Made by a program: the position numbers and the translations under genes. Shown here piece by piece: positions 1-64,000 of a stretch of DNA of 64,000 nt. Below the pieces are notes generated by a model. It was not told the origin of the DNA, ran no database searches, and was given only the letters and a program-made list of their open reading frames with translations. Source of the stretch: Patescibacteria group bacterium (GTDB lineage Bacteria; Patescibacteriota; Microgenomatia; UBA1406; GWC2-37-13); the NCBI GenBank assembly GCA_026004455.1, contig BPJE01000002.1:131207-195206 (forward strand), in the 5' to 3' direction. The stretch's first letter is position 1. The number at the start of each line of letters is the position of its first letter.

Positions 1-7656: not shown

Positions 7657-8559
7657 AAAAACATAATTAATCAAAAACAACCATTAGTTTCTGTAATTAT
7701 GCCGGTTTATAATGCTGGCGATTTTTTACTGGAAGCAATTGAATCAATTTTAAATCAAACATACAAAAATTTTGAGTTTATAATAGTTGATGATGCCTCG
7801 ACTGATAACTCTTGGAAAATCTTGAAAAAATTTAAAAAAAAAGATAAAAGAATAAAGATTTATAGGCTAAAAGAAAACGTTGGCGTCTCCAAAACAGTAA
7901 AATATGCCATAAAAAAAGCAAAAGGAAAATTTTTGGCGAGGATGGACGCTGATGATGTTACTTCTCCGCAAAGACTAGAAAAAGAGTTAAATTATCTTTT
8001 AAAAAATCAGGAGGCAGTCGCTATTGGAACTCAATGCCGTCTTATTAACAAGGAAGGAAAAATTATCGGTAAAAAAATTTTCCCAATTAAATTTGAAGAT
8101 ATTTATAAGTATATTTTTATTTTTATCCCTGTCCAACAACCGACTTTGATGATTAATAGAACTAAATTACCAAAAGATTTTGAATATTATCATGATGGAT
8201 TAAATACAGCTGAAGAGGTTGAACTTATTTTTAAACTTTTTCAATACGGAAAGGTTGAAAATTTAAATAAATTTTTACATTATTACCGAATCCATGATAA
8301 AAACACTTCTTTAAGCAATATTAAAAAAACTTTTTTGATAACTTTTTATTCAAGGTTAAAAGCAATATTTAAATACAACTATAAACCAACTGTTAAAGGA
8401 TTGGTTATCTCTTTTGTTCAAGCTCTAATTGTATTAATTTTGCCATCAACGCTTATTATAAAAATTTATTGGTTTATAAAAAATTTTGATAAATCAAAAT
8501 TATTAGCCAAAAATTTATTTGTCAAACAATCAAAAAAAATTTCACTATTATTTAGGTAA
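7654..8559 (+). CDS. family 2 glycosyltransferase
   Basis: VSVIMPVYNAGDFLLEAIESILNQTYKNFEFIIVDDASTDNSW; ARMDADD. Confidence 0.95.
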   Translation: MKNIINQKQPLVSVIMPVYNAGDFLLEAIESILNQTYKNFEFIIVDDASTDNSWKILKKFKKKDKRIKIYRLKENVGVSKTVKYAIKKAKGKFLARMDADDVTSPQRLEKELNYLLKNQEAVAIGTQCRLINKEGKIIGKKIFPIKFEDIYKYIFIFIPVQQPTLMINRTKLPKDFEYYHDGLNTAEEVELIFKLFQYGKVENLNKFLHYYRIHDKNTSLSNIKKTFLITFYSRLKAIFKYNYKPTVKGLVISFVQALIVLILPSTLIIKIYWFIKNFDKSKLLAKNLFVKQSKKISLLFR

Positions 8560-8666
8560 ATTTTTTGAATTATAAATCATTTAAAATAGCCAAAATTTAT
8601 CTTCAGGTTTTAGAGGAAAAAAAATAAATGATATAATCTTTCTATAATCGATAAAATTAAATCACT

Positions 8667-11600
8667 ATGAAAAAATTTTTTTTTAAATATAAATTTGGGG
8701 TATTTATTTTTATAATTAGTTTTCTTCTTTTACTAACTAACTATAAATCTAACACCTATCTTCTAGGCTGGGATAATCTACAAACTGAGCTTAATCCTCT
8801 ACTTGCGATAAAAAGAGCTTTATTTTCTGTTTGGGAAGAATATCAAAGTTTTGGTCTTTTAGCCGGTATGGCCCATGCGGCTGATTTGCCTCGAGCGATT
8901 TTTATTTTTTTGCTAAGTTTTATTTTGCCACAAAACCTAATCCGCTATTTTTTTCATTTTTTTATGCTTTTTTTAGGGGGAATTGGAGCTTTTAAATTAT
9001 TTCAATTTATAAATAAAACCAAGATTTATCAAAAAAATTCTAAAGAGATGCTGAACCAAGTTCAGCATGACAGTAATTCAAAAAAAAATAGTCATCCTGA
9101 ACTTGATGTGCCTGTCGATTTAAGCATGGTTTCAGGATCTCAAAACAATAATCAAAATAATTCAAATCAAGATTGGTTAAAAAAATTGTTTATTAATGAT
9201 TTTTTCTCGTTTTTAGGCGCTATATTTTATGTTTTAAATCTTGGCACAGTCCAAATATTTTATGTTCCTTTTGAATCTTTTTCTACTTTTTTTGGTTTTT
9301 TACCATGGCTGATTTTAGTATTTTTAAAACTAATATCGAATATCAAATATCAAATATCAAAAAAAGATCTAATTTTATTTTTTCTTATTAACTTTTTAGC
9401 TACTCCTTCCTTTTATACTCAACAACTTTTTGTTGTTTATATTTTAATTTTGGGATTAATAATTCTTGGAAAAATTTTTAATAATTTATATGATTTTTTT
9501 ATTATAAAAAAATACGTTATACGTTATACGTTATACGTTATACTCATTCTTATCATTAACTCTTTTTGGCTTTTACCACAAATTTATTTCGTAAAAACCT
9601 CAAGCAATGTTGTTTATGAATCTAAAACTAACCAACTAGCAACTGAAGATGTTTATTTTCAAAACAAAGAAAAAGGGACTCTAAAATATTTTTTGCGATT
9701 AGAAGGATTTTATTTTGATTTATTTGATAAAAATAATCAACCACTTTTTGCTCCTTGGAAAAATCACTTTCAAATCTTTTGGCCGCTTCAATATTTTTTT
9801 GCTATCTTAATGATTTTAGGATTAATTTATTCTCTCAAAAAAAAAGATCTTACTTTTATTTTTCCATTATCATTTTTAATTATTGTTTTTTTAAACTCTA
9901 CTTGGCCAATCTCAATTATTGATGAAATACTGCGTCAAAATAAGCTTTATAATCAAATTTTTCGCTCGCCTTTTACTAAATTTATAATTCCTTATTCTTT
10001 GATTTATAGTTATTTTTTAATGTTAGGAATCAAATTTTTATTTAATTTTTTAAATTCAAATATAAAACTAAAAAAACACGTTTCACGTTTTACGTTTTAC
10101 GTTATACTTTCACTTATTTTTCTTTACTCTCTCCCCTCTTTTACCGGTAATCTTATTTCATCAGAAATGAAAGTAAAAATTCCCAATGATTATTTTGAAG
10201 TTATTAATTATTTTAAAAATGAAGACAAAAACAAAAGAATTGCTCTTTTTCCAGAATATACTTTTTGGGGTTGGTTTTTTACTCGTTGGGGTTTAAACGG
10301 ATCAGGATTTTTGTGGTATGGTATTGAACAACCTATTGTTTCACGTACCTTTGATGTCTGGAGTGATAAAAGTGAAAGTTATTTTTGGGAAATAAAAACA
10401 GCCGTTGAAGCTGAAGATTTAGAAAGAATTGAGGCAGTCTTGAAAAAATATGACATTGATTATCTTTTAGTTGATTATAGTTTGCTTCCTGTTACTGGCT
10501 CAATGAAAGGCTTAAGTTATGATCGTTTAGAAAATTTGCTTAATAACAGTCAAAAAATTACTCCGGTTAAAAAATGGAAAAATTTAACTTTATTCCAATT
10601 TAAAAAAGATTTTGCCAATAAGAATTTTGTTAATTTAAAAACTAATTTACCTAACATTTGGCCAAAAATTAAGTTAACTGATTTTGATAATGCTTATTTA
10701 GATAACGGCGATTATCAAATTGACCAAAATAGACAGCCTGATATTATATATCCATTTTTAGACTTATCTTCGCAAAACAAAATTCTTCAAAAAAAATGGC
10801 AAATTAAAGAAAATTTAAACAACATTCAAATTCAATATAAAAGCGAGATTAATTTTAATCAATATCTTTTAAATAATTTAAATGAAAATTTTTCGGCAAT
10901 GTTATTTGAAAATGAAAAGTTAATTAGTTATTCAGCCAATTTAAGTTATCAGATTAAAAATAATAATCTAATAATTAGCTTTCCGAAAATTTTACTTACA
11001 AAAATTAATCAAAATGATTTTAAACAAGAAAATTGTTATTTAAAAACTACTTGTTTTTCTTATACTTTTTCCCAATTATCCCAAAAATATAGTTACCTTT
11101 TAAAAATTAAAACCACAAACGCAAAAGGAAGAAGATTATATTTTTATATTTTAGACCAAATAAAAAAACAGGCGTTTTTGGAAGATAGATTAAAAGACGA
11201 TGTTGAATATTATATTTTACCGCCAAAATATCAATATGGTTTAGGTTATTCAATTACTTTTCACCAAAATGATTATGAAAATTTAAAATCGCAAAATTTA
11301 ATTCAAGATGTTGAGCTTTATCTTTTTCCTTATGAAAATCTCAAATTTTTTATTTTTTACTCACCGCAATTCAATCTTTTACAAAATCATGTCAAAAATA
11401 AAAACTTATTTTTACCAGATTTTGAAGCCAAAAAACTTTCTTACTTTTTATATGAAATCCAAATTCCTACTGAACAATCTAATAATTTTAACAATGTAAC
11501 TCTTTACCTCTCTCAATCTTATCATCCAGGGTGGAAAGCGTATGAAATAGAATGTCAAAACTCAAATCTCAAATGTCAAATCTTAAAAATTTTTCCTTTT

Positions 11601-11840
11601 ATTTTTGGCAAAGAAATCAAAAATCACGTCTTAGTCAACAATTGGGCGAACGGATGGGAAATTTCATCTAACATTAAACATCTAACATCTAACACTTTAG
11701 ATTTAGATAAGGAAAATTTAAATATAATTATTATTTTCTGGCCACAGTATTTAGAGTTTTTGGGATTTGGTATTTTGGTTTTAACATTGATTTACATTGG
11801 GTTTTTTTATAAAATAAAAACATATGAAAAAATATCTTAA
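8667..11840 (+). CDS. large multi-TM membrane protein (YfhO-like / GT-C-type glycosyltransferase-like)
   Basis: 1057 aa; GWDNLQTELNPLLAIKRALFSVWEEYQSFGLLAGMAHAADLPR; multiple TMs and large extracytoplasmic C-terminal part. Confidence 0.7.
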   Translation: MKKFFFKYKFGVFIFIISFLLLLTNYKSNTYLLGWDNLQTELNPLLAIKRALFSVWEEYQSFGLLAGMAHAADLPRAIFIFLLSFILPQNLIRYFFHFFMLFLGGIGAFKLFQFINKTKIYQKNSKEMLNQVQHDSNSKKNSHPELDVPVDLSMVSGSQNNNQNNSNQDWLKKLFINDFFSFLGAIFYVLNLGTVQIFYVPFESFSTFFGFLPWLILVFLKLISNIKYQISKKDLILFFLINFLATPSFYTQQLFVVYILILGLIILGKIFNNLYDFFIIKKYVIRYTLYVILILIINSFWLLPQIYFVKTSSNVVYESKTNQLATEDVYFQNKEKGTLKYFLRLEGFYFDLFDKNNQPLFAPWKNHFQIFWPLQYFFAILMILGLIYSLKKKDLTFIFPLSFLIIVFLNSTWPISIIDEILRQNKLYNQIFRSPFTKFIIPYSLIYSYFLMLGIKFLFNFLNSNIKLKKHVSRFTFYVILSLIFLYSLPSFTGNLISSEMKVKIPNDYFEVINYFKNEDKNKRIALFPEYTFWGWFFTRWGLNGSGFLWYGIEQPIVSRTFDVWSDKSESYFWEIKTAVEAEDLERIEAVLKKYDIDYLLVDYSLLPVTGSMKGLSYDRLENLLNNSQKITPVKKWKNLTLFQFKKDFANKNFVNLKTNLPNIWPKIKLTDFDNAYLDNGDYQIDQNRQPDIIYPFLDLSSQNKILQKKWQIKENLNNIQIQYKSEINFNQYLLNNLNENFSAMLFENEKLISYSANLSYQIKNNNLIISFPKILLTKINQNDFKQENCYLKTTCFSYTFSQLSQKYSYLLKIKTTNAKGRRLYFYILDQIKKQAFLEDRLKDDVEYYILPPKYQYGLGYSITFHQNDYENLKSQNLIQDVELYLFPYENLKFFIFYSPQFNLLQNHVKNKNLFLPDFEAKKLSYFLYEIQIPTEQSNNFNNVTLYLSQSYHPGWKAYEIECQNSNLKCQILKIFPFIFGKEIKNHVLVNNWANGWEISSNIKHLTSNTLDLDKENLNIIIIFWPQYLEFLGFGILVLTLIYIGFFYKIKTYEKIS

Positions 11841-12090
11841 TTTTAAAGTCATTATCACTCAAGATGAAGATGGTGTTTTTGTTGCCACTTGTCCAGCTAT
11901 TCCAGGCTGTCATAGCCAAGGATCAACATATGAAGAAGCAGAAAAAAATATCAAAGAGGCAATAAAACTTTGTTTAAAAGTAGCTGAGGAAGACGAAGAA
12001 TATCGAAAATCCATTGACTTTCAAGATATTAACTCTCCTCGATTTATTGGTATAACCAATATACCAATTAATTTTTCAATCTCTTTTTAA
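11824..12090 (+). CDS. hicB: HicB-family antitoxin
   Basis: FKVIITQDEDGVFVATCPAIPGCHSQGSTYEEAEKNIKEAIKLCL. Confidence 0.92.
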   Translation: MKKYLNFKVIITQDEDGVFVATCPAIPGCHSQGSTYEEAEKNIKEAIKLCLKVAEEDEEYRKSIDFQDINSPRFIGITNIPINFSISF

Positions 12091-12313
12091 TGGGTAAACT
12101 ACCAACCATAAAACCAGATAAATTGATAAAGATTTTAAAAAGTTGGGATTTCAAAAAATAAGACAGCAAGGAAGTCATGTATTCTTTAAAAATGCTGATG
12201 GAAGAACAACTGTTATTCCTTTTCATAAAGGAAAAGACATAGGAAGAGGACTTCTTCGAGCTATTATCAATGATTTAAAACTAACTCCTAAAGAATTTGA
12301 AAAATTGTTATAA
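12090..12313 (+). pseudogene. hicA: HicA-family toxin, requires -1 frameshift at T_TTA_AAA (12134-12140)
   Basis: MGKLPTIKPDKLIKILK then, in -1 frame, KLGFQKIRQQGSHVFFKNADGRTTVIPFHKGKDIGRGLLRAIINDLKLTPKEFEKLL*. Confidence 0.85.
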
Positions 12314-12327
12314 AATGACAAAGTGAC

Positions 12328-12360
12328 AAAGGTTCTGTCCTTGATAAGGACAGAACCTTT
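12328..12360. repeat. palindromic repeat P1, left of RelB/RelE-like module
   Basis: AAAGGTTCTGTCCTTGATAAGGACAGAACCTTT. Confidence 0.9.
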
Positions 12361-12421
12361 AAAGGACCGTCCTTAAAATCAAGGTTGACGAAGAAAATCA
12401 ATAGTTTTATAATAACCTCAT

Positions 12422-12658
12422 ATGGCTAACACAATAACTTTAACTCAATCAAGTTATAAAGAGTTGTTAAATCGACTTTCTCGTTTAGAAAAAATGGTCG
12501 CTACTTTATTGGAAAAATTTGAAAAAGAACCAACTTATGGATCAGATGAATGGTGGTATTATTCTATAAAAAAAGGAGAAGAAGATATTAAAAAAGGTAA
12601 TTATAAAGTATTTGATTCTTCTAAAGATTTAAAAAAATACTTAAAATCAAAAATCTAA
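12422..12658 (+). CDS. RelB-like antitoxin
   Basis: Small ORF directly upstream of RelE-like toxin; ITLTQSSYKELLNRLSRLEKMVATLLE. Confidence 0.75.
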   Translation: MANTITLTQSSYKELLNRLSRLEKMVATLLEKFEKEPTYGSDEWWYYSIKKGEEDIKKGNYKVFDSSKDLKKYLKSKI

Positions 12659-12665
12659 TTTTTTT

Positions 12666-12923
12666 ATGAAGATAATCTTGACAAATAAAGCAGAAAAATC
12701 TTTTAACAAATTACCAGCCAATATTAAAAAGAAAGTTTTAAAACAAATTGAACTTCTTGATTTAGATATTAATCATCGATCATTAAGAGTAAAAAAACTT
12801 AAAGGCACTCAATATTTTGAAGCAAGAATAGATTATCATTATCGATTTATATTTAGATTAGAAAAAAATAATCTTTATATCATCGCTTTAGGTCCTCATG
12901 ATGAAGGTTTAGGAAAAAAATAA
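12666..12923 (+). CDS. RelE/ParE-family toxin
   Basis: AEKSFNKLPANIKKKVLKQIELLD...LRVKKLKGTQYFEARIDYHYRFIFRLE. Confidence 0.88.
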   Translation: MKIILTNKAEKSFNKLPANIKKKVLKQIELLDLDINHRSLRVKKLKGTQYFEARIDYHYRFIFRLEKNNLYIIALGPHDEGLGKK

Positions 12924-12954
12924 GGTTCTGTCCTTGATAAGGACAGAAACCTTA
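12922..12954. repeat. palindromic repeat P1, right of RelB/RelE-like module
   Basis: AAGGTTCTGTCCTTGATAAGGACAGAAACCTT. Confidence 0.9.
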
Positions 12955-12965
12955 AAGAACCATCC

Positions 12966-13211
12966 TTAAAGATTTTTCAAAAACTCACTAACATCGACTT
13001 TTAGGGCTTTGGCTAATTTGTTTAAGAATTTTAAAGATGGATTAGCTTTACCCTCCTCGACCTCAGCTAAATAACTTCTGTCAGTGTCGGATAAAGTTGC
13101 TAGTTCATGTTGAGATAAGTTTCTTTTTTTTCGCCATTTAAGGATGTTGTTTCCTAATCTTTTATAGTAGAAATTACCTCGCATACATATGGAGTATGTT
13201 ATAAAAAGCAA
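12966..13211 (-). CDS. XRE-family HTH regulator
   Basis: LRKWRKKRNLSQHELATLSDTDRSYLAEVEEGKANPSLKFLNKLAKAL-type HTH_3 motif. Confidence 0.92.
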   Translation of the reverse strand: MLFITYSICMRGNFYYKRLGNNILKWRKKRNLSQHELATLSDTDRSYLAEVEEGKANPSLKFLNKLAKALKVDVSEFLKNL

Positions 13212-13424
13212 GGTTAATTTTCAGTTGGTTATAACCTACAAAAATATGATTTTGGATTTTTAAAACAAGAAAAAAAATTGAATATACCACATAAAAAAGT
13301 TAAAAGTCAAAATTCAAAAGTTAAAAAATTAACTTGTCATTCCTGGCTTGACCAGGAATCCATAAATAAAATAGATTTCGCATCAAGTGCGGAATGACAA
13401 GTTTGTTTATTTATTATTTTTAAC

Positions 13425-13461
13425 AAGGACAGAACCTTTTGAAAAAAAGGTTCTGTCCTTA
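13425..13461. repeat. palindromic repeat P1
   Basis: AAGGACAGAACCTTTTGAAAAAAAGGTTCTGTCCTT. Confidence 0.9.
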
Positions 13462-13526
13462 ATAATTAGATCAATTAGAAATTAGGTCAATTTAAAAATT
13501 AATCATTATTGTATTATAATTAATCT

Positions 13527-15800
13527 ATGAGCCTAATTTATCTCCAAATCCGCAATCCAAAAGATGACGAGACGCCGATTGAGGCAGCTTCTCAAATCTT
13601 TGCCTCGCTTGTTCCCTATCAATATGTACCTTTATGGAAAAGGTTGATTTTTGGCTGGCCAGCAACATATTCTTTTGAAATCTATCTTATCAACCAAACA
13701 ATTTATTTTTATGTTGTTACTCCTGATGATAAAGTAACTTTAGTAAAAAGTCTTCTCTCCTCCTCTTTTTCTCAAATAAAAATCACCCAAACCACTGATC
13801 CTTTAAATATCGTTTTAAAAGCAAAAAAACTTTCTTTTGGAGAAATGATTCTTTCCTCTGGATTTTATTATCCAATCAAAACTTATCTTGACTTTAAGGA
13901 GGTTGATCCTTTGTCATCACTCATTGGTTTTTTATCTAAACAACCAAGCTATCTTTCATACCTTGTTCAAATTATTTTAACCCAAGCCTCAACCAATTGG
14001 CAGGACCAAACCACCTCATTTGCTAGTCAGATGCACTATGATGCTAACTCCGGCCGCTACACTCAAAATCCTCACAAAATGCTTTTGATGAAAAAAGCCT
14101 CATTTCAAGGTGGAAAAATTGGAATTAGATTATTAGCATCCAGTCATAATCAATCTTTAAATCCTTATCCATTTTTACTTAACCTTGCTAGTACTTTTGG
14201 TTCATTTTCTTTAGGCGAAGGCAATCAATTTAATTTTAAAAAACCTTTGCTTTTTAAAAGCTGGCTTTTTGAAAAAATAAAAAAGCGAAAAATCAACTAT
14301 TTTGAAAAACAAAATCAGATTTTAAATGCTCAAGAACTAGCAACTCTTTGGCATCCACCAGGATATTTGTTATCAGGAATTAAAAACATAGCTTGGGGAA
14401 AAACTTTAAAAGGAGAACCACCGGAAAACTTACCAATTGCTCCTCAAGAAAATATTCAACAATCATCTGTCATGCTGAGCTCGTTTCAGCATCTCAATAA
14501 AAAACCAAATGAGATCCCGAAACCAGTTCGGAATGACATTAATAAAATAAAAGATGACATCCAAAAAATGAAAATGGATGTCAACTTTTTTGCCAAAACT
14601 GAGTTTAAAAATAAAGAACAAATCTTTGGTATTAAAACTGCTGACCGACGAAAACATATCTATATCATCGGGAAAACTGGCGCAGGAAAATCAACTTTAA
14701 TTGCTAATATGGCAATTGATGATATCAGAAAAGACCGTGGTTTAGGCATTATTGACCCTCATGGCGATCTATCAGAGACAATTTTAGACTATATTCCCAA
14801 CCGTCGAGTCAATGATGTTGTTTATCTTGAGCCTTTTGATACTGAGCGACCATTTTCTTTAAATGTTTTAGAGGTGAAAAACAAACAACAAAAAGATTTA
14901 GTTGCCTCAGGAATTGTCTCGATATTTTATAAACTTTACAAAGACTCTTGGGGGCCAAGATTAGAGTATATTTTGCGCAATGTGATTTTGACGCTTCTTG
15001 AGATTCCCAATGCCACTTTAGTTGATGTTTTGTCTCTTCTTGCTCATCAAGATTATCGAAAAAAAGTCATCTCCCAACTTCAAGATCCAGTGTTAAAAGC
15101 CTTTTGGGAAAAAGAGTTTGCTAAAATGCCAGACAGACTTAAAGCTGAAGCGATATCACCAATTCAAAATAAGGTCGGTCAGTTTGTCACTTCAAAAATG
15201 ATAAGAAATATTATCGGTAAGGCTCGATCAACTGTTAATTTACAAGAAATTATGGATCAAGGAAAAATTTTGATTTTAAACTTGTCTCAAGGAAAATTGG
15301 GTGAGGATAATGCTTCTTTGCTTGGCGCAATGATCATCACCCAGATTCAACTGGCAGCAATGAACCGGAGTTTTCAAAAAGAAGAAGAAAGACGTGATTT
15401 TTTCCTTTATGTTGATGAGTTTCAAAACTTTGCTACTTCTTCATTTATCAAAATTTTGTCTGAAGCACGAAAATACCGCCTATCTTTAACTTTGGCTAAC
15501 CAATATATTGATCAGCTTGATGAAACAGTCTCAAAAGCCATCTTTGGCAATGTTGGCACTCTTATCTCTTTTGTTGTTGGCTCTCGTGATGCTTATCATC
15601 TCACTCGTGAATTTAGTCAAATATATACTGAGAACGATCTTGTCTCTTTAGGCAAACACGAAATTGTTTTAAAACTGTCAATTGACAATATGACCTCCCC
15701 ACCTTTCCCCGCCAAAACCCTTCCCCTTCCTTCTCTTAAAAACGAAAACAGGGAGAAAATAATAAGGTTAAGTAAGGAGAGATATGGGAGAAAAGTTTAA
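13527..15800 (+). CDS. VirD4/TraD-like type IV secretion ATPase (helicase HerA/DUF87-like)
   Basis: HIYIIGKTGAGKSTLIANMAIDDI, GLGIIDPHGDLSETIL, YVDEFQNFATSSFIKILSEARKY. Confidence 0.9.
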   Translation: MSLIYLQIRNPKDDETPIEAASQIFASLVPYQYVPLWKRLIFGWPATYSFEIYLINQTIYFYVVTPDDKVTLVKSLLSSSFSQIKITQTTDPLNIVLKAKKLSFGEMILSSGFYYPIKTYLDFKEVDPLSSLIGFLSKQPSYLSYLVQIILTQASTNWQDQTTSFASQMHYDANSGRYTQNPHKMLLMKKASFQGGKIGIRLLASSHNQSLNPYPFLLNLASTFGSFSLGEGNQFNFKKPLLFKSWLFEKIKKRKINYFEKQNQILNAQELATLWHPPGYLLSGIKNIAWGKTLKGEPPENLPIAPQENIQQSSVMLSSFQHLNKKPNEIPKPVRNDINKIKDDIQKMKMDVNFFAKTEFKNKEQIFGIKTADRRKHIYIIGKTGAGKSTLIANMAIDDIRKDRGLGIIDPHGDLSETILDYIPNRRVNDVVYLEPFDTERPFSLNVLEVKNKQQKDLVASGIVSIFYKLYKDSWGPRLEYILRNVILTLLEIPNATLVDVLSLLAHQDYRKKVISQLQDPVLKAFWEKEFAKMPDRLKAEAISPIQNKVGQFVTSKMIRNIIGKARSTVNLQEIMDQGKILILNLSQGKLGEDNASLLGAMIITQIQLAAMNRSFQKEEERRDFFLYVDEFQNFATSSFIKILSEARKYRLSLTLANQYIDQLDETVSKAIFGNVGTLISFVVGSRDAYHLTREFSQIYTENDLVSLGKHEIVLKLSIDNMTSPPFPAKTLPLPSLKNENREKIIRLSKERYGRKV

Positions 15801-15893
15801 CATCTAAAATCTAACTTCCAACACTTAACGTCTAACATTTAACACTTAATATTAAAAAATTCAAAAAATTATCTTTTTTATTTATCCTAATTT

Positions 15894-16131
15894 AACAATC
15901 TAAAATCTATTTGACGATTACAACTATATGACGATCGTCACATAATTTTAATCGCTTTTAATAGATTTAGACTGTTATGATAATTCAAATAAAATTAAAA
16001 GGAATTAAAGAAAAAATTATTGTTTTGATTTAGATTGTTAAAACAACAAAAAATATTTTATTATCATCAAAAAATGATGCGATTTAATAAAAGACTGTCT
16101 TTGCAAAAATTGCAAAGACAGTCTTTAATAA
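15894..16131. repeat. Composite palindromic element E, copy B
   Basis: AACAATCTAAAATCTATTTGACGATTA...TAATCGCTTTTAATAGATTTAGACTGTT around TGACGATCGTCA (15929-15940), then shared ATCATCAAAAAATGATGCGAT and AAAGACTGTCTTTGC...GCAAAGACAGTCTTT. Confidence 0.85.
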
Positions 16132-16137
16132 AATAAC

Positions 16138-16175
16138 AAGGACAGAACCTTTTTTTTCAAAAAGGTTCTGTCCTT
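16138..16175. repeat. palindromic repeat P1
   Basis: AAGGACAGAACCTTTTTTTTCAAAAAGGTTCTGTCCTT. Confidence 0.9.
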
Positions 16176-16382
16176 AATTTGATTATTAATTTATTTAATT
16201 ATTTATTATTGATTAAAAATTTATTATTTGTTTATTTATTATTTTTAAACGTTACACGTTATACGTTATACGTTTTACGTTCCACATTATTAATTAGGTT
16301 AATTAAAAATTAGGTCAATTAGTCATTTTTTGCATCACATGCTATTTGCTATTTTTACCTTCTTATTTTAAAATATATCCTT

Positions 16383-17480
16383 ATGAAATTAAGTATTGGA
16401 ATAGTCGGTTTACCAAATGTTGGAAAAAGTACATTATTTAATGCTTTATTAAAAAAACAAGTTGCTGATGTGGCTAATTATCCTTTTTGTACGATTGAAC
16501 CAAATGTTGGTGTTGTTGAAGTACCAGATGAGAGACTTCCTGTTTTAGGAAAAATTGTTAATACACAAAAAATTATCCCAGCTGTTGTTGAGTTTTATGA
16601 TATTGCTGGTCTTGTAAAAGGTGCATCAGAGGGACAAGGTTTAGGCAATAAATTTTTGTCTCACATCCGCGAAGTCGCAGCCATCGCTCATGTTGTCAGA
16701 TTCTTTGATGATAAAAATGTCGCTCATGTTTCAGACAAAATCAATCCTGCTGATGATATAAAAACGATTGAAACTGAGTTAATTCTAGCAGATTTGCAAT
16801 CTCTTGAAAAAATTAAAAATAAAAAAGCAAAAACTGACTCTGAAAATTTAAAAGTTGAAATCGCTAAAATACTTTCAGAAAAGCTTAATCAAGGAATACC
16901 AGTAATAAATATTCAGTTATCAGATGAAGAAAAACAAGTGATAAAAGAGTTTAATCTTTTAACTGCCAAACCAGTGATCTATGTTTTTAATGTTTCAGAA
17001 AATCAACTAGAAAAAAAGTCTGAAATTGAAGAAAAAATAAAAACTATTTTCAACGATTTACAACTATTTACAACCAATTACAACTATCTTTATTTATCAG
17101 CAAAACTTGAATCAGAAATAGTGATTTTATCAGATGAAGAACAAAAACAATATTTAAAACAATATGGACTTGAAGAATCAGGGCTTAACAGACTGATAAA
17201 ACAAGCCTATAAAACTTTAGGACTAATCTCATTTTTAACAGCTGGTGAAAAAGAAGTTCGCGCTTGGACTATCAAAAAAGGCACTCTTGCTCCCCAAGCT
17301 GCCGGCGTCATTCACTCAGACTTTGAAAAACATTTTATCAAAGCTGATGTTATCCCTTATGAAAAATTTGTTGATGTTGGCGGCTGGATAAATGCTCGAG
17401 AACAAGGCCTAGTTCAAACCGTTGGTAAAGATTATGAGATTAAAGATGGAGATGTTGTTGAGTTTAAAGTTAATATTTAA
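16383..17480 (+). CDS. ychF: redox-regulated ATPase/GTPase YchF
   Basis: MKLSIGIVGLPNVGKSTLFNALLKKQ; EFYDIAGLVKGASEGQGLGNKFLSHIRE; C-terminal TGS region. Confidence 0.96.
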   Translation: MKLSIGIVGLPNVGKSTLFNALLKKQVADVANYPFCTIEPNVGVVEVPDERLPVLGKIVNTQKIIPAVVEFYDIAGLVKGASEGQGLGNKFLSHIREVAAIAHVVRFFDDKNVAHVSDKINPADDIKTIETELILADLQSLEKIKNKKAKTDSENLKVEIAKILSEKLNQGIPVINIQLSDEEKQVIKEFNLLTAKPVIYVFNVSENQLEKKSEIEEKIKTIFNDLQLFTTNYNYLYLSAKLESEIVILSDEEQKQYLKQYGLEESGLNRLIKQAYKTLGLISFLTAGEKEVRAWTIKKGTLAPQAAGVIHSDFEKHFIKADVIPYEKFVDVGGWINAREQGLVQTVGKDYEIKDGDVVEFKVNI

Positions 17481-17485
17481 AAAAT

Positions 17486-18910
17486 ATGAAAGAATTACCA
17501 ATTTCAGTTTTTTCTATTGATTTAGGCTCTACTTTGACAAAAACTGATCCTAATCCTATTAATCGCGGATCAGAGTCTAGAATTGATTTTAAACCAAAAA
17601 CAGAAGAAATAAAAATTGAAAACTATAAATTTAGGATTTTAACTGGAAAAAAATATGAAGAATTTATTACAAATATAAAACAATCAATAACAGAATTTCG
17701 CGAAGATACTGAAGATGATAGAATAATAAGATTAACAACAATCACAGGTTTTACAAATAGTCTAGCTATAGTTTATAACGACCCAGAAAATCCTAATAAA
17801 CAAAAAGTGACAGTTCTACTTGATGATCCTTCCTTAACACCAGATTTAAATGAAGAACAAAAAGAAATATTAAAAAAATACAATATACCAATTGATAAAA
17901 AAGCCACTACTCTTATGAAACTGCTAGCATTAAAAAATAATCCTCAATTAGTTAAAGCTCTTTTTGGAGAAGGAACTAATTTTGAGGATTTAAGATTTTC
18001 AACAATGATCGGTGCAATTATATGGGAATTAAAAGGAAGACAAATGCAAAATTTATCAGTGCCTTTTGATGATTTAAAAGGCTTTGGAAGAAAAGATATA
18101 ACTTTAGAAGAAACAATGCAGTTATTAGAAGAATTGGGTATAAATAACTCTCAAATCACAAGAATGAAAATTGATAATAGTTATTTTACTCAAACATTTG
18201 AAGGAATTGTTTTTTCTATCAATGATTTTACAAGTGAAATGAAATTTATTGATCAACTTTTAATACATAACAAAATTCCTCAAAACTCAGTTATTTTTGG
18301 TTTAGACTCAGTAGGAAAAATAATTTTTCCGAATTCCTTAAATCCAAAATCTGAATCAACAAAAGCTTTTCCAGAAGTAAATGAAAGATATACCACTCAA
18401 AGAATGACTGGTAACGTTATTACAGAATGGTTTGCTAAAAGACTAGGATTTAAAAAAGAAAATGGAGAAAATGATTATGAAGGAATTGATAAATTTTTAC
18501 AAACAGCCAACCTTGAAACTCCTTTTTATTATGATCCAAATACAGATTCATTATATTTAATTGAAAATGAAAGACTTAATCTTGTAGATCTTGAAAAAAA
18601 TAATAAAATAATCGCTGATAAACGAGAACAACTTGTTATTGCTATTGCTTTAGGAACAATAAATGGATTAAAGGAAAAAATGGAACAATCTATTGATATT
18701 AACCAACAAGAAAAACCAAAACTGTACTTTTATGGCGGATTAATGCTTCATAAAGGTTGGCAAAGAATAATCAATGTGGTTTTTAGTGACTACACAAATC
18801 ACTGGCTTAAAATACCAAATGCTAATTTAACAACACAATTTTTAGTAAAACAAAGAATGTCTCAATTAAAAGAAGAACCAAATGTTCAAATAGAATCTCT
18901 TGATAAATAA
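17486..18910 (+). CDS. uncharacterised protein, possibly divergent ASKHA/FGGY-kinase-like fold
   Basis: N-terminal VFSIDLGSTLTKT; KLLALKNNPQLVKALFGEG; C-terminal YFYGGLMLHKGWQRIINVVFSD. Confidence 0.45.
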   Translation: MKELPISVFSIDLGSTLTKTDPNPINRGSESRIDFKPKTEEIKIENYKFRILTGKKYEEFITNIKQSITEFREDTEDDRIIRLTTITGFTNSLAIVYNDPENPNKQKVTVLLDDPSLTPDLNEEQKEILKKYNIPIDKKATTLMKLLALKNNPQLVKALFGEGTNFEDLRFSTMIGAIIWELKGRQMQNLSVPFDDLKGFGRKDITLEETMQLLEELGINNSQITRMKIDNSYFTQTFEGIVFSINDFTSEMKFIDQLLIHNKIPQNSVIFGLDSVGKIIFPNSLNPKSESTKAFPEVNERYTTQRMTGNVITEWFAKRLGFKKENGENDYEGIDKFLQTANLETPFYYDPNTDSLYLIENERLNLVDLEKNNKIIADKREQLVIAIALGTINGLKEKMEQSIDINQQEKPKLYFYGGLMLHKGWQRIINVVFSDYTNHWLKIPNANLTTQFLVKQRMSQLKEEPNVQIESLDK

Positions 18911-18933
18911 TTCAAGTTATTTTAAAAATGGGA

Positions 18934-19776
18934 TTAATTTGATGACTTCCACTTTATATATATCACCCAAAACCTAATCGAAGAAAACAAAGCAAAAACA
19001 AAACCAGGAAAACCATCTAAAAATCCAAGATGGCGAAAATACATTGAAAAAAATGTTGTTGCCGGCTTCCAAATTATAAATTCAAAAAACATTAAAACTT
19101 GATTTTTTCCTTCATTTTGAATTTTGAATTTCTCATTTTGAACTTCCAAAGTCGTATAACGATCCCAGCGCATTAAATATCGAGAAAAATCAGGATCAGC
19201 ATAATGAAGAATAGGATTTTTTAAATAACCAATCTTGCCTTTTATCTCAACATTCTCATGAACATCGCGACAAGGAAATCTCGCCACTCCTTTTTTATAA
19301 AGTCTGATTGTATAATCAGGATAAACACCGCCTTTTTCCAAAAATTTTGTTAAAAACCAATTTTTCCGCGGTATCCAATAGGCAACAATATTTTCATTTT
19401 TCTTTTCTTCCATTTTTAATTTTGAATTTTCATTTTGATTTTTGTCCGCCAGTTGGCGGATTGACTTTTGAATTTGAAGTAATTCAATAATCTCTTTTTT
19501 TAATTCTTCAGATAACTCCTCATCAGCATCCAGTTGCAATATCCACTCTCCCCTAGCCTCATCAATCGCTTTTTGTTTATTGTTATGAAACATCGCTGGA
19601 TTATCAGTATTAATTATTTTTACTTTTTTTCCATAAGATTTAGCAATCTCAACTGTTTTATCAGTTGATCCACCATCAACAATCACCACCTCATCAACCA
19701 AATCAATTGCTGATTTTAAAGGATAATGGATATTTTTCTCCTCATTATAAACGGCTAAACACAAAGATAGTTTCAT
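18934..19776 (-). CDS. family 2 glycosyltransferase (WaaE/KdtX-like)
   Basis: MKLSLCLAVYNEEKNIHYPLKSAIDLVDEVVIVDGGSTDKTVEIAKSYG; start moved inside ORF to avoid overlap with def. Confidence 0.92.
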   Translation of the reverse strand: MKLSLCLAVYNEEKNIHYPLKSAIDLVDEVVIVDGGSTDKTVEIAKSYGKKVKIINTDNPAMFHNNKQKAIDEARGEWILQLDADEELSEELKKEIIELLQIQKSIRQLADKNQNENSKLKMEEKKNENIVAYWIPRKNWFLTKFLEKGGVYPDYTIRLYKKGVARFPCRDVHENVEIKGKIGYLKNPILHYADPDFSRYLMRWDRYTTLEVQNEKFKIQNEGKNQVLMFFEFIIWKPATTFFSMYFRHLGFLDGFPGFVFALFSSIRFWVIYIKWKSSN

Positions 19777-19801
19777 GTTATAATAATTATAACAAAAAAC
19801 T

Positions 19802-20344
19802 ATGCTAAAAATTGTTACTGTTCCCAATCCTATTTTATCCTCAAAGACAAAACCCGTTGTTAATTTTGATAAAAAAATAAAAAAGATTATTGACGAAATG
19901 GTCGAAACTCTTGAGGCGCAAAATGATCCTCCTGGAGTTGGCTTAGCTGCTAATCAAGTTGGACTTGATCTTTCTCTTTTTATTATCAAACCAACAAAAA
20001 AATCTCCGGTAAAAGTTTTTATTAATCCTGAAATAATAAAGACTGTCTTTGACAAAGACAGTCTTTATGATAAAAAACAAAGCAAAAAAAGACTTATAAA
20101 ATTTGAGGGTTGTCTTTCAATTCCTCGTATTTGGGGACCAATTAAACGAGCTGATAAAGTCTTATTAAAATACCAAGATGAAAATGGTAAAAAATACGAA
20201 AACTGGTTTTCTGGATTTGAAGCCACTATTATTCAACACGAAGTTGATCATTTAAATGGCATTGTTTTCACTCAGCGCTCTTTAGAACAAAATCAAAAAC
20301 TCTACAAAGAAAAAAAAGACCACCTTGAAGAAATAAATTTATAA
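19802..20344 (+). CDS. def: peptide deformylase (carries palindrome-encoded insertion)
   Basis: GVGLAANQVG, EGCLSIP, QHEVDHLNGIVF motifs. Confidence 0.96.
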   Translation: MLKIVTVPNPILSSKTKPVVNFDKKIKKIIDEMVETLEAQNDPPGVGLAANQVGLDLSLFIIKPTKKSPVKVFINPEIIKTVFDKDSLYDKKQSKKRLIKFEGCLSIPRIWGPIKRADKVLLKYQDENGKKYENWFSGFEATIIQHEVDHLNGIVFTQRSLEQNQKLYKEKKDHLEEINL

Positions 20345-20377
20345 ATTAAGCACATAATTAAAAAAATTATTATTGTT

Positions 20378-20680
20378 TTAATCTTTATTTTTTTCTTGTT
20401 CTGCTGTTTTTTTATTATTATTAGCAAATTTTTTGATTGTTAGAAATGGTTTTTTGCCATCAGCAATATCTTTTTTAATTCTTTTAACGCATTTAGCGCA
20501 AAGTTTAACTTTCTTTTCTTTGCCTTTTTCAATAATAGTTGTTCTGATAAAATTAACTCTGAAAATTCGAGGAGTTTTTTGAGCTCTTTTTTTCCATCGA
20601 CCACCAGCAACACCACGATGATGAGTATGCTGACGACCAAAAATCGCTTTTTTACCACAATGATAACATTTGTTTTCCAT
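20378..20680 (-). CDS. rpmB: 50S ribosomal protein L28
   Basis: CYHCGKKAIFGRQHTHHRGVAGGRWKKRAQKTPRIFRVN. Confidence 0.93.
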   Translation of the reverse strand: MENKCYHCGKKAIFGRQHTHHRGVAGGRWKKRAQKTPRIFRVNFIRTTIIEKGKEKKVKLCAKCVKRIKKDIADGKKPFLTIKKFANNNKKTAEQEKNKD

Positions 20681-20739
20681 AAAATAATATCATAACATAT
20701 GGTAAAATTAATATCAACAATAATTTAATTTTAAATTAA

Positions 20740-21381
20740 ATGATTGATTTATTTTTTCAAAACCCAATCTCATTTTTAATCTATATTGTTGCTTTATTTT
20801 TTACTATTTCTATCCATGAGTTTGCTCATGCTTGGACAGCTGATTTTCTTGGTGACCCAACTCCAAGGCTTCAAGGCAGGCTAAATCTCAACCCAAAATC
20901 TCATCTTGATCCAGCAGGACTACTATTTTTAGTTTTCTTTGGCTTTGGTTGGGGTAAACCAGTTGAGTTTGATCCTTATAACCTAAAAAATCCCAGACGC
21001 GATGCTGCTATAATTGCTTTAGCCGGTCCTTTATCAAATTTTATTTTGGCTTTATTACTCTCTATAATTTTCAGATTGTTTATATTTTTTGATTATCAAA
21101 TTTTAATAACTATCGGATATATTTTTTTTATTCCTCTTATTCAAATCAATGTAATTTTAGGCGCTTTTAATCTTTTACCAATTCATCCCTTAGATGGTTT
21201 TAAAATTGTTGGTGGAGTTTTATCAGATGATCAAGCAAAAGAATGGTACTCTTTACAAAAATATGGTTTTCTATTTTTGCTTTTGCTAATTATTCCAATT
21301 ACCGGATCATCAATGCTTGATACTGTATTAAAACCAATTGTTAATTTTTTTATCAATATATTAATTCCTAAAATTTATTGA
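20740..21381 (+). CDS. site-2 protease family protein (M50)
   Basis: ISIHEFAHAWTADFLGDPTPRLQGRLNLNPKSHLDPAGLL; NLLPIHPLDG. Confidence 0.95.
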   Translation: MIDLFFQNPISFLIYIVALFFTISIHEFAHAWTADFLGDPTPRLQGRLNLNPKSHLDPAGLLFLVFFGFGWGKPVEFDPYNLKNPRRDAAIIALAGPLSNFILALLLSIIFRLFIFFDYQILITIGYIFFIPLIQINVILGAFNLLPIHPLDGFKIVGGVLSDDQAKEWYSLQKYGFLFLLLLIIPITGSSMLDTVLKPIVNFFINILIPKIY

Positions 21382-21998
21382 GGTTGAGTTGGGGTTAGTT
21401 TCTTTATACAAAGAAAATAGTCTTGAGTATTACAACCTTTTCCTAATTTTTCTTTAATTTTTTGACAATTAGTTTCGTTACAAACTAAAGCAATTGTTGG
21501 AGAAGGTTGACTTGCATTATTATCATCAATTCTTAATCTTTGAATTGGTGAAGGCTTAGAAGTAACTTGTCGAATTATTTGAGTTGGTGATGGTGATGGT
21601 GTTGAAGGCTGACTTTTCTCTACTCCTTTAGTAGTAAATGACCAAGGCACACCGCCATTATCGTATCTTTTTTCACCAATTCTTATAGTAAAGTAATAAG
21701 TAGTTGATGGAGAAAGTAAAGTCAAATCAACTGAGTGATTTTTCTCTTTAGTTGCCTCTGGTGCAAAAAAATTCAAAGCAGTTGGCGAAGTCCCATATTC
21801 AATAATTCCTTGTGTCTCAAGTCCAGTTGACCAAGAAATTGTCACTGAGTTTTTTTCAATATTGGAGACTACCACATCTCGAGGTTCCATATCAGAAGCT
21901 CTTGTGCCAAAAATTCGAAAACTAAAAATAGTAATTAAAATAAATAAAACAATTCCAATAATAATCGCAAAAATTTTTTTGATTTTTTGAGTATCCAT
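21375..21998 (-). CDS. fibronectin type III-like domain protein, membrane anchored
   Basis: NIEKNSVTISWSTGLETQGIIEYGTSPTAL...LSPSTTYYFTIRIG. Confidence 0.8.
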   Translation of the reverse strand: MDTQKIKKIFAIIIGIVLFILITIFSFRIFGTRASDMEPRDVVVSNIEKNSVTISWSTGLETQGIIEYGTSPTALNFFAPEATKEKNHSVDLTLLSPSTTYYFTIRIGEKRYDNGGVPWSFTTKGVEKSQPSTPSPSPTQIIRQVTSKPSPIQRLRIDDNNASQPSPTIALVCNETNCQKIKEKLGKGCNTQDYFLCIKKLTPTQPQ

Positions 21999-22001
21999 AA
22001 A

Positions 22002-22685
22002 TTAAACAACTAATCTTAATAACCCTCCAATTAATAATAATATTACTCCTGGTATAGAAAATTTTACTACATTTTCAAAAATTCCTGTTTTTGGTAAAGT
22101 TGAATTAGTTGGAGTTGGATAAATTAAATTAGAACTTTCAGCGTTATTATTACTTGTGTTATTGGTATTATTTGTATTGTTTGTATTATCTTCTTTAACC
22201 GAAATAGAAATACTTGGGTTTTGTCCACAATCTAAAATATTAGTGGTGTCAATATCTGCTTTAACAATTTTAGACGAAGAACAATTTAAACTAATAGTAG
22301 TTGATCCACTATTTTTTGTCTTAAAATTTATTGTAGCAATTGTTCCTGATCCTGTTTTTGTTACACCTGGATCATCAACCATTCCAGCAATATATATTTG
22401 ATTATCGGTTGAAGTTTCTTTAATAACAGTTGGAAAAAAACCACCGTTACTAACTGATTCAACTTGAAGATAATTTGCATCATAATTAAGATATATATCA
22501 GTCGATCTTACTTCATCATTACCTACATCAATATTTACTTGCAGAGAAAAAATTTCATTATTATTAACAGAAATATTTGTTTTATCAAAATTTATTATTG
22601 CCGCAAAAACAATACCTTCTCTCAAAAAAGGGAGAAAAAAAAGAAAGAAAAAAATAATTGTAATTTCATAAAAAATTTTTTTCAT
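22002..22685 (-). CDS. cohesin-domain surface protein with C-terminal LPKTG-like signal
   Basis: INFDKTNISVNNNEIFSLQVNIDVGNDEVRSTDIYLNYDANYLQVESVSNGGFF; C-term TLPKTGIFENVVKFSIPGVILLLIGGLLRLVV. Confidence 0.82.
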   Translation of the reverse strand: MKKIFYEITIIFFFLFFLPFLREGIVFAAIINFDKTNISVNNNEIFSLQVNIDVGNDEVRSTDIYLNYDANYLQVESVSNGGFFPTVIKETSTDNQIYIAGMVDDPGVTKTGSGTIATINFKTKNSGSTTISLNCSSSKIVKADIDTTNILDCGQNPSISISVKEDNTNNTNNTNNTSNNNAESSNLIYPTPTNSTLPKTGIFENVVKFSIPGVILLLIGGLLRLVV

Positions 22686-22815
22686 TAATTTTAATGATAA
22701 AAAAAATTTTTGGATAAATCAATTTTTTCTAGTTTTTATCTTTAATTTAATAAAAAAAATAGATTTAATTAATTTTTATATTAAAAAATTTTATTAATTT
22801 CTTTATTAATAATTA

Positions 22816-23421
22816 TTACTTATTAAAAATTTTTAAACTTTCTGGCAATTTTGGATAAAAAACTTCGTTTTTTTCGTTAACAAAGAATGTCTTTCGATTT
22901 TTGTAATTAGAAACTATTTCTATACTAGAATTGATTTGATTTAAAGGTAAAAATTGAATTGTAATAATATCAGTTTGATTAAAATAAATAGGCTCATCTA
23001 TGTTTAAATTTTTAACTAAAGTTATATTTAAATAGTTATCACTTAAAGATGAATAACTAATAAATCGATTATCAACTGATTTAGCACTTAAAAATTTAAG
23101 ATTTTTTTTATCAAACTTTATTACTAACTCAAATCCAACCACTTGTTTATCTTCTGAACTAGCATTAATTACAATATTAAAAGGAGAATTTATAACAAAA
23201 TTTTTATTTTCTAACTTAAAGTTTAGATTACCTTTTGTTGGTGGAATAAAGATAGTTGGAGAAATAGTTTGCTTAGTAAAATTTTGTTTTTCTTCTTTTT
23301 TTAACCAAAAATTTTTTGAAAAAAAAATTAATATAAAAAGAAAAATAGTAATTAAAACAAAAAAAATCCCTCTTTTTTTATATTTATTAAATTGATTTTG
23401 ATTATTAATTTGTTCATTCAT
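22816..23421 (-). CDS. membrane-anchored cohesin-like domain protein
   Basis: FVINSPFNIVINASSEDKQVVGFELVIKFDKKNLKFLSAKSVDNRF. Confidence 0.7.
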   Translation of the reverse strand: MNEQINNQNQFNKYKKRGIFFVLITIFLFILIFFSKNFWLKKEEKQNFTKQTISPTIFIPPTKGNLNFKLENKNFVINSPFNIVINASSEDKQVVGFELVIKFDKKNLKFLSAKSVDNRFISYSSLSDNYLNITLVKNLNIDEPIYFNQTDIITIQFLPLNQINSSIEIVSNYKNRKTFFVNEKNEVFYPKLPESLKIFNK

Positions 23422-23465
23422 AGCAATTTCTAAAACTTATAAAATAAATTACTTTATTCTTTACT

Positions 23466-26201
23466 TTACTCTTCATCGTTTTTAATTGATAAAGCTGCAA
23501 TAACGGCTGAGTAATCTTGAGTGTCAACTTTTCCATCAAGATTTAAATCCGCAATAGCCAAAACTTGTTCATCTGTTTTTCCTAAATTATTACGTATATA
23601 TGAAATATCTAAAGCATCAACTACCCCATCTTGAGAACCATTTACTGGTAAATCGCCAACTAATAAATATATTTTTGAAAAATCCAAGATATTAACTCCT
23701 CCTGAAAGCGTAATTTTTCCAGCAAAACAACGATAAGTTCCTGGCCATGTTTCATTAGGATTATCATCACAAATTCTTTTTTGAATATGTTTTGGACCTT
23801 TAATTAAAATATAATAGTTTGATCCCGGAATAACTTCACTAGGAAGATTAAATGATTTCTCCCAAATAAATGGTTCTGTATCTTTATTACGATTATTAGT
23901 AATACTAAAATTTTCTTCAACAGAAACTGTTTGCGCTAAACTTCCTCCTCCAACTTTTATCTTTATTTTAAATGTTTTTTGATTATCTTCTTGTGGTTGT
24001 GTCATTATTCCTTGAAATTTCAATTTAAGATTTAGATTAACTAAATCTGAAGCAACAATGGTTGGTGTTGGAGTTTGAATTGGAGTGTTAGTAGCATTAG
24101 GACGAGGAGTTGCGGTTGGAGTTTGAATTGGAGTGTTAGTAGCATTAGGACGAGGAGTTGCGGTTGGAGTTTGAATTGGAGTGTTAGTAGCATTAGGACG
24201 AGGAGTTGCAGTTGGTGAATTGTTTGCAGGCGTAGGAGTTGCAGTTGGTGAATTGTTTGCAGGCGTAGGAGTTGCAGTTGGTGAATTGTTTGCAGGCGTA
24301 GGAGTTAGTGTAGGAGTTAAAATGTTAATTAATTCTGAAGTAATCTCTACCCATGCTAGAGTTTGTTTTCCAGAAGCATCATAATTATCTGGTAAATTAA
24401 GCCAATCTTGATCTGCGTATGTATTAAACCAACCATTAGCTGGAATTGTTTTGTTTAAAGTTGCAATTAATTGACCATTAGTTTTTCCAGCGCCATTTGA
24501 GGCACTGTAAACTTTAATAGTTACATTAGCCTGAGAATTATTTGGGTTTACTAAAAAAATATCATTCCATTGAGTATTACTCGTTTGACCTATTGGCCAA
24601 TTTCTAGCAATAACAGTTGAATAAAAAGTTTGCGATTTTTGAGATATTAAATTAGTATCAAATAAAGACAAAGATGGACTATTATATTGATTACCTTGAT
24701 TTAAACGAAAACGATTAGTGCCAATGATTGGAACATTTGAATTAATCTCTACCCATGCTAGAGTTTGTTTTCCAGAAGCATCATAATTATCTGGTAAATT
24801 AAGCCAATCTTGATCTGCGTATGTATTAAACCAACCATTAGCTGGAATTGTTTTGTTTAAAGTTGCAATTAATTGACCATTAGTTTTTCCAGCGCCATTT
24901 GAGGCACTGTAAACTTTAATAGTTACATTAGCCTGAGAATTATTTGGGTTTACTAAAAAAATATCATTCCATTGAGTATTACTCGTTTGACCTATTGGCC
25001 AATTTCTAGCAATAACAGTTGAATAAAAAGTTTGCGATTTTTGAGATATTAAATTAGTATCAAATAAAGACAAAGATGGACTATTATATTGATTACCTTG
25101 ATTTAAACGAAAACGATTAGTGCCAATGATTGGAACATTTGAATTAATCTCTACCCATGCTAGAGTTTGTTTTCCAGAAGCATCATAATTATCTGGTAAA
25201 TTAAGCCAATCTTGATCTGCGTATGTATTAAACCAACCATTAGCTGGAATTGTTTTGTTTAAAGTTGCAATTAATTGACCATTAGTTTTTCCAGCGCCAT
25301 TTGAGGCACTGTAAACTTTAATAGTTACATTAGCCTGAGAATTATTTGGGTTTACTAAAAAAATATCATTCCATTGAGTATTACTCGTTTGACCTATTGG
25401 CCAATTTCTAGCAATAACAGTTGAATAAAAAGTTTGCGATTTTTGAGATATTAAATTAGTATCAAATAAAGACAAAGATGGACTATTATATTGATTACCT
25501 TGATTTAAACGAAAACGATTAGTGCCAATGATTGGAACATTTGAATTAATCTCTACCCATGCTAGAGTTTGTTTTCCAGAAGCATCATAATTATCTGGTA
25601 AATTAAGCCAATCTTGATCTGCGTATGTATTAAACCAACCATTAGCTGGAATTGTTTTGTTTAAAGTTGCAATTAATTGACCATTAGTTTTTCCAGCGCC
25701 ATTTGAGGCACTGTAAACTTTAATAGTTACATTAGCCTGAGAATTATTTGGGTTTACTAAAAAAATATCATTCCATTGAGTATTACTCGTTTGACCTATT
25801 GGCCAATTTCTAGCAATAACAGTTGAATAAAAAGTTTGCGATTTTTGAGATATTAAATTAGTATCAAATAAAGACAAAGATGGACTATTATATTGATTAC
25901 CTTGATTTAAACGAAAACGATTAGTGCCAATGATTAAAGCTGGTGAAGATGAATAATTGACACAGGAACATAGAGATGCATTTCCTACTTGAATATTTCC
26001 ACATATTAAACCATCAGGGCAATCTCCACCACATATTCCATTAGCAGTTGAACCACATGGATAGCTTGCTTTTGATTTGTAAAGATTTTTATTTATATAA
26101 ACAAAAAATAATAAAACGGAAATTAAGCCGATAAAAACTATTATTAATATTTTGATATTATTTAATTTTTTAAAAAAAGAAATTATATTATTATAAATCA
26201 T
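23466..26201 (-). CDS. surface protein: four 134-aa repeats, PT-rich linkers, C-terminal dockerin-like domain
   Basis: Four copies of IIGTNRFRLNQGNQYNSPSLSLFDTN...; C-term DGVVDALDISYIRNNLG and ADLNLDGKVDTQDYSAVIAAL dockerin-type Ca-binding repeats. Confidence 0.88.
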   Translation of the reverse strand: MIYNNIISFFKKLNNIKILIIVFIGLISVLLFFVYINKNLYKSKASYPCGSTANGICGGDCPDGLICGNIQVGNASLCSCVNYSSSPALIIGTNRFRLNQGNQYNSPSLSLFDTNLISQKSQTFYSTVIARNWPIGQTSNTQWNDIFLVNPNNSQANVTIKVYSASNGAGKTNGQLIATLNKTIPANGWFNTYADQDWLNLPDNYDASGKQTLAWVEINSNVPIIGTNRFRLNQGNQYNSPSLSLFDTNLISQKSQTFYSTVIARNWPIGQTSNTQWNDIFLVNPNNSQANVTIKVYSASNGAGKTNGQLIATLNKTIPANGWFNTYADQDWLNLPDNYDASGKQTLAWVEINSNVPIIGTNRFRLNQGNQYNSPSLSLFDTNLISQKSQTFYSTVIARNWPIGQTSNTQWNDIFLVNPNNSQANVTIKVYSASNGAGKTNGQLIATLNKTIPANGWFNTYADQDWLNLPDNYDASGKQTLAWVEINSNVPIIGTNRFRLNQGNQYNSPSLSLFDTNLISQKSQTFYSTVIARNWPIGQTSNTQWNDIFLVNPNNSQANVTIKVYSASNGAGKTNGQLIATLNKTIPANGWFNTYADQDWLNLPDNYDASGKQTLAWVEITSELINILTPTLTPTPANNSPTATPTPANNSPTATPTPANNSPTATPRPNATNTPIQTPTATPRPNATNTPIQTPTATPRPNATNTPIQTPTPTIVASDLVNLNLKLKFQGIMTQPQEDNQKTFKIKIKVGGGSLAQTVSVEENFSITNNRNKDTEPFIWEKSFNLPSEVIPGSNYYILIKGPKHIQKRICDDNPNETWPGTYRCFAGKITLSGGVNILDFSKIYLLVGDLPVNGSQDGVVDALDISYIRNNLGKTDEQVLAIADLNLDGKVDTQDYSAVIAALSIKNDEE
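24337..25944. repeat. four tandem 402-bp direct repeats
   Basis: Unit boundaries at 24337, 24739, 25141, 25543, read as essentially identical. Confidence 0.95.
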
Positions 26202-27043
26202 AAAAAATCAAAAAATTTTATAACAATTTCAGAGTACTTACCCAATCCTATACCAATATATAATTTTTTATTCTCAAAAAATTTTGAACTTTTATCTTGA
26301 TTTTCAAATAATCTTATTTTATATAAATTTAAATTTTTATTCTTCTCTATTTTTGAATCAAATCTTTTATTATCATAATTAACAAAATTATTCTTATCAT
26401 AAAAAAATAAATAATCTTTGTCAATATCTATTAATAAAATAAATTCATAAACAGATTCCTCCTTGCTTCTTAAGGGAATCTTTATGCAAATATTACATTC
26501 TTTATTATCGTTTTTGATCTGAATATCTAATCTTTTTTCACTATCAATTCCAAAATATATTTCTTTTAACCCAACCCACCACTTATAATCACTTTCTCCT
26601 AATTTGCTAGCAAAAGAAATACCCCCACCTTCTTTTCCATTTGTATTAAAAACAATTCTTACTGCAAATAAATTATCTAATTTTATTGGAAATTTATCAT
26701 CTACATTATTAAACCAAATATTAGAATTATTTTTTATACGCAATAATTTATTTTTATAATAATATTCAACATTCTTTTTATTTTTAATTAAACTCTCAAT
26801 TATGTTAATTTTACTTTTAAGATTTAACTCGTTGTTTTCATATTTTTCTATTATTCTATCAACACTATTGAAAATCATTTCTCTTTCTTGAATTAAACTA
26901 TATTCTTTAACTAGATCATTCGAATAATGATTATCTTTATTAAAAATAGTATTATTATTTGTAATTAAAGTTGATAGAATATAACTTGCATATAATATTA
27001 AAAGAATTAAAATAAAAAAATCTTTTTTTTTATCATTAATCAT
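26198..27043 (-). CDS. hypothetical membrane-anchored protein
   Basis: N-terminal TM then globular region IWFNNVDDKFPIKLDNLFAVRIVFNTNGKEGGGISF. Confidence 0.6.
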   Translation of the reverse strand: MINDKKKDFFILILLILYASYILSTLITNNNTIFNKDNHYSNDLVKEYSLIQEREMIFNSVDRIIEKYENNELNLKSKINIIESLIKNKKNVEYYYKNKLLRIKNNSNIWFNNVDDKFPIKLDNLFAVRIVFNTNGKEGGGISFASKLGESDYKWWVGLKEIYFGIDSEKRLDIQIKNDNKECNICIKIPLRSKEESVYEFILLIDIDKDYLFFYDKNNFVNYDNKRFDSKIEKNKNLNLYKIRLFENQDKSSKFFENKKLYIGIGLGKYSEIVIKFFDFL

Positions 27044-27051
27044 AATAAAAA

Positions 27052-28473
27052 ATGAGTGAAAAAAATAATTTTATTTATCAATACTTAATTATATTATTTT
27101 TTTTATTTTTCACTTTAATTTTTAATCCAAATAATAAAATATTTTTTTTACATTCAATTATTTTTTGTTTTGTATTATTTATTTTGAATAGACATAAAAT
27201 TGCACCTGCTTTATTTATTTCATTCTTTATTACTTCATATTTACCTATCGGAAAAAAATTTATTTATCAAATATTAGATTTAAGTTATTTTTCATATCTT
27301 AAAGAAGAATATCCTTTAGGTCTTGTTGAAGAAATATCCCTAAATATAAGCGATATTTTTTTTATTTTTATTTTATTTCACTTAGCAAGAGATGTGTTTA
27401 TAAAAAAAATTAATATTTTTAAATTATTTAATAAAGCATTATTATTTCTTAGCGTTTTTATAATAATGTCAATAATTTCATCTATTATTAAATCGCCAAA
27501 CTTTTTATTTTCACTATATAAATTATCTTTTTTTATAAAAATTTTAGTTATCTATTTTTATTTAAAAGTAAATTCCAAAAGTTTATCTAAAAGAAATTTT
27601 ATTGACCTAATTATTATAATCGCTTTTTTTCAATCTTATCTAGCTATTTTGCAATTTTTTAATAACGCTCCTTTTGGAAAATCAATTGAAAGTATTCATA
27701 ATATTGAAATATTTGGAAAAGTAGTTGATGAATTTTATTTTTATTATCGACCTACTGGTACATTTCAACACGCAAATTTTTTAGGTGGATTTTTATTAAT
27801 TGCAATTTCATTAATAATTTATAATATTTTTTACCTTAAAACAAGAAATTTTTTTACATTAATTACATTAATTATCTCATTAATAACTCTATTAATCACA
27901 TTAAGCAGGTCATCTTTTTATTCTCTAATACTTTTTTTGTTTTTGATTATAATAAGTGAAAGAAAAAGAATAAGTTCTTTAGTTATAAAATTAAAAAAAA
28001 TAAATAAAATCTTAATTTGTATAATTTTATTTTTCATCACTATTGTTTTTTCAGTCCCTTTGTTTAGATTGTTAAATATCTTTGCTGCTTTTTCGTCCTC
28101 AGGCGGATTTTATACAAGATTTAATCAAGCTATAGAAACTTTTAAATTAATTTTATTAAATCCTATTTTTGGTGTAGGTCCAGGATTTTCTGTTGTTGAA
28201 GCAATAAAAATCAATCCTAACGGGATTTTTTCTTCTTTTCCATCATCAGTTCACAACTTTTATTTACTAACTGCTGTTGAAAATGGATTAATCGCATTTT
28301 TCTTTTTCTTTTTATTTTTATTTTTTCTATTAAAAGATTTATTATTAAAAGAAAAAATTATAAGTTTTGTTTTAATTTCTGCTATTTTTTATGGTCTTTT
28401 TCAACCAACAATAATAATCTCAGAATTATTTTTTCTTTATGCTATAATTAAAAAAAATGAAAAATATTTTTAA
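27052..28473 (+). CDS. O-antigen ligase/polymerase family membrane protein
   Basis: Multi-TM; RPTGTFQHANFLGGFLLIAISLIIY; GVGPGFSVVEA...SSVHNFYLLTAVENGLIAF. Confidence 0.88.
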   Translation: MSEKNNFIYQYLIILFFLFFTLIFNPNNKIFFLHSIIFCFVLFILNRHKIAPALFISFFITSYLPIGKKFIYQILDLSYFSYLKEEYPLGLVEEISLNISDIFFIFILFHLARDVFIKKINIFKLFNKALLFLSVFIIMSIISSIIKSPNFLFSLYKLSFFIKILVIYFYLKVNSKSLSKRNFIDLIIIIAFFQSYLAILQFFNNAPFGKSIESIHNIEIFGKVVDEFYFYYRPTGTFQHANFLGGFLLIAISLIIYNIFYLKTRNFFTLITLIISLITLLITLSRSSFYSLILFLFLIIISERKRISSLVIKLKKINKILICIILFFITIVFSVPLFRLLNIFAAFSSSGGFYTRFNQAIETFKLILLNPIFGVGPGFSVVEAIKINPNGIFSSFPSSVHNFYLLTAVENGLIAFFFFFLFLFFLLKDLLLKEKIISFVLISAIFYGLFQPTIIISELFFLYAIIKKNEKYF

Positions 28474-29281
28474 ATTAAAATTTAAAAAAATAACTTTTTT
28501 AGATTTGTTTATTTTTCTAGCATTATTATCTTTATTTATTTTTCTATTCATAAGATTATTTAGAAAATCAGAATTCTTAGATATTGTTTTAAAAATATAT
28601 CAAGATGAATGGTTTATTGAAAAATTAAAACCAGGAATTAAAGAAAAAAATATAATGGGACAAACAATGGCAGAACTTATAAATATAAAAACTTATCCAA
28701 CTTCAGATCAAAAAAAGTGGGCTCATCTTCGAATAAAATTAAAAGCTGTTTATACTCCCGGTGACAATTCTTACACTTATAAAAATAAAAAAATTCTTAT
28801 TGGAAATAATCTTGAATTTTATATGAATAATCTTTTAATAGATGGCACAGTTTTGAAAATAAACGATAAAAAAAATAAAAACCAATTTAAAATTTACGCT
28901 AAAGGACAAATAATTGATATCAATCCTGCATTTCCTAATACTGAAGGAGTATCAGAATATTTAGCAAATTCAATTAAAGAACACGAAATAATGAAAGACT
29001 CTCTTGGTTCACCTGTTATTGAAATCAAAAAAAAAGAGGTCTTTGACGCAAAAATGGTTACAGTAGATCAATATGGAAACACGAAAATATCTGTAAATCC
29101 TTTAAGAAAAGATGTTTACCTTGATTTAATAATTTATGCTGACAAAATAGGTCAATATTATTATCTTTTTGGTGATGAAAACTTTCCAATAATCATTGGT
29201 AATGGAATTCCTTTTACTACTAAAAACAATTGGGTTTTTTTTACTATTACTAATATAGAAAAAATTGAGAATAATAAATGA
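28457..29281 (+). CDS. hypothetical membrane-anchored protein (DUF4330-like)
   Basis: N-terminal TM then soluble domain; position in polysaccharide operon. Confidence 0.45.
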   Translation: MKNIFKLKFKKITFLDLFIFLALLSLFIFLFIRLFRKSEFLDIVLKIYQDEWFIEKLKPGIKEKNIMGQTMAELINIKTYPTSDQKKWAHLRIKLKAVYTPGDNSYTYKNKKILIGNNLEFYMNNLLIDGTVLKINDKKNKNQFKIYAKGQIIDINPAFPNTEGVSEYLANSIKEHEIMKDSLGSPVIEIKKKEVFDAKMVTVDQYGNTKISVNPLRKDVYLDLIIYADKIGQYYYLFGDENFPIIIGNGIPFTTKNNWVFFTITNIEKIENNK

Positions 29282-30429
29282 AGGAAAAAGTTGTATTAAT
29301 ACCCTTACATTTGACACTAAATTATCCTTGTGATTATATTGATCAAACAGCAAAAATTTTATCTAAAAAAAATCTTGTTATTCTTTATGATTTTAATAAT
29401 CTAGTTTCTTGGAAAAAAATAATTAATTTAAAAAAACATTTTTTAATAATTAAAAAAAATCTTAAATTGATAAAAAATAAAAATAAAGGTATTGTATATT
29501 TTCAATCACCCGCTTTATTGCCATTTCAAAAAAATTCAATTATAAGCTCAGTTAATAAGTTATTAGGTTTTATTTTTATTTCTTTTTTATTATTTATTTT
29601 TAAAAAAAAATTAATTATCTGGCAGTTTTTTCCTCTAGCAACATCAAGATTAATTAAATTAATTTTTAATCAAAAATACATTTATGACTGTGTTGATTAT
29701 TTAGATATAGAAATTCATGGACAAAAAGTAATTAATGAAGAAAAAAAACTAATTAAATTAGCTGATTATATTGCTTTTAATTCCAAACCACTATACAAAA
29801 AAAAATTACTAGAAAATAAAATATTGAAAAATAAAAAAACAATTATTACTGTATGTGGTACTAATTATCCACTATTTAATCTAAAACCTGAGTTAAATAA
29901 AAACAATATCGCAATCATTTATGGTGTTTTAGATTATAGACTAAATACATTATTAATTTTAAAAACAATTAAAAAACTCTTTGACTGGCATTTTTACATT
30001 TTAGGGCCAATTCAAAAACAAGGGAGAGAGGCTATCTCAAATAATTTTTCTAAAATAATTCAACAAGAAAATGTGAAGTATTTTGGGCACATACCGAAAA
30101 ACAATCTTAAAGAATACTTAAAAAAAGCCAAAGTCGGACTTGTGCCATATAATACAAAATTTAACTTTGTTAAATATTCTAATCCAATGAAGGTTTACGA
30201 ATATCTTGCCGCTGGTATTCCCGTTGTTTCAACTAAAATATTATCCTTAGAAAAATATCCAAAAGATATTATTTTTACAACAAATAATGTTAATGACTTT
30301 ATTAATGCTATAAAAAGATTAACTAATGATTGGAATATCGAAAAAATAAAAAAAGCAAAAAAAATCGCTAAAAATAATAGTTGGGAAAATAAAATAAAAA
30401 TTATTCTTAAAAATATTAATATTAACTAA
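29278..30429 (+). CDS. glycosyltransferase (GT4/TuaH-like)
   Basis: YDCVDYLDIEIHG; VKYFGHIPKNNLKEYLKKAKVGLVPYNTKFNFVKYSNPMKVYEYLAAGIPVVST. Confidence 0.88.
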   Translation: MKEKVVLIPLHLTLNYPCDYIDQTAKILSKKNLVILYDFNNLVSWKKIINLKKHFLIIKKNLKLIKNKNKGIVYFQSPALLPFQKNSIISSVNKLLGFIFISFLLFIFKKKLIIWQFFPLATSRLIKLIFNQKYIYDCVDYLDIEIHGQKVINEEKKLIKLADYIAFNSKPLYKKKLLENKILKNKKTIITVCGTNYPLFNLKPELNKNNIAIIYGVLDYRLNTLLILKTIKKLFDWHFYILGPIQKQGREAISNNFSKIIQQENVKYFGHIPKNNLKEYLKKAKVGLVPYNTKFNFVKYSNPMKVYEYLAAGIPVVSTKILSLEKYPKDIIFTTNNVNDFINAIKRLTNDWNIEKIKKAKKIAKNNSWENKIKIILKNININ

Positions 30430-30430
30430 A

Positions 30431-30886
30431 ATGAAAATCGGAATTATTTCTTCACCAGGAGGACATATATTTCAGCTTATTCAAATAATGCCAATTTTAA
30501 AAAAATTCGATAGATTTTGGATAACAAAAAATGAAATAGATACTAAATATTATCTAAAAAAAGAAAAAATTTATTATGCCTTTTTCCCAGAATCAAGAAA
30601 TTTTATAAATCTAATTAAGAATACTTTTTTAGCTTTTAAAATATTAAAAAAAGAAAAACCAAAAATATTAATTAGTAGCGGTGCTGGAATTGCCATACCA
30701 TTTTTTATTGTTGGTAAAATATTTTTTAAAACTAAGTTAGTATTCATAGAACCTTATGACTTCGTGGCATATCCATCATTAACAGGTAAAATTTTGTATA
30801 ATTTAGTTGATCTCTTTATAATTCAAAATAAAATTCAAAAAAAATGGTACAAGAAAGCAATATTATTAGAAAATCTAATATTTTGA
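30431..30886 (+). CDS. Alg14/PssD-like glycosyltransferase subunit
   Basis: MKIGIISSPGGHIFQLIQIMP; PKILISSGAGIAIPFFIVGKIFFKTKLVFIE. Confidence 0.85.
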   Translation: MKIGIISSPGGHIFQLIQIMPILKKFDRFWITKNEIDTKYYLKKEKIYYAFFPESRNFINLIKNTFLAFKILKKEKPKILISSGAGIAIPFFIVGKIFFKTKLVFIEPYDFVAYPSLTGKILYNLVDLFIIQNKIQKKWYKKAILLENLIF

Positions 30887-31329
30887 TCACTTTTGGTTTA
30901 ACTAATTTTAAATTCAATAGATTAATAGACAGTCTAAAAAAATTAAATATCTTTGAAAAAGAAAATAAACTATCACCAGAAGTATTTATTTATTTTATAA
31001 AAAATTCAAAAAAAATTATATCTCACGCTGGTCCGGGCACAATATATTTAATAACAAAAAATGCAAAATATATGCCATTAATTATTCCAAGAATGGCTAA
31101 ATTTAAAGAACACGTAGATGATCATCAAGTCTTTTTTGCCAAATTTTTAAGAAAAAAATTGCCTAAAAAATTAAAAAAATATATTGTTATAAAAGAAAAC
31201 ATAGATAAAGACTTAATAAATTATTTGAAAGAAAAACCAAAAAAAAATATTTTAAAAAAATATTTATTTAATAAATCCAAAAATTCTAAATCTAAAATAA
31301 TTTTTAATCAATTAATTAAAAATCTTTAA
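30844..31329 (+). CDS. Alg13/PssE-like glycosyltransferase subunit
   Basis: ILITFGLTNFKFNRLIDSL; KKIISHAGPGTIYLITKNAKYMPLIIPR...EHVDDHQVFFAKFL. Confidence 0.82.
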   Translation: MVQESNIIRKSNILITFGLTNFKFNRLIDSLKKLNIFEKENKLSPEVFIYFIKNSKKIISHAGPGTIYLITKNAKYMPLIIPRMAKFKEHVDDHQVFFAKFLRKKLPKKLKKYIVIKENIDKDLINYLKEKPKKNILKKYLFNKSKNSKSKIIFNQLIKNL

Positions 31330-31330
31330 T

Positions 31331-32461
31331 ATGAATCTTTTATTTCTAGCTAATGTAAACACTGCTGGAGAATGGTTGGCTCAACAAAATTTAATTGAAT
31401 ATTTAAATAAAGAAAATAAAAAGTTTAAATTTTATTTAATCAGCGAAGAACCTATTAATAAAAAAATTGTTAATAATAATTTATTCGAAAAAATAATTTA
31501 TATAAAACAAATAAAAACAAATAAACCGTTTAAAGAATATAAAAAAATCTTTAATTTTATATTTGAGTCTTATAAATCAATTAAAAAAATTGACAGAAAT
31601 TACAAAATTAACAAAGTAATTATTTCACATTACCTTTTTGCTATTCCCTATTTATTTTATTCAAAAAAAAATAACTATATTTTTTGGTTTCATGGAATAA
31701 AAAATAATTATTTTATTTTTAAAGATACCACTAATCACTACTTAATATTTTTAAAAATATTAGAAAACCTTTCTTTGTTTTTAGCAAAAAAAATAATAAT
31801 ACCCACAAATTATAGTTATAATCTTATTAAAAAACTTTGCTTTCTCTTTTTTAAAATTAATAAATCAAAAACTATTATTTTAAACAATCTAATAAATAAA
31901 TTATTCTTAAAAAAACAAAAAAATATTAGAAAAAAAAAACTCATTCTATATTCAGGAAGACTAGTTTTTAAAAAAGGAGTTGAAAATTTAATTTTAGCCT
32001 TTAAAAAAGCTTCAATTATTTATAAAAATTGGAATCTTTTAATAATCTATCCTAAAACTAAAAACGAAGATGAAGATAAAATATTAAAAAAATACAAAAA
32101 ATGTAAAAACATTATATTTAAGAAAGATTTATCAATAAATATTATTAGAAAATATTATCAACAAGCAAAATTAGCTATTCTTCCTTCATATTTGGAAAAT
32201 GACTCTCTTTTTTTAAAAGAAGCAATTTTTATGAATCTACCAATTTTTTCTACTAAAACAGGCAGCGCCTTAGAACTTTTAAATAATAAATTTTTCTTAA
32301 ATGATAACAAACCTTTTACCATAGAAAAAAAAATAACTTCTTTTATAAATAATCAAGATTATTATAATAATGAATTTGTTAAAATTATTAATAATTTTAA
32401 ATCTAATTATAAAACAAAAGAAATAATTAATAAATTTATTCAAATAATTTATGAAAATTAA
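31331..32461 (+). CDS. family 4 glycosyltransferase
   Basis: LILYSGRLVFKKGVENLILAFKKASIIYKNWNLLII; ILPSYLENDSLFLKEAIFMNLPIFSTKTG. Confidence 0.85.
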   Translation: MNLLFLANVNTAGEWLAQQNLIEYLNKENKKFKFYLISEEPINKKIVNNNLFEKIIYIKQIKTNKPFKEYKKIFNFIFESYKSIKKIDRNYKINKVIISHYLFAIPYLFYSKKNNYIFWFHGIKNNYFIFKDTTNHYLIFLKILENLSLFLAKKIIIPTNYSYNLIKKLCFLFFKINKSKTIILNNLINKLFLKKQKNIRKKKLILYSGRLVFKKGVENLILAFKKASIIYKNWNLLIIYPKTKNEDEDKILKKYKKCKNIIFKKDLSINIIRKYYQQAKLAILPSYLENDSLFLKEAIFMNLPIFSTKTGSALELLNNKFFLNDNKPFTIEKKITSFINNQDYYNNEFVKIINNFKSNYKTKEIINKFIQIIYEN

Positions 32462-32768
32462 AAATATTAATGATGATTTTAAACAATTAGAAAATCAAAT
32501 AGAAGAAGGCCTCGTCACTGCTCATGAATATAAAAACCCAAATATTTTTTTACCTTATAATCCTTTATTTCAGATAATAAAAAAAATTTATCTAAAAATT
32601 TTAAGTATGTATACAAAATATCAAATTGTTTTTAATAAAAATTTATTTTACTCAACTTACAAAACATATCAATATATTTTACAATTAAAATCTGAATTAA
32701 AAAAACAAAAAGAAGAAATCGCTTTATTAAAAAAACAAATAAAAAATCTTATAAAATCAAATAAATGA
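32451..32768 (+). CDS. hypothetical coiled-coil protein
   Basis: 105 aa in operon; C-term LKSELKKQKEEIALLKKQIKNLIK. Confidence 0.5.
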   Translation: MKIKNINDDFKQLENQIEEGLVTAHEYKNPNIFLPYNPLFQIIKKIYLKILSMYTKYQIVFNKNLFYSTYKTYQYILQLKSELKKQKEEIALLKKQIKNLIKSNK

Positions 32769-33943
32769 AAAAAATCGCTATTGTTACTTATCATTATTTT
32801 AAAACAAAAACAAGAGGAGGAGAAATCTATACTAAAAAATTGACTAATATTTTAAAAGATAAATACCAAACTACAATTTTAACAACTAGATCAGCTGATC
32901 ACACAACTTGGAAGAATAAACTTAAAGAATATGAAGTAGATAATAAAAATAAAATCATTAGATTTAAGATAGATTTTGAAGTCAAACCTAGAAACAGAAT
33001 TGAGAAAACAATTAATATTTTAAATAATAAATTAAGAGCATTCAAAGATGAATTAAATTATTTAAAAACGATTGGTCCTTATTCTTCTAGTCTTTTTAAT
33101 TTTTTATCAAAAAACAAAGAAAATTTTGATATTTTTATTTTTATTGGCTATGCCAATCCCATAACCTATTTTGGTCTCCCGTTGGTAAAAGAAAAATCAA
33201 TCCTTATTCCTCTTACCCATAAAGAACCAATTTTATATCTAAGTATTTTTGATGAATTATTTAAACAACCTAAAATTATTGGTTTTTCTAGTGTTGGAGA
33301 AAAAGAGATTATCAAAAAAAGATTTAAAAAACTACCAAAACTTGTTCAAATTGGAATATATCCAGAAGAATTTAAATCAAAAATTAATTTTCAATTCATT
33401 AAAAATAGATATAATCTCTTTAATCCTTATGTATTATTCATAGGAAGAACAGAACCTTATAAAGGCATATATGATCTAATTGACTTTTTTCTTAAATTTA
33501 AATCTGCTGAAAAAAATGATATAGATTTAGTAATTATTGGCGAAAAATTATTTCCTATTAAAACAAATAAGAATATTAAATTCTTAGGAATATTGTCAGA
33601 AGAAGAAAAAACTATACTGATTAAAAATTCCCTATTTTTAGTTAATCCTTCGTGGTATGAATCATTATCATTAACAGTTCTTGAGGCTTGGCAACAAAAA
33701 AAACCCGTTTTAGTTTATGGTTTAAATCATGTATTAAAAAGACAAATAGAATTGTCAAAAGGCGGTCTATTTTATGAAAATTATAATGATTTTGTCTTAA
33801 AAATGAATGATTTAATAAAGTATAAGAAAAAAAAGCAAAAACTTGGAGAAAATGGATTTAGATTTTACTTAAATAATTACAAAAAAGAAATCGTAAAAGA
33901 AAAACTTATAAATATTATTGAAAATTTTAATAATTTTAAATAA
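32765..33943 (+). CDS. family 4 glycosyltransferase
   Basis: TRGGEIYTKKLTNILKD; YVLFIGRTEPYKGIYDLIDFFLKF; NPSWYESLSLTVLEAWQQKKPVLVYG. Confidence 0.9.
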   Translation: MKKIAIVTYHYFKTKTRGGEIYTKKLTNILKDKYQTTILTTRSADHTTWKNKLKEYEVDNKNKIIRFKIDFEVKPRNRIEKTINILNNKLRAFKDELNYLKTIGPYSSSLFNFLSKNKENFDIFIFIGYANPITYFGLPLVKEKSILIPLTHKEPILYLSIFDELFKQPKIIGFSSVGEKEIIKKRFKKLPKLVQIGIYPEEFKSKINFQFIKNRYNLFNPYVLFIGRTEPYKGIYDLIDFFLKFKSAEKNDIDLVIIGEKLFPIKTNKNIKFLGILSEEEKTILIKNSLFLVNPSWYESLSLTVLEAWQQKKPVLVYGLNHVLKRQIELSKGGLFYENYNDFVLKMNDLIKYKKKKQKLGENGFRFYLNNYKKEIVKEKLINIIENFNNFK

Positions 33944-34604
33944 CATATCTTTCCTTAATTAATAAAATTGAACCGCCTTTAGCAATAGAATTAATTTGAG
34001 AATGATAAAAATTAACTAATTTTTCTTTAATATATAAATTTTCTTCAACATCTAATGTTTGAGAAAAATTTATTTTTTTAAAGTTATAAATCATATAAGG
34101 CCACTCTAAATAGTAGATTATATTTTTTCTTTTAATTTTTTTTTCTAAATTTTTTCTTATAAAAATATGATCTATATTACCTAAACCGTATGGTAAAAAA
34201 ATACAGTAATCAACATTTTCCCCAATTATTTTTTCAATTTCTTTATTTATTTTTTCTTGTAATAATGTATCTTTTAAATATATATCAGTTTTTTTTCTTT
34301 GAAATATAAATTCTTTAAACCCTAAATGATAAAATTTAATTTTTAAAAAATTACATACATTTATATCCTCTCTAATTCTCTGTTGATAAAGATCTTTAAA
34401 ATTCTTAAAACCAGTTTTCTTAAGAAAATTTAAGCCTTCTTTATTAGTTAAATAATCGTTATAACCCGTAAAAACAGTAATTAAATTTACATCACTTAAC
34501 TTTCTTAATGTATATATTAAAGCTCCACAAGAAAAAATTGCATCATCTAAATGAGGAGAAATTAGGTATAATTTTTTATTTAATAATTGATTTAATAAAT
34601 TCAT
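33936..34604 (-). CDS. PIG-L/LmbE-family deacetylase
   Basis: LYLISPHLDDAIFSCGALIYTLRK...VFTGY; DHIFIRKNL. Confidence 0.88.
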   Translation of the reverse strand: MNLLNQLLNKKLYLISPHLDDAIFSCGALIYTLRKLSDVNLITVFTGYNDYLTNKEGLNFLKKTGFKNFKDLYQQRIREDINVCNFLKIKFYHLGFKEFIFQRKKTDIYLKDTLLQEKINKEIEKIIGENVDYCIFLPYGLGNIDHIFIRKNLEKKIKRKNIIYYLEWPYMIYNFKKINFSQTLDVEENLYIKEKLVNFYHSQINSIAKGGSILLIKERYVI

Positions 34605-35649
34605 GAAAGTTTTTATTTTAAAAAAAATTTATAAAAAATTACAATGTCCTTGGTGTTATTCAAATTTTAGATTAATTGATAATAAAAACTATTATTTTTT
34701 AAAATGTCAATGTGATGTTTTTCCAATTATTGAAAATCAAATCTTGTATCTCAAAAAAGATAAAGTAAAAAAGAAACTCTTTAAAAAATTAGAAAATAAC
34801 AGTTCTTTTTTACATTACTTTGCATTTTCTTTAATATCTAAAATTTTATTTAGATTTAGTTTTCTAATTAATTTTATAAAAAAATTCTCTTTTATAAAAC
34901 TAATTTATTTTTTTAAAACCTTGGGATATAACAAATTATACGCAAAATATTTAATTGAAAGAAAAAAAATCCCTTCTTATTTCATATCTTTAATCTTAAA
35001 TCAATTAATAAAAAATAAAAAAAATAATTTAATTCTTGATTTTGGTGGCGGTTTTGGCCATATTGCAAAAAAATTTCCTAAAAAACCATTAAAAATTATC
35101 ATTGATAAAGATTTTTTAAGCTTATATTTTAATCTAAATAGAAAAAATAAAAATTTTTTTTATATTTGTTACGAATTTAAAAAAAATATACCGATTAAAA
35201 ATAAAAGCATTGATAATTTTGTATTCTCTGATGGCTTCTGTAATATTAAAAATCAATTTTTATTTTTAAAAGAAATTAAAAGAATAATAAAAAATAATAG
35301 TCCTGGTTATATATCTCAAATTTTATCTAAAAAAGTAAAAACATTTAAGGAATATAATCTATCAAATCCCAAAACAATAGAAAAATACCTAAAAAAATTA
35401 AAATTTAATAATTTTAAAATCATTCCTTCTTCAATAATTTGGCATAATTTAAAAAATAAACAAATTTTAAATTTAAATAAAAATTTTGTTTTGAAAAATA
35501 AAAGAATTTATAATATTATTATTTTTCCTAATAAAATAAAAAATTTAAAAATAGATTTAGTATTTAATTTATACAAAAAAACAAAAATTAATTTTTATCA
35601 AGATAATGATTTATTATCAGATTTAAAAAGTGATTATAAATATGAGTAA
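34603..35649 (+). CDS. SAM-dependent methyltransferase with N-terminal Trm112-like zinc ribbon
   Basis: LQCPWCYSNFRLIDNKNYYFLKCQCDVFPIIENQILYL; LILDFGGGFGHIAKKFP. Confidence 0.8.
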   Translation: MKVFILKKIYKKLQCPWCYSNFRLIDNKNYYFLKCQCDVFPIIENQILYLKKDKVKKKLFKKLENNSSFLHYFAFSLISKILFRFSFLINFIKKFSFIKLIYFFKTLGYNKLYAKYLIERKKIPSYFISLILNQLIKNKKNNLILDFGGGFGHIAKKFPKKPLKIIIDKDFLSLYFNLNRKNKNFFYICYEFKKNIPIKNKSIDNFVFSDGFCNIKNQFLFLKEIKRIIKNNSPGYISQILSKKVKTFKEYNLSNPKTIEKYLKKLKFNNFKIIPSSIIWHNLKNKQILNLNKNFVLKNKRIYNIIIFPNKIKNLKIDLVFNLYKKTKINFYQDNDLLSDLKSDYKYE

Positions 35650-36412
35650 AAAATTAAAACTTTATTTTCAATTACTTGAAGTTTTAACAATAAGAGAATT
35701 AAAATCTAGATATAGAGCCTCAATTTTGGGTCCTTTATGGATAATTATCCAACCTTTATTGACAACCTTATTTTTAGCTGTAGTTTTTGAAAAAATTGTA
35801 AAAATTAAAATAAATAATATTCCTTATTTTTTATTTTTATATTCAGGAATAATGGTATGGAATTTTTTTGAGCAAAGCATAAATTTAGCAAAAGAATCTT
35901 TAGTTTGGAATCGAGATCTTATCACAAAATCAAAATTTAATAAAGAAGTTCTACCAATCTCTTATGTTTTATCTAAAATAATCGATTATCTTGTTAATTT
36001 TTTGGTATTTTTAATACTATTAATTATCTATCATTTTAAAATCAAATTACTATTCTTTATTACAATTTTTAATTTATTTCCTCTTTTTTTAACAGTAACT
36101 TCTGTAAGTCTTATTTTTTCAGCTTTAAACGCTATTTTTAGAGATTTTGGTAGAATTATTGAATTCATTTTGCTTTTAGGTTTTTATGCTACTCCAATTA
36201 TCTATTCTGAAAATATGATCCCAGAAAAAATAAAAATATTTATTCAAATCAATCCACTTTCTTATATTATAAATTTTAATAGACAGGTTTTTTTTGAAAA
36301 TAAAGTTGATTATTATAATTTATTTTTACCTGCAATTTTTGGAGTTATTTTTTTTATTATCTCATGGCTAATTTTCAAAAAATTAGAAAAAAAAATTGTT
36401 GATTTAATATGA
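35630..36412 (+). CDS. polysaccharide ABC transporter permease (Wzm-like)
   Basis: LEVLTIRELKSRYRASILGPLWIIIQPLLTTLFLAVVFEKI; ABC-2 type topology. Confidence 0.93.
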   Translation: MIINMSKKLKLYFQLLEVLTIRELKSRYRASILGPLWIIIQPLLTTLFLAVVFEKIVKIKINNIPYFLFLYSGIMVWNFFEQSINLAKESLVWNRDLITKSKFNKEVLPISYVLSKIIDYLVNFLVFLILLIIYHFKIKLLFFITIFNLFPLFLTVTSVSLIFSALNAIFRDFGRIIEFILLLGFYATPIIYSENMIPEKIKIFIQINPLSYIINFNRQVFFENKVDYYNLFLPAIFGVIFFIISWLIFKKLEKKIVDLI

Positions 36413-37092
36413 AAAACAATCAACCGGCAGTAATAATAGATAAAATCACTAAAGAATACTATCTAGAAAAACCAAAAACTCTTAAAACATGGTTTAAAAA
36501 TATATTTTCTCCTTTTAAAAAATACCCTGTTTTTAAAGATTTTTCTTTAAAGATCAATAAAGGCGAAGCAGTAATAATAACTGGCCCAAATGGTTCAGGC
36601 AAAACAACACTGTTAAAGTTGATCGCTGGCATTACCTTCCCAGATAAAGGAAAAATACAAACTTTCGGCAAAGTTGTTCCATTAATTGAACTTGGCGCAG
36701 GATTTAATTATGAGTTAACAGGCTTAGAAAATATCTGGATAAATGGAACGATATTGGGAATTGAAAAAGAAAAATTAGTCAAATTAATTCCTAAAATCAT
36801 TGATTTTTCTGAACTTAATGATTTTATTAATATACCTCTCAAGCGTTACTCAACTGGAATGATTACAAGATTGGCTTTTTCAATAGCAGTATATTCTGAG
36901 GCTGATATATTTCTTCTTGATGAAGTTTTTGCAGTAGGAGATGAAAAATTTCAAAGGAAATCAATTAATTATATTAACAAGTTCTTAGAAAGAAAAAAAA
37001 CTTTAATTCTAAGTACAAATATTAATATTAAAAAATTTATTACTTATTTTAAAAAAATAAACAAAAATATTATTTCAGTTGAATTAAATTAA
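36409..37092 (+). CDS. polysaccharide ABC transporter ATP-binding protein (Wzt-like)
   Basis: ITGPNGSGKTTLLKLIAGI; RYSTGMITRLAFSIAVYSEADIFLLDEVFAVGD. Confidence 0.94.
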   Translation: MKNNQPAVIIDKITKEYYLEKPKTLKTWFKNIFSPFKKYPVFKDFSLKINKGEAVIITGPNGSGKTTLLKLIAGITFPDKGKIQTFGKVVPLIELGAGFNYELTGLENIWINGTILGIEKEKLVKLIPKIIDFSELNDFINIPLKRYSTGMITRLAFSIAVYSEADIFLLDEVFAVGDEKFQRKSINYINKFLERKKTLILSTNINIKKFITYFKKINKNIISVELN

Positions 37093-38300
37093 TAAAATAT
37101 TTTTCCCAATTGTATTCCGAAAGCAATTTTTTTTTATTTTTGCTTAAATATCTTTTCATTTCTATAATAATTTTTTTATTTTTAACAACATTAATAAGTT
37201 TTTTTTCTAAATCTAATAAATTACTAAACAAAAATCCATTTTTTTTTATCAATTATATAATCTTTTGCTCCACTATTATAATAAGCAAATACAGGAGTAC
37301 CATTTATTAATGATTCAATAGATGAAAAACTAAATGTTTCTAATTCAAAACTACTTAAAATAGTAATATCAATATTTTTGTAAAAAAAAGCTAAATTTGA
37401 AGGATTATTAATAAAAAAAATATTATTACCTAAATTTAATTCATCAATTTCTTTAATAATTTTTAAAAAATAATTCATATTTAAATTAACAAAAGGAGTG
37501 AAAATAAATAGAATTATTTTCTGATTTAATGATAAAACTTTTCTAAAAACTTTTAGAACTTCAATAATTTTTTTTCTTGGTTCTAATCTTTGAAAAATTC
37601 CTATTTTTAAATAAAATTTGTTAGAAAAAAAATTATTATCAATTAATTCATTATTTTCAAAATTAGGAATTCCCGGTTTTAATAAAATTACTTTATTAGG
37701 ATTTAATTTATAAAATTCTAAAAATTCTTTTTTAGAGTAATTACTTAAAACAATAATTTTATCGCTTAATGAAAAGATAAATTTTGATAAATACTTTCTA
37801 AAAAAAAATTTAATCCAAATAATAATAAACCTTATTTTTTTTACAATAAAAATTGACTTATTAAAATTTAAATCAAATATTTCTTCTGATAAACGCTCTC
37901 TATCATAAAATCCATGAAATTGAAAATAAAATCTATCATTTTCATTTTTAAATATATGAAAAAAAGGTAAAAATAAAGAAGATTTTACCGTATTAAATAA
38001 AAAAATTGTTTTTTCTTTTTTTGATAGATTTATTATTTTTTTAATAATAAAATAAAAAAAACTATTTAAAAATATTTCAATATAAGAAATTAAATTTGAA
38101 AAATTAATTAATATAAAATGTATCTTAATATTAGAATAACTTTTAAAATCTTTAATAAATTTTAAATAAGTATTTTTGTCTCCATAAAAAACGATTTCTA
38201 TTCTAATTTTTTTAAATTTATTGCAATTAAAACTAATTAAATTATTTAAATATGTTTCTATTCCACCATGATATACATCTGTAAAGAAAATTATCTTCAT
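37070..38300 (-). pseudogene. family 4 glycosyltransferase split at an A9 tract (~37238-37246)
   Basis: ORF 37224-38318 ends ...AKDYIIDKKKWIFV*, while ORF 37070-37252 supplies KNGFLFSNLLDLEKKL..., the expected GT4 C-terminus. Confidence 0.82.
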
Positions 38301-39304
38301 AAAAATAAATCTGTCCAAATTCTAACTGCTTTTTTTAATTTTAAAAAATAATCTTTTTGTTGAAAAACTCTTGAAGAAAAATCAATTTTATCAAATAATT
38401 CTAAATAAGCTTCTTTTAAATCTTTTTTTGTTAGTTTAACTTTTGCTACTTCTTTGTAAAGATATTCATTAACTATCATTCCTAATCTTTCTTTTTCTAA
38501 ATTTAACTTAACATCTGAGGCCTTACGATGCTCAATAAAAGGAATTCCATTAACAACGCTTAAATTTAAATGATCTAACACTTTCTTGGCGAAAATACCA
38601 GCCCAAATATCGTCATAGCGATCAAAAGACCACTTATTACCATCTTTATCATATCCCATCATGGGAAAAAATAAAATTGGTGTTATTTTTGCTTTAAAAG
38701 CAAAGTTCATTGAGCATAATGGAAAGAAAAAATCTTTAGGAATAAACTGTCGATAATTTTCTGATAAAATTGGTTCATTTAAGTTTTTTATTTTTATCTC
38801 ACTTTTCGCATCTAAATCAAGTTTATTAGTCCACAGACCATGAGACAGGACAACTTCACTTTTATTTCTTATTTTATAGGGAAACCCTCTCGTAAAAGGA
38901 ATTCTTTTATGAGGATAAGTAGAAAACCAATTATCAATAGGTGCTTTTAAATTTAAATTTTTTATATGTTGATTTAAAAAATTTTGATTTTTAATTGGAT
39001 AACAATCATCATCTAAAGTAACAATAATATCTGCGCCCATTTGATAAGCTTTTAAAAAACCATAAATTCTAATTCCAGCATTTTTTCTAGGAATAATCCA
39101 TGAATTATCTTTTAATTCATTATCTATATCTTTCCAAGTATAGTGATAAACTTTTTTAAAATATTTAATCGGTGTTTTAATTTTCTTTACCGGTGAATCT
39201 TCAACTATAACTCCATAAATTTTCTTAAACTTACTCCCCCAAAATTCTAAAAAATCTAAATCTCTAATAGTTGGAATTACTAAAAAAATTTTATTTTTCT
39301 CCAT
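38297..39304 (-). CDS. reversibly glycosylated polypeptide / UDP-arabinopyranose mutase-like protein (GT75-like)
   Basis: VTLDDDCYP; FTRGFPYKIRNKSEVVLSHGLWTNKLDLDA; FFPLCSMNFAFKAKITPILFFPMMG; FDRYDDIWAGIFAKKVLDHLNL. Confidence 0.8.
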   Translation of the reverse strand: MEKNKIFLVIPTIRDLDFLEFWGSKFKKIYGVIVEDSPVKKIKTPIKYFKKVYHYTWKDIDNELKDNSWIIPRKNAGIRIYGFLKAYQMGADIIVTLDDDCYPIKNQNFLNQHIKNLNLKAPIDNWFSTYPHKRIPFTRGFPYKIRNKSEVVLSHGLWTNKLDLDAKSEIKIKNLNEPILSENYRQFIPKDFFFPLCSMNFAFKAKITPILFFPMMGYDKDGNKWSFDRYDDIWAGIFAKKVLDHLNLSVVNGIPFIEHRKASDVKLNLEKERLGMIVNEYLYKEVAKVKLTKKDLKEAYLELFDKIDFSSRVFQQKDYFLKLKKAVRIWTDLFL

Positions 39305-39926
39305 TTTTAGCTTTTAATAAATAAATAAATAATAATTTAATACCTTTTAAAATAATTGATAAATCATAATAAAAACTTTTATTTTTTATATCTTCCAAAT
39401 CCATTCTCATCCATCTGTCAAAATCATTATGAAAAGCACCATTAACTGCCCACGTTGAAATAATACCAGGTTTTACTGAAAATCTCTTTTCATATTTTTT
39501 TGGCACTTTTTTGGCTTCATCAATTGGCAAAGGTCTTGGACCAACAAAGCTCATTTCTCCTTTTAAAATATTAATAATTTGTGGTAATTCATCTAAACCT
39601 CTTTTTGCCAACCATTTACCAAATAAAGTATAACGAGGATCATTTTTAATTTTAAAAACAGGACCTTTTGCTTCATTTAATTTTTTGATTTTTTTTTTGA
39701 TCTCTTCTGCTTTTTCAATCATTGTTCTGAATTTAATAATATAAAAAGGTTTCATATTTAAACCAGCTCTTTTTTGAATAAAAAAAACGGATCCTTTTGA
39801 GGTTAATTTTATTATCAATACAATTAAAATAAAGAAAGGTGATAATAACAATAATAACATTAATGAAAAAAAAATTTCTAAAGATCTAAATAAAATTTTT
39901 TTTAACATTTTATTAAACGCGTACAA
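39291..39926 (-). CDS. polyprenyl-phosphate sugar-1-phosphate transferase
   Basis: IIKLTSKGSVFFIQKRAGLNMKPFYIIKFRTM; LPQIINILKGEMSFVGPRPLP. Confidence 0.95.
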   Translation of the reverse strand: MYAFNKMLKKILFRSLEIFFSLMLLLLLSPFFILIVLIIKLTSKGSVFFIQKRAGLNMKPFYIIKFRTMIEKAEEIKKKIKKLNEAKGPVFKIKNDPRYTLFGKWLAKRGLDELPQIINILKGEMSFVGPRPLPIDEAKKVPKKYEKRFSVKPGIISTWAVNGAFHNDFDRWMRMDLEDIKNKSFYYDLSIILKGIKLLFIYLLKAKNGEK

Positions 39927-41470
39927 TAATAATCAATATATTTAAAAACTTCTGAATTTTTATCTTTAAAAAAATATTTATTTCTTAATTCATTTAACAA
40001 TATTTTTTCCAATCTAAAATATTTAATTTTACCATAAATTTCTTGATTAAATTTTATTAAAGTAGGAAAGTATTCTAAATAATAAGCAGGATATTTATAA
40101 ATTAAACTTTGTAAATGAAAATAGCAAGTTTTTTTATCAAAACACCTACTGTACACAAAAGCTTCTCCTTCAAAATCATTTTTTAACCAAAAATACCATT
40201 TAATCAAAAATGATTGTTCCAAAAATAAAAAACTGTCTTTGTTTTTTATTTGTTCTTCTAATGAGTGGTAATTTAAAGGATTGAAAATCAAAGAAAGCTT
40301 TTTATATCTAAAATTAAAAGCTATCTCACTTAAAATTAAGAAAAAAAATAATAAAAAAGTAATTTTTAAAATTAAATTTAATTTAGCTACAGGAAAATAA
40401 TCTTTTTTTGAATCTTTGATCAATACTCCTATTAAAATAACATATATTACTTTAAAAAAAACAAATTTAAAAGAAAAATCCATTAAAAATAAAAAAGTCA
40501 ACCCTAAAAAACTTTCAAACAATAGATTATCTTTTTTAAAAAAAATATTTTCTTTAATTAATCTATAATAAAAAAACAAAATTGGTATTAAAATTAAAAT
40601 TCCATTTTCTCCAATCAAATCAAGAATAAAATTATGTGAACTTATACTCCAATCAGAAAAGTTCTGACTATACTGTCTTGAAATTTCATTAAAATTTCCT
40701 AAGCCAACTCCAAAAATAGGATTTTTCAAAATATAATTAATAGCTTGTTTAAAATAAATAATCCTATTGCCTAATAAATCTATTTTTTTAAAAGGAATAT
40801 TAAAATAATTAAAAAAATTATTGGAAACTAATATAAAAGCTAAAAATAAAAAAAGCAAAATCAATAAATCTTTTCGAATTGGTTTTTTAAAAAATATATT
40901 CTTTATTATTCTATAAACATATAAAAAAATAATTGATAAAATAGCACTTCTTGATGCTGAAATAATTATTAAAAAAATTAAAAATAATTGAAAAAACAAT
41001 CCATTAAATAAATTTAATATAAAAGGTAAAATAAAATAATTACCAATTTGATTGTGATGATTATAAAATAAAAGACTTAAAGAAGGAAAAAACTTGTTAA
41101 AAAAGATAATGTTAATAAAAAATAAAATAATACTTAAAAAATAAATTAACTTTAATTGATTTATTAAATTTTTTTTAACTTCTTTTTTATAATTAAAGCT
41201 ATAAATCAACAAAATAAATAAATTTAAATAGTTAATTAATTGAATTAAAGTATTTTTCTTATCTACTGAAAATGCAAAAGAAAACCAAAAAAGTACAAAA
41301 AAAAATATGAATATTAAGAAAAAACTCTTAGGTATAAAAATATTTTTTTCCTTAATTTTTTTAAAATAAATAAAAATAGAAAAAAATAAAAGCAAAAAAG
41401 AAGATAAATAATAATCATAAATATTAAAAAAAACTTCTGATAAAAAAAGGATTATTAAATAAAAACTCAT
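39902..41470 (-). CDS. O-antigen ligase/polymerase family membrane protein
   Basis: KNPIFGVGLGNFNEISRQYSQNFSDWSISSHNFILDLIGENGILIL. Confidence 0.9.
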   Translation of the reverse strand: MSFYLIILFLSEVFFNIYDYYLSSFLLLFFSIFIYFKKIKEKNIFIPKSFFLIFIFFFVLFWFSFAFSVDKKNTLIQLINYLNLFILLIYSFNYKKEVKKNLINQLKLIYFLSIILFFINIIFFNKFFPSLSLLFYNHHNQIGNYFILPFILNLFNGLFFQLFLIFLIIISASRSAILSIIFLYVYRIIKNIFFKKPIRKDLLILLFLFLAFILVSNNFFNYFNIPFKKIDLLGNRIIYFKQAINYILKNPIFGVGLGNFNEISRQYSQNFSDWSISSHNFILDLIGENGILILIPILFFYYRLIKENIFFKKDNLLFESFLGLTFLFLMDFSFKFVFFKVIYVILIGVLIKDSKKDYFPVAKLNLILKITFLLFFFLILSEIAFNFRYKKLSLIFNPLNYHSLEEQIKNKDSFLFLEQSFLIKWYFWLKNDFEGEAFVYSRCFDKKTCYFHLQSLIYKYPAYYLEYFPTLIKFNQEIYGKIKYFRLEKILLNELRNKYFFKDKNSEVFKYIDYYCTRLIKC

Positions 41471-41490
41471 AAATTGTAATATTTTTAAGA

Positions 41491-41787
41491 TTATATCACT
41501 TTCATTAATCTAAATAAAAGAAGACTAATAAAATAAAAAAGTACTACTTGAAAAATCGACAGATAAAGAGTTAAAAAAATTGCCACAATTGTTAGTATAA
41601 AAAAAGCTTCATTATGAATTGAAGGAAGAACGCCTTTTGTAAAAAGAATCAAAACAACTAAAGTAAAAAGTGATCGTTTATCAAACCACCAAAGCGGCCA
41701 ATTAAAATACATAGCTAAAACTAAAATAATAGATGTTAAAAAAAGAAAAATTTCTTTAGTATCAAAATAAAATGGCCCTATATACAT
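41491..41787 (-). CDS. small membrane protein, paralogue of 41964-42263
   Basis: 98 aa, three or more TM segments; shared N-terminal FYFD(T/E)K(E/D)I motif. Confidence 0.6.
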   Translation of the reverse strand: MYIGPFYFDTKEIFLFLTSIILVLAMYFNWPLWWFDKRSLFTLVVLILFTKGVLPSIHNEAFFILTIVAIFLTLYLSIFQVVLFYFISLLLFRLMKVI

Positions 41788-41963
41788 ATATTAATAAAAA
41801 TTAAAGTAAATAAAAAACTTTTATTTTAACAAACTATTTTATTGTTTTTTATTATTTTTTTATATTAAAATAACATTAATTAAAAAATAATATCTAAATT
41901 TAATTATAATTCATCATATATTTTAAACAAATATAAAATAATATATTTATTAAAATTTTAAAT

Positions 41964-42263
41964 TTAATTTCTAAAAATAAAATTTGCAACAAACAAGCTT
42001 AAAAGAACAAAAATTGTTAATCCTTGCAAAGATAAACTATTACTTATAAAAATACTAATAATAACTATATAAAAAATTAAGTTACTTTTTGTTCCTCCTA
42101 AAAATATACGACCAATAAAAGATATTAATAAAATAATTATTAATTTTTCAACAGAAAATAAAAAAATTGTTAAAATATTAAGATATTTAATTATAATTAA
42201 TCCAAATAAAAGAATAACAAAAAGAATATCTTTTTCATCAAAATAAAAAAAACTAATTTTCAT
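41964..42263 (-). CDS. small membrane protein, paralogue of 41491-41787
   Basis: 99 aa, MKISFFYFDEKDILFVILLFG... Confidence 0.6.
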   Translation of the reverse strand: MKISFFYFDEKDILFVILLFGLIIIKYLNILTIFLFSVEKLIIILLISFIGRIFLGGTKSNLIFYIVIISIFISNSLSLQGLTIFVLLSLFVANFIFRN

Positions 42264-42415
42264 ATGTTTTTTGGAATAAATATATTTTCTAACTGCCAGA
42301 AAAAAAATACTGATCCTTGACCAAAATATTCTGCTTCAATAACTTTAGTCAAAAAATAACAAAAAAGCAAAACCAATAATAACTTTATTATATAAAATTT
42401 ATTAAAACTTAACAT
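42260..42415 (-). CDS. 51-aa secreted/membrane peptide (not in ORF track)
   Basis: MLSFNKFYIIKLLLVLLFCYFLTKVIEAEYFGQGSVFFFWQLENIFIPKNI*, ATGA overlap with next gene. Confidence 0.5.
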   Translation of the reverse strand: MLSFNKFYIIKLLLVLLFCYFLTKVIEAEYFGQGSVFFFWQLENIFIPKNI

Positions 42416-42473
42416 TATTATGATTATAAAATTATAAAAATAAATTATTATGATTATAAAATTATAAAAATAA
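42414..42473. repeat. two tandem 30-bp repeats
   Basis: ATTATTATGATTATAAAATTATAAAAATAA x2, period 30. Confidence 0.9.
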
Positions 42474-42484
42474 ATAATATTAAA

Positions 42485-43590
42485 TACAAACTGAACAAGT
42501 TAAGAAACATATGAGACTCTAAGAAGTTTACAAGCAATATCACGGAAATTACTAATCATTCAATTAAAATTTTCTCTCTTTATAATGGAATTTCTTTGTA
42601 CAATAGTAAGTCTATGAAATCATTACGTTCTGTTTTAGCATTATCTAACTCAGAAGCGGCTGAGTTGATATTAAAAGTTATTGAATTTCATAAGATAGAT
42701 TACACTAACGCAACAGTTGATAACTATGGAAGTATCAAAAGTAATCATTTATCGATGAAATGAAAAGCTTAATGATAACGATAGAATTTTAGAGAGTTTT
42801 ATGTCTCTCTCTAAAGCTCCCAAAAGAAATCGAATAATGAGAATCTGTCTTAAGAGTATCAACTTTATTAAATCCTTACAAGAAAGCAAATCACATTTAG
42901 GAAAAGAAAAGATAAAATCTCTTTTGGATGACTTTTGTAAGGAAAAAAATATCATATCAATATCACAATCAACAAATTGACCAGATAATAAAGCGCTACA
43001 ATTTCTACCCTAAATCACAAGAAGATTTACATAATCCATCTCACCCTCACTTAAACGCTAGAGTAAAATACAAAACTAATTTAAAAAATCAACTAAATCA
43101 ATAGGAATTGTTTACATTGAAATTGGTGCTATTTTTAAGTTTATCTATGAGATTAAACCTATATATTATAAATGCTATTGATATGAAATCTTAAAATCCA
43201 TTTTTCTTATGACTAACCTAGATTAAACAGTAAAAACAGTTTTGATTTGTAAAAAAACTAGAGTTAGTTTACTTAATATTAACTCAATCCATACAATTCA
43301 AGTTAATAATGTTCTTGAGTTTATGGGAGATTTTGATAATTATCTTAAAAACAAAAACATAAAAAATGTATTTATCTATCCCAGATTTCTAAAGTCAATA
43401 CCCTTATTGAAAGAGTAAATAAAACATTACAGCCTTTTTGCCGATAGACAGAGAAGAATTTATCGATAGTCCTGAAGAGTATGCTTTAAATATAATTTAA
43501 GAATTTAATTCTCGTCGTATTTATTATTTAGTCTGGCAGAAATACAAAAATAATTCATAAATCACTAGGTAATGTTTCACTAATTAAATA
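42485..43590 (+). pseudogene. decayed DDE integrase/transposase (rve type)
   Basis: Multi-frame fragments incl. IQVNNVLEFMGDFDNYLKNKNIKNVFIYPR and VNTLIERVNKTLQPF, EFIDSPEEYALN with many stops/frameshifts. Confidence 0.75.
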
Positions 43591-43680
43591 TTTGTTAAAA
43601 ATTTTACATAAAAGGTCTTAAATGTATATAAATTACACATAAACTTTTATTTTTTATTTTTTTAATCTATACTTAAATTA

Positions 43681-45480
43681 ATGAAAAATGTTTTAATTTT
43701 TATTATATTTTTTTTATTAACTTTTTTTTATTTACCAATAAAAATTTTATCAAAAACAGTTAATTTAAATTTTAATCCAGCAAATAGCTATGGAACTGCT
43801 GATTTGTATTTTGGTATTAAAATATCTTCTTTAGATGATGAAACAACTAAAAACATCATTAATAATATGGCTAATAAAAATATTTATATTAAGTTAATTG
43901 ATCCTCCTGATGATATTATCAAAAATCCAAATTTTTCTATTTTAACTTCAAAAGGTTTTAAATGGTGTTTTAGTTTTAACTCAAATGATAAAGTTTCTTC
44001 TTTTTTAAGTAACATAGGTCAACCACCAAGTGATTTGATAATTGAAATAAACAATTATAATCCTAATTTTATTAAATCTTTAAAAAATCAATATCCAAAT
44101 ATTAATATTCATACATCAAGATTACCCTTTTGGCCAAGAGATAAAGTAAAAAACATAATCAACAATACACCGCCACCAATAATTGAAGCAATCAGTTTTT
44201 ATGTTGAAAATGAATATTTTAAATCTAATTTATTTGAAACTATAAAATTAATGTTCGATACTTTTTTTGATGCGGTTAGCGATATTCCAGGAACATCAGG
44301 CATTCAAATTTCTTATCCACCAAAAACATATCTATCTTTATCAGATATTATAACTACTGATAAATCAGCAGATCACTCAATAGTCTATACTACTGGAGTA
44401 ATTAGCTCGGCAATAGTCAGTAGTGTTCAAGGTAAAAATAAAAGTAAAAAAGCTCCTTTTAAATATGTTTTTGCTGGTAATTATTTTAGTAAAAATAATG
44501 AAAAAATAATGTTATTAACTCATATTGCTGATTTTTTTTATAATAATCCTACAATTCTTTGGCCTATTGCGCTAGCTCCAAACGGCGAACCTTTTGATAT
44601 TGGAAACAATCGTACAATAGTTGGTGTGATAGCTTATAAATCAAACCAATATTATTTTATTTTAACTAACACCGCCAATTCAACAACAACAGTAAATTTT
44701 AGTCAAACTATTAATTTTAATAATTACTCTTCATTTTCAACTAAAAAAGGTAAGAATTTTATTTCAGGAGAACAAAATCAAATTATACTTTCTCCTTATG
44801 AATCAATTGTTATCAATCCAAATTCTATCAATGTTTCTATCCCTTCCATAACATTAGAACCTTCTAATGATAATGAATCAACTGATAATCAAAAACCTTT
44901 TAACAAACCTCAAAGTTTTTTTTATCAACCAGCACCTTTAACTCCAAACATTACTGAACCAACTATAAAACCTCAAACTCCTCTTTATGAACCAACTCCA
45001 ATAATTTCTAAATCTCCTATTATCTCTAATATAATTTATCCAATTATAACAATTAATTCTTCAAACAAAAATTCATTACCTTTTATCAATAAAAAAAATA
45101 ATCTAACTACTATTGTTAATTTTAACATTACTATTAATAATCCATATTTTCCATATAGACACATTACTGAAGCTTTTATCACTATTAATAATAAAAATTT
45201 TCCACTTTTAACAACAAAAACCAACTTCTCTTTAACATTGATAAATCAACCAACTAAATATGATTTAACAGTCATAACAAATGATAACTTTATTTTTAAA
45301 AAAAATGGTTGGATTAATTTTGATAAAAATAATATTATTACAATAACAACTGCTAATCCTTTTTTAACAATAATAAAAACAGGTTCTGATCTATTTTTTC
45401 AACAAATAAATAAAATAAAAATATTATTAAAGATATTTGATAGACCATTCGTTAATACAAATCAAAAATCTAATTTTTGA
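43681..45480 (+). CDS. secreted hypothetical protein, possibly TIM-barrel-like N-domain
   Basis: Signal peptide; GTADLYFGIKISSLDDETTKNIINNMANKNIYIKLIDP. Confidence 0.6.
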   Translation: MKNVLIFIIFFLLTFFYLPIKILSKTVNLNFNPANSYGTADLYFGIKISSLDDETTKNIINNMANKNIYIKLIDPPDDIIKNPNFSILTSKGFKWCFSFNSNDKVSSFLSNIGQPPSDLIIEINNYNPNFIKSLKNQYPNINIHTSRLPFWPRDKVKNIINNTPPPIIEAISFYVENEYFKSNLFETIKLMFDTFFDAVSDIPGTSGIQISYPPKTYLSLSDIITTDKSADHSIVYTTGVISSAIVSSVQGKNKSKKAPFKYVFAGNYFSKNNEKIMLLTHIADFFYNNPTILWPIALAPNGEPFDIGNNRTIVGVIAYKSNQYYFILTNTANSTTTVNFSQTINFNNYSSFSTKKGKNFISGEQNQIILSPYESIVINPNSINVSIPSITLEPSNDNESTDNQKPFNKPQSFFYQPAPLTPNITEPTIKPQTPLYEPTPIISKSPIISNIIYPIITINSSNKNSLPFINKKNNLTTIVNFNITINNPYFPYRHITEAFITINNKNFPLLTTKTNFSLTLINQPTKYDLTVITNDNFIFKKNGWINFDKNNIITITTANPFLTIIKTGSDLFFQQINKIKILLKIFDRPFVNTNQKSNF

Positions 45481-45545
45481 TTAAAAATCATTATTTGAAT
45501 ATAATGTAATATTTTGTGAATTTATTAGTATATTATCTTATCTTA

Positions 45546-45575
45546 TTGACAATTGTTTTTAAAACAGATTATAAT
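45546..45575 (+). promoter_or_regulatory. consensus sigma70-like promoter
   Basis: TTGACA, 18-bp spacer, TATAAT upstream of 45587. Confidence 0.75.
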
Positions 45576-45586
45576 AATAAATAAAT

Positions 45587-45799
45587 ATGTCAAATCCAAA
45601 CAAAATCAATCTTGCTGATTTACCAGATCTTTTAACTATCAAAGAAGTTGCCTCGCTTCTTCGTGTATCACCCTTAACAATCAAACGCTGGGGTAAAGCT
45701 GGAAAACTACCTGCCATTCGTATTAACTCCCGCGGTGATAGAAGATACAGAAAAGAAGTTGTAATGAGGCTTTTGGGAATCAATCAAGAAAACAACTAA
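45587..45799 (+). CDS. excisionase/MerR-type HTH DNA-binding protein
   Basis: LLTIKEVASLLRVSPLTIKRWGKAGKLPAIRINSRGDRRYRKE. Confidence 0.93.
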   Translation: MSNPNKINLADLPDLLTIKEVASLLRVSPLTIKRWGKAGKLPAIRINSRGDRRYRKEVVMRLLGINQENN

Positions 45800-46020
45800 A
45801 AATTCTATAGTTCATTTAATCTTCTAATTTAATACTTTAATAATCAATATTAAACTAATATTTAATATTTAATTAATATTTTAATATTTTTCAATAATTT
45901 ACTCATTTAATAATTTACTTCGATTTTATTTTATTAGATTGTTTTATTTTGATGATTTTATTTTATTGGATTCTTTAATCATTTTTTTAATCAAATTTCC
46001 ATTTCTAAAAAATATGTTTT

Positions 46021-46130
46021 GGAACAAATTTAACACGACCGCGATAAATTTGTACCAAAAAAATTTTAAAAAAATATCAATTTTCAAGGCTAAATGGTAC
46101 AATCTCGTTGCTGCCGCGATAAGATTGTAC
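46021..46130. repeat. pair of ~36-bp palindromic elements (family O)
   Basis: GGAACAAATTTAACACGACCGCGATAAATTTGTACC (46021-46056); GGTACAATCTCGTTGCTGCCGCGATAAGATTGTAC (46096-46130). Confidence 0.85.
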
Positions 46131-46134
46131 TTTT

Positions 46135-46570
46135 TTAAACCCCAAAAAATCTTCTTATTTTTTCTTCATCCTCTATTTTTTCAGCAATAATATATTTCAT
46201 ATATTTTGCTCCCTCGACAATCTTTTTTATCAAACTTATCTCTTTCTCACACTCATAAGGAAAAATATAAACACTTTCTTGATATTGATAAAAACCAATT
46301 TTTTTTAAAAATTTCCGCAGATAATCTCTTTTTATTCTTTGAATTTCTGGCACATCAAAAAAAACCATAAACCACTTACCATCCCATTTTTCTTTTTTCA
46401 TCTTTAATAGGCTCTAAGACATCTACTAAATAATCAATCAAACTCACCATTGCTAATCCTCCTTTTTTATAATGAGCTGCTTTTAATCCTAAAGTAATAG
46501 CCTCTGCAAAACACCTTAATACCCCACTGGCAATTACGCCATATTTTATAGTATTTTTCCTTTTTTTCAT
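46135..46570 (-). pseudogene. PaaX/Cas2-like-fold protein, split by A-run frameshift
   Basis: WDGKWFMVFFDVPEIQRIKRDYLRKFLKKIGFYQYQESVYIFPYEC; ORF 46376-46570 runs into it out of frame at GATGAAAAAAGAAAAATGG. Confidence 0.75.
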
Positions 46571-46601
46571 ATTGTTTAAAAATAATTTTTAATAATTATA
46601 T

Positions 46602-46724
46602 AGTACAATTTTTGTACGACCGCGACAAGATTGTGCTAAAAAAATTTAATATATCTTTATTAAAATTGAGGTTAATTTTGGTTAATTTGGAACAATCTTG
46701 TCGCGGTCGGTGTAAAATTGTTAC
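46602..46724. repeat. pair of family O palindromic elements in opposite orientation
   Basis: AGTACAATTTTTGTACGACCGCGACAAGATTGTGCT (from 46602) and GGAACAATCTTGTCGCGGTCGGTGTAAAATTGTTAC (from 46689). Confidence 0.85.
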
Positions 46725-46968
46725 AAATTTTTTTATAAAATTTTTAGACTGGAATTCTGGAATTAAATTAAATTGTATTATGTTGTTTGTTATATTGATC
46801 TTCAAGTTAATTGATATTAAACTCAATTAACATTCAATTAAAATCAAAATTATCAAGATTAATAATCAAAAATTATTTTTTTACATTTCTAATTGATTTT
46901 AGTTTTTAGGGGCGTTTTGAGAAAGAAGACTAATTTTTCGTATTAGTTCTTGGATTTTTTCTTATTTT

Positions 46969-48846
46969 TTATCTCTTAAGTCCCAATCCTAAAAGAATTA
47001 AAAGTGCTGCAATTCCTAATCCAGCTTTCCACCAATTATCTCTTAACCACTCCATTCCTTTACCTTGTTTTATCTCTTTAAATTCTTTTAAAACATCATC
47101 ACTAAATATACCTTTTAATGCATCTATTTTCTCTTTGGCTAATTTTTTCCCATCATCAATAAGACTTTGTCCCACTTCTGAATTTAATAAAGCATAAACC
47201 ATATCTTGATTTAATCCACCACTGACAAGAAAGTAATTAGCCATAACTGCTTTCGCTAAAGGCAAACCGGTAGTTTTTAAATAATCATAACTACCTAATT
47301 TATTTATTATTAAATCTGCTTCTGCTTGTGTTAAGCCGTAACGATTATCAGTTTTAAAAGTATATTTTGGTGGAGAGGTTGAAGTATTAATATAATATAA
47401 ATCAGCCACAATTTTTTTCCCAAATTCAACTAAACCATTAGGTTGCATTAACAATGCCATCAACTCAGATGCTGATTTTTTATCAGGAACAGTAACTTCG
47501 GTTGTTATTCCATTTACTTTTACTTTCTTCTTTTTCGTACCAAGTCCTTCACCTATTTTTCTTAAAGCTTCTTGTTCTAGTCTTTGCTTCTCAGCTTCTT
47601 TTTCTTGAGCACTCTTTGCCGCTTCTTCTTTATAATATTTTGCTGCTTTATCTAAAGCACCATCTAAAAATTCCTTAACTGCTTCTGCTGGAATTGCTAT
47701 TATTTCTGAAGCGTATTTTATTCTTTCAGCTGTCAAAAGCGCCTGCGCCTCTTGGAGTTGCTGCTCAGTTTGACGATATTGGGCTATTAATCTTCTATTA
47801 TCTTCTGTGTCTATTCTGTCTCTTCTTTCCTCTAAACTCCTAATTTTGCTTTCTAAAACAGAAATTTCTCCTTCAAGTTTTCTTATTGACTTAAAATTAG
47901 GATCTGTCTGTAAGGTTAACTCCAAATTAGATTGATATTTATAAAGTTCAGCTAAAACTTGGCCTTTATCAACTTGGCCTTGTAATTGAGAACCTAATCT
48001 TGTTAATAGATCCTGAACTACAGGGTTAAGTGTATTATTTCTACCAAATACTAATGGTAATTTATTACCCTCCAAACCGTCTATTACTCTTCTAATATCT
48101 GATAGTAATATTTTCTTTGTAGTATAGTCATCAAAATGTGGATCACTGGCTTGATCTGCTTTTGTTTGAACAAGTCTTGCTCTTTCAGCATTAATTTTAT
48201 CTGCAATTTCACTCTCACTTTCCAGAACAACCTGCCCTTTTAAAGCATCAAGGGTTGCTTGTAATTCTCTTACTCGTGCCTCATGCTCTAATGTTTTTTT
48301 TGGATCAAGCCTTTCAGTAAATAACCTTAAAATTGCCTTTCTTACCTCAGGTTGTTGAAGTAAAGTTTTAGCAATAGCTTGAGCTTCGTTTGATTTTAGA
48401 GTTAAAACCCCATTATTCTCTGATAAAATTAGATCTCTAAAAAGTGGACTTTTACTTAAATAATCATAAATTGACGGTAAAAGTTCATCAGGAATATTTT
48501 GTCCTCCACTTTCTAAATAAACTCTTAATGCTTCAGCTGTTTTTAATGCTTCCTCATATCTTGCTCTTTCTGGAGTTCCTGGTTTTGGTTCTTTTTTTTG
48601 ACCAGTCCTTGTGTCACGACTTTCACTGCTTAAATTTTCTCTTAGAACTCCAACAACATCTTCTTTTGTATAAAAAACTTCACCGGCTAACATTTTTAAT
48701 GATTCCTCAGCTCTACCTGCTTCTAAACGTGTTAAAGCTGCCTCTATATCAGCAGGTAAAGGAGATTTTGAAGAAGAAGTTTTTTCAACCACAATACCAG
48801 TAGCCAAATTTTTTGCTGTCTCTATTGTCACTTGTGGTTCAACCAT
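46969..48846 (-). CDS. large coiled-coil protein with C-terminal TM anchor
   Basis: 625 aa; Lys/Glu/Gln-rich helices; C-term WWKAGLGIAALLILLGLGLKR. Confidence 0.75.
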   Translation of the reverse strand: MVEPQVTIETAKNLATGIVVEKTSSSKSPLPADIEAALTRLEAGRAEESLKMLAGEVFYTKEDVVGVLRENLSSESRDTRTGQKKEPKPGTPERARYEEALKTAEALRVYLESGGQNIPDELLPSIYDYLSKSPLFRDLILSENNGVLTLKSNEAQAIAKTLLQQPEVRKAILRLFTERLDPKKTLEHEARVRELQATLDALKGQVVLESESEIADKINAERARLVQTKADQASDPHFDDYTTKKILLSDIRRVIDGLEGNKLPLVFGRNNTLNPVVQDLLTRLGSQLQGQVDKGQVLAELYKYQSNLELTLQTDPNFKSIRKLEGEISVLESKIRSLEERRDRIDTEDNRRLIAQYRQTEQQLQEAQALLTAERIKYASEIIAIPAEAVKEFLDGALDKAAKYYKEEAAKSAQEKEAEKQRLEQEALRKIGEGLGTKKKKVKVNGITTEVTVPDKKSASELMALLMQPNGLVEFGKKIVADLYYINTSTSPPKYTFKTDNRYGLTQAEADLIINKLGSYDYLKTTGLPLAKAVMANYFLVSGGLNQDMVYALLNSEVGQSLIDDGKKLAKEKIDALKGIFSDDVLKEFKEIKQGKGMEWLRDNWWKAGLGIAALLILLGLGLKR

Positions 48847-48850
48847 ATTT

Positions 48851-49156
48851 TTAAGTAAATTTTAATAACTGATTTTTAATTGCGTCAATTTTTTGGGCGT
48901 CTTCATTTTGAATTGATGTTTGTTTTTTAAAATCATCAATAAATTTAGCAAATATTGAGTATTTTGTTTTTAAATTTTCCATAAAACTATTTAACTGCTC
49001 TTCATTAGTAATCTTTCTTTTTTCTGTTAAAATGTACTCAGCTATCTCTTGAGATTCATCCCAATCAAGATCCTGATTAATACGTAGATCAATAATTATT
49101 TTTGTTAAACCATAAAGTAAGTCGTTTATTTTTTTTGAAAAATAATCCATAATCAT
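48851..49156 (-). CDS. hypothetical helical protein
   Basis: 101-aa ORF between two coiled-coil membrane protein genes. Confidence 0.6.
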   Translation of the reverse strand: MIMDYFSKKINDLLYGLTKIIIDLRINQDLDWDESQEIAEYILTEKRKITNEEQLNSFMENLKTKYSIFAKFIDDFKKQTSIQNEDAQKIDAIKNQLLKFT

Positions 49157-49213
49157 ATTAAATTAAAAAATAAAGATAAAGTCAAGAAGATGATTGAAAA
49201 AAGGATCAAATTA

Positions 49214-50425
49214 TTAGCCCATACCCATCATTCCCATTCCTGCTGGTCCACTGCTTTGATTTTTTTTAGCGGCAATATACATAACTAAAGCAGCAATTAT
49301 TCCGCCTATAGCAATATACTGCAATCCTTTTTTACTTAAATTTTCTATTTTAAAAATATTGATTTCTCTTTTTTCTGCATCTGATAAATTTTCAAATGAA
49401 ATAAAAGCTTCATTTATTTTACTTTTTATTTCTTCTAATGTTTCTTCGTCAAATAAACTTTCTTTTTTTATAAATCCTAATAATTTCTCAAGTTTTTCTT
49501 TATTTAAAGAAAACTCTACTTTACCAGCCTCTTGAGAACCTCCCTGAACATCAATTACTTCATAGACCGCAGCATGAAAAGCTTCAACTAAAAAACCAAC
49601 TGGATCTTTTTCAATTGCTTGATTTTCATTTGGTTCAAGTTCTAATTGAGATAATTGTTCATTTAAAGATTGTTCTTGATCTGTATTAGCTTTTTCAGGA
49701 TCATAAGCTATTCTTAGTTTTTTTACTGCCAAAGCCATTCTTTTAGCATATTCTGATAACCGAGAAAGATCCGAGCTTAATTCTCCTCTTTTTTGTTGAA
49801 GACTTTTTATTTCTGATTCAATAGAACTTATTTCTTTTCTTAAATTGTCTCTTTCAGGTTCTGAAATATTACCTTGAAGTCTTTGATCTAATTCCAGTTT
49901 TTTAGCTTCAAGATTTTTAATTTCAATATCATAACCTAAAGCTTTTAATTCTGGATCTTCACTTGATTTTAATGTAGGAATAACTTTCTCAACAGAATTT
50001 CCTTGAGAAACTTCTGATTGATTACCAAATCCTGTTTTTTCTTGAATCATTTTTGCTAATTTTTCAGCTTGATCTTGTTTAATTAAACCTTGTCTTAAAG
50101 CAGTATTAACATCAATCATTAATATTTGACCAGTTTCAGCTAAAGATTTATCAAAAGCAAGTTCTAAAAATATTTTTGCTAATTCTTTTTTCATTGGTGA
50201 GAGTTCTTTTTTAGGTTCTGATGTCTCTTGTGGTTTTGTTGGTTGATCTGGTGGTGATGGTGTTGAATCGGGTTTTCCTGAAACTAATGCAGGTTCTGCC
50301 GGTTTAGCTTGTGATTTTGGAGGTTCTGTTGAACCAGATGATATTTGTGTTTGTTCTTTTGGTCGAGATGATGCTATACCTTGCGGGTTAATACCACCAC
50401 CTTCAACCACTCCTCCGTCTGTCAT
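49214..50425 (-). CDS. coiled-coil protein with C-terminal TM anchor and P/S-rich N-terminus
   Basis: YIAIGGIIAALVMYIAAKKNQSSGPAGMGMMGMG C-terminus. Confidence 0.7.
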   Translation of the reverse strand: MTDGGVVEGGGINPQGIASSRPKEQTQISSGSTEPPKSQAKPAEPALVSGKPDSTPSPPDQPTKPQETSEPKKELSPMKKELAKIFLELAFDKSLAETGQILMIDVNTALRQGLIKQDQAEKLAKMIQEKTGFGNQSEVSQGNSVEKVIPTLKSSEDPELKALGYDIEIKNLEAKKLELDQRLQGNISEPERDNLRKEISSIESEIKSLQQKRGELSSDLSRLSEYAKRMALAVKKLRIAYDPEKANTDQEQSLNEQLSQLELEPNENQAIEKDPVGFLVEAFHAAVYEVIDVQGGSQEAGKVEFSLNKEKLEKLLGFIKKESLFDEETLEEIKSKINEAFISFENLSDAEKREINIFKIENLSKKGLQYIAIGGIIAALVMYIAAKKNQSSGPAGMGMMGMG

Positions 50426-50550
50426 ATTAATAATTTATTAAATAATAATTTTAATAGTTTAACAAAGTTTTTATAGCAAAACAATAATAAAGATCTTTAA
50501 GGCTTCAAAATAATCTAAAAATAACATAACTGACGTGAAGATTGGGAAAA

Positions 50551-51381
50551 TTAGATATTTTTTAGTTCTTCAGCAGCGTCTTTTGGATCAACGATGTTAA
50601 CTGAAAGCCCAGTCCCCAACTCAAATCCCGCTCGATTAACAAATCGAGGAATAATCCGCAAATACCAGTTTTCTTTTGGGTAAATATAAAAGTTATAGGC
50701 AAAAGGCAGGTGAGTAAACTGATGTTTTTTGTAAATTTTTTCTAATTTTTTCAACATATTTTGAAAAATCATCACTAAATCCTCAATCTCTTTATCAGTA
50801 ATATCGCCAAAATAAGTATTTTGGGTTTTGGGGCTTAACCAGACTTCATATGGCCATTGAGAAAACTCAGGACAATAGACATTAAAATAATGATTAGCAT
50901 CAACAAGATTTTCCACTGGCTCGCGAATCAAAGTATCAAGATTTATCTGATGAGGTAAAACAACAAGCTGAGAATGAGAGTGTTTTAAAGAGGCGCCCGC
51001 GTTTTCTCGATGATTGCAAAAGATAATCACCTGACCTTTTTGCCGATAAAAATTATAACGAGCGCGATATACTTGAAAAATTTTTTTCAAATGATCAAGA
51101 GGCAAAACCTCCAAATCTTTGTGGCAGTCTGAAGTATGAATAATCACTTCATGAAAATCAGTAATCGGGTATTTGTTTGGAATCACTCGAATTAACCAAC
51201 CAGGCTTATTTACCTCCCCTTCTCCAACTCTTAATACCTCACCTGTTGTCATCTCCTCGTTTCCTGGACAAAAAGGGCAAAAATTTTTCTTTTTTAAATT
51301 ATCACTATGAGGTCGACTAATCCTCTGCGGCGCCAAAATCACCCAACGTTTTGAAGAAACATCAGGAATATACCGTGCCAT
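50551..51381 (-). CDS. galT: galactose-1-phosphate uridylyltransferase-like protein
   Basis: RWVILAPQRISRPH; FCPFCPGNEEMT; NAGASLKHSHSQLVVLP (HIT-like HxHxQ motif). Confidence 0.88.
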   Translation of the reverse strand: MARYIPDVSSKRWVILAPQRISRPHSDNLKKKNFCPFCPGNEEMTTGEVLRVGEGEVNKPGWLIRVIPNKYPITDFHEVIIHTSDCHKDLEVLPLDHLKKIFQVYRARYNFYRQKGQVIIFCNHRENAGASLKHSHSQLVVLPHQINLDTLIREPVENLVDANHYFNVYCPEFSQWPYEVWLSPKTQNTYFGDITDKEIEDLVMIFQNMLKKLEKIYKKHQFTHLPFAYNFYIYPKENWYLRIIPRFVNRAGFELGTGLSVNIVDPKDAAEELKNI

Positions 51382-51562
51382 AAAAAAAGTATATAAATAA
51401 ATAAGTCAAAATTCAAACCCCGCCGCTCGCGAGCGGCGGGGAAAAGTCAAAAGTTAAAATTTTTAATTAATCTAATTAACCTAATTGAACAATAATAAAT
51501 ATAATTTATTCTCTAAAATATAAAAATTTGCAAAAATAAAATATTTAATTTAAAATAAAAAT

Positions 51563-52822
51563 ATGAGATCACTAAATCGTGTTTGTATGCTTAATCCACA
51601 AGGTTATTTTTTTAATCCTCCACCATTAGGAAAAACAGATACTGGCGGGCAGATCGTTTATGTTTTGGAGCTATCTAAAGCTTTAGCAAAAAAAGGAATA
51701 AAAGTTGATATTTTTACTCGCGGGTTTGATAAATATAAAGAGGAAGAACAAGTTTGTGAAAATTTAAAAATTGTTAGAATTCCATGTGGTTCAGATAAAT
51801 TTTTACCGAAAGAAAAATTGTATGAAATTATGCCAGAATTTAGTGAGAATATAATGAAATATATTGAAAGAAAAAGAAAAAAATATGATATTATTCATTC
51901 CCATTATTGGGATGGTGGCTATGCTGGTATTCTTTTATCAAAAATGCTTGATATTCCTCATATTCATACTCCACACACATTAGGAAAGGCTAAAAAGCTA
52001 GAAATGGATATTGAAGAAGCGCCAACAGAAAAATTAAAACCCTATTATCGTTTTCATGTCAGAATTGCTATTGAACAAAAAATCTATAATAAAGCTCATG
52101 CAATTTTAGTTATCTGCGAAACAACAAGAATTCAATTACTTCATTATTATTTAGTTGATTTTGAAAAAATTCATGTTATTTATCCAGGCGTTGATACAGA
52201 AATTTTTAATACTAAAAAAACCAATTTAGATAATCAAATTAAACTAAAAAATAACTCTATTCTTACAATGTGTCGCCTTGTTCCTGCTAAAGGTATCGAT
52301 AGATTAATTGAAGCGTTAAATTTTATAAAAAATAAAATAGCCTTTCACTTATATATTGGTGGTAATTCTAATTTAGAAAATAATGATTCTAAAGAAGAAA
52401 CAAATTATAAAAAATACCTTTTTGATTTTATTGAAAAAAATAAACTTCAAACAAAAATAAGTTTTATAGGGCAATTAAACCACGAAATGGTTGCTGCTTA
52501 TTATCGCAATGCTGATATTTTTGTTAATCCTGCTCGTTATGAGCCTTTTGGTTTAACAACAATAGAGGCTATGGCTTGTGGGACAGCTCCGCTTATATCT
52601 CATGTTGCTGGAAGTAAAGAAATAATTATTGATGGATTAAATGGTTTTATTATTAATAGTCATGATAGAAAATTACTTGGAAATCAAATACTAAAACTTT
52701 TAACTGAAAAAAAATTATTGAAAAAAATTTCAGAAAATGCCGCTTTTACAATCAAAGAACATTATTCTTGGGATAAAATTTCAGATAAAATAATTAATTT
52801 TTATAAAAAATTGATTATATAA
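51563..52822 (+). CDS. family 4 glycosyltransferase (sucrose synthase/phosphate-synthase-like)
   Basis: NPPPLGKTDTGGQIVYVLELSKALAKKG; IHSHYWDGGYAG; EPFGLTTIEAMACGTAPLIS. Confidence 0.92.
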   Translation: MRSLNRVCMLNPQGYFFNPPPLGKTDTGGQIVYVLELSKALAKKGIKVDIFTRGFDKYKEEEQVCENLKIVRIPCGSDKFLPKEKLYEIMPEFSENIMKYIERKRKKYDIIHSHYWDGGYAGILLSKMLDIPHIHTPHTLGKAKKLEMDIEEAPTEKLKPYYRFHVRIAIEQKIYNKAHAILVICETTRIQLLHYYLVDFEKIHVIYPGVDTEIFNTKKTNLDNQIKLKNNSILTMCRLVPAKGIDRLIEALNFIKNKIAFHLYIGGNSNLENNDSKEETNYKKYLFDFIEKNKLQTKISFIGQLNHEMVAAYYRNADIFVNPARYEPFGLTTIEAMACGTAPLISHVAGSKEIIIDGLNGFIINSHDRKLLGNQILKLLTEKKLLKKISENAAFTIKEHYSWDKISDKIINFYKKLII

Positions 52823-52825
52823 AAA

Positions 52826-53947
52826 ATGAAAATAGCTTTAATATCGCCAATAGAAGAAACTGTCCCTCCAAAGTTTTACGGAGGTATTGAATGGATTATT
52901 TTCTATTTAGCAAAGTTTTTATCTAAAAAAAATCATCAGGTCTATCTTTTTACAGTAAAAGATTCACCTAAACTTGGAGAATACAATATAATTCCAATAT
53001 ATAGTCACAGCATAAGAAATATTGAACCATATAAAAGCAATTTAAAAATAAGAGAGTCGGCAAAATTTATATCGCTTTTTGCTACATACAAGATTATTTT
53101 AGAAAATAATTTTGATATCATTCATAATCACGCTGGCTGGAGATTCTTATTGTTTCAAGAAATACTTAACAAAAAAATAATAACAACTCTTCATGGTCCA
53201 CTAAGTATTTCTTATCAAAATATTGTTTTTGAAAAATATAAAGATAGTTTTTACATATCTATATCCAACAATCAAAGAAAAGATTTACCACAATTGAATT
53301 TCATAAAAACAATTTATAATGGAATAGATATAAACGATTTCCCTTTTCAAGAAAAACCTAACTCAGACAGAATGCTTTTTTTTGCTAGATTTTCTCCTGA
53401 AAAAGGCGCGGATTTAGCAATTAAAACAGCAATAATAACTAAAAGAAAATTAACTATAGGAGCTAAAATTGACAGCTCAGATTTAGAATATTATCAAAAA
53501 AACAAATCTTTATTAGAAAATGAAAATATAAAATTTGAAGGCGAAGTAGATAAAAATCAAAAAAGTTATTATTATCAAAATGCAAAATTATTAATTGCTC
53601 CCATTTGTTGGGAAGAACCATTTGGTTTAATGTTTACAGAATCAATGGCTTGTGGGACGCCGGTGGTGGCTTTTGCGCGAGGATCTGTGCCTGAAGTAAT
53701 AAAAGATGGCGAAACTGGATTTATTGTTAATTCATCAAATGATGATATTCGCGGTAATTGGATAATTAAAAAAACTGGAATTGAGGGGCTTTGTGAGGCA
53801 GTTGAGCGAATTTACTCAATGCCGGAAGAAAAATATCGAGAAATGCGCCGCGCCTGCCGCGCTCATGTTGAAAAACACTTCACAGTTGAGCGAATGGTTG
53901 ATGAGTATGAAAAAGTGTATCAAGAAATTTTAAACTCTAAGCGTTAA
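52826..53947 (+). CDS. family 4 glycosyltransferase
   Basis: PPKFYGGIEWIIFYLAKFL; FFARFSPEKGADLAIK; EEPFGLMFTESMACGTPVVAFARGSVPEVI. Confidence 0.94.
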   Translation: MKIALISPIEETVPPKFYGGIEWIIFYLAKFLSKKNHQVYLFTVKDSPKLGEYNIIPIYSHSIRNIEPYKSNLKIRESAKFISLFATYKIILENNFDIIHNHAGWRFLLFQEILNKKIITTLHGPLSISYQNIVFEKYKDSFYISISNNQRKDLPQLNFIKTIYNGIDINDFPFQEKPNSDRMLFFARFSPEKGADLAIKTAIITKRKLTIGAKIDSSDLEYYQKNKSLLENENIKFEGEVDKNQKSYYYQNAKLLIAPICWEEPFGLMFTESMACGTPVVAFARGSVPEVIKDGETGFIVNSSNDDIRGNWIIKKTGIEGLCEAVERIYSMPEEKYREMRRACRAHVEKHFTVERMVDEYEKVYQEILNSKR

Positions 53948-54095
53948 AATAATAGTAATAATAATAAATCAAAAATCAAATCTACCTCCTAAAAACAGAG
54001 GGTAGGCAAAAATGAAAATTGTAAAATGTAAAATTTTCTTTTTTAATTTTGAATTGTCATTTTGCATTTTGCATTTTAAATTTTGAATTTATTTT

Positions 54096-54380
54096 ATGCA
54101 GTCCATCCGCGACATTTTAAAAAACTTTAATCCCTTAGAAAACAAATATATTTCTCGTGATTTTCAAGCGTTTGGAATATATTTGGCAGAAAAATTGGGC
54201 GAATCAAGAAAAAAAAGTTTGTACATCAAATTAGCAAAAACCATTCCCCGACCAATCTTGGAGGAAGCTTTACGCTTTGTCATTGACTCAAAGGCTCGTA
54301 ACAAACCGGCTCTTTTTATGTGGAAATTAAAAGAAATGAATGCTTTTAAACAAAAAAATAAAAAATCTATTGACAAGTAA
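54096..54380 (+). CDS. hypothetical protein
   Basis: 94-aa ORF with reasonable composition. Confidence 0.55.
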   Translation: MQSIRDILKNFNPLENKYISRDFQAFGIYLAEKLGESRKKSLYIKLAKTIPRPILEEALRFVIDSKARNKPALFMWKLKEMNAFKQKNKKSIDK

Positions 54381-54408
54381 ACAAAAATTATTTATTCTAA
54401 AATTTATA

Positions 54409-55047
54409 ATGAAAATTACTATTTATACCATCACTGATTGTCAATTTTCGAAACAAGAAAAAGAATATTTAAAAGCTCATAATCTTCCTTACGAGGAAAA
54501 AAATCTCGAAACAAATAAAGAGTTTTTAACAGAGATGTTGGCTATTTCAAATAATTTTGCCGGAACGCCGGTCACTCGAGTAGAAAAAGATGATGGAGTA
54601 ATTAGAGTTTTTAAAGGATTTACAAAAGAAGAATTTGATGAGTTTTTTGGCTTTTCTCAACCACAAGAAAATCAACCTATTCAAACAACTCAATCACAAC
54701 AACAAACAACGGATCAAAATAATCAAGCTTCTCCTCAACCTGATTCAAACTACCAAACTACTCAGCAATCTTCTCAAAAATCAGAACCAACATTAGAAAA
54801 CCAAACCGAAAATCCAACTAATGATAATCCTTTAAATGATGTTTTATCACAGTTAGAGAAAAAAGTTGAAAATAATCCTCAACAAGACATTCAAGCTCCA
54901 ACCACAAATGAACCGCAACCTTTAGAAAATACTCCTATTATTCAAGAAGAAGAACCTGCTCAACAACCAACTAATCCTGTTGAAGAAACTTCTCCCTCAC
55001 CACAAAATATTCCTCAAATTCCAGATTTTCCGCAAGATAATAAATAA
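54409..55047 (+). CDS. glutaredoxin-like domain protein with Q/P/N-rich C-terminus
   Basis: MKITIYTITDCQFSKQEKEYLKAHNLPYEEKNLETNKEFLTEMLAISNNFAGTPVTRV. Confidence 0.8.
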   Translation: MKITIYTITDCQFSKQEKEYLKAHNLPYEEKNLETNKEFLTEMLAISNNFAGTPVTRVEKDDGVIRVFKGFTKEEFDEFFGFSQPQENQPIQTTQSQQQTTDQNNQASPQPDSNYQTTQQSSQKSEPTLENQTENPTNDNPLNDVLSQLEKKVENNPQQDIQAPTTNEPQPLENTPIIQEEEPAQQPTNPVEETSPSPQNIPQIPDFPQDNK

Positions 55048-55127
55048 AAAAGTGTAACGTAAAACTTGTAAATCAAAAAATTAACCTAATTTCTAATTAA
55101 TCTAATTGAGCTAAAAATAATAAAATT

Positions 55128-55163
55128 AAGGACAGAACCTTTTTGAAAAAAAGGTTCTGTCCT
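55128..55163. repeat. palindromic repeat P1
   Basis: AAGGACAGAACCTTTTTGAAAAAAAGGTTCTGTCCTT. Confidence 0.9.
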
Positions 55164-55175
55164 TTTTATTTCTAG

Positions 55176-55246
55176 CAGGGGCGGAGAGAATCGAACTCCC
55201 ATCAAGGGTTTTGGAGACCCCTATTCTGCCGTTGAACTACGCCCCC
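55176..55246 (-). tRNA. tRNA-Trp (CCA)
   Basis: Cloverleaf with anticodon loop CTCCAAA, T-arm GGGAGTTCGATTCTCTC. Confidence 0.93.
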
Positions 55247-55252
55247 CAATGT

Positions 55253-55323
55253 GCACCCAGGCTGAGTCGAACAGCCATCAGAGGTTCCGCAAACCCCTAT
55301 TCTCTCCATTGAACTATGGGTGC
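55253..55323 (-). tRNA. tRNA-Arg (GCG)
   Basis: Acceptor GCACCCA/TGGGTGC, anticodon stem-loop GGGGT TTGCGGA ACCTC, T-arm GGCTGTTCGACTCAGCC. Confidence 0.9.
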
Positions 55324-55659
55324 TTATTTATATTTTATCAAAAAAATATGAGTTTATCTCTTTTTAACATTGAGTTATGAAATTTTAAAATTAAAAAACT
55401 AGCATTTTATCCCCAAACGTATATGTTTAACTCAAAATTTTTGTGTAGCAATATTGACATATCATATCACGATCTTAGCATAATATATCAACATCTTTTT
55501 TAAAGTTAAAATAAAATATAAAAATAATTCAAAAAAAATTGCTCGTAAAAAATTAGGTTTTTTAAAGATTATAACCAACCGTATAATTTTAACTTTAAAA
55601 TTAACAAAAATTCTTAAGTAGAGGATTTTTAAATATCAAAAAATCTTTGATCTTCGGGA

Positions 55660-56454
55660 TCATAATAAAAAAAATGGGTCAATTAACACAAATTTTCCAT
55701 CTGGTCTTTTAATAAAATTTTCAACTTTTATTTTTCTTTCAAGATCTGAAACTAAATCTAAATCAATGTTTTGAAAAAGTGAGTTTCCTTGTCTAATTTG
55801 ATTGGTGATATAATTTCTAATCTTTTCAACAAGAGGTGGCAAAATATTTATAAGTTCGTGTTCTTCAGGCCTTTCCCCTTCCTCAAATTTTACACAAACA
55901 ACTTGACCGGAGGCAAATAAAAAAGTTGGTAGAACAACTCCCAATTTTTCCAATTCATTACCTAAATCTCTTTTTAAAAGCTGAACTTGCAACATTTCAT
56001 TTATATAAGGTTGTCTAACGTCACCAGAGCCTATTTTCCTAGGGATGTGAGTTTTTATAACATATTTTTCACCATCAACTGTTAAAAGATAAACATTAGA
56101 TTGTCCTCCTCGAGAAATTCGTTTAATTTCTATTCCTTCTTCTAAAACTACTTCATTTCTTTCTTTAAAAGTCCCAGGCTCTAAACTATGTTCCATCAAT
56201 CTTAATCCTTTATCAATTAAATTTAAAATGCCCCGATGTTTTTTTATAAAACTCTCACCTTCACTTGAAACTAAAATTGCCGCTTTAACTAGATCTTCTT
56301 CTCTGTCATAGTATGCTAAATTAGGAGAAGTAAATATTCTATTGCCTTTTATACTTTTCATTAAATCTTCATATTTCAAAACAGCTTCAGGACTTAAAAA
56401 TAATCTTTTTTCACCAAATCTTTTTGGCAAATTTTGTTCATTCGGTTCGCTCAT
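55660..56454 (-). CDS. hypothetical, possible degenerate protein-kinase-like fold
   Basis: ISRGGQSNVYLLTVDGEKYVIKTHI; C-term GKFVLIDPFFLL. Confidence 0.5.
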   Translation of the reverse strand: MSEPNEQNLPKRFGEKRLFLSPEAVLKYEDLMKSIKGNRIFTSPNLAYYDREEDLVKAAILVSSEGESFIKKHRGILNLIDKGLRLMEHSLEPGTFKERNEVVLEEGIEIKRISRGGQSNVYLLTVDGEKYVIKTHIPRKIGSGDVRQPYINEMLQVQLLKRDLGNELEKLGVVLPTFLFASGQVVCVKFEEGERPEEHELINILPPLVEKIRNYITNQIRQGNSLFQNIDLDLVSDLERKIKVENFIKRPDGKFVLIDPFFLL

Positions 56455-56808
56455 GATATAAAATTAGTTTAAATGATTATATTTTAAAAAAATATCGAGT
56501 TTAATAAGCTCTAAAAATTGAAAGAACTTGTATAAAAATCTTTAATAAAAATTTTAATTGGTAAGATTGTTTTTTTAAAAAAAATTTTCTTGCCAGATAA
56601 TAATCTCTTCAATACTAAATACTTCAACTGATTCTAACCCATTTTAACCGATTTTAACTGATTTCAACTGTTTTTAACCGAATATATAATATATAATATC
56701 GAATATCACGCTTAAATTTCTAATTTTTAATTTCTAATCAATTTTTAATATTTAAATTTTTAATTTTAAATTGTAATTTTGAATTTTTAATTTTAAATTT
56801 TAAATTTT

Positions 56809-57500
56809 TTACCAACTCCCTCTTCCTCCTGAAAATCCACCGCTAAAACCAGAGAAAAAACCAGAGATGCTTCTCGTTGAGGTAACTGCTCGAGATGAAG
56901 ACTGAAAACTTGAGATTGATGAGTTAAGACTGTTGACAAAAACGACGCTATTACAAGAACAAGCATCATATCCTTGATACCACTCCGGCGGTCTTATTGA
57001 TAAATCTTTAAATTCTTGAGGCCATTCCACCGAAGCTGTGGACATGGTAATTGGGACATCCCAGTCGTTTCCCGTCACATTCCAATAAAGCTCATCATGT
57101 TCAGAAAAATATGTTAAAGCGCCAAGAACTTTGTAGGAAATAATATAAGTGTGAATACCGGTAATTTTTTTATTTGGGTCGCCAATTTTAACCTTTAAAT
57201 TTTCTCCTTCTTTTGTTTGTTGAAACGGATAAGGATTATTGTTTTCATCAACAACCTTAACTACTTTAAACTCTAATAAATACTTTTTTCCATCTTTGTT
57301 TTTTTAATAAAAGTAACTGTCCGAAAAATTCCATGGCGCTTTTCTAGTCCAAAATCATAAACAATTTTCTCGATAACATCAATCGTTTCATCTTTATTAA
57401 TATTTATCTGAGCATCAAAACTTTTTATTTCTTCTGCTTTCACTAAAGGAGCAAAAAACAAACTAAAAAAAATCAACAACCCAAACAAAATTTTCTTCAT
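56809..57500 (-). pseudogene. DUF2207 (YciQ-like) membrane protein remnant, frameshifted and internally deleted
   Basis: N-term SFDAQININKDETIDVIEKIVYDFGLEKRHGIFRTV; frameshift at A7 near 57300; then YWNVTGNDWDVPI and GGFSGGRGSW without the usual TM core. Confidence 0.75.
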
Positions 57501-57537
57501 AATAAGAATTTTAAAAAATTATCTTTGGTTATTATCT

Positions 57538-64000: not shown

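Follow-up and report, generated by a model that had tools for sequence, protein, structure and literature searches.

A conserved cohesin/X-dockerin operon, probably encoding a surface display scaffold, in Microgenomatia of the CPR

The window analyzed here is a 64,000-nucleotide stretch of a genome that an earlier note, made from the sequence alone, had taken for a likely CPR member; it indeed belongs to Ca. Roizmanbacteria (Microgenomates, CPR). Three genes on the minus strand jointly fill positions 22002-26201 of the window and encode an X-dockerin protein (P3, 23466..26201), a membrane-anchored cohesin (P2 or cohM, 22816..23421) and an LPKTG cohesin (P1 or cohS, 22002..22685), assigned respectively from a PF00404 match and the sequence, from profiles and an AF2 model, and from a PF00963 match and an alignment. 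The operon runs on past the P1 gene into a fourth gene (21375-21998, minus strand), whose product, according to domain searches and comparison with relatives, has an N-terminal TM segment and an fn3 domain; at its C-terminus, only the last helix (TQDYFLC) is left of the half-dockerin of sister families. The place occupied in many relatives by a passenger-dockerin gene is taken by a gene for a 281-aa membrane-anchored protein (26198..27043, minus strand), in which we found no dockerin and no database match. Compared with the set found in relatives, the window locus is reduced, lacking both the passenger cohesin and the upstream dockerin. A 98-aa protein with three TM segments (41491..41787, minus strand) has a homologue just upstream of the operon in about 22 relatives; in the window, a polysaccharide gene cluster separates its gene from the operon.

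The P3 protein (911 aa) consists of a signal/TM N-terminus, a Cys-containing segment, four tandem repeats, a Thr/Pro linker, an X-module and a dockerin, all encoded on the minus strand. Its N-terminal hydrophobic segment (26091..26153) reads as a signal peptide or a signal anchor, with a possible cleavage site (SKA↓S). The four tandem 402-bp (134-aa) repeats (24336..25935) are a recent expansion; copies 2-4 are identical and copy 1 differs by 1 nt. Relatives of the 134-aa repeat occur in 3 other genomes of the order, and database searches for its function gave no match. The Thr/Pro-rich linker that follows (24067..24306) is made of 33-bp and 48-bp repeats. The X-module (23658..24041), delimited by alignment, AF2 modelling and PDB matches, is a beta sandwich with a conserved KGPKHxQKKIC...YxC motif. 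The dockerin C-terminus proposed in the earlier note (23490..23657) was borne out by Pfam and alignment, with a Dockerin_1 (PF00404) match of 31.9 bits vs. a cut-off of 22.9 at residues 857-904 and two EF-hand loops. The Ca2+ ligand positions of loop 2 (D; N/D; D/N; D/E) are kept in 71/71 relatives, and the loop-1 positions examined are conserved in at least 66 of the 71. The AF2 model of the X-dockerin (pLDDT 92.9, pTM 0.88) is bimodular, with the X-module packed N-terminal to the dockerin. Foldseek comparison of this model with the PDB gave five significant matches, all to XDoc-containing chains, the best being the type II XDoc complexes 5m0y, 5k39, 4u3s and 2b59 (E 4e-7 to 4e-6; TM-score by target 0.58-0.64). 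As modelled, the C-terminus of P3 is a type II XDoc fold and a putative cohesin binder.

The two adjacent cohesin-like proteins of the earlier note were both recovered, P1 through Pfam and P2 through profiles and its AF2 fold. P1 matches Cohesin PF00963 over residues 38-145 (35.0 bits vs. a cut-off of 24.1, E 2e-8) and is laid out as a signal peptide, the cohesin, LPKTG at residues 197-201 and a C-terminal TM. In an alignment of 49 family members, the LP of this sortase-type motif (22083..22097, minus strand) is kept at 90% or more and the G in 49/49. The tail has the LPKTG and the TM and no basic end, and scores 15.0 vs. a cut-off of 20 with Gram_pos_anchor, in a genome with two sortases. P2 has no Pfam match, and hence none to the cohesin model. 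It carries an N-terminal TM helix at residues 10-39, such that the two anchors described earlier, LPKTG-TM on one cohesin and N-terminal on the other, are both present. We predict P2 to be a cohesin (residues 62-200) with an N-terminal membrane helix because of its profile-profile match to the LPxTG (P1) family (hhalign, 98.6%, E 5e-16), its seven best PDB sequence-profile matches, all cohesins (E 0.003-0.006), and its AF2 fold (pLDDT 90.6), for which cohesins were 50/50 of the PDB matches listed (best E 1.3e-9, prob 1.00). Family profiles were required to relate the cohesins to one another; pairwise BLAST found nothing between P1 and P2, or between P2 and the cohesin-like protein of the second locus described below.

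A check of the rest of the genome for further dockerin genes and a sortase, proposed in the earlier note, turned up a second X-dockerin locus as well as the two sortases. At C2:118646-120726, which lies some 10.5-12.6 kb ahead of the window, a cohesin-like gene is followed by an XDoc gene, a pairing that also occurs at a separate locus in other genomes. A second-locus XDoc protein has an amidase-like domain; a lysozyme-like reading of a second-locus C-terminus was rejected, having no database support. Another LPxTG-type cohesin is encoded elsewhere. The description of the assembly as self-contained holds only in part, given the fourth operon gene, the second XDoc locus and this additional cohesin. 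In all, the genome has only two dockerin places and two Pfam-cohesin places.

The X-dockerin was found in 68/83 genomes of the order, and the LPxTG-cohesin profile matched in 257/357 genomes of the class at E<=1e-6. The order XDoc, membrane cohesin (cohM), LPxTG cohesin (cohS), fn3 recurs in other families of the class. We dismissed chance adjacency because dockerin and cohesin places are few in the genome and the gene order was seen again in dozens of genomes. A cohesin gene lies immediately downstream on the same strand at 76 of the 107 assessable XDoc genes, with a median gap of 11.5 bp (24 abut or overlap). The chromosomal place of the operon, next to the def, L28, M50 and YchF genes, is fixed and apparently vertically inherited. 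Plasmid and phage collections searched with the X-dockerin gave no match, and there is therefore no sign of a mobile element. When the whole phylum was searched, full-length X-dockerins were confined to the class; beyond it, the search gave only parts of dockerins or incomplete matches, with weak E-values. Trees testing whether XDoc and long-form cohM duplicated as a unit gave small groups in both, with negligible support.

In relatives, a cohesin is often part of the XDoc protein itself, and the gene upstream often ends in a second dockerin. XDoc proteins of this adaptor kind combine one or more cohesins (at most three per XDoc protein) with a C-terminal XDoc. An upstream dockerin accompanied 38/46 cases with a passenger cohesin vs. 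12/30 without (Fisher p 2e-4, in a test that ignores shared ancestry). Passenger cohesins numbered 40/72 by our own profile vs. 17/63 by Pfam at E<=0.001; because the first count exceeds the second, some of those detected by profile may be other beta-sandwiches. Other passengers include peptidases, lectin-like domains, CBMs, beta-helices and Rhs repeats, and differ strongly between close relatives. Among 143 dockerin proteins of the window genome and its relatives (63 XDoc and 80 others), catalytic domains are mostly peptidases (5 M4, 1 S8). The sole carbohydrate-active candidates are one match to WbsX and one weak match to pectinesterase, and no cellulase catalytic domain is among the Pfam families listed for these proteins. 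This sample suggests that the class lacks GH-dockerin fusions. In the window genome, the two dockerin proteins contain no cellulases or hemicellulases, cohesins are single, and no scaffoldin combining a CBM with several cohesins was found. The earlier view that this is not a cellulosome agrees with the near absence of carbohydrate-active catalytic domains from the 143 proteins.

The computations show the identities and folds of the domains, the conservation of the Ca2+ ligands, the structure of the operon, the distribution and the architectures. The best reading of the locus is surface display: we consider it likely that P1-P3 form a Ca2+-dependent cohesin-dockerin scaffold displaying proteins on the CPR cell surface. 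The sockets would be the two anchored cohesins, cohM held by its N-terminal TM helix, and cohS by its C-terminal TM or by sortase-mediated joining to the envelope. The X-dockerin at the P3 C-terminus would plug into one of them, more probably cohM, while the N-terminal passenger (four repeats on a Thr/Pro stalk) would point away from the cell and serve in adhesion or ligand binding. In many relatives, the passenger cohesin of the XDoc protein would take the second dockerin of the upstream-encoded protein, giving a two-tier chain (effector-Doc to Coh-XDoc to anchored Coh). Such a chain would resemble the way adaptor and anchoring proteins are arranged in cellulosomes, except that its load would be peptidases, lectins and CBMs rather than cellulases.

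Cohesin-dockerin binding and pairing, surface location, and adhesion or host contact are what we infer. Export or anchor signals are present on P3 and both cohesins. In a mirror-tree analysis of 26 loci, dockerin distances correlated more strongly with those of cohM (partial r 0.54, p 0.001) than with those of cohS (0.31, p 0.014) after correction for two neighbouring genes; the result is modest, because the partial correlations of other operon gene pairs are likewise positive (0.31-0.46). P3 might instead be membrane-anchored by its own N-terminal hydrophobic segment, without docking.

In cellulosomal type II systems, the X-module and dockerin act as a unit that docks to a surface-anchored cohesin and fastens the cellulosome to the cell. 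Their XDoc modules (2b59, 5k39, 5m0y, 4u3s) are the closest structures to the window X-dockerin, albeit at 13-18% identity, and their adaptors combine cohesin(s) with a C-terminal XDoc, as in the Microgenomatia relatives. Their anchors, however, are SLH domains vs. a TM helix at the N-terminus or an LPxTG tail here, and the present system differs from cellulosomes in that a locus has few dockerin proteins, that no cellulases were found and that four genes form a conserved operon. The closest structures to P2 are the non-cellulosomal cohesins of Clostridium perfringens glycosidases (GH84C/NagJ and a GH33 enzyme; 2vo8, 2jh2); these are part of a glycoside hydrolase, whereas P2 is stand-alone, membrane-anchored and adjoins a putative dockerin partner. 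In Ruminococcus flavefaciens, a single anchored surface cohesin, ScaE, receives an X-dockerin. ScaE (4iu3, 2zf9) is structurally similar to P2, but its type III modules serve a cellulosome and are less like P2 than type I/II and C. perfringens cohesins.

A true cellulosome-like complex degrading polysaccharides, as in earlier papers on Microgenomates, is very unlikely. The module types are the same, some upstream dockerin proteins match CBM96, CBM60 or beta-helix/pectinesterase, and PMC9123182 reports expressed cohesin/dockerin genes in Ca. Shapirobacterales, read as a cellulosome, and cites cellulosomes in a Roizmanbacterium (Geesink et al. 2020). These genes come from the same CPR supergroup (Microgenomates), and the passages on them in PMC9123182 describe no operon structure, X-module, anchors or passengers. 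The predominantly peptidase catalytic domains of the 143 dockerin proteins, with no cellulase listed, and the total of two dockerin proteins in the window genome speak against such a complex, and the present evidence argues against the cellulosome label given to such genes. It is hardly more probable that the modules are unpaired, with cohesin folds and EF-hands serving for Ca2+ binding or as rigid spacers and their adjacency being historical. That dockerins outside cellulosomes act as adhesins by themselves has been proposed for a giant Omnitrophota ORF containing nine of them (PMC10066038), but the genes lie tightly side by side again and again at two types of locus, and this, the conserved Ca2+ ligands and the type II XDoc fold count against unpaired modules.

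A platform delivering extracellular proteases and toxin-like modules onto a host or competitor would account for the M4 and S8 peptidases, Rhs repeats and Hint domains of relatives' dockerin-bearing proteins. We think this improbable, as these occur at a minority of loci and not in the window genome's own operon. Somewhat unlikely, but to be taken more seriously, is a housekeeping envelope function, with cohesin and dockerin holding the proteins of an S-layer-like coat or wall anchor to the membrane and no specific role in host contact. The breadth of the LPxTG-cohesin profile in the class (257/357 genomes), the fixed and apparently vertically inherited place of the operon and the amidase-like domain of a second-locus XDoc protein fit this explanation; however, passengers vary among close relatives and the P3 repeats have recently expanded, whereas coat proteins are usually uniform. 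Because the set recurs across the class with swappable cargo and no cellulases, it looks like a general surface display scaffold rather than a cellulose-digesting machine.

More tentatively, a non-cellulolytic, two-tier, Ca2+-dependent scaffold could be an ancestral core surface system of Microgenomatia that mediates host or partner contact, with passengers exchanged between species; we regard this as possible rather than probable. Host attachment and surface organisation of CPR bacteria are largely unknown, and an operon whose binding chemistry is known, which most of the genomes sampled in one order carry and which reappears across the class, provides concrete proteins that can each be tested separately. 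Our analysis corrects the cellulosome reading, on the strength of which groundwater CPR bacteria have been credited with degrading cellulose. A display scaffold of this kind would also carry the cohesin-dockerin principle over to bacteria with minimal genomes, with peptidases, lectins and repeats as the passengers.

The three genes singled out in the earlier note, which together occupy exactly 22002-26201 on the minus strand, were confirmed, and two Pfam models score above their cut-offs: Cohesin in the LPxTG cohesin gene cohS (22002-22685; 35.0 bits, cut-off 24.1), and Dockerin_1 at residues 857-904 of the large protein (23466-26201; 31.9 bits, cut-off 22.9). CohS ends in LPKTG followed by a transmembrane stretch. 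The claim of two adjacent cohesins held by Pfam for cohS; the second, membrane-anchored cohM (22816-23421), has no Pfam cohesin match and was recognized by profile and fold. The cohM family (54 sequences) aligned to the LPxTG cohesin family with 98.6% probability (E 5e-16), and its best seven matches among PDB sequences were cohesins, though weak (E 0.003-0.006). AlphaFold2 gave a confident model (pLDDT 90.6), a beta sandwich preceded by an N-terminal helix; all 50 PDB matches listed by Foldseek were cohesins, the best being 2vo8 from Clostridium perfringens (E 1.3e-9). By its profile and predicted fold, cohM is a cohesin despite the Pfam result.

The large protein consists of an N-terminal hydrophobic segment, four tandem repeats, a Thr/Pro linker and a C-terminal unit of ~190 residues. 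The 402-bp repeats (24336-25935; copies 2-4 identical, copy 1 differing by one base) and the linker repeats (24067-24306) are near-perfect, suggesting that copy number has recently changed in a surface protein. Relatives of the repeat domain are few in the order; in one genome (G061) it lies in a cohesin-like gene directly upstream of an X-dockerin (XDoc) gene. An X-module and a dockerin make up the C-terminal unit (AlphaFold2 pLDDT 92.9, pTM 0.88); its model had five significant PDB matches, all of them chains that contain an XDoc and belong to type II systems for anchoring cellulosomes (5m0y, 5k39, 4u3s, 2b59 and 4fl4). All 71 relatives keep the four ligand positions of dockerin loop 2 (D; N/D; D/N; D/E), and the loop-1 positions examined are conserved in 66 or more of them.

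With the window protein's X-dockerin as single query, 68 of the 83 genomes in the order gave matches; nearly all named records bearing it are Ca. Roizmanbacteria. Gene order around these matches is strikingly constant: XDoc, cohM, cohS, fn3, M50 peptidase, L28, def, glycosyltransferase and YchF. A cohesin gene lies directly downstream on the same strand of 76/107 assessable XDoc genes, at a median gap of 11.5 bp, with 24 abutting or overlapping. The block also turns up, whole or nearly so, in further families within the class (loci L171, L172, L176, L183, L189, L190, L197, L199, L200 and L203 among them). An X-dockerin profile matched 205 of 374 class genomes (E<=1e-4), a count that takes in dockerin-half-only matches, and the LPxTG-cohesin profile 257 of 357 (E<=1e-6); no full X-dockerin was found outside the class among sampled genomes of the phylum. 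A 98-aa three-TM gene usually adjoins the operon in relatives; in the window, within 27052-42263, a polysaccharide gene cluster separates the two, and a second gene, of 99 aa (41964-42263), is weakly similar to the 98-aa one. Elsewhere, 6435-7475, with a lipoprotein-like ORF, has ~53-56% GC in surroundings of ~22-36%, possibly foreign DNA or an assembly chimera.

Across 26 loci, and with the distance of two adjacent housekeeping genes removed, the distances of the dockerin were most strongly correlated with those of cohM (partial r 0.54, p 0.001), followed by those of fn3 (0.46) and cohS (0.31). This favours cohM as the dockerin's partner, though not decisively. Relatives suggest a two-tier arrangement: many XDoc proteins themselves carry an N-terminal cohesin (17/63 by Pfam, E<=0.001; 40/72 by a purpose-built iterated profile), and the gene just upstream often encodes a C-terminal dockerin of a second kind. 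This upstream dockerin accompanies 38/46 XDoc genes with a passenger cohesin vs. 12/30 without (Fisher p 2e-4, relatedness ignored). In sister families the fn3 protein has one or two C-terminal EF-hand loops that look like half or all of a dockerin, of which the last helix alone is left in Roizmanbacteria. Both the passenger cohesin and the upstream dockerin are absent from the window locus, which therefore looks like a reduced form. At L078:182-5108, an Rhs-repeat protein has a dockerin-like EF-hand pair at its end; the next protein, directly upstream of an XDoc gene, combines a cohesin-like domain and DUF5719-like repeats with a C-terminal EF-hand pair of its own.

The search for further dockerin genes and a sortase in the window genome (895 kb, 5 contigs, 92% complete) was positive, giving totals of two dockerin places, two Pfam-cohesin places and two sortases. 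At the second dockerin place (C2:119.6 kb) there is once more a pair (G000 C2:118646-120726, L007:10647-12727), ~10.5-12.6 kb before the window start: a gene for a 196-aa membrane-anchored, cohesin-like protein, with a weak match to the cohM family (E 5e-4), is directly followed by one whose product has an X-dockerin at its N-terminus and a further domain at its C-terminus. Similar pairs occur in other genera (L101, L165, L167, L168 and L175), the XDoc protein in L167 having an amidase-like C-terminus (PHROG match, E 0.002). Another LPxSG-type cohesin (L010:9058-11354, genome C1:325 kb; PF00963, 39.5 bits) adjoins a SpoIID-domain protein whose N-terminus is probably a coiled coil.

XDoc-protein passengers include M4 peptidase (5), DUF1554 (3), beta-helix (2) and CARDB (1). 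The five Peptidase_M4 matches would represent a docked-peptidase arrangement; the XDoc proteins at L053:6208-8631, L054:5874-8273 and L071:7535-10405 read as thermolysin-like. Other dockerin proteins carry CARDB, LamG, subtilase S8, CBM96, CBM60, beta-helix, Rhs, Hint and other domains, one or few each, their only carbohydrate-active catalytic candidates being a WbsX domain and a weak pectinesterase match. No cellulase catalytic domain is among the Pfam families listed for dockerin proteins. Two XDoc proteins weakly match an NCBIfam model of a dockerin-bearing cellobiohydrolase (E 3e-4), presumably through the dockerin part.

A passage in PMC9123182, citing Geesink et al. 2020, mentions cohesins and dockerins of Microgenomates as a cellulosome. 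The parts described here are those of the cellulosome's cell-anchoring arm, but scale, anchors and cargo differ, and the earlier view that this is not a cellulosome stands. In a literature search that most subscription papers and preprints fell outside, we found no description of the operon, of its X-module or of a two-tier arrangement, and with that caution they may be new. Since anchoring-arm parts are combined with non-cellulosomal scale, anchors and cargo, our interpretation is a Ca2+-dependent scaffold showing exchangeable proteins on the cell surface. The strongest rival is a general envelope role of the cohesin-dockerin system. For a CPR bacterium, host adhesion by the display scaffold is plausible but unproven.
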